NCBI GenBank assembly: GCA_030737835.1
Contig: CM060849.1
Coordinates: forward strand, 30,679,080 to 30,743,079
Source of the DNA: Acorus gramineus
Lineage: Eukaryota > Streptophyta > Magnoliopsida > Acorales > Acoraceae
Direction of reading: 5' to 3'
DNA: 64,000 bases
Under the pieces are notes generated by a model. That model had not been told where the DNA came from and did not search any database. It saw only the letters and a list, made by a program, of their open reading frames with translations. The translations under genes and the position numbers were made by a program. Below, in pieces: positions 1 to 64,000 of this stretch (position 1 is its first letter; every line of letters begins with the position of its first letter).

Positions 1-748
1 ATAGATCTAGTTTTAAAAGGTCTCTTCAAGAGAGAATTCGTCGTTGTCTCCTGGTGGTGTTGTAGGTGACCAGATTGCGAGATAAACAACTAGATAATCG
101 CCTAGGCCTTCCAGTTGAAGATGTTTCATGCTTTATCCGTTGTAGTACTCAGCTTCTTCGTGACTTCTAAAAGGGTATGAGCAAATACATGTCGTTTTGT
201 ATATTCTTTGATCCACATTTTCCAACAACCGATGTTTGTGTCGATTGAACTTTATGATTTTTAGCTCTTCATCTTCTGCAGCCATTACTCCCTCTCGAAT
301 CCCAATCGACGAATATCAAGATGATGACTGGTACCAGTTGTTTCACTACAGTATAACATATCAGATCTGCTCTAAACTAGTTTTTGTGGAACAAACCTTC
401 TTCGGAAAATAAATTTATATAATAATAGATGTATAGGGATGATGAACACAAGCAATCACAAAAAAAATTAATAATAACATCACCATCAAAGAAAAATAAT
501 GTCAGATGTCTGATCCAACGCAATCTAATTAGGTAATTAAGTTTGCAAAAGTAATGAATGCACTTCGCATTTATTTACACATATCCAAAGAAACCTCTTG
601 ACAACATGGCTCTTTGTTGCATTTGCCCTCTCAATGGACATACTATATATTAAATATAATAGATATCATAATTTGATCAAATAAGTTATGTAACGTAGGA
701 AAAATAATGAAAATATATAAGTTAAGGCAATCAAATTCAATCTACAAT

Positions 749-3314
749 TCAAGGCTTCTCTTCAAGTGCAGCTTCATATATCCTCTTAAAAGCCTGTTCC
801 ATGCATGTTGTTAACAATTTAGGGTCAATGAAACCTTTCTCTGTCCCCATTGCCACCTTCAATTTCCCCATGTAGCTCACAATAGTTATTCTGAGGCTCT
901 GTAATGAGCAAGACATCAATAAAAAAACTATTTAGAACCATCTTGGTTTATGTACTTTTATGTCACAAAACATGTATGATTAATCAAATCACCTGAGGGA
1001 CACCAACAACCATGAAGTGGAAGCTCCGTATGGGATGATCGGCGAGCGACATCTTCTCCTTTGGACCGATCAAATTCGATATGGCCATGCTCGTGTTCTT
1101 CATTGTCGAATGGACGTATCGCGCGGTCACCTGTGTCACCGGGTCGAGTTCAGATGCATAACTCAATGGTTATAAAGGATATTTGCGACCAACAGGTCAT
1201 AAATTATGTGCGTGTGCGTGTGTTTATCAACCTCTGGGCCTCGAAATCTCCTCATGGTCTCTAGGAGTTGGCTAGTGAGGAAAACTCCGAGAGAGCTTTT
1301 CTTCCTTTTGATGAGCCGCTTCACCTTGGAAATGATTTTGAGTGGGTCATCCTTGTCGGGGCTGTCTCGAGTCGGGATGGAGACATGTAGGAACCCAAAT
1401 CTGTTCCCCCATGAGGATTCCGCATCAGGTTTGGTCATCTCTTTGGGGCTCTTATAGTTTTTGTCAATGACCCTTGTGTTGAGCAACACCAATGCTGTTG
1501 CTTGAGCTAAATTGGATTCGTCGCCGGCACTTTGCATGTAGAGTTGGATTCCACGGAATATTATTCCACACATGATGTCATTCACCGTCTGATTTACAGG
1601 CATGTTGATGACTGTGTTTGGGTCGTAAAAAAGGTTGCGTGTAATAGAGTTTATATATATATATGGACAAAGAGAGAGAAATTATGGTTTTGTTTATAAA
1701 AGACTTCTTTCATTGTTCTATTCTTTTACAAATAATATCACACACACTTCCAACTACATTCTTGTACACAACCCCACTTTTGATATTTTGATTTTGTTAA
1801 GATATGCATATCATGAAAAAATACGTATTCATAAAAATGATATACAAGGAATTGTATGTGCATACTCTTTACACAAAAATTAAACGAACACTTGTTTCAT
1901 CTAATGAAAAAAACAAGATGTATTTTATTATAAACTAGGATTAGAGACAAAACAGGATTGCATTCAAGACTGTATAGGGTTGGTCATAATAATAATAATT
2001 TACACCATATATATATCAATAAAAGGTGTATGGGGAAGTTGGTGCATGCGGTGTCAGGGGTGGGATCAAATAGTCTGTAGTGTTCTACAGGCTCCTTTCA
2101 GTAGCAATTAAAACATTGTTATCATGTATAAACTTTTACTATTAAGTGACTCTGTTTTTAGAATGGGTAAGTGGAGGACAATTTAAATATTTTACTCTAT
2201 CTATATGGCATTACAAAAGACTCACCCCGCCAATCCTGGCCTTTACTCGCCGGATGTTGTCGAGTGAGAACGTCACGAACGAGATCTCAATCGGCCTGAA
2301 CTCGACCCTGTCCATCCCAGACCTTATCGGGCTCACCCCGTCCTCAAAGAACGTGCTCTTTGCCAGCCCCCAAGCGAGGTCGCTCACCGTGTTTATCACC
2401 AGCGACAGAAAACCAGGGCCACAGGTGCCGACCTTCTTGGCGGCGGCGTTGTTGCCGGGGAATGTGAGGGGGAGGGAGGGGTCGTCGGCCCTCTTGACGC
2501 AGGAGAAGAGGGCGCTCATGAGTGAGAAGCCGTCGCCGAGGGCGTGGTGAAGCTTGAAGATGATGGTGCCCTCGCCGTCTCTGGTGGGGTACTTGATTAC
2601 GTGGAGCTCCCACAATGGACGGCTCTCCGGGAGCCGGTCCATACCGACTTTGGACACATAGTCTTGGACGAGCTCGTCGTAGGCCGGAGGAGAGAGTCCG
2701 GCGGGGAAGACTGGGACCTTGACGTGGTCTACAAGGTTGACTTTGACCCTCCTCCATTGTTGCACTCCCCGCTCGTTCTTCACCTGAATCCATTTTATTG
2801 TCAGGGGTACGTAGTTTGTAAATACGTTTGAATTGATCTTTTCTTTTACATAAATAAAAAAATAAAAAAAAACTTGAATTTGCTTAAAAAAAAAATATAA
2901 GTTTAATAAAGAGCTTGATTTCTACTTTTAATATAAAAAGTACATTAATTATTTAAAAATTAACGAAATTGAGTTTCTTATGAATTACCCTTAGATTTTT
3001 ACCAAGCTGCTATAGAAGAAGAAAAAAAGTTGTTATATTATTTATTGTGGTTCATGAATTGAATGGAAATGAGAGAGATGTACATGTACCATGACGGAGG
3101 AGAAGCGAGGATTGATTGGCAAGAAGAGGGTGTCTAGGAGGGGAAACGTTTGGGAGTCGTCGATGGGGACGTCCAACTCGAATACACAGAGGATGCACAC
3201 GCAGAGGGCGGAGCTGTTGAAGTACTGGCCCGTCGGGCTCACCGGCTCTTCTTCTTCAGCTTCTCCGATCTCGGCCGCCTCCACCTCCACCGCCAAGTGT
3301 TTTGACCCCATCAT
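749..3314 (-). CDS. WSD1-like wax ester synthase/diacylglycerol acyltransferase, copy A
   Basis: Five exons on the minus strand: 3314-3090, 2783-2226, 1588-1232, 1130-993 and 898-749. All junctions are GT-AG and phase 0, and the spliced product is 475 residues, close to the usual length of plant WSD1 proteins (about 480). Exon 1 carries the typical start of the family (SPTGQYFNSSAL). Exon 2 carries the acyltransferase motif HHALGDG at about residues 154-160. Exons 3-5 match the C-terminal WS/DGAT (DUF1298) domain, including NTSMAISNLIGP and FMVVGVPQ. Members of this family join fatty alcohols or diacylglycerol to acyl-CoA at the ER, making wax esters or triacylglycerol for cuticular wax. No frameshift or stop is visible, so it looks functional. 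Substrate preference cannot be read from sequence. Two adjacent ATGs begin the ORF; either could be the start. Confidence 0.9.
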
Positions 3315-3373
3315 AGTGGAAGTGTATATATCCGAAATAAAGACTTGAGTGGTGGCTCTTGTTCTGTTGAAGT

Positions 3374-3382
3374 CTTTATATA
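3374..3382 (-). promoter_or_regulatory. TATA box of WSD copy A
   Basis: On the minus strand the sequence reads TATATAAAG, about 60 bp upstream of the start codon. The same box at the same distance precedes copy B. This spacing leaves a short 5' UTR of roughly 30 bases. Confidence 0.6.
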
Positions 3383-4283
3383 TACAACAAAAAACCTGAA
3401 ATCATAAATGTTCACCTGCTACAGACCTTCAACTGTTGGTTTTTAGGACATGATCGCCGAGTCATCCAAATCCACTTTGTCCTCAACAGGACTAGTGGGA
3501 ACCTGGACCTGAACACATTAAGCCCCGCATATAATTTTGTCGATTAACTAACTTAGATATATATCAGATATATATAAGTTAGTTAAACTGAGACTGAGCT
3601 AGTTGAAAGTCTGATGATAAAAATTCGATTGCAATGCCATGTGATCCAATACTATTTTTCAACTCCGGCCATGGCTGCAGATTCCTTTAATTATAAGGTA
3701 AAAAACAAACGAGGAAACTAACCTTCAATTATGAACGATAAAAATATGACAAATGAAACAGAATCTTTTCCATGATCACAAAGAGACATTAGTTGCGGAA
3801 TCCAGATTGGTTTTGTACAGCTCACCAGAGGTTCCATCGTACAAGACGAAACTTAACCATAATTATTTAGCCTACAAAATCTTACACCAGACATAAAACT
3901 AGAGTAAGCATCTATTTATGTTATTTGTTTTCCAAGCTTTTATAATAATAATACATGTTATCCAATATTTAAACAATAAAATTTATCTTACATACGTTCC
4001 AGGGTAAAAATAAAACATTTTACATGGGGTGTTGGTACATGCAGTCACTAAATACACCTGAATCACATACATTTAATAAACTAGTACTGAGCCTCTCACG
4101 ACTGAAACCCAAAACCCCTTCCGGTGGGAGTCTCTCCCCGGCGTTTTGGCTCGGCGGCGAGCCCTGTCCCACTGAGGGAGCCTGCACCCCTCATCTTCCT
4201 CTGCTCCAAAATCGAAACCCCCTTCTCCCTCCCCTGGCTCAGTTGATAACATCCTAAAAACCCTATCTTCTCCCATTCCCTCC

Positions 4284-5883
4284 ATGGCTCGTGTCGTCGG
4301 ATCGTCGGCCGGCGCTGCTTCCTCCTCCATCAGTCACCCTTCCCCTGTCCCCGGCCTTCTCGCTAACCCAGCCCACCCCCGCCCCAACCTGTCCCGCTCA
4401 AACCCTCCTCGCCCCCGCTCTCAACGCATCAATGTTCCTCCTCCCCCTGTCTGCGAGGAGGCGAAGCCATGGTCCAGCTTCTTCAAAGCCCTGGCGACCA
4501 AGCATTTCAATAATGCCGTGGAATTTTTCTCTCCCATTGTGGATGGCTCGCAGAAGATCGCGATCCTCGAGGAAGATGAGGTTGTTGAAGCTGAATACGC
4601 CTGGGGATTCATCCTAGTTGGGTACGTATGGGGTATTTCTTCTGTCTACACTCCTTTCTTACAATTTGTCAACAGAATGTGGAAACCCAAGGGAGAGATC
4701 CATCTTTCTCTCCAAGGGAATGGTTTTTTTATGGTAAGATTTGATCAAGAGGAAGATCTAACCCATGTTCTGGAAGACGGGCCATGGTCAATGGCCAACA
4801 GACCATTTGTCATTCAAAAATGAAATCGCAGCATACGATTTGAAAAGGAAAGGCTGAACTCGATTCCACTCTGGATCAAGTTCCCTAACCTGCTGCCCCT
4901 TCATTTTTGGTCCAATACCTGCATTGGGAAGATAGCCAGGCTGATTGGAATCCCCCTGTACTTAGACTCCGCCACTGCTCTCCGAACAAGATCTGCTTAT
5001 GCTCGAGTATGTGTGGAAGTAGAGGCGGGCTCTGAGCTACCAGATGAGGTCTTTGTAGAGGTTCGAAATGGGAACCGAGAGGCAATCCGAGTTACTTATG
5101 ATTGGAAGCCTGAGGCCTGCTCACATTGTAGTACTTTCGGACATGAAGACAGCATCTGCTGCAAACATCCAAGATTCACCCAACCTGCTGCAAAAGCAGC
5201 CCCCCCCCCCCCCCCCCCCCCTACCACCAATCTGTCCCATGGTCCTTCTAATGCCTCAACGAGCATACCCTCCACCAAGAATGAATCTGCTCCTTCCCTT
5301 GCAGTGGAGACCACAACAACTATCCCTGCTCACCTAGACATTGGAGATCAAACAATTACTCCAACAACTGGAGGCGTATCCGTGTCCAAGGTTGTTCGAT
5401 CCCTCACCTAAAGAGATATCCCACTCTCTTTCTCAGAACAATTCATCCACATCCCCAACTTCTACCCCTTCTCACAATAACGCATATGTGGTCATTTCCC
5501 ATACACCATCTCTTGGTGAAACACCTAAGAATACACTACCCAAGTCTTCCTCAGAAACAATCACTAAGGCTGAAACCCCCATCACCCAGCAGGTCGATGA
5601 AGTGATGGTCTCTTCTTCCTCTCTCATTCAGAGGGAGGTGGTGGAAATTTTCCCCCCTACTTATATGTTCTCTTGCCCACTAGCAACAGAATCGAATCCA
5701 GATATGAACCTGCAAGTTGTGCTATACCCCAAATCTATTCAGGAAGCATCCAATGTAAAGACAAAGCGATCAAAAAAATCCACAGCTCCTTCCTCATCTC
5801 AATCAGTTCAGGCCCAAGGTACTAAGCAATCCAAGCAGTCAAAGAAGCCCGCCAAATCTCAATCGCAGGCTCACGCCTGCTGA
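4284..5883 (+). pseudogene. LINE A ORF1 (DUF4283 plus CCHC zinc knuckle)
   Basis: The reading frame starts at 4284 and runs to a TGA at 4821-4823, then continues in the same frame to 5411. One in-frame stop therefore breaks it after about 179 residues. The N-terminal part is a DUF4283-type RNA-binding domain (for example the segment ending DGPWSMANRPFVIQK). A zinc knuckle CSHCSTFGHEDSIC follows at about 5119-5160. A run of about 20 cytosines near 5200 encodes a proline tract and is a likely place for slippage. The frame then shifts, and a serine/threonine/lysine-rich tail runs to 5883. In plant L1 elements this protein binds the element RNA. Confidence 0.8.
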
Positions 5884-5916
5884 GATAGTCCCTCCTTCCT
5901 TTTTGTTTGGTTTCCC

Positions 5917-8157
5917 ATGGATTGCACTTTTTGGAACATTTGAGGGATCAATAGCAAAGAGAAACAGATGGATGTAAAAATTTTTTTACAAAAAATAGCA
6001 CTCCAATCATCTGCTTAATGGAAACTAAAGTTGATAAACATAAGGCTCCCTCAATAGGGCTGCGCATCCTACCAAATCACCATTTTTTCACCCCAAATAT
6101 CAGAGGCAGACTGTGGGTATTATGGCAAGCTCAATTAGTACATGTTGAATCGATCCAGTTTTCGAATCAATACATTCACTGCAAAATTTTCCCAACAAAC
6201 CAAGCAGCTCCTCCATTTTATCTCACGGCAGTATACGCCTCTAACTCAGTCTCCGAAAGAAAGCTCCTGTGGGCAGACCTACAATCTTTAGCTACAAGTG
6301 TTGGATCTGACAAATGGATCTTAGGAGGTGATTTTAATGAAGTCCGTTACTCCCATGAAAAAGTGGGTGGAGGGAATGCTCATTCGAGAAGGATTTCTTG
6401 GTTCAATAATTGTATCTCAGCCTGTTTTCTACAGGATTTGAGGACAATGGAGCCTCCCACTCATTCATCTTGTGCAACTTTGATTGACAAGATAAGGAAA
6501 AAACTCCAATCTTGGTCATCTCTTCTCCTTTCTAAAGCTGGTAGGCTGGAATTAGTGAAATTCGTTTTACTCAGCTTCAGTTTCTATTGGACCTCGGGCT
6601 TTTTTCTTCCTCGCAGAACTATCAAAATCATTGAAAAAACCATCCGTAGCTTCCTTTGGGATGATGAAGAGGGTTCTCACAAGCCACATGCAGTCAATTG
6701 GAACCAAGTCTGCCTCCCAAAAGAAGAAGGGGGTCTAGGCATCCTAAAGTTGGTGGACTGGAATACCGCCTCCATGGGAGTTCATTTCTGGGAAGTTGTC
6801 TCCAATAACCCCTCCCTTTGGGCATCATGGGTGAAGAACGGATACTTGAGAGGTAAAAACATATGGTCCACTACACCATCTATTGGGAGCTCCTCAGTTT
6901 GGAAAAAAATTATGAGCTCTCTTCTCTGGTTACGGTTGCAGACACAATTCCTCATCTTTGAAGGCCACTCGATCAACCTTTGAGACGATCCATGGCTTCA
7001 TGGACATGGCCTAACACATCATTTTAATGGCCAGATTTGCCTTAATTGGGGACCACCTCTTTCAACCACGGTAAATCGTCTGATTGAACATGGAAAATGG
7101 TTGAAACCACCTCGATGGCCTGTGGGCTATGATACAGTTTGGGAGGAGATTTCTGAACTGGATGTTGGTGGAATTGGTGAAAGATATACTGGTTTGGACA
7201 GGACACAAAACAGGAAAAGTTACAACAACAGCGGCTTGGAATTCTGTCAGGAACAAACAAACCCATCTTGACAGGACCAAGACTATCTGGCAGCCCTCTC
7301 AACCACCCAGATACAGCTTTCTATGTTGGCAAGCATCCCTCAACCGACTTCCCACCCTTGACAGACTTCTCAAAAAAAATCTTGTGCCTTCCTCCCATTG
7401 TGCTCTCTGCTCCTCTGGTGAGGAATCCATCTCCCACCTCTTTTTACACTGCCAATATTCAGCCTATGTATGGACCTCCTTTATCAAAATCTTGAGATTA
7501 TCAAGGACCTCCCACACTGTCTTGGGAGATCGGTTAGTTTGGTTTCTTTCCAATGCCAAATCAAAAGGGGAAAAATCAATGTTGTCTTTCCTTATGTCCA
7601 CCATTGTATGGTTGCTGTGGGAATCAAGGAATAATAAAATCTTTCGAAGCTCCTCCATGCCCAAGTCAGTGTTTGTCAAACGTATCATTCATGCTACAAA
7701 ATTCAGGTTTAAAGGCACCCACATGGAAGACAATGGCTCTTCCCTATGATCATCAATCAGCAAGCTATTTGGGCTTATTCTAAATGATCCACAAAGCTCC
7801 TCAAAGGCAGTTTCTTGGACTCCTCCCCTAATGCACTGGGTAAAAATTAAGTCTGATTGTTCCAAAGGAGACGATCGTTTCGGGTACGGGGCAATAGTCA
7901 TAGACTACCAAGGTGATTGTTTACAAGCCATTGCAGTTCGATCCCGGGCAGCTTCCATCAATATTCTAGAACTCAAAGGTGTGGTCTCTGGTCTACAACT
8001 CACAACTACCACTGTCAATCCGGCCCTCTTCTATGTATGGGCTGAAACAGACTCTACCACAGTAGTTGCATGGATTCAAGGGAGGGGCATCATCCCATGG
8101 ACTGCATTCCGAGACCTTAGGAAAATCAATCAGCTCCTATTGAATTTTAAAGCCTGA
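5917..8157 (+). pseudogene. LINE A ORF2 remnant (endonuclease, RT tail, zf-RVT, RNase H)
   Basis: The probable start is the ATG at 5917, followed nine codons later by a TGA where related elements have arginine. The endonuclease domain is visible from about 6018 to 6470 (METK, then GGDFNEV). At about 6475 the sequence jumps straight to the far C-terminal region of the reverse transcriptase (LIDKIRKKLQSWSS, then RSFLWDD), so the polymerase core with its YxDD motif is gone. A frameshift separates the segment ending at 6983 from the zf-RVT segment at 7129-7749. The RNase H domain (7831-8157) keeps recognisable acidic positions in LELKG and ETDSTT. No functional protein can be made from this copy. 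Confidence 0.85.
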
Positions 8158-8524
8158 AGGTCACTCATATTTACCGCGAAGGAAATCAAGTAACGGACTA
8201 CCTAGCTGTGGCTCAATCCCCTTTGGGCAGCACCATATTTCACCCCGAACAGCTTGGGACTGAACTTACCTCCCTGATTAAGGCTGATAAAGAGGGTAAC
8301 ATATACCTCAGAACTTGTTAACAACATACTCTCCCATCTGGTCTTACTTCTTGTTAAAGGCTGAGAGATAAAACTCTCTATAGCATCAAATTGTAATTGT
8401 TGGGGGTTGAGAGATTTTTTGCCTCACTCCTCAAGTTTTCTTCTCTTTTCTTCTGATGTATAATATCTTACTTGAAATGAAATTATTTACAAAGCAAAAA
8501 AAAAAAAAAATACACCTGAATCTC

Positions 8525-9081
8525 AGTTTAGCCGGATGGGGCTAAAAGGGGGCTAGGGATTCGAGAGGCCAAAAGGGGAAGTTTTAACAAAGTATGTTTT
8601 TCGATACATTTAGTGGAGGTAGCTAACCAACTGTACTTGGGATTGTAAAATGGAATAGGTGTAACAAAGCTTCTATTCATTAGATTTTTTTTATTTTTTT
8701 TTACACATTGTATAAATGAGTTCATATGATTCATTAGAGTATAAATTTTTTTGTACAGAATTATATATCTTATTAGATAAAATTTATTATTTATTTAAAA
8801 AATAAAAAAGATATACACTATATTTGAAATTGAAAACCGGCTAAATCTAATATTTTCCATCAATTTGATACACTTTTCTAATTGCACGTGAGGTTAGCCA
8901 TAAATATAGAATGAATATTATTTTTATTTTAGAAGATGGGTGTCCCGAGAATTTGATCTTTTGTCATCTTTTATGGAGAGGGAGGTGTTAGCCGATTTTT
9001 TAAAAGCTCATTTCGCAATAAAATGAATGTTGTCACATGCAAATTTTTATATACAACAAGGTGTGTGCGATATTATTTTAC

Positions 9082-9138
<57 letters not shown>

Positions 9139-9325
9139 GATATCCGGCAGACCATGTGCCCCAACATTTTGGTGCAAGATAAGAGGTTGATCGTTCGATC
9201 AGCGATCTGTCGATCGAAAAACAGCAAGATATATCCAGCTAGCCGATGTCGTAAAAAACAAAAAAAAACCCCAAAAATCTCTCTCTCTCTCTCTCTCCTT
9301 TCACTTTGTTTTTTTTATGAATCTT
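8525..9325. other. Intergenic stretch with simple repeats
   Basis: No gene is visible. The region is AT-rich. It contains a compound microsatellite of (TA)n followed by (GA)n at about 9081-9134, and a (CT)n run near 9280-9298. Confidence 0.6.
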
Positions 9326-9645
9326 AATCAGATCTGAATGTCTCTCCTTTATCTCTATTTTATTTATTTTAATTTAAATATCAAATTTGAACATCTTTTA
9401 TATATATATATATGAAAATCAGATCCAAACAGCACCCCATCTCGCCAACCTGTGGTGCTCCGTTCCGGGCCTCCGGCACCCCCTCCGGCACCATCCCCGT
9501 CCTGGCACCCCACCCATTCATTGCAAATGTTTTTTTTTAACCTTATTTGATTATCTTATTATTCAGCGTTTTGGTTTCATTTGTTGTTTTTTTATTATTT
9601 ATTATTATTTAGAGTTTTGGTTTCTTTCTTTCTTTTTTTTTTTTC
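9326..9645 (+). repeat. Dispersed repeat, plus-strand copy
   Basis: This segment matches the reverse complement of about 15650-16040. The shared core includes the sequence around CACCCCACCCATTCATTGCA (9507-9526 here) followed by a T-run and TTGATTATCT. A GC-rich part (CCGGCACC repeats) is followed by a very T-rich part. I do not recognise the family. It could be part of a non-autonomous transposon present twice in opposite orientation. Confidence 0.6.
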
Positions 9646-10580
9646 AGGAATGGGAGGTAGTCAATCTCATTGTTGTCAATGGTTTGTCTTTTTTTTCTTT
9701 TTTAGTGGAGACTATTGAAATGGTTTATGCAATGGAATGAGGCTTGTGAATATCAAAGTTCATTTTCACAGCATCTTTAACCACACTATTTAAATATTAC
9801 TTATATTTAAGAGCCAATAAAGATAGGATGTCATCTAGGGAATGCACTCTCCAACTTTGCTCCCTCAATGACTTCTTACATAATTTTTTTATTAATAAAA
9901 TGTGATGTAGGCCCATTCGAAATATTTATTTCACACAGTGTAATGTGAGGCTCATGCAACAGAGAACCAAATTTCACTCTTACATGTAGGAAGACTTCCT
10001 CATCAGAAAATACTTAATATTAAATATTGGGAGCCGATTAGAGTTTTTTTTATTATTATTTCTCTCCAAATATGAGTTAGGAGCCTGAACTCCATCCTTT
10101 GGATTTAAAAGTGCAATTAAATTATATACTATCTCATGTCTGTAATTTGGTACCCTGACATTGTTGTATTGTGAGCAGGAAACTTCCCAGCAACCACATC
10201 CTTGTTTGCTTTTAATTTCTAGTACAAAATGTGTAGGCACCCACACACTTTCTATATTTAAAATAAAACCTTCAATCATGATGCAATGTTCTGCAAGTGG
10301 GATAAATGCAATTAAGTTAATTAACAGAGCTGAATAATATTGTTATTTCATCTGGATGGCATTATCGAGTGTTGCATTAAGTTAACTGGAATGAATAATA
10401 TTGTTATTTCATCTGGCTGACATTATCCAGAGTGGATTTTATTTATTTGTTCTATTTGCAAGGCGTTGGAACTCCACCAATTCAAGGAAGAATATTTTGT
10501 GTGCAATTTTTTTGCAAGTTACCTTAAAAAAGTTTTTTTTTTTTTTTGTTAATTTTTGTACAATGAGATAGAAGCACACA
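9646..10580. other. Intergenic, no gene seen
   Basis: AT-rich sequence without a convincing gene. A near-direct repeat of about 60 bp occurs around 10330-10440 (both copies contain GAATAATATTGTTATTTCAT). Confidence 0.5.
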
Positions 10581-10964
10581 TTTTTTTTTTATTGGTAATC
10601 AAAACTGTATTGCTATGTAACACTTGGAACTTTACAAAAAATTACATTAGTGGAACCTTGCATCCAGAGAGGTGAAGGAGAGCAACTAATCATTCATACC
10701 TTTGGATCAAGTAACATTTTTAATGAAAGACAAGAGTGGAATAATCAACTCCTACACCGAGTATACTGAGTACCCGCCTTGTCCAGCTCAAGAGCTATCC
10801 GCAATTCATGCCATAGTTGGGAGGGAGAGATAGTGGTAACACCCCTCGCCGATTGAAAAGAGTCTAAGATGTCAGCAATTCCCTTCACGATGTATATAAG
10901 AAATTTTCTAGTGCCGAAGAAGGAGAAGTCCTTGATAGATGTGGTGCAGAGATTGAATGGAGGA

Positions 10965-11435
10965 CTAGGGGAAGGAACCTTTCTCTAGGACCCATGCACA
11001 GGCTGTAGTAGAGTCGGCTTCAATCCATACATTTGGAAAGTTGAGGCAAATAACTAGCCATAACCCCGCCTCAAGAGTTTTAAGCTCAAGAAGATTGATC
11101 GAGGGCAAATCGTTTTGGCCAGCAATTCCATAGATGAAGTTAGCTTTATCACTACGAAGCAGGGTCCCATAGCCTCCCCTATCATCCGTAAGAGAGCCAT
11201 CCGAGTTAATCTTTATCCATCCAACCTGAGGAGGGACCCATCTTACTAGAGAGGAGGATGCATTAATTTCAGAGATCGAGATTGAAAAGAAGGACTCAAT
11301 TTTGACAATAGCAGGGGACATCATGGCCTTTAGACTGAAAGAGCTACACTTGCTTGTGATATCAGCCTTAATTATTTTGAGTAAAAGCACTTTGTGGTTA
11401 AATTTTCCAGAGAAGATTCTAGAATTCCTTTCCAT
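10965..11435 (-). pseudogene. LINE B RNase H domain remnant
   Basis: A 156-residue frame carries an RNase H-like domain: WIKINSDGSLTDDRGGYG (first acidic position), LLELKTLEAG (catalytic glutamate) and IEADSTTACAW (second aspartate). The RNase H of LINE A is organised in the same way. The frame opens with residues from the end of the zf-RVT domain (MERNSRIF). There is no proper start codon context; it is the 3' end of a broken ORF2. Confidence 0.75.
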
Positions 11436-11745
11436 CCAGACATGCCAACAAAATATGGTTATAGAGATCTACAAAAGAGACTTCTAAATCGGGCAAACCA
11501 CCAAGGAATTTAACCACTAAGGAAGGTTTCCAAAGGTTCAAGGAATTGGGGAAGTAATGAGCTGACCCTTAATAAGTTCACAGAAAATGTACCTCGCGTA
11601 GGAGCAGTTGAGGAATAAGTGATCAGCATCCTCAATCCCCAAACTGTAGAGGAGGTAGGATGCATCATTTACAAGCCATTTGCGCAGAAGGCAGGTACAT
11701 GTAGGGAGCTTATCATGAAAAACTTGCCATTGACAATGATTTGAG

Positions 11746-12291
11746 TGTTGGGAAGGTTATCGCGGAAGCCACCAACAAACACGAGATCGAACACAAGAAC
11801 GAAACATCACAACACACGAAGAACACAAGATATACGTGGTTCGGCCTAGGCCTACATCCACGGGGCAAAAAACAGAGAATCCACTTTGATAGTTGAGATA
11901 CATTAAGAGACTCACAACTCTCTCATGGAGTTACCCTCTCTTAGAACCCTCTCAACCTTTCCTTAGGATCTCTACATTGTATACATTGCCTAGTCTTGCC
12001 ATGAAACCCTAGAAGATATTTATAGAGATAAATAACTTCCTCCCAAGTAATCTCCTAATTAACAAACAAACATTGTTCCCATTAATTAGGAGAAAACATT
12101 GTTCCCATTAATTAAGAGATATTCACTCTCCTAATTAACAAACAAATATTGTTTCCTATTTTAGGAGATTCACTTTAAATATTAATTAAGATCAAATCTT
12201 AAATAATATTCAACTCATTAAGTGTCCAACCTAATATGGTTTCATAATGGCCATCCGATGTGATACACCGGATCGAGACATAATCCCAACA
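11746..12291 (-). repeat. 3' LTR of the small non-autonomous element
   Basis: It is 546 bp against 523 bp for the partner LTR. The extra length comes mainly from a second copy of an ATTGTTCCCATTAATTA unit near 12070-12115. Otherwise the two LTRs are nearly identical by eye, so the insertion is young. Confidence 0.9.
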
Positions 12292-13200
12292 AATCTCCAC
12301 CTTGGCTCGTATCCGATAAGCTCGGACTTCCTCGAACCCCTTAGAAGATTTTCCGTTGATGTCTCCACCTTGCTCCATGTCGTCTTTGAAGCACGATCGC
12401 GCGAGCAACTATGCACCTCCACTTGCAATCAAGTGGTCTTCGACTTCCTTAAGCCTCACCAGCCTTCAAGTCGCTATCACGAGTCTTTTTGTGCGCTAGA
12501 CCCGCTCCGCAGAACTCCACCTTGAATGGATTTTAGGAACTTCTTCCTCCGGACGTCTGCACCGCCTAATTTTGTTGGATCCATAAGCCTGCGCTCGCCT
12601 TATCATGGATCAACCCCTGAGTCGGACTCAGTAATCGCGCATCCTCAAGTCAATGCTATGACTTGATTTCACATGCATCTATTCCACGCTCCTCGTGGAT
12701 CTCCGAAGAAGATTTGGATCTTACCTCCACCTTGAACATGCCACACACGCGCTAGCGAGATGGCTGGACTCGCTCTTTTAATCGAACCACATGGGGCTGC
12801 TCCTCTCATACCCGGTTGAGAATGCCTTAGACTGTGTTGCATTGTTCCATCTTCATCTGTATGAACTCGGTACCCATGCTTCACGTGATTCGCCCATGTG
12901 CCTCCGCGTGTCACTACGCACTTTGCACCCGAGCGTCTTTGCATGTCTGCTTCTCGGTGGATCTTGAACCCGCAACAAATTGGTATCATCATTGCACACC
13001 TGAATAGATATGCCTCTTCCACCACCGAAAGCTCCATGCAACCTTGCATGATTTTTTTCTTCTTCTTCTTCGTATGAAACCATATACAACACACCGTTGT
13101 TGGAGTTTCCAACAATACATTCGTCGATGGTATAAATTCATCGACCCGTGTCGCCATTAATCTTCATTTTCCAAATCTCGTCCTCCTAGGTCGGAACCTG

Positions 13201-13214
13201 GAGCTCTGATACCA
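13201..13214 (-). promoter_or_regulatory. Primer-binding site (initiator tRNA-Met)
   Basis: On the minus strand it reads TGGTATCAGAGCTC, three bases inside the 5' LTR. This is the standard plant copia primer site and fixes the element's orientation. The matching polypurine tract (AAGGTGGAGATT on the minus strand) lies at about 12292-12303, beside the 3' LTR. Confidence 0.85.
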
Positions 13215-13217
13215 CTT

Positions 13218-13740
13218 TGTTGCGGAAAGTTTATTCGCAGAAGCCACCAACAAACACGAGATCGAACACAAGAACGAAACATCACAACACACGAAGAACA
13301 CAAGATATACGTGGTTCGGCCTAGGCCTACATCCACGGGGCAAAAACAGAGAATCCACTTTGATAGTTGAGATACATTAAGAGACTCACAAACTCTCTCA
13401 TGGAGTTACCCTCTCTTAGAACCCTCTCAACCTTCCCTTAGGATCTCTACATTGTATACATTGCCTTGTCTTGCCATGAAACCCTAGAAGATATTTATAG
13501 AGATAAATAACTTCCTCCCAAGTAATCTCCTAATTAACAAACAAATATTGTTCCCATTAATTAGGAGATATTCACTCTCCTAATTAACAAACAAATATTG
13601 TTTCCTATTTTAGGAGATTCACTTTAAATATTAATTAAGATCAAATCTTAAATAATATTCAACTCATTAAGTGTCCAACCTAATATGGTTTCATAATGGT
13701 CATCCGATGTGATACACCGGATCGAGACATAATCCCAACA
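13218..13740 (-). repeat. 5' LTR of the small non-autonomous element
   Basis: 523 bp, reading TGTTGGG...CAACA on the minus strand. The shared sequence ACGTGGTTCGGCCTAGGCC is found in both LTRs (about 11840 and 13310). Confidence 0.9.
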
Positions 13741-13745
13741 TTGAG

Positions 13746-14269
13746 AGCCATACCCATGTGGACCACTTCGGAGGGGAGAGCAAGGAGGAACGGAGGAAGT
13801 TCCAGGCTGAGCAGAGAGTAAGGTGACCAGTTTTACAAGGAGTCCATATCAAAACATCTTCACCTACACCACCAACATCAGGCTGGGAAATGTCATTCCA
13901 TATACCGTCAAGGGAGGCCGGCCATCTAGTAGGCTTGCACCATGAGCCATTATAAATGAGAATATTCAAGGAGGCTGAGGCCAGAGGACCCCAAATATAA
14001 GAGAGACGCCCCAGATAGTGCTTGAGACAGTGCCCATTAAGCCAAGGTATTGTCTTGCCTACAAAGATAATGAATTTAACTTTCAATGCGATCCATTGGC
14101 GTGCCTTAAGAATAGATGACCATGAGCTGGTGCAACTAGAGGGAGGGGAAACCTGCCATTCAGTCGAGACCGAGGTTTTGTTACTAACAATTTCCCAAAA
14201 GCGAACTCCAGCCGCCCCTCTATTCCAATCCCTAATTGTACTCCAGCCGCCCCTCTTTTGAGCCATCAC
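13746..14269 (-). pseudogene. LINE B zf-RVT region remnant
   Basis: Minus-strand frame with QKRGGWSTIRDWNRGAAGV followed by RFWEIVSNK, which matches LINE A's GGLGILKLVDWNTASMGV and HFWEVVSNN, then the hallmark tryptophan-rich IWTPCKTGHLTLCSAWN stretch. It is cut at 13746 by the inserted LTR element, and the ORF2 sequence resumes on the other side near 11740. Confidence 0.75.
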
Positions 14270-14549
14270 TTAATTGTAAAGCTTGCTTTCCTCTCCATTT
14301 ACATCTATCAATAATCCTGGTATTTTGTTATTAAATTGCATACTCTGAAGTCAACATCCATTGTTTTAAAGTTGAAAACAAAATGCTTTTTCCTTCTGGG
14401 TTGGACAATATGTTGTATTCATCAAGGCAGAATAGAATACAAGACTTCCATATATTTATAATCATCACATAATAAAGTTGAAAGTAATTCTGACACAGCA
14501 AAATCACATAATAAAGCTCAAAATAATTCACACACAAAAAAATCACATG

Positions 14550-15649
14550 CACTACAAAAAAAATGCGCCTTACCCACATAAATTATCGACGACATAATAA
14601 TAATTGTTGCTGATATCAATGCGGCAACTGAATTTCACGATTAAGACTAGTATTACCGATGGTCACATCTTGGACGTCGCTAAAAGATCTTTCACAACCA
14701 TGTTAAGCTTGGTAGCGGCCTAAAACGTCGCTACATAGGTCATCACCGACGGCCAGTTGTGGCTGTCACTATAATTCTGTCCAACCTGAGTTTATTTCAT
14801 CCATTGGCCGTTGGTGAAATAAAATATCACGGTTTATAACTAGTCGTTGCTAATAATAATATTGGTAAAAAAGATTTACCCGATCTGTTTTTTTTTTTTA
14901 ACCCTAACTTTACCTTCCCCTCCTCTGTCCCTTCTCTCGACCCTGACTTGCCCGATTCACCGTCCCTTCTCTCGGCCATCCCTCATTGGTCGATGCGTCG
15001 GCCATCTCTCGTCTGGTCTGCCATGTAGACCCACGCCGCAACCCGCCCTTTCCCCTCCACACCACCGCCCCGGGGACCGCCATCTCCCCTGCCGATCGAC
15101 CTGTCTTTGCTCTGATCCACACCACAGCCCGATTCACAGCGGAGATCCCCGCCGTAGACCTGCTCTCTTCCTTGGCCCCGCTCTTTCTTGTTCATGGTAT
15201 GGAGAGTCTTTGATGGTATGCTTTATTGCACATGCCGTAAGGAAATTTTGTATTAAAGTGGTTTTTCATCTATTTTTCATAGTCAAAGCACTTTATTATC
15301 TAATACGAAAGAAGAGGGTGTGTATGCTTTGTATTTTGATGGTTTGATTTGTTTGGATCATTTGATGTATTAGAGTTAAAATAGGATTGTTGATTGTGAA
15401 GCATAAAACTTGCGTTTTATGTTGAGAAGGTTGTGCATAATTCATGTTGGGGGTGTCTTCACTTTAAACAGTGTTGATTTATTGATTAATATGATGTCAA
15501 GAAATTCTATGGATTATTTTTTATGAAAACAAAACTACATGGCCAGCGTAAAAAAATTCTAAGATACATCGAGAGAGACAACTGAGGATAAAACTTCATG
15601 GTGGGCATATTATTGTTGAATAGAGAGTTTGCAAAAGAGTGGGAACCAA
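14550..15649 (+). mobile_element. CACTA-like transposon end and GC-rich interior
   Basis: The sequence CACTACAAAAAAAATGCGCC at 14550 looks like a CACTA (En/Spm) terminal inverted repeat. The next 300 bp contain repeated CGTCGCT/CGACGG-type motifs, as in the subterminal regions of these elements. A C-rich stretch follows at 14900-15200. I could not find the opposite end in the window, so the element is truncated, rearranged or misidentified. No transposase is recognisable. The 14270-14549 gap before it shows nothing. Confidence 0.45.
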
Positions 15650-16040
15650 AAAAAAATTTCATGAAAAAAAAAAGAAAAAAGAAACCAAAACCCTAAATAA
15701 TATATATATAAAAAAATAAATGAAACCAAAAATACTAAATAATCAGATAATCAAATAAATTTAAAAAAAAAACATTTGCAATGAATGGGTGGGGTGCCGG
15801 GACAGAGACGGTGCCGGGAGGGGGGGGGGGGGGGGGGGGAGACCCGGAATGGCGTGCCGCAGGGTGACGGGATGGGGTGTCGAGGGGTACCTGCTATTCA
15901 AATCTAATTTTCAATTTAGAAACAAAAAAAAATCAAAAAAAACAAAACAAAGATAAGGAGAGATGTTCATATTTGATTTTCAAATTAAAAGACAAAAAAG
16001 AAAAAAGAAATGAGAGATATTCAGATCTGATTTTCAGATT
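15650..16040 (-). repeat. Dispersed repeat, minus-strand copy
   Basis: Reverse-complement match to 9326-9645, including the CATTCATTGCAAATG core. It contains an uninterrupted run of about 20 guanines at about 15819-15839 where the other copy reads CCCCCTCC, so the homopolymer expanded after the copies separated. Repeats of a GAAAATCAGAT-type unit flank the core. Confidence 0.6.
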
Positions 16041-16193
16041 CATCAAAGAAAAAAAAATAAAAAAGAGAAAGGGCACTGTTACACCGTCATTTGCCAATTC
16101 TCAAATGCCGTCTCATCGGATACATTGTTAGCCATCAAGTAGAATATATATCTCTTTGAACAGTGTGTATGTCTTATTAATTTCTTATTACAC

Positions 16194-17229
16194 TGTAGCG
16201 AACAAAATGTCCCTTTACAAATTTTAAAGATGATGATATGCTCGGAGAGCAAATCAATACATAAAAAGGGTGACGTGGGTACAACTCGATCTTTTAATCC
16301 TCTGATCCTCGGTCTCTTTTGAAGAGTGTCTCGAGATTTACAACTTCAGAGATTTTTACAAGTTTATGAAAATTTAAAAGGAAGATGAAAAGGCTTGCGG
16401 TGCGTGATCCTTCGGGCCTTTTGAGTTTGAGCCTTGTTGTTTAGGACCAGCGGTGCTTTGTTCTTCACCCTTCTTAGGTTTTTTGAACTTGTGATTTGAT
16501 TTGAAGCCGCTTTTTCTTGATCTTCTCTTCTCTGGACTTTCTCCTTCGTGAACAAAGTGAAGATATTCTTCAAGAAGAAGGTGGAATCGAGGGAGAGTTA
16601 GTATTTCTCTCCCTTGGATTTTCTCCACACTTTTCTTTAAGAAGAAGGTGGAATCGAGGGAGAGTTAGTATTTCTCTCCCTTGGATTTTCTCCACACTTT
16701 TCTTTTTCTTCTTCTTTGGCTTTCTTGACTTCTTCTTCTTTTGGTGGATTCTTCAAGAAGAAGGTGGAATCGAGGGAGAGTTTGTATATCTCTCCCTTGG
16801 ATTTTTCCCCACCTTTCTTCTTCTTCTTCTTCTTCTTCTTCTTTTGGTGGATTCTTCAAGAAGAAGGTGGAATCGAGGGAGAGTTTGTATATCTCTCCCT
16901 TGGATTTTTCCCACCCTTCTTCTTCTTCTTGCTTTTTTTTTTGCTTTCTTCCTTCTCTCCCTTAGGCTTTTTTTGTTCTTGCCTTTCTTCCTCCTTCCTC
17001 CTTTCCTTCTTTTTTTTTTCTTCTCCCCCCCCCCTCCCTCCTATTTATAGAGGAAGGGAGGGGTGGGTGGTTATACAAGGTAATGGGTAGTTTTAGGGGG
17101 TGTGGGTAGTTAGGTAATGGGTAGTTTTAGGGGTGTGGGTAGTTAGGAAATTTTTTTTTTTTGTTGACTTTTTATTTATTTATTTATTGATTTGATTTGA
17201 TTTGATTTTAATTAATTTTGACTAAATCC

Positions 17230-17266
<37 letters not shown>

Positions 17267-17278
17267 TGTGTGTCTACA
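16194..17278 (-). repeat. 3' LTR of the Tat element
   Basis: 1085 bp. On the minus strand it has a TATA box CTATAAATAG (plus-strand 17041-17050) and downstream of it four copies of a hairpin-forming repeat. The plus-strand frames over this region give very hydrophobic F/L-rich peptides that are artefacts of CTT repeats. Confidence 0.92.
16572..16910 (-). repeat. Four tandem hairpin repeats inside the Tat LTR
   Basis: Units starting at about 16572, 16639, 16755 and 16858 share AAGAAGAAGGTGGAATCGAG followed by GGAGAGTTNGTATNTCTCTCC. Each unit can fold on GGGAGAG pairing with CTCTCCC. The same array occurs in the other LTR (from about 27171). It lies downstream of the TATA box in element orientation, so it should be part of the transcript leader. 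Confidence 0.75.
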
Positions 17279-17295
17279 AATTGCCCCCCTCAAGG
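17279..17295 (-). promoter_or_regulatory. Polypurine tract of the Tat element
   Basis: On the minus strand it reads CCTTGAGGGGGGCAATT, directly against the 3' LTR. It is the primer for second-strand synthesis. Confidence 0.75.
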
Positions 17296-17539
17296 ATGGA
17301 TAAAAGAGTCCAAGGACGAATTTTGTCATCCTTGATTAATTAATTAATTTATTTATCTTTATTTTTTTTAATTCAAACTTGATTTCATTTAGATAGGGAT
17401 GACATAACTATTAAGTATGTTATGATGTTAAAATTTTAAATTTAAATTTTAAATTTTAAATTTTGAATTTGATTTTATTTAGATATAGATGGCACAACTA
17501 AAATGTTTGTTGTGATACTCAATATTTCAAGTTTAAATT

Positions 17540-17686
17540 TTATCTGTTTAGATATATATAAAAACTTATGGAAAAAGTGGCTATAAATAGGAGTTACTCT
17601 CTTTCACAAAACAATTAAATTAAATTAAAAGAGATAGAGAAGAAAGAGTCAATTTCCTCAACAAAACCATCTTGAAGCCATTAGAG
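17540..17686 (+). promoter_or_regulatory. Putative promoter and 5' UTR of the antisense ORF
   Basis: A TATA box CTATAAATAG at 17581-17590 is followed by an A-rich leader. A consensus donor (GAG|GTTAGT) lies at 17686/17687. An AT-rich, T-rich intron of 166 bp (17687-17852) ends in TTTTTTTTGTAG immediately before the ATG at 17853. This is the layout of a host-like Pol II gene, separate from the LTR promoter and on the opposite strand. The transcript start, about 17612-17620, is inferred from the TATA position only. Confidence 0.6.
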
Positions 17687-17852
17687 GTTAGTATATGTGA
17701 ATATAGGAATTTTTTTTTTTTATTTGATTTGATTTGTTTACTTCAAAGATAACATGATGCAAACATAGATAATTCATGAATTTTTTTTTTTATTTTTTTA
17801 TTTTTTTATTATTATTATTATTTTTTTTACGTGTATTGTTTTTTTTTTGTAG

Positions 17853-18860
17853 ATGACACGAAGGAGCTTCCGCGGTAGCATGTTTTCTCAAAATATCCAA
17901 CCTTCGTCTGGTGAGGAAAATATAGCATACGTTCATCTTCCTTCTGATGGTTGGATCGTGGAAGAGGTAGTCAAAGGAGTCAAATATTTACTTTTTTTCG
18001 ATGTGATGATTGCGCGACATGGGACAGTATCGAAAGAGAATCGTACGACATTGTCGCGTCTGAGGCTGATAGTTCATGGATGGCATGATCCAGATGGTGT
18101 ACAATTTGACCCCAGTCTGTCTATGCCATATATAAGCGAAAATATGCGTTCAGACAAAGAACCTCTTTCAGCTCATCCAAGACCTCTCTTATCACTTCCC
18201 TTTCATCATAATGAAGCGGAGAGTCATCCAACTCCTCTCATAGCATCTCGGATCTGCTCTCGTTCAGCTCGCTGGGGTGAAAGAATAAGGAGTCGAGGCG
18301 ACATTCAGTATTTGAGCGGTTTTTGTGAATGGATGACTGAAGTCTATGAGGGGCTAGCAGCTCGGCAGGAATATTTTTTTTGCGAGCAACTTCAGAAGTT
18401 TGATGTAGATGATCATGCTTTTGCTACTCACATAGAGTCATTCTTTTTTGACTGTGATGCCTACCATACCGCTCGAGCGACGCTCACTATGAATTCTGTT
18501 TCAGACACAGATGGTCAGCTTTCCTCCCTTGGTGAGGAAATCAGATCTTTCATTGAGGGTCGTGATGTAGCCATGTCTGAACTTGCTGTTGCCGAGTCAA
18601 AGCTCGATACTGCAAAGTCGGAGGAAGTGGCCGCTAGAATTATATTTGAAGAAGCCCAGGCTCATGTCACTGCTGCATCTAACATTGTTTCTATGAAGGA
18701 CAATGCACTGAATACTTGGGATATTGCTTTGACTGACAAGCAGAATAAATAGGATCATCTTCGACAGTTGAAAAAGGCGAGGGTTACGGACATCCGCAAT
18801 GTTGACGTCAGGAGAAAGGAGTTGATGCAGCGCCTTCAGAACTTTAGCTTCATATATTAG
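17853..18860 (+). pseudogene. Antisense ORF of the Tat element, one in-frame stop
   Basis: The frame runs from ATG 17853 to a TAG at 18750-18752 (299 codons). It continues in the same frame for 35 more sense codons to a second TAG at 18858-18860, so the first stop looks like a nonsense mutation in a protein of about 335 residues. The protein is soluble-looking. Its last third is rich in A, E, K and L with heptad-like spacing (for example SELAVAESKLDTAKSEEVAA) and the extension is also charged, suggesting a coiled coil. I recognise no catalytic domain. Antisense ORFs at this place are known in Tat elements and some encode a plant mobile domain; I cannot confirm that here. It is transcribed toward pol, convergent with the main RNA, and could give antisense RNA as well as protein. 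Confidence 0.7.
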
Positions 18861-19043
18861 CTCTTTTTTTTTTTTATCTGGACTGAACCTGATGTAACTT
18901 TTCAGGCTGCCTACGTACCCTTACTTAAGGGATCAAGTCACACGTAGTTCCTTTTTTTTTTTTTTTTTTTTTAATCCTTCCAACAAAGCGTTCAAGTTAT
19001 AGCCAGGAAGGGTTGGAACCTTTTTTTTTTTTTTTTTTTTTTT
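18861..19043. other. Poly-T-rich spacer between antisense ORF and pol
   Basis: Contains T-runs at about 18951-18972 and 19021-19045 on the plus strand. In either orientation this is where the two convergent transcripts would overlap or end. Confidence 0.5.
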
Positions 19044-22000
19044 TTATGGATAGTACCTTTTGAGGAACTTTCCATTGATTGGACCAAGTTGAGTCCCTTT
19101 AGGAGTAGTTAATAGGTAAGCACCATTGGTGTAGACTTCTTTGACAATATGGGGGCCATCCCATTTAGCATCGAACTTCTTCCCTGCTCTATGGGACATG
19201 ATGATAGGCCGTTTAACCGCCAACACAAGATCGTCCTTTTGAAAGGATCGAGGACGCACTCTCTTATTGAATGCGCGAGAAAGACGTGCCTGGTAGCATT
19301 CGATGCGTTGTTGTGCTTCAAGTCGCTTTTCATCTAAAGCTTCCAGTTCCGTTAGACGAAGTCGGACGTTGTCATCTTGAGTAAGCCCTTCTTGAATAGC
19401 AATTCTTAATGAAGGAATTTGAAGCTCGAGAGGAAGAATGGCTTCTACTCCGTATACAAGAGAATATGGGGTTGCTTGTGTAGGAGTTCGGAATGATGTA
19501 CGGTAAGCCCAAAGAACTTCGCCCATACGTTCATGCCAATCCTTTTTCGACTTGGAAACTACCTTTTGTAGTAGTTTACACAAGGTCTTGTTGAAGGCTT
19601 CCGCTAATCCATTGGCTGGGGCATTGTACATCGTTGAGCGCCTTTGTATGATCTTGAACTTGGCACAAAATTGGTCCATGGCAGCATTTTTGAATTGTTT
19701 ACCATTGTCTGTCACGATGAAGCGAGGAATGCCATATCGAAAAATAATATTATCTTGGATAAAGTTAATGACCGAATTCTGATTGACTTCTTTGAGAGGA
19801 ATCGCTTCAGCCCATTTAGAGAAGTAATCTGTTGCGGCTAGGATATAGCAATGTTGTTTAGATGACTTTGGCAGGGGTCCGACTATGTCGAGTCCCCAAC
19901 TATAGAATGGCCATGAAGCAACAGTAGGATGTAGGGGCTCTGGAGGCTGATGAATATAGTCCCCATGGAATTGGCAAGCTTGACACCCTTTTGAAAATTT
20001 CATGCAGTCTTTAACCATAGTAGGCCAATAATAACCCATTCTTTTGATATGAAGATGAAGCTTTGGCCCAGATTGATGCGTGCCACATATACCAGAATGT
20101 GCTTCTTTGAGAGCTGTTTCTGCTTCTTCTTGCCTTAAACATCTCATCAAGACGCCATCATAACCACGACGATATAACTCGTCGTTAAAATGAAGGAACC
20201 TCGATGCACGACGACGAATATCAATTTTGTGTTTTGCATCATCTGGAAGCCTGCCGTGAGCAAGATAATTTATCATTGGTTGCCTCCAATCTTGCTCTTC
20301 TGTCATAAATACATGGACCACATCTGTTTGTACTGGAATTTGATTGCTTGTATCATCTGTGACAACCACCCACTTGCGACAAAGAGGGATGACCAAGCGG
20401 TTAGTGTCCGGGAGAGTAAGAGTAGTAGCCAAATTTGCCAGAGCATCTGCTTGTCGGTTGAGGCCCCTTGGAACATGTTGAATAGTGGCATCATCAATAA
20501 TATGGAACAATGTCAATGCCCTTGTATAATACGGTATCAAGTCTTCTTTATTAACTTGATATTCCCCCATAATCTGACAAATAACAAGCTTTGAATCACC
20601 ATGAATTTGGAGTTCTCGAATACCCATGTCGACAGCGAGTTCGAGGCCGATAATTAATGCTTGATATTCTGCCATATTATTAGAACATGGTTCGGATAGG
20701 ACAAAAGAAAATGGGAGAACTTCATCTTTAGGTGTGACAAAGACGATTCCTGCCCCTGCCGCTTCACGTCTTGCAGCACCGTCAAAGAACATCTTCCAAG
20801 ATGGAACAATGTCAATAGAAAGCACTTCTTCGTCAGGAAAATTTTCAGTCAATTCCCATTCAGTAGGGATTGGATAATCTGCTAGAAAGTCGGCCAATAC
20901 TTGTCCTTTTATAGCCTTTTGAGAGACAAAGATGATTTCAAACTCACTCAGAAGGAGAGCCCATTTTGCTAGCCGTCCTGAGAGAACTGGCCTGGACATA
21001 ATATACTTGAGGGGATCTGCTTTAGAAATAAGTCTGATCGTGTGTGCGAGCATGTAATGCCGAAGTTTCTTCGTGGTGAAAATGAGTGCAAGACACATCT
21101 TCTCAATTGGCGAATAGTTTAATTCGGCACCAATAAGAGTACGACTGAGATAATAGCACGCCACTTCTTTGCCAATATGATTTTCTTGAGCAAGGAGTGC
21201 CCCGATAGAGTGTTCTTGAGCACTAATATATAGAATAAGGGGTACACCAGGAACTGGAGCAGATAGAACTGGTGGCTTTAATAAATATTGTTTGATGCTA
21301 TTGAGGGCGTTTTGGCAAGTAGCATCCCACTTGAAGATGGTATCCTTCTTCATGAGTCGGCTAAAGGGGTGACACCTTCCAGCCAAATTTGAAATAAACC
21401 TTCTGATGTAAGCCAAGCGACCTTGTAGACTTCTAAGGTCATGTAATGATTTGGGTTCGGGCATGTTGAGAACAGCATCAATTTTGGATTGATCTATCTC
21501 AATGCCACGATGCCTAACAATGAAGCCAAGAAATTTCCCCGAAGTGACTCCAAATGCGCATTTGAGCGGGTTCATTCGAAGTTGATATCTTCGTAGACGA
21601 TTGAAAATATGTCGAAGATCATCAAGGTGAGAGGTCCTTTGTTTAGACTTCACACGAGATCATCAACGTAACATTCAACCGTTTGGTGGAGAATATCATC
21701 GAAGATCTTTTGCATGGCGCGCTGGTAAGTAGCACCTGCGTTCTTCAAGCCAAATGGCATCACTTTATAGCAATAGATGCCTTTTGGAGTGCGAAAAGCT
21801 GTGAGTTCTTCATCTTTGGGTGCCATTCGAATCTGATTATAGCCAGAAGATCCATCCATGAATGATAGCGCTTCATGACCAGTTGTCGCATCCACCATAA
21901 GTTCAGTAATTGGCAATGGAAAATCATCTTTAGGACACGCATTGTTCAGATCTCTGAAATCTACGCATACTCTGATTTGTCCATTCTTCTTTTCTACTGG

Positions 22001-23317
22001 TACGATGCTCGAGATCCAAGTAGGATATTTGACCTCTCGGATGAAGCCGGCTTCAATTAGCTTGTTGACTTCATTCTCGATTTGTGGGATTAACTCGGGT
22101 CGGTAGCGTCTTTGCCCTTGTTTAATAGGGCTAGCGCCATGCCGAACAGCAAGTTGGTGTACAGCAATTTTAGGATCCAATCCTGGCATCTCTTTATAAG
22201 ACCATGCAAAGACGTCTTTGTACTCCTGAAGAAGTTTAACATATGCAGTTTCTTCTTCTAGAGCTAGAAGTGCACTAAGGAAGGTTGGGCGTGGATCTTC
22301 TTCGGTGCCCAAATTGACTTCTTTTAAGTCATCTACGGTGGATCGTTCTCTTTCATCAAGATCAGGCTGTGCGTCCAGCAATTCGTCGTCCGAATGAGAA
22401 GTATTCTCAATGTTTGGCTCGTCATGAATGGAATTGTGGTTGACGGAGACAACAATGGATGTAGAAGAATCATCCATAGGGGCATCAGAAGGTGGACGAG
22501 TAGTGATGACTACTGTCCTTGGCTTGACACAAGAAGGATCATTCGATGCAGACACTTGAATGGTAGTAAGCTTCGAGCAGAACGGATACATAGGGCTATT
22601 TGAGGATGTCGTAAGTTGTCGACCCTCTTTGTGATTGCCCCCAAGTCGGCGACGTTGTCGGGTGGGGCGAGTGGGCTCCATGGTTGTCTTCGAAATGGGA
22701 GCGATCGGTCCCAAACGACTGAATACTGACTGTCGAGTCGATGGAGCATGGACAACCTTGGATTTCGTCTTTAACTTTTCAGGCCTTCGGGATACTGAAG
22801 TAACCCTTTGTTTGGGGTTTTGTTGTACAGAATGAAGCTCTTGAATGACTTCATCATGCCCCCCAAGCCTAGCTTGATGTTGTGCTTGTCTGCCTCGTCT
22901 TCTTGTACGCCTGGATTTTGACTGAGTATTGTTGATGGACGCCGATGTTGGATTAACTTGAGGTGATTGCGACTCGGACGTGGAAGAATTGTTCGTCATT
23001 TCCACTTGAATATGATTAGAGGAGAGGTCTCCTCTGATGGCTGACTTAACGACGATTGGAGTTGGCACAAAGCCCAGGCCACGTCTGGATATAGGTATCT
23101 TTTCTCCGGCATGAATGAGGTGAGCTTGAGTCTTGGTCATCCCGCACGGGATTGTTTTTGGGGGAAGCGTCCCTAGAGATGCCATATCGCTAATGTGGAA
23201 GCCCGCCTTTTGTAGCAATTTTGACGACTTCTTGCTCCAATGACCTTCTGGTACGAAGCCTGACAATGGAGGAATTGTCACTGATGTAGGTGTCAAGGCA
23301 TGCAAGGGCAAAATCAT
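19044..23317 (-). pseudogene. Tat pol: reverse transcriptase, RNase H x2, integrase
   Basis: The first part (23317-21650) ends in the reverse transcriptase: WISSIVPVEKKNGQIRVCVD, then SGYNQIRMAPKDEELTAFRT and the catalytic YVDDLV. Directly after this, one missing base gives a TGA (21652-21650); the sequence continues in another frame from 21653 to 19044. That part has a degenerate Ty3-type RNase H (ILYISAQEHSIGALLAQ has lost the usual DAS catalytic position), then a second RNase H with intact-looking residues (MFFDGAA, MAEYQALI, HGDSKLVI, NRQADALANLA). The integrase follows, with a CX2C zinc motif (GCQACQF) and the D,D,E triad in LDIVGPL, TDNGKQF and NGLAEAFN. The C-terminal end reads GKFLKRYYP. 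The pol protein would copy and integrate the element; the frameshift disables this copy. Confidence 0.88.
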
Positions 23318-26300
23318 TTTTGCTGAAGTGCGACAATGTCAGCTTCGGTGAATAATGACTGCAATTTCGTAGCTGCTGATGTGAATAGTGGTTGTTCTGA
23401 TGTACGATGCGCTTTGGAAATGAGGCGTAACACAGGGCCAACTTGAGCATTGGTTGGAGGATGTGGATTGATTCCCCGTACATGCTTGATTCGCATCTTT
23501 CTGTTAGAAGTAGATGTAGTTTGCTCTTCAACATTTTTCTTGATGCCGTGTGGAGTTTTCATCGGCAATGCTTCGGCGACTACACCCGTTGCTTGATAGA
23601 ATTTAGCATCAGCAAGATGTATTTCTGTTTTGGTGAAGGGTTTGCTGTCAGCAGCGACACATTTTTCCACACCGTCTTTATAATATTTGAAGCATTGGTG
23701 CCAAGTAGAGACGACTACCCCATTTTCATGTAGCCATGGCCTCCCCAATAGAAGACGATATGAAGTTCTACAATCAATGACATGGAAGAGAATCATTGTA
23801 TCAAGTTCGCCAATTGAGAGCTTTAGGCGTATGATACCAATAGTAGATTGTCCGGCTTGGTTGAACCCTTGAATAACCAATTGGCTTTGAGAAAGCTCAC
23901 TGGTTGTAATGCCTAATTGTTCCATGGTCTGGACAGGCATGATGTTGACAGCAGAACCACAATCTAGCAATATGCGAGTTATTTGCTTCTCTCTGATGTA
24001 TCCTGACACATAGAGGGGCCTATTGTGAAGGCGGACTCCAAGTTGCAGGTCTTCATCAGAGAAAGATATGGTGAAGTTGCAAGACGGTGATGCCCCCTCT
24101 TCTTGATCGGCTTCAGATTCTCTCTTATAATCATCAGGGTTGGTCAAGACTGCTGCCATGGTGAGGCGTGCTTCTTCTGAGAGATGCAACGCTTCAATGA
24201 GAGGTAGATGAAGAATAGCCTCCTGGTAGGAAGCAGAATGATCTTCAGTAGCTTGTGGGCTGACGAGGGCCTTTTCATCATCGGAATGGTCAACTTTGGA
24301 AGACTCCGCCAAGCTAGAGGTAGTAGGGAGCATTTCAACGCTCTTTATTTCTGAATCATGGACCTCCACCATATAGCAAGTCTCCGTGGGAGAGGTTGAA
24401 GAAGAACTGGAAGGAGGGAGTGTTTCAAGGGCGTCGGCTTCAATAGAATTTGCCAGAGTAGGTGGACCCGGGAGATTCTTTTCAATAAGATCTGCAGGGT
24501 CTGTCTGGGTTGCTTTGGATATTTGCCTTGTAGCCATCCTCCTTACTTGGGGATCTGGGAAACACGACTCCTCATTGCGCATCTTCATAGTCCATTCTTC
24601 TTTGTCGATAAGGTCTCCCTCCCTTGGAGTTTGGGATTCCAATGCTTCGCCTCCCCACCCATCAGGGGCAGGATGTACTTCTGGTTCTGGCATAGGAGTG
24701 ACATCAGTGTTAAGAGGAAACAACTCTCCCCTGAAGCAGCTCGAGCAGGGAGAGATGGAACATTTGGGGCAAAGCCTTCTGAAATATTCTTCTTCTTTAA
24801 GAGTTCTTTCGTCAATCTTGAGACGGTGTGTATTCCTCCCGAATGCTGAAACTTGATATTCATCCCGAGAAATGCGTTCCAGATGTGGATCATATCGCAT
24901 ACGAGCATGTGTACAATTACAAGTCGACAGTGGCTTTCGTGGGTCAAGCTCCTTTGGGATTTCAACAGATGAGAAGAAATCGAAGGAGACTGATGTTGTA
25001 TTTGCTGATGCGACATCTCCCAAGTCAAGCTCAATTTTTCCCTGACGTGCAAGATCCATCACCTTCTCTTTGAACACGAAGCATTGCTCAATAGGGTGGC
25101 TAACTACCCTATGATATTTGCAATATAGCAGGTCATTGACACGATCTGCTTGTTCAGGCCTCTTTTTCTCTTTGAGTAACTGATCGAACATAGCGGAGAC
25201 TTCGGAGTCTGGGAAAGGGTACACCTTGGCTTTAAGTTCTTCAAGGGTCATTCGTGGCGCTTTCTTATGAGAGGAGCCTGGATCAAGTTTGCTTTTGTCT
25301 GCTGCACCACTCGTCCCCCATGGTTTTGAGGAAGACGCGATATTGACGACATTCACATGCTTCTTCTTAGGCGCAGATGCTTTGTCTTTGTCATCTTTTG
25401 CAAAGTCCTTCGGCTTGAAGTCTCCGTGAGTGGCTAGACTAATCTCCATATCGTGCGCTCGAGTAGCCAATTCTTCAAAGGTATGAGGTTTGATTCCCTT
25501 GAGAATATAGAGAAGGCCCCAATGCATGCCTTGGATGCACATTTCGATTGCTGAAGTTTCTGACAATCGATCTCGCGAATTAAGAGCAAGATTCCTCCAC
25601 CGGTCAATGTAATCGATCACCGATTCTTCCTTGCGTTGTTTAACTGCAGCCAACTCCACCATGCTGACAGTACGGCGAGTGCTATAGAAGCGAGTGAGAA
25701 ATTCTTGTTCTAAAGCCTCCCAACTGTCGATTGATGCGGGCAAAAGATCGACGTACCAATCGAATGCATTCCCCTTTAGGGAGCGCACGAATTGCTTCAC
25801 CATCAAGTCGCCATAAGTGCCAGCATTGTTGCAGGTTTCGATGAAATGGGCAATGTGTTGTTTTGGATTGCCCTTCCCATCAAAATGCTGAAATTTTGGT
25901 GGTTGGTATCCCGATGGAAAGCGGAGCTGCTGGATACGTTAGTGTACGGCTTTGAATATCCTGCTGAAGATTGGACATATCCACCATTTTGAGTGCGGAC
26001 CATGTCTGCCACTAATGACTGTAATTGTTGTACAGTCATAGCCGGAGCAACTGAAGCTTGAGACGCCGCGAGAACTGTCGTTGGAGGAATGACCATCGAT
26101 TGCTCAATGGGCAAAGTTGATGCAGGGACAGCATTTGGTGACACAGGTACCTGATTTGAGACGCCGATATCATCCTTCGAGCCAGATTTTTGGAGAAGAA
26201 TGCTAATTTGACGGTCCTTCTCCATCATCATTTAAGTCATCTGCGCCATAGATTGGTTGAATTGCTGAATTTGCTCCTCGAGTTTGGGCATAGAGTGATG

Positions 26301-26690
26301 GTTGTGAGTGCGCCTTGCCCCCGGCGTGGGCCCATCGAATCTGGCGTTGGCATCATCATCGAAGATGTAATTATGACGAATTACAGTCTCCACTTCATCT
26401 TCGGTACGCGATACTCGAACATGAGCACCAAGATCATTTGAATCGTCATGTACCTCCTGTGCTGTTGCATTATTGGCATTCTTCATCGTACCTTCGTCTT
26501 CCATTTCTGGAACGAGGGTTGATGTCGTAGCTCTAGCTCGCCTAGTGTAGACGCGCATGCCAGGAGTGGTGACTGGTATTGCATCGTGCGCCTCCTGGAA
26601 AAGATTTTCCAAACCTCCTTGTTGAAGTGAAGTAGGGTCAACAAGAGGCGTTTCGCTTGCAGGAATGGCGTTGGTGTTGGCTTCGGCCAT
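23314..26690 (-). pseudogene. Tat gag-protease, interrupted
   Basis: The frame begins at ATG 26690 and hits a TAA at 26234-26232, then continues in the same frame to 25803. A frameshift near 25890 leads into the long frame 25806-23314. The Retrotrans_gag domain follows (SLKGNAFDWYVDLLPASIDS, then FLTRFYSTRR and YIDRWRNLAL). A cysteine/histidine-containing YCKYHRVVSHPIEQCF segment comes next. The aspartic protease is near 23950-24000 (ITRILLDCGSAVNIMP, where DCGS replaces the more common DSGA/DTGA). Another frame change separates it from pol at 23317. Gag would form the particle and the protease would cut the polyprotein. Confidence 0.85.
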
Positions 26691-26760
26691 GGTTGTACTT
26701 CGAACACCTTAGAAGAAGGAAGTTCGAGCTTGACGGAAATGAGGGATGAGAGGAGATGAT

Positions 26761-26779
26761 GGTCCCACCGGGCGTGCCA
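26761..26779 (-). promoter_or_regulatory. Primer-binding site of the Tat element
   Basis: On the minus strand TGGCACGCCCGGTGGGACC lies six bases inside the 5' LTR and begins with the TGG complementary to a tRNA CCA end. I do not assign the tRNA. Confidence 0.7.
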
Positions 26780-26785
26780 AAAATC

Positions 26786-27828
26786 TGTAGCGAACAAAAA
26801 TGTTCCTTTACAAATTTTAAAGATGATGATATGCTCGGAGAGCAAATCAATACATAAAAAGGGTGATGTGGGTACAACTCGATCTTTTAATCCTCTGATC
26901 CTCGGTCTCTTTTGAAGAGTGTCTCGAGAATTACAACTTCAGGGATTTTTACAAGTTTGTGAAAATTTAAAAGGAAGATGAAGAGAAGAGGCTTGCGGTG
27001 CGTGATCCTTCGGGCCTTTTGAGTTTGAGCCTTGTTGTTTAGGACCAGCGGTGCTTTGTTCTTCACCCTTCTTAGGTTTTTTGAACTTGTGATTTGATTT
27101 GAAGCCGCTTTTTCTTGATCTTCCCTTCTCTGGACTTTCTCCTTCGTGAACAAAGTGAAGATATTCTTCAAGAAGAAGGTGGAATCGAGGGAGAGTTAGT
27201 ATTTCTCTCCCTTGGATTTTCTCCACACTTTTCTTTAAGAAGAAGGTGGAATCGAGGGAGAGTTAGTATTTCTCTCCCTTGGATTTTCTCCACACTTTTC
27301 TTTTTCTTCTTCTTTGGCTTTCTTGACTTCTTCTTCTTTTGGTGGATTCTTCAAGAAGAAGGTGGAATCGAGGGAGAGTTTGTATATCTCTCCCTTGGAT
27401 TTTTCCCCACCCTTCTTCTTCTTCTTCTTCTTCTTCTTCTTCTTTTGGTGGATTCTTCAAGAAGAAGGTGGAATCGAGGGAGAGTTTGTATATCTCTCCC
27501 TTGGATTTTTCCCACCCTTCTTCTTCTTCTTGCTTTTGCTTTCTTCCTTCTCTCCCTTAGGCTTTTTTTGTTCTTGCCTTTCTTCCTCCCCTCTCCTTCC
27601 TTCTTTTTTTTTTTTTACTCTCCCCCCCCCCCTCCCTCCTATTTATAGAGGAAGGGAGGGGTGGGTGGTTATACAAGGTAATGGGTAGTTTTAGGGGGTG
27701 TGGGTAGTTAGGTAATGGGTAGTTTTAGGGGTGTGGGTAGTTAGGAAATTTTTTTTTTTTTGTTGACTTTTTCTTTATTTATTTATTTGATTTGATTTGA
27801 TTTGATTTTAATTGATTTTGACTAAATC

Positions 27829-27861
<33 letters not shown>

Positions 27862-27874
27862 TTTTGTGTCTACA
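26786..27874 (-). repeat. 5' LTR of the Tat element
   Basis: 1089 bp and nearly identical by eye to the LTR at 16194-17278. Small indels such as an extra GAAGAG near 26982 distinguish them. The TATA box on the minus strand is at about 27640-27649. Confidence 0.92.
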
Positions 27875-27879
27875 TACAC

Positions 27880-28128
27880 TTACTAAAAAAATGAGCTAAT
27901 TTAATTCAAATAAAGCAATATACATTTTTTATCAAAGTATTTATCTCATTAAACTGTGTATTATTTTTTTAAAATGAAAACATGTATGGTCTGCATATTG
28001 AACGGTAAAATTAAAGGACTAGTTTAAAATTTTCCTTTCATAAAACATGCAATTTTTAGAAAATACCGAAGCATGTGGGTGAGACTATTCCTTATTAAAC
28101 AAATAGAATATATGTTCTTTTTGAGGGA
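27880..28128. other. Short intergenic spacer
   Basis: AT-rich with no gene or clear repeat. It continues the target sequence interrupted by the Tat element. Confidence 0.4.
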
Positions 28129-28378
28129 CCGGTCAGTATCGAACTGGACAACGAGAAAATCTAACTGCACCACCTATAAAATCGAACTGTACAATCAATT
28201 GTTGGGTATATATTTCACTCTCTTATTGGATTCAATCAGTTATTGAAGAAAATATGAATTCCTAAATATCATCAGTATCCAATTAGAAGAGTAAAATATA
28301 TACCAAACAATTGATTGTACAGTTCGATTTATAGGTGGTGCAGTTCAATTTACACGTTGTCTAGTTTGATACTGACCG
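28129..28378. mobile_element. Foldback MITE of 250 bp
   Basis: Two arms of about 105 bp are inverted copies of each other: CGGTCAGTATCGAACTGGAC at the left mirrors CTAGTTTGATACTGACCG at the right, and the pairing continues through CAATCAATTGTTGGGTATATA and TATATACCAAACAATTGATTG. The loop is about 40 bp. There is no coding capacity. The outer boundary and target duplication are uncertain. Confidence 0.75.
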
Positions 28379-29083
28379 AACTAGCCGGGATCCAGTCCTG
28401 ACTGGATCCGGTCTCTTTTTTTTTAAAAGCCAGTATACAAATAGAATATTTCATCAAGCGTTGTTTTATATTCATATTAATTTTTAATTAATAAATACAT
28501 ATAGAGTTACAAAAAATAATCGAATATTAAAATCAAAGTTCATATTTGTATTGACAGTAAAAACATCATTGGTATATGAGAAATTAAATATAATATTCAT
28601 TTAATTAAATACATATTCAATGGAATATGAGTAGTATTCAGAAAACAATACATTAACAAAAAATGAAATTCTATAACATTGTAGAGAAAGTTAATATTTT
28701 CAATTTCAATTGACAACAAATACATTAACATACTGAAATGTATTGTTATGTTTCCATATATATATACATTAACCTACTTTCATAAACCATTATATTATCT
28801 TCTCCCTTCCTTAATTTGGTTACTTTTCCAAAATACAATCGCGATGTACAAACAGATCAAATTTCGTCTTAACTCGTTGTTGGATAATAAACCTTTGTCG
28901 ATGAACGGGTTTATATAATAATAAATCCACAAGGATGAATAAATTTAAGAAATCACTAAAAATAAGAGAGCAATCAACATAATTTCCTCAATGTAAGTTA
29001 CACCCATGCTCTCAATACATCATCAATCCTATAAAAATAATGGAGTAAAAATCCCTTACAAATCTCTCTTTCTCTCTCTCATA

Positions 29084-29118
<35 letters not shown>
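28379..29118. other. AT-rich intergenic stretch
   Basis: No gene is visible. It ends in a (TG)n(TA)n microsatellite at about 29085-29118. Confidence 0.5.
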
Positions 29119-29287
29119 GGTGCGGTCCGTGTGAATCATGTATATACCTCACTTATCGAGGTATGTGCGTCAATAGAGAAAGCGTATCAATTCATCGAAG
29201 CATATACCTCATTGAGTTATATATATGCATCCTTTATCGACAAATATACACTTTAAAAGGTGTATAAACGTAGTTCGCACGGACCAC
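29119..29287. mobile_element. Small MITE-like foldback, 169 bp
   Basis: The ends are imperfect inverted repeats: TGGTGCGGTCCGTGTGAA at the left and TTCGCACGGACCAC at the right. The interior repeats ATATACCTC-type motifs in both orientations. It is non-coding. Confidence 0.5.
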
Positions 29288-29861
29288 AAGGAAAAAATAT
29301 TATCACTCAAACCTTTGTTTTTTTCCACACACATCAATCTAATGTTTATAGGTGTAGGCAACAAAAAAAGATTACACGCAACTCACTTTTTAAGAGGTTT
29401 TACAAGCCTTTACTGACTACAAGGGGATGCAAGTCATAAATAAAAAACAGATGGTCAAATCAAGTGATTTGGATTCAAAGAACAAAAAAATTATCTTCCC
29501 TGTTATGCTGGATCACAGGTTTGTTTTTTTTTTTTTTAGAAGTGATGGTTCATTCATAACTAACAAAAACGAGTTACAAATGGATATAGGATCACGTTAT
29601 ACATCCTAACTGTCTTTGGGATGTCTAGTCTTTCATGTAACCCGTAACTCTCTAGTTAGAAGTTTGTCCTGACTGATAAAACTGTGTCAGAATGGGACGC
29701 AATTTTCTGATGTTATTGAGGACCACCAAACATCGCGCTTGAAAGTGAATAATGTATCGACTATCTCAATATCCCACTTAGAGACATGCCACAAAATTAA
29801 ACTACTTTGTTTTGCTGTAGAACTTTTTTTTCTTCCAAGACTTGTTTGATGTGTGTGAGAG
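29288..29861. other. Intergenic, possible LINE tail on the minus strand
   Basis: A T-run at about 29522-29536 followed by AGAAGTGATGGTTCATTCAT resembles the 3' end of a plant LINE in reverse orientation, as at 10581 and 62859. No target duplication was found, so this is only a candidate. Confidence 0.3.
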
Positions 29862-30476
29862 TCACATTGATCTTTTTTAATAAGTGTGGTGACTAAAAGA
29901 TTCTTAACAGGCTTTCAATTTCTCAACAGTAACCATATTGGTTAACATATCCGCAAGATTCTCCTTCATATGAATTTTATCTAGCCTGATTCTCCCATCA
30001 TCCAGAAGAGATTGTATGAAATGTTACTTGATATCAATGTGCTTTTCGTTCTTGATGAATATGAGGATCTTTGACAGAAAATTAACACACTAACTGTCGC
30101 TAAATAGTACGCAATCTTCATGTTTATTGCCTAACTCCTTCAAGAAATTCTGAAATAATACCATTTCCTTGCATGCTTCCCCTGCTAACACATACTCTGC
30201 TTCTGTTGTCGAAATGATAATAATCTTCTATAATTGTGAGATCGAACTGATTGTTGAACTACCCAAAGTGAATACATACCCGGTCATGCTCTTCTTGCTG
30301 TAAATATCTCTAGCGAGATCCGAATCAATGTGACATTCAAGATGATCCTTATTCCTCCATACAACATCAATGTGATAATTTGATGCCTTTCAGGTACCTT
30401 AGGATCCATTTCATTGCTTCCAGATGCTCATTGCCTAGATTGTGCATAAATATGCTAACAACTCCGACTTCATGTT

Positions 30477-31180
30477 CGATCAATTTAACTCAAAGAAGTT
30501 GTTGAGGGAACCCTGCTGGCGCTAAGTGTTGGGGCTCAACAAGTATGGAGTGAAACTAATTCAATTATAGCCATTGCCTGGGCTACTGGAAAAGGTACCA
30601 TTCCTTGGACAGCTCTGAGGGACATTTGGTCCTTGCATAGCATCACCGCTTCTTGTCTTGAATGGAGGATCTCTCATGTATATCGTGAAGGAAACCGAGC
30701 AGCTGACTTGCTCGCTGCCCATCAGTCCCTGATGGGAATATCAACATTCAGCCCTCCTAGCTTTTGGGAGTCACTGAAGAAACTAATCCAAGAGGATCGT
30801 GAAGACTCAGTTCAGGTTCGGACAGGCTGAACCATATTTTGGTAGAGGATGGAACTCTACTCATTGCTGTCCATCAGCACTTAACTATCAACAATCAGCC
30901 CTCCTCTGCTCTGGGAATCTGAAGATTCTAATTCAAGAACAGCCTGACAGCTCTGTGGAAACCCGGATGGGTTGAATTACTCTTTGGCATAGGATGAAAC
31001 TTTGATTCCTGTGATCCCCCTACTCCCCATTGCCATGTTTTGTAATAGAGAGTCATCTGGACTACTCTAAATCCTCTCCCCCCTCTCATTTTCTAATGTT
31101 TCAAAGTACTCTTGTACATTTACATTTGTAAGTTTTGTAAGAAAATACAAATTTATTTACCAAGCAAAAAAAAAAAAAAA
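30477..31180 (+). mobile_element. 5'-truncated LINE (LINE C) with 17-bp target duplication
   Basis: A poly(A) tail ends at about 31180. The target duplication AACTCCGACTTCATGTT is perfect at 30460-30476 and 31181-31197. The insert of about 700 bp holds only the end of ORF2 and the 3' UTR. The last bases before the tail (AATTTATTTACCAAGC) resemble LINE A's AAATTATTTACAAAGC, so the two are related. Confidence 0.9.
30527..30829 (+). pseudogene. LINE C RNase H C-terminal fragment
   Basis: The frame reads IIAIAWATGKGTIPWTALRD, parallel to AWIQGRGIIPWTAFRD in LINE A, followed by HVYREGNRAADLLA, the end of an RNase H domain. It stops at 30829. There is no start; it is a truncation product of target-primed reverse transcription. 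Confidence 0.75.
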
Positions 31181-31260
31181 AACTCCGACTTCATGTTGAA
31201 TGTCTGGTTTAGTGCAACACCACTACATACATCAAGTTTCTAATACGTTGCACCTTCCAT

Positions 31261-31989
31261 GTTGAATGCATCAAAACCTTTACAATGTACTCAGCGTGCG
31301 GCAGCTTCAACATGTTTCAGGTATATTTACTTACGGGTATATATACTTACTTTTATAATTGGTTATTTACAAATTCATTTCAAAATTCAAGTAGTAGTAC
31401 TAAAGATAGCTCATTCACCGAAACCACTTAACATAAGTTCATTTTTTATCAACAATAAATACTAGATAAAAAATTTCTTGAGTTAGTGGAATCTTTGGCC
31501 ATGAATATTGGTTTAATTGTTGAGTTAACGGAATCTCTGTTTAATTGTTGAGTTGATAGAATCACAGATGTCCTTTGATAATGCTCAACCTCTGTGTTGT
31601 ATGCTGATGAATAGTTTGGTATATAAATTCTAATGGACAAATGTAACATTAGATAAAGTCCTTTGATCCCTTGCAGGGGAGGTCTGAGAGAGACTGGGGG
31701 TGCGGGGGTGGTTTATTGTACACACAGATATCTAGTTTCAATAAAGGGCCCATTATGTTTGTAGAACAACCAACCACTTTAATTCTCATTTCCAGATGGA
31801 AAATAGGAGAATTCTATGTTTACTTCTCTATATTAAATGTTTGTGGTCATCCCTGCTTCCAATCAGGTTGTCTTTTCAAATCCTTAAAAACATCATCCCT
31901 GCTTCCATTGCAATGATGTAAAATGACCAACAAAGCTATAAAAAGCATAAACTAGCTAAAAGAAAATAGTGAACCCCACATGCAAAAGA
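31261..31989. other. Intergenic, no gene seen
   Basis: AT-rich sequence. A short internal repeat (TTTAATTGTTGAGTT) occurs twice near 31510-31555. Nothing else is recognisable. Confidence 0.4.
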
Positions 31990-32719
31990 AGCAATAGAGT
32001 TATAAAAGGTCTTCAGGAGAGAATCCTTCATCATCCCTGATGGTGTTGTAGCAACTAGATGATCTCGCCTAGGCCTTCCTGTTGAAGATGTTCCATGGTT
32101 TCTCCGTTATAGTACCCGGCTTCTTCGTGACTTCCAAAAGGAGCAAATACAGATCATTCTGGTAGATATTCGATTCACATCTTCTAATAACCGATGTTTG
32201 TGTCTTCCGCGGCCATTGCTCTCACTTGAATCTCAATCGACGAATATCAAGAAGATGAGAATAATCTTAGGGAAGACAACCCTAGACTCTGATACCAGTT
32301 GCTACTCTTCATAAACATATTTGATCTGCTCTGAATTAGTTTTTGTGGAACAAATCTTCATGGAAAATAAATCTATACAATAATAGATGTATGGGATGAT
32401 GAACACAAGCAATCACACACAAAAGAAGTGTCTCACTAGCCGGAGACTGCCTTAACATCACCCTTTGGGAAATAACGTAACGTCAGCTGTCCGATCCAAC
32501 ACTACCTAATTAGATAATTAAGTGTGCAGAAGTATAAAATGCATTTATTTACACATCCAGAGAACCTCTTGATAACATGACTCTTTGTTGCATTTGTCCT
32601 CTCAATGGACATACAATATATTAAATATAATAGAAATCATAATTTGCTCAAATAAGTTATGTAACGTAGGAAAAATAATGAAAATATATAAGTTCAGGCC
32701 ATCAAATCCAATCTACATT

Positions 32720-35181
32720 TCAAGGTTTCTCTTCAAGAGCAGCTTCATATATCCTCTTAAAAGCCTTCTCCATGCATGTTGTTAACAATTTAGAGTCGAT
32801 GAAACCTTTCTCCGTCCCCATTGCCACCTTCAATTTCCCCATGTAGCTCACCATAGTTATTGTGAGGCTCTGCAATGACCAAGACATCAATTAAAATCCA
32901 TTTTCCAGAACCTTAGTTAAGTACTTTATGTCACATGCAAAATGTGTATCAATAATCAAGTCACCTGAGGGACACCAACAACCATGAAGTGGAAGCTTCG
33001 TACAGGATGATCGGCAAGCGACATCTTCTCATTCGGACCGATCAAATTCGATATGGTCATGCTCGTGTTCTTCAGCGTCGAATGGATGTATTGTGCAGTC
33101 ACCTATGTCACCAGGTCGGGTTTAAATGCATAACTCAATGAGATATTTACAGAAGAACCGTGCATGGAGAATTTAAATAAAATTGTTCTATCTACATGGC
33201 ATGATCTCATGTAATGTCATAAGAATTCTATGTGGTTTTTACACAGAGGATTTGGACTAAACTCTCAACAAATCATAAATTACTAAAAGAAAAATAGATA
33301 GTATATTGTGTGTGTGTGTTTTTTATTATATGTGTCTACCTCTGGGCCTCGAAATCTCCTCATGGTCTCAAGGAGTTGGCCAGTAAGGAAAACTCCAAGA
33401 GAGCTCTTCTTCCTCTTGATGAGCCGCTTCACCTTGGAAATGATTTTGAGTGGGTCATCCTTGTAGAGGCCGTTTCGAGTCGGGACAGAGATGTGTATGA
33501 ACCCAAATTGGTTCCCCCATGGGGACTCTGCATCTGGTTTGGTCATATCTTTGGGGTTCTTGTAGTTGTCAATGACCCTTGTATTGAGTAACACCAGTGC
33601 TGTTGCTTGAGCTGATTTGGATCCGCATCCGACGCTTTGCATATAGAGTTGGGTGCCATGGAATATTATTCCGCAGATGATGTCGTTCACCGTCTGATTT
33701 ACAGGCATGTTGACAGTTGATCATTATATATATTAATATAGGCTGTTAAATTAACCATTAGATATTAAGATAAACTTATCTTAAATTTCATTATAATAAT
33801 ATATAAATTTATTCAAAGATAATACAAAAATGTTAAAATCAATATGCAAAATTTTCAAAGTCCCCTTTAGACATTGTTATCAAATCATCCGGAAAAGGAG
33901 GATCTGTTCTCCAATAATAAAAGAAACCTTCATCAGTGGTAAAAAATAAATTACTTTCAGTGAAAATGTCCCCAGTCTAATATTCACAAAACAATCCCAC
34001 AAGTTCAATTCAAACAGTTTTACAGCATCTAGGTGGCATTTTATGATTGGCTGACATTAAATATGCTTTATGACATTAGAGACAGAACCCAATAAATGTT
34101 GCACGGTAGTCACATATGGGGGTCCAGGTCACCTTATTTGAATTCCCCTTTAATTACCAATCGTTATCATAAAGTACTGCTACTACTTCGACTGACTTTA
34201 ATTCCATGTCATTGTAAACAATACTAAAATAAAACAAAAAAAAACTCACCCCACCAATCCTGGCCTTGACTCGCCGGACGTCGTCGAGCGAGAACGTCAC
34301 GAACGACATCTCAATCTGCCTGGACTCGACCCCCTCCATCCCGGACCTTATCGGGCTCACCTCATCCTCCACGAACGTGCTCTTCGCCAGCCCCCAAACG
34401 AAGTCCCTCACCGTGTTCATCCCTAGCGAAACCAAACCAGGGCCACCGGCGCAGAAGCCGGCGCCGGCGGTCTTCCCTGGGAAAGTGAGGGGGAGGGAGG
34501 GGTCGTCGGCCCTCTTGACGCAGGAGAAGAGGGCGCTCATGAGCGAGTAGCCGTCGCCGAGGGCGTGGTGGAGCTTGAACATGACCTTGCCCTCGCCGTG
34601 GCTGGTGGGGTACTTGATTATGTGGAGCTCCCACAATGGACGGCTCTCTGGGAGCCGGTCCGTGGCGATCTTCGACACGTAGTCTTGGACGAGCTCGTCG
34701 TAGGTCAGAGTGGAGAGTCCGGCGGGAAAGACCGGAACCTTGACGTGGTCTGCAAGGTTGACTTTGACTCTCCTCCATTGTTGCACTCCGTGCGAGTCCT
34801 TGACCTGACTCAGGGTCGTCGTTTGTAAACACATTTTAGGTTGATTTTTGCTTTTACGAAAAAAAAAAAAAAATGTACATAGTATAAAGTTTATTTTAAT
34901 TTTATTTTTAGTATAAGAGATATTTAAAAAAAAAAAAAACAAAGAAAGTATATATGTACCATGATAGAAGAGAAGCGAGGATTGATGGGCAAGAAGAGGG
35001 TGTCGAGGAGGGGAAAGGTTTGGGAGTCGTCGATGGGGACGTCGGACTCGAACACGCCGAGGATGCACACGCAGAGGGCGGAGCTGTTGAAGTACTGGCC
35101 CGTCGGGCTCACCGGCTCTTCTACTTCATCTTCTCCGATCTTGGCCGCCTCCACCTCCACCGCCAAGTGTTCTGACCCCAT
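32720..35181 (-). CDS. WSD1-like wax ester synthase/diacylglycerol acyltransferase, copy B
   Basis: Five minus-strand exons: 35181-34960, 34804-34250, 33693-33340, 33102-32965 and 32869-32720. All junctions are GT-AG and phase 0, giving 472 residues. The acyltransferase motif HHALGDG is at about residues 153-159, and the C-terminal domain keeps NTSMTISNLIGP and FMVVGVPQ. Exon lengths differ from copy A only by one codon in each of exons 1, 2 and 3. The exon 2 region after the catalytic motif is the most diverged (AGAGFCAGGPG here against AAAKKVGTCGPG). No stop or frameshift was found. The expected role is wax ester or triacylglycerol synthesis at the ER; the two copies may differ in substrate or tissue, which sequence alone does not show. 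Confidence 0.9.
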
Positions 35182-35239
35182 CAGTAGTGAAGTGTATAAG
35201 GAGTAAAGACTGAGTGGTGGCTCTTGTTATGTTGGAAGT

Positions 35240-35248
35240 CTTTATATA
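35240..35248 (-). promoter_or_regulatory. TATA box of WSD copy B
   Basis: On the minus strand TATATAAAG, about 60 bp before the ATG, at the same place as in copy A. The flanking GTCTTTATATA stretch is conserved between copies. Confidence 0.6.
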
Positions 35249-35730
35249 ACAGGAAAAAAGACAATGAATGCGCCAACTAACTCATACACAGACCTGATCA
35301 GACAGTCGTGCCCTAAGAATGGATGTACCCATGACAGATGAACGGTAGGTGATTCATCCAACGGTGATCGTGGATAAAGTATTACTCACTCATGTATTAT
35401 TGCATATATAACACTAATTACTGACACGACAATATGCCATGTTACTTATTCATGAGTTTATAATATATTGAACTCTATTTAATATCCTTGTTCTATAAGA
35501 CGATACTTAATCCTAATTTCCTAATTATTTATCCCTACGAAATGTTATATATACCAGACAAAAAAAAAACTAGAGTATGCTGGCATCTATTTATGTTAAT
35601 TGTTTTCCACGCCTTATAATAGTAATCCATGGATGACATCTAATATCCAAACAATAATTAATTTTACATACATCACAGAGTAAAAATAAAACATTTTACA
35701 CATGGTAAGTTGCTACATGCCATCACTGAA

Positions 35731-36294
35731 TATAATGCACCCTGAACTATACATAATCACATGATGTTACACTTTATGTGCTATTTTAGAATAAATAAAA
35801 AATAAATCATTTTTTGTTTGATTATGTTTTTAATTAATTATGCTTGTTAGAAAAGATAATAATAAAGTTTTTTTATTTAATTGAGCATAAATAAGTTGTG
35901 GATAAAAGTCAAATAAGTCGTTGATACGAAATTATATGATCTGTGGGCCCCCTTATTTATAAGGAATGATCACAATTGATTAGACATATGTTAGTGTAAT
36001 AGATTGAGTGAAATAACAAAATTTTATGGGTGACATGGAATTACAATATCAGTTTATACTCACCGCCTATTTTGCTAACATAGTAATACCCACATATTTC
36101 TTTTAAATTACTAAATAGATTTTTGTATCTATTCCATCCCTTATTCCACATTATTTCATATTTATTCCTAACATTATATCCATACTCTTCCCTATAATTT
36201 GGCACAATGAAAGACAAAAATCATCTAACAACCAATTTATTAATTTTACCATGAGAGGACATTTTCGTAATTTTAAGTTTTTAAGGGTCCGTTT
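35731..36294. other. Intergenic, no gene seen
   Basis: AT-rich sequence outside the duplicated block. I see no gene and no clear repeat. Confidence 0.4.
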
Positions 36295-36530
36295 GGTAGA
36301 CAGGTGAGGGCGTCTGCAGTTGCACAATATGGTGTGGGGGGGGGGGGGCAGCGGTAGACAGAAGCGGTGTTTCGAGGAGACGCAGAATGTAGGGGATACG
36401 AAAAAATACATATACGACAAGGTACATTGGACTGGGGTCGCAAACGCGAGAATTTGAGTTTATGAGCGCGATGGTGTCTGCCGGCGCCCACCAACGCCAC
36501 TGCTGCGATACCTCTCCGTCAAACGGGCCC
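36295..36530. mobile_element. PIF/Harbinger-like (Tourist) MITE, 236 bp
   Basis: Terminal inverted repeats GGGTCCGTTTGG at the left and CAAACGGGCCC at the right, flanked by TAA on both sides (36292-36294 and 36531-36533). A three-base TAA/TTA duplication is the PIF/Harbinger signature. A run of nine or more guanines sits inside. No coding capacity. Confidence 0.7.
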
Positions 36531-36664
36531 TAAATTGGGTTGATTAGCAGAGGTGATGCCAGGTGTTGCATTGACGTGTCTCACTCTCTTATTATTCTTT
36601 CAATGAGTAGTGTCTCTTTCGGTCTGGTTGGGTTATTTAAGGGTTTATATTATCAATAATGATT

Positions 36665-37985
36665 CATATGCCCCAATTTTTCAGGCCCCATCACAGGCCT
36701 CATGATGTGGCAAGTGTATATTGTCTATTATATCCTTTACTTGATAACTACCTTAATATGTATCCCTATGATTGTGGAGTATCATTTAATTCTAAAAATT
36801 CTGTATTTATTCACCATTAATGTATTCTTAAAATCTTGCAACAATATTTGAGAGGGACCGGAGAAACCATTGATATTGAAACAATTGAAAATCTGTCTTG
36901 TATGCAAAATTAGGAGGTTTTGCATTACGGAATTGATTTTGTTTATGAAGAATACGTGGGAGCAAATCGAAAATTCTATTTTTGAGGAGAAGGCACGAAA
37001 TCGTTTTTTTTTTTTTCGATTTGGATCTCACATCAATGTCTCTCGGATCAGGTTTGACATTATTAGATAAATAAAAAAAATTGTATTTTGCTTTTTGTTT
37101 TAAATATTTAAACACAATTTTTTTTCATGTATTGAATGTCATTTATCACATTTTAATTTGTTTTTGTTTCAATATCTAAATGTAACACTCGATACCGTTA
37201 CATTTTATATGTGAGTAGTTTGTTTGATGTTACTGATACATTGTTAACAATGTAATTTTTCAAATCTGTATTATTTTTGTTACATTCGTAAATGTAACAG
37301 TCAACCGCATGCATGTATTGATTTATATTTGTTACATTCATGAATGTAACATTCATTCGTGTATTGCATTTGTTTCAATGTAAATAGTAATTTATATTTG
37401 TTACATTTATTACTGTAACAGTCAAATACATATGTTTGTTAAATGTATCACACAATAAAAAAAGTGTTTGACATTTTCTATAAAATGTAACTGACTATTG
37501 AAAATATAATCTGTTTCTAAATTGTTTAAACATTGCATGGAATGTAAAATATTTAGGTAGGAAAATGAAATTGTTTGTTATATTTATGTAAATGTAACAG
37601 TTCTGATGTAAATGTAACAAATCGTTGTGAGAGATGTAAATATTTAATAAAGGTATTTGATGTAACTAATTCATATAGTAACCATATGTGTTTTTTTATT
37701 TAAATTTGAATACAATAAATATCCAACTTTTTTAGTGTAATTTAAGTTCAATTGTAATTTAGGTAAGGATTTTAAAATTCAAAATTTGAAATAGTTAAAT
37801 GGATTTCAAGATTCACATGGAAAGGTAATAACCGAATAGAGAAAATGGGGGGATTTGGTTATGAGACAGATTTTTAATGAAGGACATATTTGTATTTTGC
37901 CATTTTACCATTTTTAAAAAGTGAACAAGTCAACTAATAACAATCAATAAGGTGATGACACCTCATGGGGCTTATTAGTGGGGCT
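36665..37985. mobile_element. Candidate non-autonomous transposon with internal palindromes
   Basis: The ends are imperfect inverted repeats: ATATGCCCCAATTTTTCAGG then CCCCATCAC at the left, and CTCATGGGGCTTATTAGTGG then GGCTTATAT at the right. The interior contains a series of GTTACATT/AATGTAAC palindromes at 37180-37620. No ORF of note and no clear target duplication, so the family is unknown. Confidence 0.4.
37180..37620. repeat. Series of short palindromes (GTTACATT-AATGTAAC)
   Basis: At least three near-identical 20-bp palindromes at 37279-37298, 37331-37350 (perfect) and 37400-37419, plus degenerate versions near 37180 and 37580-37620. They are spaced by about 50-70 bp. Such motifs could be protein-binding repeats of a transposon or form cruciforms. 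Confidence 0.65.
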
Positions 37986-38298
37986 TATATTTTGGGGTCT
38001 GGGTATCACCACTGATATATTATATGCGTATTGTAATTTCACGCCTTCATTTCTTTTGTGTTCAATGAAAACGAATATTTATGTATTTTTTATTGTTGAT
38101 CAAGAATTTAAAGATAAAATTTGCTTCCATCAAAATAAATCTTTATTGTTAATTACAAAAAAAATTTAAAAATTTTCTAATTTCTTTTTCTTACTTTTTC
38201 ATTGTAAATTTTTCTTCTTCCAAGAGGACCAAAATTTAAATCTAATACGTCCTGGTGAAGCAGAATATATCTATGTTTTTTGTTTTTAAAAAAAAAAA

Positions 38299-38617
38299 TG
38301 TTATGAATATGGTGAATAACCACCACTTCTCTAACCCATAACCTCCCCCACTCTTCAACTCCATAACCCCCTCATTCATCTCCATAACCTCCCCCACTCT
38401 TCTATTCCATAACACTCCCATTATTATCCCACTATCTCCCCCTCACCTCTATAGACTTGTAACTCCCCACCTTTGGGATTCCTCTATGCACCCTATAAAT
38501 AGAGGGGTTTTCTCTTATATTCCATCAACCAACAAAAGAAGAATAAATACCTCTCTCTACTTCTCTATTTGCTTATGCATTTTGTTTATGTAGTTATATT
38601 TTACTTAGTTTACAACA
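38299..38617 (+). repeat. 5' LTR of copia 1
   Basis: 319 bp, TGTTATG...CAACA. It contains CCTATAAATAGAGG (about 38490-38503), a TATA box for the element transcript. Several CCATAACC(T/C)CCCC(C)ACTC repeats precede it. Confidence 0.88.
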
Positions 38618-38639
38618 CGTTATCAGCACGACGACGCTC

Positions 38640-40034
38640 TTGTCTAATTCGCTAAAGAGAATGGCTATGGTTGGTGACATCTGTCTGGCAGACAGCGCTA
38701 CAACGCATACGATCCTACGAAATAGAAAATATTTTTCAACGTTGACATTAATTAATGCAAATGTTAATACTATCTCTGGTACTACAAAATTAATTGAAGG
38801 CTCTGGAAGAGCAAATATAATATTACCAGGAGGTACAAAATTTTGTATTAATGATGCATTATATTCAGCAAGATCCAGAAGAAATCTGCTAAGTTTTAAG
38901 GATATTCGTATTAATGGATATCATATTGAGACTATAAGTGAAAACAATATGGAGTATTTATGTATTACTTCAATTGTTTCAGGCCAAAAGCATATATTAG
39001 AGAAACTTCATGCTCTCTCATCCGGGCTGTATTATACAACCATAAAAACAATCGAATCATATGCTGTAACGAACCAGAAGTTCTATGATTCAAATATTTT
39101 TACACTTTGGCATGATCGTCTCGGGCATCCAGGGTCTACAATGATGCGTCGAATAATTGATAATTCATTTGGGCATTCGTTAAAGAACCAGAAGATTCTT
39201 TTACCTAATCACTATCAATGCACTTCGTGCTCACAAGGAAAATTGATAGTTAGACCATCCCCTACAAAAGTCAATGTTGAGTCACCAACATTTTTGCAAA
39301 GAATCCAAGGGGATATATGTGGCCCAATCCACCCCCCATGTGGACCATTCAAATATTTCATGGTATTGATAGACGCATCTGCTAGATGGTCGCATGTTTG
39401 TCTATTATCCACTCGGAATGCTGCATTTGCAAGACTACTTGCTCAGATAATCCGATTACAGTCTCATTTTTCGGATTATCCTATAAAGTCAATACGCCTT
39501 GATGGAGCTGGTGAATTCACATCGAAAACTTTTAACGACTATTGTATGTCGCATGGCATCGATGTTGAACACCCTGTTGCTCATGTGCACACCCAAAATG
39601 GATTAGCTGAATCATTTATTAAGCATCTTCAGCTAATTGCACGTCCTATGCTTTTGAGGACAAAATTACCCGTTTCAGCTTGGGGTCACGCTATATTGCA
39701 TGCAGCAGCATTAGTTCGCCTTCGGCCAACTGCTTATCATCAATATTCCCCTTTACAGCTTGTACTGGGTCATCAACCAAATATTTCACATCTTCGAATT
39801 TTTGGTTGTGCTGTACAAGTTCCTATTGCCCCTACACAACGAACTAAAATGGGCCCTCAACGTCGATTGGGAATTTATGTAGGCTTTGATTCTCCTTCTA
39901 TTATAAGATATCTTGAACCATTGACAGGGGATATTTTTACCGCTCGATTTACGGATTGTCATTTTGATGAGACAATATTCCCGTCGTTAGGGGGAGAAAA
40001 TCGGTCGCCAGAAAAACGACGTGAACTTACATGA
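38640..40034 (+). pseudogene. Copia 1 protease and integrase
   Basis: The frame opens almost at the protease active site: LADSATTHTIL at about residues 17-27 replaces the usual DSGA motif, as seen in one group of plant copia elements. The GAG-pre-integrase HHCC zinc domain follows (WHDRLGHPG, then CTSCSQGK). The integrase core comes next, with the catalytic residues in GDICGPI, IRLDGAGEF and NGLAESFIKH. The frame ends near 40034 with a stop beyond the integrase. Without gag this copy could not make particles on its own. Confidence 0.82.
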
Positions 40035-40046
40035 AAAACTCCATCT

Positions 40047-42194
40047 TTGTCTCATCTTGATCCTCGCACTAATCAATGTGAAACTGAAGTGCAAAGAATC
40101 ACTCATCTTCAAAGAATTGCGCATCAATTGCCAGATGCATTCAATGATGCAGCAAAAGTGATGAAATCACATATTCCAGCTGCTAATACTCCAGCTCGAA
40201 TTAATGTTCCAATAGAAAAAACTGTTAATATGCCGGCTAATGAATCAACAAAAACACGCCTGAAGCGTGGAAGACCTATAGGCTCAAAAGATTCAGCTCC
40301 CCGAAGGAGAAAAACAATGAAGAATAATTCTCTAGAAGAGTATGAAACACTTGAAAGACCCACAATAATAACTCCTACAGAAGAAGAAGCCCCTGAAGTG
40401 ACACAAGTCCCGAAGAGACTGACGTCCCTGAAGTGACGCCCGTGCATGAAGAACAAGTACATGGAAATGAAGAAATTTCCATAAATTATGCAAATTCACA
40501 AATATTGTGGGATCGAAAGCAATGCTTGTTGATGATATATTCTCATTTGCAGTAGCTACAGAAATCATTTCAGATAATGATTTAGAACCACGTTCAGTGG
40601 ATGAATATAGACGAAAAAATTGTTGGCCACAATGGAAAGCTGCTATTCAAACATAATTGGATTCACTTGCAAAACACCAAGTATTTGGACCAGTAGTCCT
40701 AACCCCTGAAGGTGTTAAACCAGTAGGATGTAAATGGTGTTTGCGAGAAAACGAAATGAAAGAAACGACATTGTTAGATACAAAGCTCGTCTTGTGGCAC
40801 AGGGTTTCCTGCAGAGACCTGGGATAGATTTTGAAGAGACATATTCTCCTGTGATGGACACAATCACATTTCGGTATTTAATTAGTCTTGTAGTCTCAGA
40901 AGGACTTGACATGCAGCTAATGGATGTGGTTACTGCATATTTATATGGAAAATTAGATACCGACATTTATATGAAAGTTCCTGAAGGACTAAAATTCTGA
41001 AGCAAAACCACAAAACATGTACTCAATCAAGCTAAGACGATCCTTGTATAGATTAAAGCAATCTGGACGAATGTGGTATAACCGTCTTAGTGAGTACTTA
41101 ATAAAAGAAGGATATGTCAATGATCCAATATGCCCCTGTGTATTTATTAAAAAAACGGAACTCGGATTTACCATTATTGCAGTATATGTTGATGATATTA
41201 ATCTAATTGGAACTCCTGAAGAGCTCGAAAAGGCTTCCGAATATCTGAAAAAGAGTTTGAAATGAAAGATCTTGGAAAAACAAGATACTGTCTCGGCTTG
41301 CAAATTGAGCAAAGTTCAAATGGGATACTTGTTCATCAAACAACATATGTTGAAAAAATCCTGAAGCGTTTTAATATGGACAAATGTCATCCATTAAGTA
41401 CTCCAATGGTAGTAAGGTTACTTGACCCAAAGAAGGACCATTTTCGTCCAAAAGAAGATACTGAAAATCTTCTTGGTCCTGAAGTACCATATCTTAGTGC
41501 AATTGGTGCCTTATTATATTTGGCCCAATGCACTAGACCTGACATTGCATTTTCAGTTAATTTATTGGTCAGATTTAGCTCTGCACCAACTCGAAGGCAT
41601 TGGAATGGTGTGAAGCACATTTTTCGTTATCTTCGTGGAATGTCAGACATGGGTCTATTCTATGCAAAGGATTCCAATAATGGTGCACAACTAAAGGGTT
41701 ATGCAGATTCAGGATATCTTTCAGATCCTCACAAGGCTCGCTCACAAACAGGCTATGTATTCACTTGCGGTGGCACAGCAATCTCTTGGCGATCTACGAA
41801 ACAGACTTTGGTCGCCACGTCTTCTAACCACTCTGAGATTCTTGCACTCCACGAAGCAAGCCGGGAATGCGTGTGGATAAGGTCTTTGGTTCATCATATT
41901 CGTACTGCATGCGGACTATCTCTCATTACAGATGTTCCAACAACTATATATGAAGACAATGCAGCATGTATTGCTCAAATCAATGGGGGATATATCAAGG
42001 GTGATAGAACGAAGCATATTTCTCCAAAATTCTTTTACACTCATGAGCTGCAGTAGAGACATGAAATTGTTGTTGAACAGATTCAGTCAAAGGACAATCT
42101 TGCAGATTTGTTTACTAAAGCTTTGTCGACATCAACATTCAAGAAGCTGGTGTATGAAATCGGGATGCGACGAGTTTGCGACCAAAATTCTTGA
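40047..42194 (+). pseudogene. Copia 1 reverse transcriptase and RNase H
   Basis: Broken into pieces: the linker after integrase (40047-40436), the RT palm (40734-41000, YKARLVAQGFLQRPGIDFEE) and the continuation 41017-41265 with YRLKQSGRMWYNRL and the catalytic YVDDINLIG. RNase H lies at 41262-42056 (ADSGYLSDPHKARSQTGYVF, then SSNHSEILALHEA). A TAG at 42054-42056 interrupts the RNase H tail, which continues in frame to DNLADLFTKAL. At least three frame changes and two stops make it non-functional. Confidence 0.82.
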
Positions 42195-42439
42195 AATCTT
42201 GTACTTATGAGGGGGAGTAATTTTTATTTTGCGAACTGTACTCTTTTTCCTTCGCCTAGGTTTTGTCCCATTGGGTTTTCCTGGCAAGGTTTTAATGAGG
42301 CAGTGTCAAACGCATACACTATTATACGATTAAGTTACATTGTACTCTTTTTCCTTCGCTTTGGTTTTTTCCCATTGGGTTTTCCAAGCAAGATTTTAAT
42401 GAGGCAATTTTCTTAGCGTGGTGGTCATCCAAGGGGGAG

Positions 42440-42757
42440 TGTTATGAATATGGTGGATAACCACCACTTCTCTAACCCATAACCTCCCCCACTCTTCATC
42501 TCCATAACCCCCTCATTCATCTCTATAACCTCCCCCACTCTTATATTCCATAACACTCCCATTGTTGTCCCACTATCTCCCCCTCACCTCTATAGACTTA
42601 TAACTCCTCACCTTTGGGATTCCTCTATGCACCATATAAATAGAGGGGTTTCTCTTGTATTCCATCAACCAACAAAAGAAGAATAAATACCTCTCTCTAC
42701 TTCTCTATTTGCTTGTGCATTTTGTTTATGTAGTTATATTTTACTTAGTTTACAATA
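42440..42757 (+). repeat. 3' LTR of copia 1
   Basis: 318 bp. The final dinucleotide is TA where the partner has CA. Its TATA box is ATATAAATAGAGG near 42630-42645. Confidence 0.85.
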
Positions 42758-45309
42758 TTTATCAATATGTTAAGAGATTATTTGATTTGTTTTTTGGTAC
42801 GTGACTCTTTTTATGTTGATTAGGACCCACTTTACCTTATACTTTAAGCTTTATTCATCATAGATAATTATACAAGAATTTAGTTGTATCCATGCATGTT
42901 TTTTTATACAAATTAAACTCTATATATTATGATCTTTTAGTAGTATAATCCCAAATAGAATCTGGAATAAGATGAAATATGTTAAATAAGATGTTTGGAT
43001 GCCCAGAATACCCAAGAATAATATGTCTGGATAAATTGGTATAAAGTAGCATATTGACTTCAGCCAACTCCTGAAATTAAAGTTATTTGAGGTTAATATG
43101 TGGGCACATCTGTCAAATCAATTGTCATCACCTTTTATAAATCACCTGTCAAATCAACTATCATCTTTTCTAAATCCTTATCCGTCAAATCAACTATCAT
43201 CTTTTCTAAATCCTTATCCACGCTTTCTTCACATTTTATCCAAACAACAAAAATTTTATTATTACGTGTTTTCCAATGATAATAATTCAAAACACAATCA
43301 AACACAAAATCACTTTATCTTTACTTATATTCATTTATGTCAGAATAATTGTATACCAAAAAATAAGTCATATTCTATGTCCAAAAAGGGGGCTTAATTT
43401 TTTATTTTTTATTTTTTGAAAAATGTTGTTTACAAGGATTTGATCTTTTGTCCACTTTCACAAAGGTGGAAGCTTATTTACCGACTTAATCAAAGATATA
43501 TCACTTGTGTATTAGATTATTTGATGTTCATGATTTCAATAAAAATTTTGGTATAATAAACAACACGCACAACTGTGCGTACTCATGACTAGTCTTTACG
43601 ATGGCAGCGCAGGTACGTGAAGAGTAATACTATTATCAGCATTTGACATGCACATGCAGTTGGTTAATAATGGAGGGGACGGTTGACTGAGGAAATTAAG
43701 TGACCAGTTGTACTCTGTCAATTCATCATCCAATGCACTAATGGATAGGGAAAGTGAGACATAACTATGAGTGCCACATGTGATACTTGGCCGACACTGA
43801 CTGCTTGTGTTACATTTATTTGATCTTACTTACTTTTCTGAACGGTGGAGATCATCGGGAACACGCATGCCTTGAGCTCTGTGTGTTTCTAGGGTTTTTG
43901 TCATTAATTTGGGTGGTTGTGGATTTCGACTTTTTAATTAATGGGATTCATGGTGTGGTGCGTATCACATTTGCTTTGTGAATTTGGGCATGTTTATCTC
44001 GACTGGGATAAACTACCCCTATACCCTTGAATTCTTTTTTATTCATCTCTCATTTTGAGATATTGTTAAAGATGCATGGTCACTTTTTCTATAGGATAAT
44101 GTTGCATCCAATTTAGTTTTCAGCTTTAAATGCAGTCTATTAAGTGTTTTTAATTTTTTAAAAATAGTACAACTCGGTATCTACTCTAATTAATTATATG
44201 AATACATTTATAGAAAATGCAAAAAAATTTATTGAAGCATATATTTCGTTAAAGTGAGTATATGCTCTAATATTTTTTTATCGACGCATATAAGACTAGA
44301 AGTGGGGGTACTACTTTCTATGTGATTTGAATTTTTCCTAAAGAACATGTGGAAAAAAAAAACTGTGTACTTTTATATAACTCGTTGTTTATATCCCATT
44401 CACCCCAAAAAAACATCTCTCGTTTATTAACAAAATGTTATTAATATATTAATACATATATCAAGATTATGTTTGGACTGGAAATGAGATTGAGCGTAAT
44501 ATTTTCCAATTAATAAGGAGTGTTACACTCGATCAATCTATTTTATATAGTTAGATATTTTTCATTAGGCATCTGCATTCATTATAACTTGATATATGTA
44601 TCTCGTCAAAAAAATTTTATAGATAATAAATGATCATACAATTCATTTACGTGTATGTATATAGAGGAGTGATTAGATGCGGATTGGAGTATACCATACA
44701 GACAAAGGAACATCATGTAGCATCTGGGGAACAATGATGTTAATATATATATATATATATATATGCATTTATACTATTTTTAAAAAAATAAAAAAGGGTT
44801 GAACTGCATTTGGGTCTAAAAACAAAGTTGTATCTAATTTATTTCTGTTGATAATTAATAATGTTACACATATTCTTCCAACCCCATTTTCCATACTCAA
44901 CCGTTTTGACTTTTTAAGAGTATTATACCTCATCCAGTGAAATTTGATTTTTTTATATATAGACACACACACTTATATATAATTTGTTACTAAAATATAC
45001 TTACACTACAAAAGGGTGGGAGAAAAAATGTGGCTAAAATCAAATTGTTCATTGATTTGAAAATGACCAGGTTAAGATCATTCATTCGAACCAGAAATGA
45101 ACAGTGTCATCATCATGAAATAATAAACATATTAATAATTATAGTTAATAACTAAATTACAAAAAATATGAAATACTTTAATAGTTATCAAATCTTAAAT
45201 ATTAATATTTATTAAAGCCTTTATATATCATCAAAATAATATGTTATATCATGATTTTACTATTTAAAATCTAATTCTTCAAAATTTTATATTTATGAAA
45301 TAGTTAATC
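42758..45309. other. Intergenic, no gene seen
   Basis: AT-rich with short, unconvincing frames. It holds a 36-bp tandem repeat (43112-43219), a (TA)n run at about 44740-44764 and, at 45004, CACTACAAAAGGGTGGG, which faintly resembles a CACTA end. Nothing else is recognisable. Confidence 0.5.
43112..43219. repeat. 36-bp tandem repeat, three copies
   Basis: Units at 43112-43147 (diverged), 43148-43183 and 43184-43219 (identical to each other). Each begins GTCAAATCAA and contains TATCATCTTTTC. Confidence 0.75.
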
Positions 45310-45918
45310 CAAGGCCGGTCCCGAGAATTAAATTTCTTGACTGGGCCATAGGCGAACTTTTAAAAGGGAGCTTCAAATATTTTTACAAAAAAAAGTCTAG
45401 ATTGTTTGAATATTTTACATCATTTTTTTTTAAGATAGAAATATTATAAAATAGATACACAATATTACATAATCATTTAAAATAAAACTTCTGCATTATC
45501 ATATGCACTTCATAAAAACAACAAAAACAATAAATATTTAATGGAATGAAAAAATTTAAAAAAATAAAGAGGGTTTAAACATTAAATTACTCAACCAAGA
45601 GAAAGATGGATTGGAGAGAGAAATAAAGGGAAAAAGAGGTTTGGAGGGAGTGGGAGAGAGAGTCTTGAAATTTAAATGCCTAATTATGATTGGAAAGATT
45701 TAAGGAGAGAATTTTTAGGCTTGATTTCAGAATATTAAACAAAGTGAGAAAGTGTGCTTAGAGGGACCAATTCACTGTTTTTAATTGTAGAAAATGACAT
45801 ATCTCACCGTCTATTTTTTCTAAATACCATTGATCAAATGATTCAGAGGGGCTCTCCCTGTATGGGGGGGGGGGGTGCTATGCAATTGCCTTAGTTGCCT
45901 TGTCCCAGGGCGGCTCTA
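45310..45918. mobile_element. Non-autonomous hAT-like transposon, 609 bp
   Basis: The left end CAAGGCCGGTCCCGAG and the right end (reverse complement) TAGAGCCGCCCTGGGA are imperfect inverted repeats. Both sides carry a perfect 8-bp duplication AGTTAATC (45302-45309 and 45919-45926), the length typical of hAT insertions. The interior is AT-rich and non-coding, with a run of about 11 guanines near 45865. Confidence 0.65.
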
Positions 45919-45926
45919 AGTTAATC

Positions 45927-46790
45927 ATATTTCTTCGAATAAAAGTCTCAAATCATGATCTAATATCTTTTTAAGGCATTCATATTAAAGTGCAATAGAA
46001 TAAAATAATACAAATATTTTCAACCCAACTTAATTAGATGTCTCTTCTCTTTTAGAGATAAATAAAAAAAAAAAAGTTGTTACACAGTTTGCATAGGTAG
46101 TCCATATATTCCGATCATCCAACGAGTTATATACCTCCATAGACGAGATACACATATCGTAGCGCAATTTTTCTTGTTTTTATCTAATAAGTCCATGTGA
46201 TACTCATGAGATATATACGTTTTCATATAAATATATATCTTATTAGATGAGATTTACTGTTTTTAAAAAATCAATACATGTGCAGACTACACACGAGAAC
46301 AGAATTGAAGTGTAAGGTTTTAAAAATCCAAATTCCCCTGTGTTTCAAGTTTTGATATTTTTTTTTATAAAATTAGAAAACAGACTGTTCAATCACCCAT
46401 AGCTGGTTCCTTAAAAATGTTAGTTCAACGTGTGAATTGACTGATTTTTATATGTTTAGCGAGATTTGATAGCTAATTAATTAAATTGAAACAATTTAGA
46501 CGATCGAAGGTTTAACAAGGACGGGACAACATATACTAAACTTATACATACATTTTTTTTTTTTTTTGTACACAGAGGCCCCGTAGGGCGATTACAAGCT
46601 GTGTGGACAGTGTCTACTTAATACACTCAGCCCAAAGGACTGTTTTCCACTTTTTTTTCACCTGCTGGAGGCAGGGGGGGATGGGTTGGAGTTTGGCGTT
46701 CCTCAGTTTCATTATGAGGATTGGAAGTTGTTCTAGAAAAGGAGACAAAGTCATTTAAATGAATGATGTACGGTTAATGAATGATAGATT
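45927..46790. other. Intergenic, possible LINE tail
   Basis: No gene. A T-run at 46553-46567 followed by GTACACAGAGGCCCCGTAGG may be the reverse-oriented poly(A) end of a retroposon, but no target duplication is visible. Confidence 0.35.
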
Positions 46791-46916
46791 TGTTAAATGT
46801 ATATATATGTTAAGGTTAAGAGTAGATTAGTCTTTTCTTTGTTTTTCTTTTTATACTATAAATATTGGATACAAACCCTAATAAGATTCTTGATTCATTC
46901 TTTTCATATTCTAACA
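46791..46916 (+). repeat. 5' LTR of copia 2
   Basis: Only 126 bp, very short for a copia LTR. It contains ACTATAAATATTGG (about 46855-46868), a TATA box for the element RNA, and ends CTAACA. Confidence 0.85.
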
Positions 46917-46928
46917 TGGTATCAGAAC

Positions 46929-47701
46929 TTGAATCCAATTTTTTTCTTTGATCGTCGACGCCCCGTCGCCCCGTTCGTGTCACCCCGCGCAGATTAGCTG
47001 CCCCCGCGCCGCTTTGCCGCTGCCCCACACAGATCTGCCGCATCTGCACTGCTGTGCCGCCGTCGCGCCGTTGCTGCTCCGCCGTCGTGCCGCCTCGCGC
47101 AGCCCCGCGGCTGTCCTCGCGCAGCCCTGTCGCTGCTGCGCCACCCTGCCGCGCCACCCTACCGCACCGCCTCGCGCTGCTCTGTCACCCTACCGCGCCG
47201 TCCAGCGCCACCCTGCCCTGCCCGCGCCCAGCCCGCGCCCCGTCTGCGCCGTGCCCGCGCCCCGTCCGCGCACCGTCCGTGCCCCGTCCGCGCACCGTCC
47301 GCGTGTGCCTGTGCATAGTCTTGGTGGTGCGTGATCAGCGCAGATCCGCGCCGATCAGCCCGGATTTCCTGGGATCCTGTCCCGGATTCTGTCACGGACA
47401 GTATCCCAGATCTCCCGGGAATTCGTCCCGAGTCCAGACGCGTCAACGCGTCCGGATCCAGTGCTTCGCGCCCGCGCGCGCCCAGCCCAGCACCCGCTCG
47501 CGCCCAGCCCAGCTGCCCGACCCGGCTCCAGCGCCCGACCCGACCCGGCACTAGCTGCCCGACCCGGATCCGCGACCCGTTTACCGCCCCGTCATCGCCT
47601 TTTTCGGTATTTTCTTTATCTGGCCGTTACGGGTTCATTCGGACTCCAAATATAGTCATATTGGTACTCATTTTGCTCCATTTTTCGTTCTGCACGCATC
47701 T
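46929..47701 (+). other. GC-rich untranslated leader of copia 2
   Basis: About 650 bp (46950-47600) of strikingly C/G-rich sequence with many CGCGCC and CCGTCCGCGC repeats, inside AT-rich surroundings. Long frames on both strands here are P/A/R-rich and are composition artefacts. It may be a structured leader with packaging or translation roles, but that is inference. Confidence 0.6.
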
Positions 47702-47761
47702 GTGACTATATTTTCATCATCCGAGGCATATATTTTTTCTGTTATTCTCTTTTTGCCTATT

Positions 47762-48838
47762 ATGGCTACGGATAACACTCAGATCATCGATGTTAAGTTT
47801 GATGGTAACAATTATGATGTCTGGTCTATTAGTCTTGAACTTCAGCTTGATTATCGTCGCCTATTGGGTCATGTTACTGGCACTAATCTAGCTCCTGTAC
47901 TTGAATCCTCTCCACCGGGTTCTGATGAGACCACCATCAAGGCCAGAGCTGAGGCGTATACTAAGGCTTTGTTGACATGGAAGGAGGCCGATTCTCGGGT
48001 GAAAGCTTATATTGCTTCTTCGGTTATTCCAAATATCCGTAAACATTTGAAGCCGTTCATTACAGCCAAGGAATATTGGGACTTTCTGAAGAATTTCTAT
48101 ACGCAGACCGATGGTGCTCAGGAATTCTATCTACATCAGGCCATTTCTACTTCTTATCAAGGGGAGCTTTCTATTCGTGATTTTTATTCTCTTTTGTCTG
48201 ATTACTGGGATCAACTCGCACCTATGGATCCTCAGATGGAGGGTATTTTTCTGACACGCTATCGTGAGTACCGTAATCGTCAACGATTGTACCAATTCTT
48301 GATGCGTCTTCGTCCTGAGTTCGAGGCTATTCGTGCACAGATTCTTCATCGTTCTCCCAAACCGTCTCTTGATACGGTTCTTTTTGAGTTAGTTGCTGAG
48401 GAGACGCGTCTTCGCACTGTTGTCACTCCGCCTATCGTTGATCACAGTTCTGTCAATGTTGCACATCGTCAAGACAATCGCTACACTCGGGTCACTTGCT
48501 ATTATTGCCATAAATTTGGACACGTGCAATCTGAATGTCGTAAGCGTGCTCGTGATGGTGCTCCTCTTGTTTATGTACCTCGCACTTCAGCTCCTGGAGC
48601 ACTTCCTCCAGCACCTCGTCCACTAGATCCTGCAGCATCACGTGCACTAGCGCCTCGGGCGCAAGCACCTCGGGCACCTTCTACAGTTCCTCCACGTCGC
48701 TCTCAGCCTCGACCTGCAGCTGCTGTTGCATCTGATTTTCTACTGATCCGCCGGCATATTCTTCCTCTCAGATCACTGAGAGTCTTGCGCAGCTCCACCT
48801 TCAACAACAACAGCTTCAAGATATGCTTCGCTCAGTGA
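47762..48838 (+). CDS. Copia 2 gag
   Basis: I place the start at the ATG 47762 (MATDNTQIIDVKFDGNNYDV), which is where this family begins; an upstream ATG in the same frame exists at 47702. The UBN2-type gag domain follows (KFDGNNYDVWSISLELQL, then LLTWKEADSRVKAYI and YWDFLKNFYT). A CCHC knuckle CYYCHKFGHVQSEC lies near 48498-48540. A proline/alanine-rich tail ends out of frame at 48838, overlapping the protease frame. The main gag domain is uninterrupted. Gag would form the particle. The tail may be shifted relative to the active family. Confidence 0.78.
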   Translation: MATDNTQIIDVKFDGNNYDVWSISLELQLDYRRLLGHVTGTNLAPVLESSPPGSDETTIKARAEAYTKALLTWKEADSRVKAYIASSVIPNIRKHLKPFITAKEYWDFLKNFYTQTDGAQEFYLHQAISTSYQGELSIRDFYSLLSDYWDQLAPMDPQMEGIFLTRYREYRNRQRLYQFLMRLRPEFEAIRAQILHRSPKPSLDTVLFELVAEETRLRTVVTPPIVDHSSVNVAHRQDNRYTRVTCYYCHKFGHVQSECRKRARDGAPLVYVPRTSAPGALPPAPRPLDPAASRALAPRAQAPRAPSTVPPRRSQPRPAAAVASDFLLIRRHILPLRSLRVLRSSTFNNNSFKICFAQ

Positions 48839-51358
48839 CTGGTAGTGATTCATCTGCTCCCTTTTCTGCTTCTACTGCGGCGACAGGTAACCTTACCTCC
48901 TCATGGATTCTTGACTCTGGGGCTTCCCATCATATGACTTCTCAGGCATCCTTTATTAGTTGTCCTACTCGCGTGTTTCCCACTCCTGTTATTCGTACGG
49001 CAGATGGGACTCCTCTGTCTGTGTCGAGTTCTGGTTCTCTTGCTGATCCTTCTCATCGATTTCAACTTCCTGATGTTTTTCATGTTCCTGGTCTATCACT
49101 AAATTTGCTTTCTGTTGGTCAAATTGCGGATCATGATTGTCTCATTACTTTTGATTCTTCTACTTGTTCTGTACAGGATCGTCGTACGGGGAAGCAGATT
49201 GGGACAGGCTCTAGACGCGGTGGGCTCTACTACATGGATCATCTTCATATTCCTTCGTCTTCTGCAGCTTCTGCTCGCTTGATTTCTTCTTCTCCTTCCT
49301 CCTTTGATGTATGGCACCGCCGTCTTGGCCATCTCTCTCCTCCAAGACTTCGTTATCTAATAAGTACCGGTGTTTTAGGTTCCTTTTCAAAAACTGAGCT
49401 TCAACCATGTGTGGGCTGCAAGTTGGCAAAACACTTGGCTCTTCCATTTCCTACTAGTAAACACATTTCTGCTTCTCCTTTTGATCTAGTTCACTCTGAT
49501 GTTTGGGGTCCCTCCCCTATTCCTTCTAAAGGGGGTAACCGTTATTATGTTATTTTTATTGATGATTTTTCTCGCTTTACCTGGATATATTTGATGCATA
49601 GTCGTTCTGAGTTGTTACCCATCTATAAATCTTTTGCTACAATGGTTGAAACTCAGTTTTTCAAACGCATCAAGGTGTTTTGCTCGTTCCACTATGTGTG
49701 TCTTTCTTGGGTATAGTAATGAGATCAAAGGATATCGATGCTATGATCATGTTGCTCGTCGTCTTCGGACATCTTGTCATGTCACATTCTCTGAGAGTCA
49801 TCCATACTACGCTCTTCGCTCGCCTCCTGTTCGTCTTCCCCAACCCACGATTGAAGAAGTCACATTTTTAAACTTTTCTATTCCTGATTTCTCATCTTCA
49901 CCTTCTGCTCCTCAGTCATCTATTCCGTCTGTACCTGACCACTCTTCCTCGTCAGTCCCATCTTCACCCTTGCCGTCTTCGTCAACTTCTTTTTCGGATG
50001 ATTCACATAAGACGGTTCTGTCTACTCCTACACCTATTCCTGATGCTGCTTCGCCAGAAGACGATTCTGCTTCCGCACCAGTTGCTCCTCGTCGCAATCC
50101 GCCTCGCGCTCGTCGGCCTCCTCAACGACTCAGCTTGGTTGCCTCTGATTCTTTTTCTCCTAATTTTCAGTATTTTCTTTCAGCTGTTTCCACTCATTGG
50201 GAGCCTCAATCATATCGTGAGGCTGTCGGCATTCCAGAATGGGAAGGTGCCATGCCATCTTCACCGCGCTCTTTATGGTCTCAAGCAGGCTCCTCGTGCT
50301 TGGTTCGCTCGATTCACTGATGCTATATATGCTGCTGGGTTTGTTCCGAGTTCCTCTGATCCAGCTTTATTTGTTCACACCTCTGGTCCTCATCATACTA
50401 TCCTGCTGCTTTATGTTGATGACATGATCATCCCCGGCGATGATTCGTCTCATATACAGTCAGTCAAGCAACATCTTCAGCGTCAATTTGAGATGAAAGA
50501 TCTTGACAAACTTTGCTATTTTCTAGGCTTGGAAGTTGCTTCTGCTCCGCGTGGTTATCTTCTCTCCCAACGCAAGTATACTGCTGACTTGATCGACCGT
50601 GCCTGTCTGACTGATGATCGCATTTCTCACACTCATATTGAGCTTCATGCTAAGCTCCGGCCCGACGATAGAGAACCACTTTCTGATGTTACTCGTTATA
50701 GACAGCTTGTTAGAAGCCTTGTCTATCTCACTGTCACTCGTCTTGACATTGCCTATGTTGTGCATATTGTCAGTCAGTTTGTTGCTGCCCCTCGTACTGT
50801 TCATTATGCAAAGTTCTTCGGATTATACGCTATCTACGTGGCACTATATCTCGTGCTCTGCTGTTACCGTCTTCTTCTACTCTTGAACTTCGTGCTTATA
50901 CTGATGCTGATTGGGCAGGAGATGTCACAGATCGAAAATCCACAACTGGTATATGTGTCTTTCTTGGGGACTCTCTTATATCTTGGAAGGCCAAGAAACA
51001 AGACATTGTTTCTCGTTTGAGTGCTAAGGTCGAATATCGTGCTACAGCATCTGCTACTGCTGAGGTTGTTTGGCTTCGGCGCCTCCTCTCTGACATGGGC
51101 GTCATTCTATCTGCGTCTACTCCTCTATATTGTGACAACAAGAGCGCCATTCAGATTGCTAGCAATCCAGTATTTCATGAACGTACGAAGCACATCGAGA
51201 TCGATTGTCACTTCGTCCGTCATCATTTTATTGCGGGCACTATATCACTCCCATATATTTCCTCTTCTCTTCAGTTATCAGACTTTTTCACAAAGTCCCA
51301 TACACTTCAGAGGCATGATTTTTTGTTGAGCAAACTCTCGGTGTATGATTCACCATGA
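48823..51358 (+). pseudogene. Copia 2 pol with integrase and RT deletions
   Basis: The protease motif WILDSGASHHMTS lies near 48903-48941. The pre-integrase zinc domain (WHRRLGHLSPPRL, CVGCKLAKH) and the start of the integrase core follow (DLVHSDVWGPSP, FIDDFSRFTW). At about 49670 the sequence jumps from TQFFKRIK to RSTMCVFLGYSNEIKGYRCY, so the rest of the catalytic core is deleted. At about 50245 it jumps from YREAVGIPEW to CHLHRALYGLKQAPRAWF, removing the first half of RT; YVDDMI (about 50415) remains. A frameshift near 50815 moves RNase H to another frame (DADWAGDVTDRKSTTG, WLRRLLSDMGV, SDFFTKSH), ending at 51358. Confidence 0.82.
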
Positions 51359-51370
51359 GTTTGAGGGGGG

Positions 51371-51490
51371 TGTTAAATGTATATATATGTTAGGGTTAAG
51401 GATAGATTAGTCTTTTCTTTGTTTCCTTTTTGTACTATAAATATTGGATACAAACCCTAATAAGATTCTTAATTCATTCTTTTCATATTC
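51371..51490 (+). repeat. 3' LTR of copia 2
   Basis: Matches the 5' LTR closely up to TTCATTCTTTTCATATTC, after which the expected TAACA is replaced by a repeat of TTTTCATATTC. Confidence 0.8.
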
Positions 51491-53588
51491 TTTTCATATT
51501 CATTTTTTTCATTATCGTGGGACTTGATAGTTTTCTCGACCATGGCCACTCGACGTGTAGATGGAAGTGTAGGTGGGAAGTATGGTCTCGCACTTATGTA
51601 ATGTATTCGACCCCAGTTGGATTTTTTTTTATTTTTGGGATTATGCAATAATTGGCATTGGATTTTTAAACTTTTCTAGTTGACAACCATTGGAAAGAGA
51701 AGTAGAGAACATATATATTATATTCACCGTCTTCACTATCCTGTCTACCACATTAATAATATTCCATACTAATCATAAACTCATCCCTACACATATAAAT
51801 TTTTTATATTTATAATGCAACCATCAACATTTCTCTGTCTCTTTCTTTTTCCACTACCTTCACTATCACCAAATCCTCCGCCTTCGTCACCCGCCTAGGC
51901 CCATGGGTGGCCCATCGGTCCGGAAAGTATGGCCCGACACGACCCGCACTGCACTGTACTACCCGTTATACACCTTTATTCACCAATCTAAAATGAGTGC
52001 TGTTACACTCAGTTTTTTTATCAGTTTAAAACACAGTCCTATATGCCATGTTAGAAATCCAATGAAACATATACCTTGTTAGATGTTGTATATACCACAT
52101 TAAATATTTTCTTACACTCATTAAAAATTGATTCATTCAACTCGAAATGGACTTATATGCATTTGTTATCAAAGCATAACCTCATTAGATGATGTTTACT
52201 ATTTAAAAAAAAAAAAAGCATGTAAGATCTGAGTTTTTGGTTGGTGAATATTACTGAGTCTAACATTTTCCATCTAAAATATCAATCACCTATAAAACAA
52301 ACTAGAAAATTGTCAAAAAGCAAGAATTATTTACGGGAATACTCTCTAAAATAAACAAGAAGACACATGGAGCACTAAATAGAGTAAAAGCATAAAAGTA
52401 ATTGTAGAAGCCAAAATCTGTCACACCGTAGGATCCGTTTAAAATGCCATACCGCCTTGGCCCATAGCATTGGGCCATAAACACACTATCATCTCAGGTC
52501 GGGCCAATAAACAGTCTGGTCGGACTCCCGACCAGACCTGGGTGAATGGGGGCATAGCTTCTGTCCGACTTGAATCAAAAGCACGGAGTCCGCATCGGCG
52601 AGATATTAGCAATCCTAGGGAATATTCCCTTATATAGTGGCTGTAATCAACTGTCAGAAGGTGGTTACAAGGCACTGATCCCAAGATCCTATGTGTCGAC
52701 CAATCCAAAAGCCACATGGAAGATTCCATCACATGATATGCTCACACCTCCATGGTAATACACACACACCCTCCCACTATAAATAGGAGGGTATCCCCTT
52801 CATCAAAAAGGGAGAGAGAGAAACTTCTTCTTCTTCCCCCAAAAAAGAGAACCCTAGACCCAAGCTTGAAATTCCATTTTAATGGAGATTGGGCTTCACC
52901 GTCGGAGGTTCTCGCCAAAAAGGAACTACGTGTGCTTGATCCCTCAAAAAGGGTACGTAGGCAGCCTGATTTACATCAGGTTCAGTCCAGACAAACATCC
53001 ACCAAATCGCTCCACCGTCGTTGCCTCTTCTACCGTTGTCGTCTCTTCGCGGATCTACCCAAACCAAGCCCGGACCGCCCTCGAGTCCAGCCTATTCAAG
53101 GAGGAGGACATTTTCACCTCCCACAATAATATTTTCATTCAAATAGAAATGACTGAAGGAGAAAAAGACAAGATGTTAATCAAAACATAATAACATTGGA
53201 TCCCTAGACTTTTGAAATCCGGAGAAATCTTCCCTGATTTTCTCTCACATGTTATGGGGAAACAAACCAAAAGAAGGGGAGCATCCTTCCTCAAAGAACT
53301 CTAATAATTAAAGTCCAAGGCCATCTGTAAACCTAATAAAACATGGCTTTAAGACTGAAAGCATCCCAAAAAGTCAAAACCAATATTCTGTACTCTGCAA
53401 AGTAAGTTCTCAATCTTCAGAGCCACAAAACAATTATGAACTAAACAATGTATCAATGTTGATGAAGGAATGCCTGGGTCATAGTGATCCATCTAACTGA
53501 CGTCTCAATTTTTTTTTGTTGGTCAATTGAACCAGGCGGGTGTTTTTATTTGCAGCCTTAGATTACTTTAAACACCCTTGAATAGTCC
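51491..53588. other. Intergenic with a possible promoter or solo LTR
   Basis: No gene is recognised. At 52440-53160 the sequence is richer in GC and has CCACTATAAATAGGAGGG (TATA box at about 52781-52790) followed by an ACCCTAGACC leader-like stretch. A short ORF at 52752-53129 has no known domain. This could be an old gypsy LTR or the remains of a gene promoter; I saw no second copy in the window. Confidence 0.35.
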
Positions 53589-54440
53589 TGTTAAGTTATA
53601 TGTGTTATGTCATAGTGTGTTACATGTGTAATCGTATGTGTACTTGTAAATAAAGGGATTAAACCCTATAGTGCAATACAAGGATTCCATTATTCCATTC
53701 TTTGCTTGCTGATTTCTTTACGAAATCACATCCAGTTCCTCGATTTCAGTTTCTCATTCGCAAACTCACCTTGTATGATCCACCATGAGTTTGAGAGGAG
53801 CTGTTAAGTTATATGTGTTATGTCATAGTGTATTACATGTGTAATCATATGTGTACTTGTATATAAAGGGATTAAACCCTAAGGCATAGTTTGATATGGG
53901 GATAACGAGTTAGGATGAGGAAAAATTTGGGTCAAATCACTTGTTATCCCAAATGGCATAAAAAAAATTGTGATAAAGTATGGACAATTGTCCACATTTT
54001 GAGATAAAAAATAGGAATAGTTTATTTTGGGTAAAAGGTGGAACAGACTTTGTCCCAATTTTTTATCCTAATTTTGTAAAATTGGGATAACATTTATTAC
54101 TACCATTTCCAAAAAAAATGAAAACCAAAAAAAGAAAGAATGTGCTCTACTAAACAATATTAATGCCCCATTAATAGGAAGGGTAGATTTGATATTTTTA
54201 AAAAAATTTAAAGTTATCCCATATTTAATCCAAATGCAAGATTGAGAATAAAAAATTAAAAAATGAGGATAATAAAAAAAACATTACCAAATGTAAATCT
54301 GGATAAAAATAGTGATTTTTTTATCCCCATAAATTAGGCTAACTTATTCTAAAAATTTATCCCTTTACCAAACTAAGCTTAAGTGCAATACAAGGATTCC
54401 ATTATTCCATTCTCTTATTCCATTATCCATTAGTGTTGTT
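53589..54440 (+). mobile_element. Collapsed copia remnant (copia 3): partial LTR, RNase H end, LTR
   Basis: Two copies of TGTTAAGTTATATGTGTTAT start at 53589 and 53812. Between them only the last codons of RNase H remain (ADFFTKSHPVPRFQF, then LIRKLTLYDPP and a stop near 53788), followed by a purine-rich TTTGAGAGGAG. The rest of the element is deleted. The end of the protein resembles copia 2 (SDFFTKSH, SVYDSP), so they belong to related families. The second LTR is interrupted by a MITE. Confidence 0.7.
53883..54379. mobile_element. PIF/Harbinger-like MITE, 497 bp, inside a copia LTR
   Basis: It interrupts the LTR at TTAAACCCTA/GTGCAATACAAGG, a junction confirmed by the uninterrupted LTR copy at about 53663-53687. 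TAA flanks both sides (53880-53882 and 54380-54382). The ends are inverted: GGCATAGTTTGATATGGGGA at the left mirrors TCCCTTTACCAAACTAAGCT at the right. It is AT-rich and non-coding. Confidence 0.75.
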
Positions 54441-54694
54441 ACACACATCACTTTTCCAATGCCTTTTCCAGTTCAATATATTTCTTTAACCTATTTTCAC
54501 ATTTAAAAGGTAACTACTTGTGATGAATTTTTTATATTTTTATAAATGACATACAATTCATTGAATTATATATTTTATCTTTTACAAAAATATAAACATC
54601 GCTAGATGATGTGTAATATTTTTAAAAAGTCAAAACAATTTTAAACGAAAAATGGGGGTTGGAAGAAGGATTGCATGTGTGTAACATTCTTTTT

Positions 54695-54904
54695 GTCCCA
54701 TGTGGTCATAGCACAACGGTTCAGGGTTTACCTGTGTTAAGGGTAGGTCTTGGGTTCGAGTCTTTGCGCTGACTTACCCATCTTTTTATTAGCTATTATT
54801 CAAAAGAATTTTTCGTGGAACCGGGACAAACAGGCGGAAGTAGCCTTCCCAGCTCAACCGTAAGGTCAGCCACGGGGGTCTCTCGGATATCAAAAAAAAA
54901 AAAA
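54695..54904 (+). mobile_element. tRNA-derived SINE
   Basis: A Pol III box A-like segment (TGGTCATAGCACAACGG, from about 54703) and a box B-like GGGTTCGAGTCT (about 54750-54761) are followed by a non-tRNA body and an A-run at 54892-54904. This is the standard layout of a plant SINE. I did not find a clear target duplication, and it is not a functional tRNA. Confidence 0.7.
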
Positions 54905-55055
54905 CCATTATTTTATCATCGGAAAATGTTACTCTTAACTCTGTTTTTAGACACAAATGTAGTCCAACCCTTTTTTATTATTTTTTAATATTATACCTCA
55001 TCTAATAAGATATGTGCTTTTGTAAAAAAAAATGTTATTATATATATATATATAT

Positions 55056-55668
55056 AGAAAAATGACCAAATAAATCTTTTAAAGGTTAGAAATACCCAAA
55101 TCAGCCACTTTGAAAAATTATACAAAAAAAAAGTCTAATTTCACCATTTTAGAAACTCAAATGACTAACCTACTCTTCTATGTAGTTGGATCCCTAGCAT
55201 GCCTCTAACCCTTGTTAGATTATTCTATACCTCTTACATTTGTGAAAATATTTCACACATTCTCATGCATAATTTTTTTTTATACTCTAAATTATTCGTC
55301 ATTAGATGGATTTAAAGAAACATCAACATTTAAGGGAGTATAATGAAAAACTGAAATTATATTAACACATAAACATTTAAGGGAGTATCATGAAAAACTC
55401 AAATTATATTAACACACATCTTACAAAATCCATCTAATGACGAATAATTTAGAGTAAAAAAAAAACAAAAAATTATGCATAAATGTAAGAGGTATGGAAT
55501 AACCCAACAAGGGTTAGAGGCATGTTAGGGATCTAATTACATAAGTGGATAGGTTAGTCTTTTGAGTTTTCAAAATGGTAAAATTAAACTTTTTTTGGTA
55601 TAATTTTTAAAAGTGACCGATTTGGGTATTTCTAACTTTTGAGAGATTTATTTGGTCATTTTTCCTAT
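55056..55668. repeat. Large imperfect palindrome, about 610 bp
   Basis: Left arm 55056 to about 55325 and right arm about 55400-55668 are inverted copies: GAAAAATGACCAAATAAATC at the left mirrors GATTTATTTGGTCATTTTTC at the right, and CCATCTAATGACGAATAATT on the right mirrors AATTATTCGTCATTAGATGG on the left. The middle holds a tandem repeat (CATTTAAGGGAGTAT twice). It is flanked by TA repeats. It is probably a MITE whose transcript would fold into a long hairpin. Confidence 0.8.
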
Positions 55669-56500
55669 ATATATTGTATGATCATTTTATTTATAGGGTC
55701 AGTAAAAAAAAATTTTAACGAGGTATATATTTAATTATAATGAATGCAAGTGACTAACAAAATATATGAAATTATAAAGGGTTTTTTATTTTTAAGTCCC
55801 CATAAATCATAGAATTTAGTGATCGATCCCTTACTTTTTCATATTTTGATTTTAGTCCTCAGATTTTTTGTTTTAGTCCCTGAGAGTGACCTATTATTAA
55901 ATTATTTGGTTTTCTTTTTAGAGGGACTAAAAAGGAACATATCCTTTAAATCTGGGGACTAAACCAAAGTGTGAAGAATTGAGGGATCGATCCCTAAATA
56001 GGTATGTTTACATGGACTTAAAACTAAAAACCCCAATTATAATTAGAAAATGTTATCATCAATCTAATTTTCAGTCCCACACATAATTCACAATGTTTTT
56101 ATATTTTAAAATTATATACTACCTTATATAAAGTGTAAAAAGATTCAATATAAAGATTTAAATAATGTTATTTATAGAAAACCTAAGGTAATGTTTAGAA
56201 ACACAGTTTAAAAATCAGCTAGTTTTACAGCTTTATGCATACTTTTTGAGGGTATAATGATGATGATTTAATGGTGTAATGATGATGACTGTTTAATAAA
56301 ACACAAATTTTGAGGTACAGTTTAAAGATAAAATCTAATAATGATGATGTATTTAAGTTGACCTGTTTGATAACAATTTTTAACTTTTAGCTTTTAAATA
56401 ATGATGTATTTAATTTGATGTGACTGTAAAAACTAAAAACTGCTTTAAACTTTTACAACTAAACATCGCCTAAAAAATAATAGGTCGGGGGGGGGGTTGG
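55669..56500. other. Intergenic upstream of DRP5A
   Basis: AT-rich and non-coding. It includes a run of about nine guanines near 56487. I see no gene or clear transposon. Confidence 0.45.
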
Positions 56501-56619
56501 TTAAATAAAATCACCCTGCGAACGTACAATGACTGAAAATCCGAATCCGACCACAAAAGCCGCAAGCTTTTCAAACGCCAAAGCAACCGTCTGTAGCCGG
56601 TAAAAGTAAAACCCGTTCC

Positions 56620-56630
56620 TCCAACGGCTA
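56620..56630 (+). promoter_or_regulatory. MSA element (G2/M-specific) upstream of DRP5A
   Basis: TCCAACGGCTA fits the MSA consensus YCYAACGGYYA at every position, 55 bp before the start codon. Partial cores in reverse orientation lie nearby (CCGTT at 56613-56617; CAACCG near 56585). Three-repeat MYB proteins bind MSA elements and drive expression at G2/M, which matches a gene acting in cytokinesis. Confidence 0.6.
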
Positions 56631-56684
56631 CTTCCCCACCATTCCCATTTCAAATAATCTCTCTCTCTCAATCAACCCAAAAAA

Positions 56685-59600
56685 ATGGCGTCCAACACTT
56701 CCCTCTACAGCACCCCCAACAAGACCCCAAAAATGGCGTCCAAGAAACCCCACCCGAATCCTCCACCACCACCCCAACCACCATCATCGGCGATGGACCC
56801 AACGTCCCGATCATCGTCCGATTTCAAGTCCCGGTTCGAGGCCTACAACCGGCTGCAGGCGGCAGCCATCGCGTTCGGGGAGAGGCTCCCTATACCGGAA
56901 ATCGTCGCCGTCGGGGGCCAGTCGGACGGAAAAAGCTCCCTCCTTGAGGCGCTCCTCGGGTTCCGTTTCAACGTGCGAGAGGTCGAGATGGGCACGAGGA
57001 GGCCTCTCGTTCTCCAGATGGTCCACGATCCCTCCGCGTCCGAACCCAGATGCCGGTTTCAGGTGATTCTGGTTTTTCTTGGTCTTTTTTGGGTTTTGAT
57101 TTGGGGGTTTAGGGTTTGGTTCTTATTGGTTTGTTTGAAGTTGATTACGCTGATAGATTCAGTTTATGCTCTGTTGTTGGGGAAAAGGAGGATTTTTTAG
57201 GAGGAAGTATTTAATTAGAGTTGGATAGTGTAAGATCATCAATGTGAATTTTATTGATTTATGTATTTCTTGAAAGTAATTGTTTGAACGGAGCTCCGGC
57301 CTCCGCGTACTTTGACTAGAGGTCTGTTTTCTTGGTTTCTCAGAAATTTATGAATTAGAACTAAAAGAAAATATTATGAAAGGACCCACATGGGGTTGGC
57401 TCTTTGGCCCGAGGCATTGGGTTTGCTCTCTATATAGGTATTGAGTTTGTATACCCCTGGGGTTTGCTTGATGCATTGATTTTGTGTGTAATTATGTATA
57501 TTTGTTCTAGTACTTCTGTTAAAGTTTTCTTTTGATGGATTATTCTTTTTTTTTTTTTCTTTGGTGCATATTGAATGTTTGTGTTTATGTCAAATAGACT
57601 ATCATTGGCACAAGAAGTGCCCCCCACAGGAAATTCTTATAAACCACAGGCTTTCATTCGAATAAGATGCTATGATCAAGATGTTATTTACTATCACACA
57701 ATTTTAAGTCTATAGATTGTTGATGATTTAGGTTATATTTAGACTGGGACTGTTTGAATGGGGGATTATGAAAAAAAAATTATTTGAAAATAAAAATGAT
57801 AGTAACTTTATTTTAAAGTGAGCTAAGCAACATGGAAAATGGCGTGCCCTCTTTTATGTTGTAGTTATGGTGTTCCCTTAATTTGTAGATGGCAGAGACT
57901 GTAAACCCCCACCCCCCTGCTAGTTTTTGTGAATCAACTCACTCATTGCCTGGAAGGCATGTGTGAATAGTTTTATATACTTGAAAAAATACTTCTAATG
58001 GTCAAGACTAATGGTGCATTAAGGGTTTCTTGAAATCATCAATGAAGCATTAAGGGTTTCTTGATAGAATACTTCTAATGGTCAACTCTTTTTCCTCCTT
58101 CATGAATATGGAACTTCTTTTCCATTGTTGGCGTGAAACATTAGAATAATATAATATAATTAAATTCCTTGGCTTCCAAGCAGAGATTAAACTATAGATT
58201 TTTGGTTACATCATATCTGAAACTGTTTCCCTAGAGCCTAAAATACACCTGTGCACCAACCTTACCATTATTTGGTTAGGCATTTTTTGTGCTCAGAGTA
58301 AACATGCATGGAAAAGCCCAAGTTTGAGATTCACCTTGCTTTGTTGAAGATCATGAATTACCCAAATAATTTCCTTTGGTCCTTCACCTTAATGCCAAAT
58401 ATCTCTAGTTTTTGTATTTTTTATGTTTTTAAGTTTGTGGTTTAACTTTTCTGTTTGTATGGTTATCTTTTATTATTTATGGCCAAATAGTGAATATATC
58501 TTCAATTTAAATATCAGGAGGAGGATTCTGAAGAGTATGGGAGTCCCATGATCTTGGCTTCTGCGATTGCAGATGTAATAAAAATGCGCACAGAAGCCCA
58601 TCTAAAAAAGACAAAGACTGCAGTTTCCCCAAAGCCAATTGTTATGAGGGCTGAATATGCTCACTGTCCTAATCTCACCATAATCGACACCCCAGGATTT
58701 GTTCTTAAGGTGATCATTTCTATCAAGGAAATAGATGAAAGGGGTTTCATTAATTCTGTGATTTTGTTTATTGATGTCACTTGGAAACATTATGTCTCAG
58801 GCAAAGAAAGGTGAACCTGAAAGCACGCCAGAGGAAATATTATCAATGGTGAAGCAATTGGCCAGCCCTCCCCATCGTCTTCTATTATTTCTTCAGCAGA
58901 GCAGTGTGGAATGGTGCTCATCTCTATGGCTTGATGCCATTCGCAAAATTGATCCCACATTTAGACGGACTATAATTGTTGTTTCAAAGTTTGACAATCG
59001 GTTGAAGGTTAATAAATAAACAGTTTTCTTTCATTTACTATGACATTGAGTTTAAAAAATCACATTAGATGGGATATTGTGCAGGAGTTTAGTGATCGAT
59101 GGGAGGTGGATCGTTACTTGAGTGCAAGTGGTTATCTCGGAGATAATACTCATCCGTTTTTCGTGGCTCTACCCAAAGATAGAGGTACTCTTTCGAACGA
59201 TGAGTTTCGTCGGCAAATTTCTCAGGTTGATAGCGAAGTAGTTCGCTGTTTACGTGAGAATATTAAAGGAGGGTTTGATGAGGAGAAGTTTGGGCAGTTT
59301 ATTGGTTTTAGCTCTCTCAAAGAGTACTTGGAGTCTGAGCTTCAAAAGAGATACAAAGAAGCAGCCCCAGCGACTCTTGCTCTGCTGGAACATCGTTGTG
59401 CTGAAGTCACAACTGAGCTGTCTCAGATGGAATCTAAGCTGAAGGCAACTTCTGATGTTGCCTGCCTACGTAGGTCGGCGATGATTCATGCAGCTTCTAT
59501 TAGCAGCCATGTGGTGCGTATGTGATAACATCAATTGTTGATTTGTTCCGTTCTTTTTATGCCTTGGATAGTTAAAAGTGATAACTTGTTTTTGAAGGGG

Positions 59601-62324
59601 GCACTGATTGATGGTGCTGCTGATCCTGCTCCGGAGCAGTGGGGGAAAACAACATATGAGGAACAGTCTGAAAGTGGTTTTGGAAACTGGCCGGGTGTAA
59701 CTGGAGACATAAAGCCTCCCAATGCTTCCCTTAAACTTTATGGTGGAGCAGCATTTGAGAGGGTAATGCATGAATTTCGTTGCGCTACATACTCAATTGA
59801 GTGCCCACAAATATCAAGGGAGAAGGTAACTTGAAGCATTGTGAATGGGATATCATGTTTTAGTATTTACTTTCTTATGATAAATAACCTTTCATAGTAC
59901 AGGTTGCAAATATCTTACTTGCCCATGCTGGCCGAGGTGGCAGAGGTGGAGTAACTGAGGCAGCTGCAGAGATAGCACGTGCAGCTGCCCGATCATGGCT
60001 CACGCCTCTTTTAGATACTGTCTGTGATCGACTTGCATTTGTTTTGAGAAACTTGTTCGACCTTGCTATTTTGCGCAATCGCATTCAAAATTCCTCAGAT
60101 TGTAAGTGGTTACTGTTGTAGTTCATAATCAGTTGATTTTTTTGGTATATATAAATGGAAGCACAAATTAGATTGATAAATTGAAAATCACTGTGCACTG
60201 CACTTCTATGTTTAGTCAAATAATGTTAATATATAATCTTATGTCATTTTCATGATTAAAATTCAGAATTCTTAATTTTTGCAGTCATTTATTAAGTCTC
60301 AGAGTTGGAGATCACATCGCAGAGAATATTCCTTTCTAGATCTCCTATCTTTACATTTATTAAATGACTATAGTGACCGCAGTCAAACAAAGCTGGAAAG
60401 TAATTATTGTGCTTTGTGTTGGAAAATAAACAACTGATGGTCAGTTTAAGACAAAGTGATAACACAATTTTATATATATTCTGATCAAACTCGTGGAAAG
60501 GTATTGAATGATAAAAAGGATAATTTCACCTCCATCTTAAAATGATATGGTATTGCTAGTGAAGTAACTTAGAACAATATTCCTGACCATAAATGTCTGT
60601 GAAATTAAAATACAAATATATAATTAGATGTTCAGGCTTTATGTTCTTGGAAAATTTGAATATTAATGAACCTTATTTTAATATAGAAAAAAAAAAAACT
60701 TATTTTTTTTATTGATATGAAACTCAATCCAAAATATTGTTCATTATGACAAAATGATCTTAGGATGAATTTAGCTTGCTCAGAAAAAGAAATGGAATTC
60801 TTGGATCTTGAACTGACCAATTTGATATCTTGAAAAGTGAAAATTTGGATGGAATTTGTGCGATGTCCAGATGAATATTAGGTTATAATGAGCTTAGTTT
60901 CCTACGCACTATTATGACATCTATTGTAGTTGATTTTTGTAGCTTAATTGGGATTTTTCATTTCATCCTTGGGAACTGCTAGTTTGATCTAGCTTGCAAA
61001 TCAAAATCTAAAGGTCAATTTTGCATAGTGATGACATTGGCATCATACTGCAAGTCATCTTATTCTTTATTTGTATATTGTTCAAAGCCAACCTATACCA
61101 CTGTGTCCAAGGATTCTTATGTCATTCAGTTCTGATTTTTGTCTTGATTGCTTTAATTTTTCCCCACTGACATGATTTTGGCATGTCGACGCTGTTCCAC
61201 GCACAGGCAGTAAAAAGAATGGAGACGTGGATGGCTATGTCGGCTTTCATGCTGCTTTAAGACGCTCATATAACCACTTCATACAGGACCTCGCAAAGCA
61301 ATGCAAGAAACTTTTAAGGCATCATCTTGATTCAGTTACAAGCCCATACTCACAGATTTGCTACGAGAATGATTTCATTGGCACTCCAGGTTGTAGAATA
61401 AACCAGCCTTGTGGACAGTTCTTCATCGAACTATCAGATAATAGCGCAACAAGTCTAGATGAGAAGTCAGGGATTGATCAGGAAAATATACCCCCAGAAA
61501 GTCACCAGCAAACCACTCCTGGGAAAGGAGCTGAAGTGAAGGAAGCGCTTAGAGAGAGCCAACTGACGGTACCTGAGACCCCTTCTCCCGATCTGCCAAG
61601 TGACGTGGTTTTTGGAGCTAAGAAGAAAGAGAATGGGAATTGCATTGATGTTGGAGCAAGAAAAAGGCATGCAAGGACCACAAATATGGGAAGAAATTTG
61701 GACCATAACAGATACCATAATGGTGGCACATTATTCGGCGTTGGCAGTGATGTTGGTTCACGATCAGCTTCTGCTTATTCAGATGTATGTTCTTCATCGG
61801 CGCAGCATTTTGCTAGGATACGAGAAGTCCTCATCGAAAGAGGAGTGTCATCAACCTTGAACTCTAGTTTTCTTACTCCCTGGTAACCTCTCGAAGCCTA
61901 AGTAAAATTATCAAATAACTAATTATAATTGATGAAATGGATGAACAATAGTCTTTGCATTACATTTCATATAAAAATGCTGTAACTGGTATTTTATGGA
62001 TTACATGAAATTATCACTCGTGTACATGACATGAAAGTCTTTGCATTTCCATTGCATGCGTAAATCATATAACTGGTATTATATGCATTGTATAACTCGT
62101 GTACATGCATGTGATTATTTTCATTCTTGTGATACAGCCGAGATAGACTGGTGGTGGCTATTGGGTTAGATCTTTTTGCGGTGGCGGATGAGAAGTTCAT
62201 GGACATGTTTGTTGATCCTGCTGCCATGGATCTCCTTCAGAACGAATGCCACTCCCTCCACAAGCGACAAAAGATACTTCAGTCCTGTTTGAATGAGTTT
62301 AAAAGCATCTCCAGGGCCCTCTAA
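56685..62324 (+). CDS. DRP5A: Dynamin-related protein 5A-type GTPase
   Basis: Eight exons: 56685-57062, 58518-58709, 58801-59007, 59085-59513, 59598-59825, 59903-60101, 61207-61882 and 62138-62324. They encode 831 residues with GT-AG introns. The GTPase motifs are G1 GGQSDGKS (77-84), G2 Thr104 in MGTRRP, G3 DTPG (183-186) and G4 SKFD (252-255). A long middle/stalk region follows, then a variable linker with PPES and TVPETPSPD, and a conserved C-terminus (FARIREVLIERGVSS, RLVVAIGLDLFAV, KILQSCLNEF). The order and residues match plant DRP5A, which localises to the cell plate and acts in cytokinesis, as opposed to its relative DRP5B/ARC5 in plastid division. The start is the first ATG; a second in-frame ATG lies 16 codons in. 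No defect is visible. Introns 1 (1455 bp) and 6 (1105 bp) are the longest and contain no obvious gene. Confidence 0.92.
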
Positions 62325-62858
62325 TGATCCAACTTTAACAGGGTTTTCATTTCACACCCAGTGAATGATAGTACTACACTACACTACTACCCATTGATTT
62401 ATATTTGTGCCCCCACATTGTAAAAGGATCTGATGATCCCAACTAGCAGTGTTTCACATTCAGTGAATGCAAGTGGTCAGGCAGCAGATCACGGATTCCC
62501 GTTTAGTGTCTTCATCCAATGTCAGTTTCTGTCGTCGAACTTCCCGTTCATGCTTTTTAAGTATCTTCAAGTACCTGTTTCATTCAAGTTTGTTGAATTC
62601 TTTTACCATATTGTGTAGAAAGCATAATTAAATCTGTGTACTTTCACGGGCTTCACTTTTTGTTTAACTGATAGAGAAATTTCGGCTTCTTAATTAAATC
62701 TTAACTACTATGGGAACAAAAATGAAAATCAGAAATTTTTGTGATAGTTGTTTAGGCTTTGTTTTTGGAAAAGTATGTGATAGAGATAGTGATAAAGTAA
62801 TAATGACTGTATTGTAATTTTTGTTGTATTGTTGGGTTAATGAACATGATCATTAGTT
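62325..62858. other. 3' UTR and downstream flank of DRP5A
   Basis: Non-coding sequence after the TAA at 62322-62324. No clear AATAAA is near the stop. The short frame at 62433-62618 has no coding features. Confidence 0.4.
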
Positions 62859-62934
62859 TTTTTTTTTTTTTTTGACGAAAGTAATCCATTTTATAACGAA
62901 ACTAAAGCTCTTACAAGATGGTCTGAAGTGGGGA
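62859..62934 (-). mobile_element. Very short 5'-truncated retroposon, 76 bp
   Basis: A T-run followed by GACGAAAGTAATCCATTTTA is bounded by a perfect 17-bp duplication GAACATGATCATTAGTT (62842-62858 and 62935-62951). Read on the minus strand it is a LINE-like 3' end with a poly(A) tail. Confidence 0.8.
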
Positions 62935-63017
62935 GAACATGATCATTAGTTGTGTAGGAAATTTATTTAATGTAATGCCCTGTTTTTAGGTTCTCATCTT
63001 CTGCACGTCCTACTCTA

Positions 63018-64000
<983 letters not shown>

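Follow-up and report, generated by a model that had tools for sequence, protein, structure and literature searches.

A probable antisense gene in a Tat-type element

The window (the whole 64,000-nt stretch of Acorus gramineus DNA analyzed here) raises the question of why a retrotransposon should carry, in the interval from pol to its 3' LTR and antisense to gag-pol, an ORF of 299 amino acids (17853–18752, + strand). Comparison with related copies points, with what we regard as high probability, to an answer in two parts: family members would possess a self-contained antisense gene, and the window copy would be a deletion derivative in which the ORF is a remnant of that gene and not the native protein. 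This statement covers the anatomy of the gene and the history of the copy; the role of the protein is not included in it.

The host element lies on the − strand and is delimited by a 5' LTR (26786–27874) and a 3' LTR (16194–17278) of 1089 and 1085 nt, flanked by a TACAC target-site duplication (left copy 16189–16193, right copy 27875–27879). A presumed polypurine tract, GAGGGGGGCAATT (17279–17291, − strand), adjoins the 3' LTR. Over 1075 aligned sites the two LTRs are separated by 21 substitutions (K2P 0.020), which gives an age of ~0.8–1.4 My under assumed rates of 1.3e-8 and 7e-9. Gag-pol (19044–26690, − strand) is spread over several broken frames and includes gag, protease (a match below Pfam's cut-off), reverse transcriptase (RT), RNase H, a second RNase H, and integrase. 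Within 19044–21653, Pfam places RT_RNaseH at 137–238, RVT_3 at 290–409, Integrase_H2C2 at 508–561, and rve at 582–677. We read the RVT_3 match as the second RNase H (aRH). As it lies between RNase H and integrase, an arrangement reported for Ogre and Retand and used as a Tat-clade criterion (PMC6317226), the element belongs to the Tat clade of Ty3/gypsy, in agreement with the initial annotation. Neighboring gag-pol frames in the mechanical ORF list overlap by exactly 4 nt at three places (21650–21653, 23314–23317, and 25803–25806), which may be a coincidence of that list.

The ORF sits entirely in the interval from the end of pol to the 3' LTR. The original description of an antisense gene facing pol is supported at the sequence level. 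The further proposal that the unit is antisense to integrase and RNase H is not: pol ends at 19044 without overlap, and an antisense RNA across those domains would therefore need read-through. At 299 amino acids it is the longest ATG-initiated ORF in 17279–19043, where the maximum across 1,000 first-order Markov resamples of the stretch is 175. The frame is closed by a TAG at 18750–18752; past this codon it is open again until a second TAG at 18858–18860, which fits the end (18860) first assigned to the unit. The window ORF matches no Pfam family (best E 0.085). A single-sequence structure model of it is poor overall (mean pLDDT 45.9) and has a helix at 219–298 with blocks within residues 241–299 at pLDDT 73–93; the coiled-coil-like tail noted earlier is compatible with this model.

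Putative promoter and predicted leader intron

When the window's own genome (398.6 Mb) was searched by tblastn with the window ORF, 91 matches were obtained, many of which start or end at residue 174. By hand count these represent ~30 close-family loci, and 20 of them were retrieved with their flanks as siblings, together with five more diverged loci and two additional flanks. All copy comparisons are thus within one genome, and counts out of 20–22 refer to the 20 siblings, the locus L055, and the window.

Direct reading of the window confirmed the positions given at the outset for the TATA box, the donor, the acceptor, and the ATG. The putative TATA box CTATAAATAG of the antisense gene occupies 17581–17590 (+ strand). 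A predicted noncoding exon 1 (17612–17686, + strand), its start placed ~30 nt after the TATA box, ends in GAG at 17686; GTTAGT begins at 17687, TTTTTGTAG ends at 17852, and the ATG follows at 17853, which defines a predicted leader intron of 166 nt (17687–17852, + strand) with four ATGs inside it. The TATA box and the AG|GTTAGT donor are present in 22/22 rows (20/20 siblings), and the acceptor with its start codon, TTTTGTAG|ATGAC, in 21/22 (19/20 siblings, the acceptor being absent from L045). A promoter plus a leader intron abutting the ATG is thus supported at the sequence level, conservation in sibling elements included. Both leader splice sites could be parsed in 18 of the 22 rows. The intron is 129–912 nt long in these (652–912 nt in 14 long-intron siblings) and contains 4–21 ATGs in 18/18, and exon 1 is ATG-free in 17/18. 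Splicing of an antisense transcript would remove these many upstream ATGs and make the start codon of the plant mobile domain exon described below the first ATG.

Loss of the plant mobile domain in the window copy

At the residue-174 point, 16 of the 20 siblings contain an extra block that is absent from the other four (L047–L050), as it is from the window. Measured in 12 of the 16 full copies, the block is 2165–2232 bp long in ten, 1148 bp in L042, and 5326 bp in L038. The exon 2 frame is open through it, for 766–789 amino acids, in only four of the 16. Exon 2 of L031 contains a plant mobile domain (PMD; PF10536) at 61 bits (E 1.5e-16; Pfam gathering cut-off 34.9), and a piece of L036 matches at 45.8 bits. 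The early hint of a plant mobile domain therefore holds for the family, through these two siblings, but not for the window ORF, which has no PMD match. PF10536 is very abundant in this genome (at least 163 matches, with 117 of 1,379 candidates scored). In a sequence search of the PDB, the PMD exon had a single match (E 0.58), which we take as chance.

A 12-bp near-repeat flanks the block in siblings, and the junction of the deletion copies sits within it; in the window this is 18359–18370 (+ strand), where the block with the PMD and a predicted intron 2 is gone. Searched genome-wide with up to two mismatches, the pattern occurs at 21 places: the five deletion junctions and 16 intact right flanks. 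What precedes the junction in the window (17853–18370, + strand; ~173 codons, aligned to L031 up to 2263) corresponds to the N-terminal part of native exon 2, and what follows (18371–18860, + strand) to a remnant of native exon 3, in which the TAG at 18750–18752 precedes the native stop at 18858–18860. We also considered that the block might be an intron and the window a spliced copy. This was rejected, since the block ends, AGCTCGGCAGGA|GACC and GGTGG|AGCTCGG, are unlike splice sites, the block holds a coding domain, and the near-repeat explains the junction.

In the tree, a branch with support 98/94 sets the five deletion copies (window and L047–L050) apart from the others, and one with support 100/97 does so for the four of them with a short leader intron. 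They occupy five genomic places; L049 and L050 lie on one contig ~14.5 kb apart and, in the stretches compared, have only element sequence in common. The PMD block thus appears to have been lost once, in the ancestor of the five-copy clade that includes the window. After the junction the window has a run of eight T (18374–18381, + strand), the extra T joining the two frames, and the other four deletion copies have seven. With seven T the frame ends at 184 amino acids in L047 and L048; L049 and L050 already stop at 78. The TAG at 18750–18752 is common to the window, L048, L049, and L050 and is absent from L047 and L031. The seven-T frames and the TAG common to four copies therefore suggest an order of events in which one deletion took the PMD, the leader intron then shrank and the nonsense change arose, and spread continued. 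The open frame of the window would be a later accident or a sequencing error.

These observations bear on whether the 299-amino-acid ORF is a new, shorter working protein, an N-terminus plus a C-terminal helix without the PMD, with a regulatory task such as competing with the full-length protein. The 299 codons are open, the promoter and splice sites have been kept, and the distant locus L051 likewise has exon 3 without a detectable exon 2. However, among the five deletion copies the frame is open across the junction in the window only, its premature TAG is common to three others, and the eighth T may be a sequencing error, so we consider such a protein highly improbable. The initial reading of the ORF as a working protein is accordingly given up, given that its PMD segment is deleted and its frame depends on one base.

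The predicted full-length gene

The gene reconstructed from the siblings would occupy the opposite strand of the pol–3' LTR interval, under a TATA promoter, and would comprise a noncoding exon, a leader intron whose last base directly precedes the ATG, a long PMD exon, a predicted short intron 2, and a C-terminal exon. Transcription from the TATA box, splicing, and translation are all predicted from this anatomy. The native product would be ~1055 amino acids, the summed length of L031 with predicted intron 2 removed, of which the 299-amino-acid window ORF would be a leftover. The predicted intron 2 is bordered by GATGG|GT in 15/16 full copies and by CACAG in all 16; at the same place L054 has GT..AG and L051 an AG. 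Its length is 33–71 nt in 15 copies, a multiple of three in four of them and not in 11, so that retention would shift the frame in those 11. A second intron in the antisense gene is therefore likely. Plant introns are usually longer, and a stretch of 33–71 nt may be spliced inefficiently or may represent a slippery T tract instead. Splicing of the genomic RNA cannot remove introns that lie antisense to it, so a gene with this anatomy could survive reverse transcription intact, which would account for the persistence of introns in an element that copies itself via RNA.

Recent capture of a host gene is disfavored as the source of the PMD exon. By hand comparison, all 71 matches listed for it (59 of 310 candidates scored) are at loci already among the 91 tblastn matches, and no close host relative was found among those 71.

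Purifying selection

Substitutions were counted with an assumed transition weight of 4, leaving out codons with gaps or fewer than eight copies as well as the diverged loci. For substitutions in a single copy, the N/S ratio relative to expectation is 0.94 in the N-terminus, 0.94 in the PMD part, 1.04 in exon 3, and 1.39 at the end of pol, and we read these changes as decay after insertion. For substitutions in two or more copies the values are 0.74, 0.41, 0.54, and 0.21, respectively. Shared and single substitutions differ significantly in the PMD part (p 0.003, Fisher test), in the three parts together (p 0.0009), and in pol (p 0.001). For shared substitutions, constraint on the antisense gene is not significantly lower than at the end of pol (p 0.13). 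Control frames of the PMD part give 0.94–1.39 for shared changes, except one minus frame (0.49) that has 19 stops. The control frames reach 0.53 in the N-terminus and 0.46 in exon 3, as low as the true frame, and selection within the family is thus specific for the PMD part only.

Between families, dN/dS against L031 is 0.30 for L051 exon 3, 0.30 and 0.31 for the L052 arms, 0.24 and 0.25 for the L053 arms, and 0.25 and 0.32 for the L054 arms. All seven comparisons thus fall at 0.24–0.32, but they come from four loci, the two arms of one locus not being independent, and the values are rough because dS is high (0.76–0.96). The end of pol gives 0.49 (L031 versus L051). The dN/dS check proposed at the outset therefore yields values that are not near 1, and purifying selection acts, within the family, on the PMD part and, between families, on the protein.

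This argues against the antisense RNA, and not the protein, being what matters. Convergent transcription with the gag-pol RNA would then yield double-stranded RNA and, with it, small RNAs able to dampen the element. The antisense transcript would by geometry pair with the 3' portion of the genomic RNA, an antisense-RNA possibility has been raised for such ORFs (PMC7264820), and all five deletion copies keep the TATA box, donor, and acceptor despite their broken protein. However, RNA alone leaves the protein-level selection, between families and in the PMD part, unexplained, and double-stranded RNA does not require conserved splice sites. We regard this account as unlikely, though it is the strongest of the competitors to a protein-coding antisense gene.

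Diverged relatives

The same promoter–intron–ORF unit is found in L055 and in the minus arm of L053, whose pieces have 50%–69% protein identity. The L053 minus arm has TTATAAATAG, AGGTTAG, and CGCTTTTGTAG|ATG. The plus arm contains variants: its acceptor is as in the minus arm, but it has TTACAAATAG and a GTTAGT without the preceding AG. In L054, TTATAAATAG occurs only in the plus arm, and the leader is short, without the long intron.

The conservation of the sites in 21–22 of 22 rows, and in part in these relatives, bears on the alternative that AT-rich DNA produced the promoter–intron pattern by chance and that the ORF is inert baggage. The region is indeed AT-rich with many T tracts, and the frames are broken in most copies. 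Nevertheless, the ORF exceeds the longest of the 1,000 resamples and the between-family dN/dS is well under 1; together with the conserved sites, these make a chance origin very hard to credit, and a genuine antisense gene is the reading that we retain.

Long inverted repeats with pieces of the PMD gene in both arms are seen in L052 (2198–5610), L053 (491–4088), and L054 (1238–6491), and their aligned arm pieces are 81%–92% alike. Stretches similar to the window promoter region occur in both arms of L053 and of L054. No gag-pol match was found in L052–L054, nor in 5–6 kb to one side of L053 (L057) and L054 (L056). These inverted repeats could be a source of hairpin RNA. L051 (4354–5385) is a distant element with a pol match, in which exon 3 lies in a 343-amino-acid open frame soon after LTR-like sequence; exon 2 was not detected within 7 kb, and L051 is perhaps a second, independent loss of the PMD.

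Relation to known antisense ORFs and plant mobile domains

Self-promoted antisense ORFs and Gypsy PMDs are each already known in print. Antisense ORFs of Tat/Retand elements (Grande gene23, RIRE2, and Retand; PMC7264820, PMC11963269) likewise occupy the opposite strand of the pol–3' LTR region. For gene23 of Grande, transcription is driven by a promoter located upstream of the gene itself, and the protein is nuclear (PMC7264820). The Retand antisense ORFs differ in domain content: Transposase_28 occurs in those of 97% of Retand clusters (PMC11963269), whereas the gene described here has the PMD, and Transposase_28 (PF04195) had no match at E up to 1 in the window ORF or in four sibling pieces (two from L031 and two from L036). 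The pol–3' LTR region spans 1,765 bp in the window, this small size being due to the deletion, and ~4.85 kb in L031 (estimated from alignment ends), compared to a Retand criterion of 2,933–6,566 bp. The word "intron" is absent from the main text of PMC7264820 and PMC11963269, and the former asks for examination of antisense and spliced transcripts.

PF10536 has likewise been reported in Ty3/gypsy elements, as the Gypsy-encoded clades PMD-A1/A2 (PMC5418596), in an extra ORF of 57% of Ogre elements, a sister group within the Tat clade (PMC6317226), and in Gypsy elements in PMC9289625. The Ogre-type feature, a PMD in an extra ORF, is present in L031 and L036 and not in the window copy. Unlike the present case, no orientation, promoter, or introns of the PMD gene are described in the available sections of PMC5418596 and PMC6317226. 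In the latter, extra ORFs were predicted as uninterrupted frames of at least 250 codons, an approach that would miss an exon structure. HBZ of HTLV, named in PMC11963269, is also an antisense accessory gene of a retroelement; this likeness is one of layout alone. Among titles and abstract openings in a limited look at the open-access literature, we found no description of an intron-bearing antisense architecture of this kind or of such a deletion clade.

The published antisense ORFs of Tat elements have no assigned function, and in at least one large survey extra ORFs were sought as uninterrupted frames (PMC6317226). If the antisense gene is spliced, surveys of that type would recover it in fragments, and in a deleted copy the PMD escapes notice altogether, as happened when the window was first read.

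Possible role of the protein

The most likely role for the protein of the antisense gene is a trans effect, within the nucleus, on expression of the element. The host PMD proteins MAIN and MAIL1, with PP7L, act in transposable element silencing (PMC7156037), and TE-encoded PMDs have been suggested to be a counter-silencing strategy (PMC8616336). MAIN and MAIL1 have the same Pfam domain as the element protein but are host genes. Going by this common domain, the protein, as a relative of MAIN and MAIL1, may tentatively be supposed to interfere with the host silencing pathway, an idea we think somewhat more apt to be wrong than right. A general nuclear regulator of transposition would be the next choice.

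The deletion clade spread with the gene broken. Hence its members can either dispense with the gene or draw on the product made by other copies, and their spread in the absence of the PMD suggests that there is no requirement for this product in cis. One could go further and suppose that the lineage keeps an intron-bearing, self-promoted antisense gene as a trans-acting mimic of a host silencing protein, with the deleted relatives as cheaters on the mimic of intact copies; this fuller scenario is speculative and quite doubtful. The conserved promoter, splice sites, and protein offer a concrete junction for RNA-seq, the PMD offers testable host partners (PP7L, MAIN, and MAIL1), and the deletion clade allows the spread of copies that have the PMD and of copies that lack it to be compared in nature.

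Other ORFs in the window

Two similar minus-strand ORFs with an HHALGDG motif (2211–2783 and 34154–35068), one on each side of the element, presumably represent genes resembling wax ester synthase/DGAT. The ORFs at 38640–42056 and 47702–51020 look like two Copia-type elements, and that at 56685–57200, which has a GGQSDGKSS motif, we take to resemble the start of a dynamin-related protein gene.
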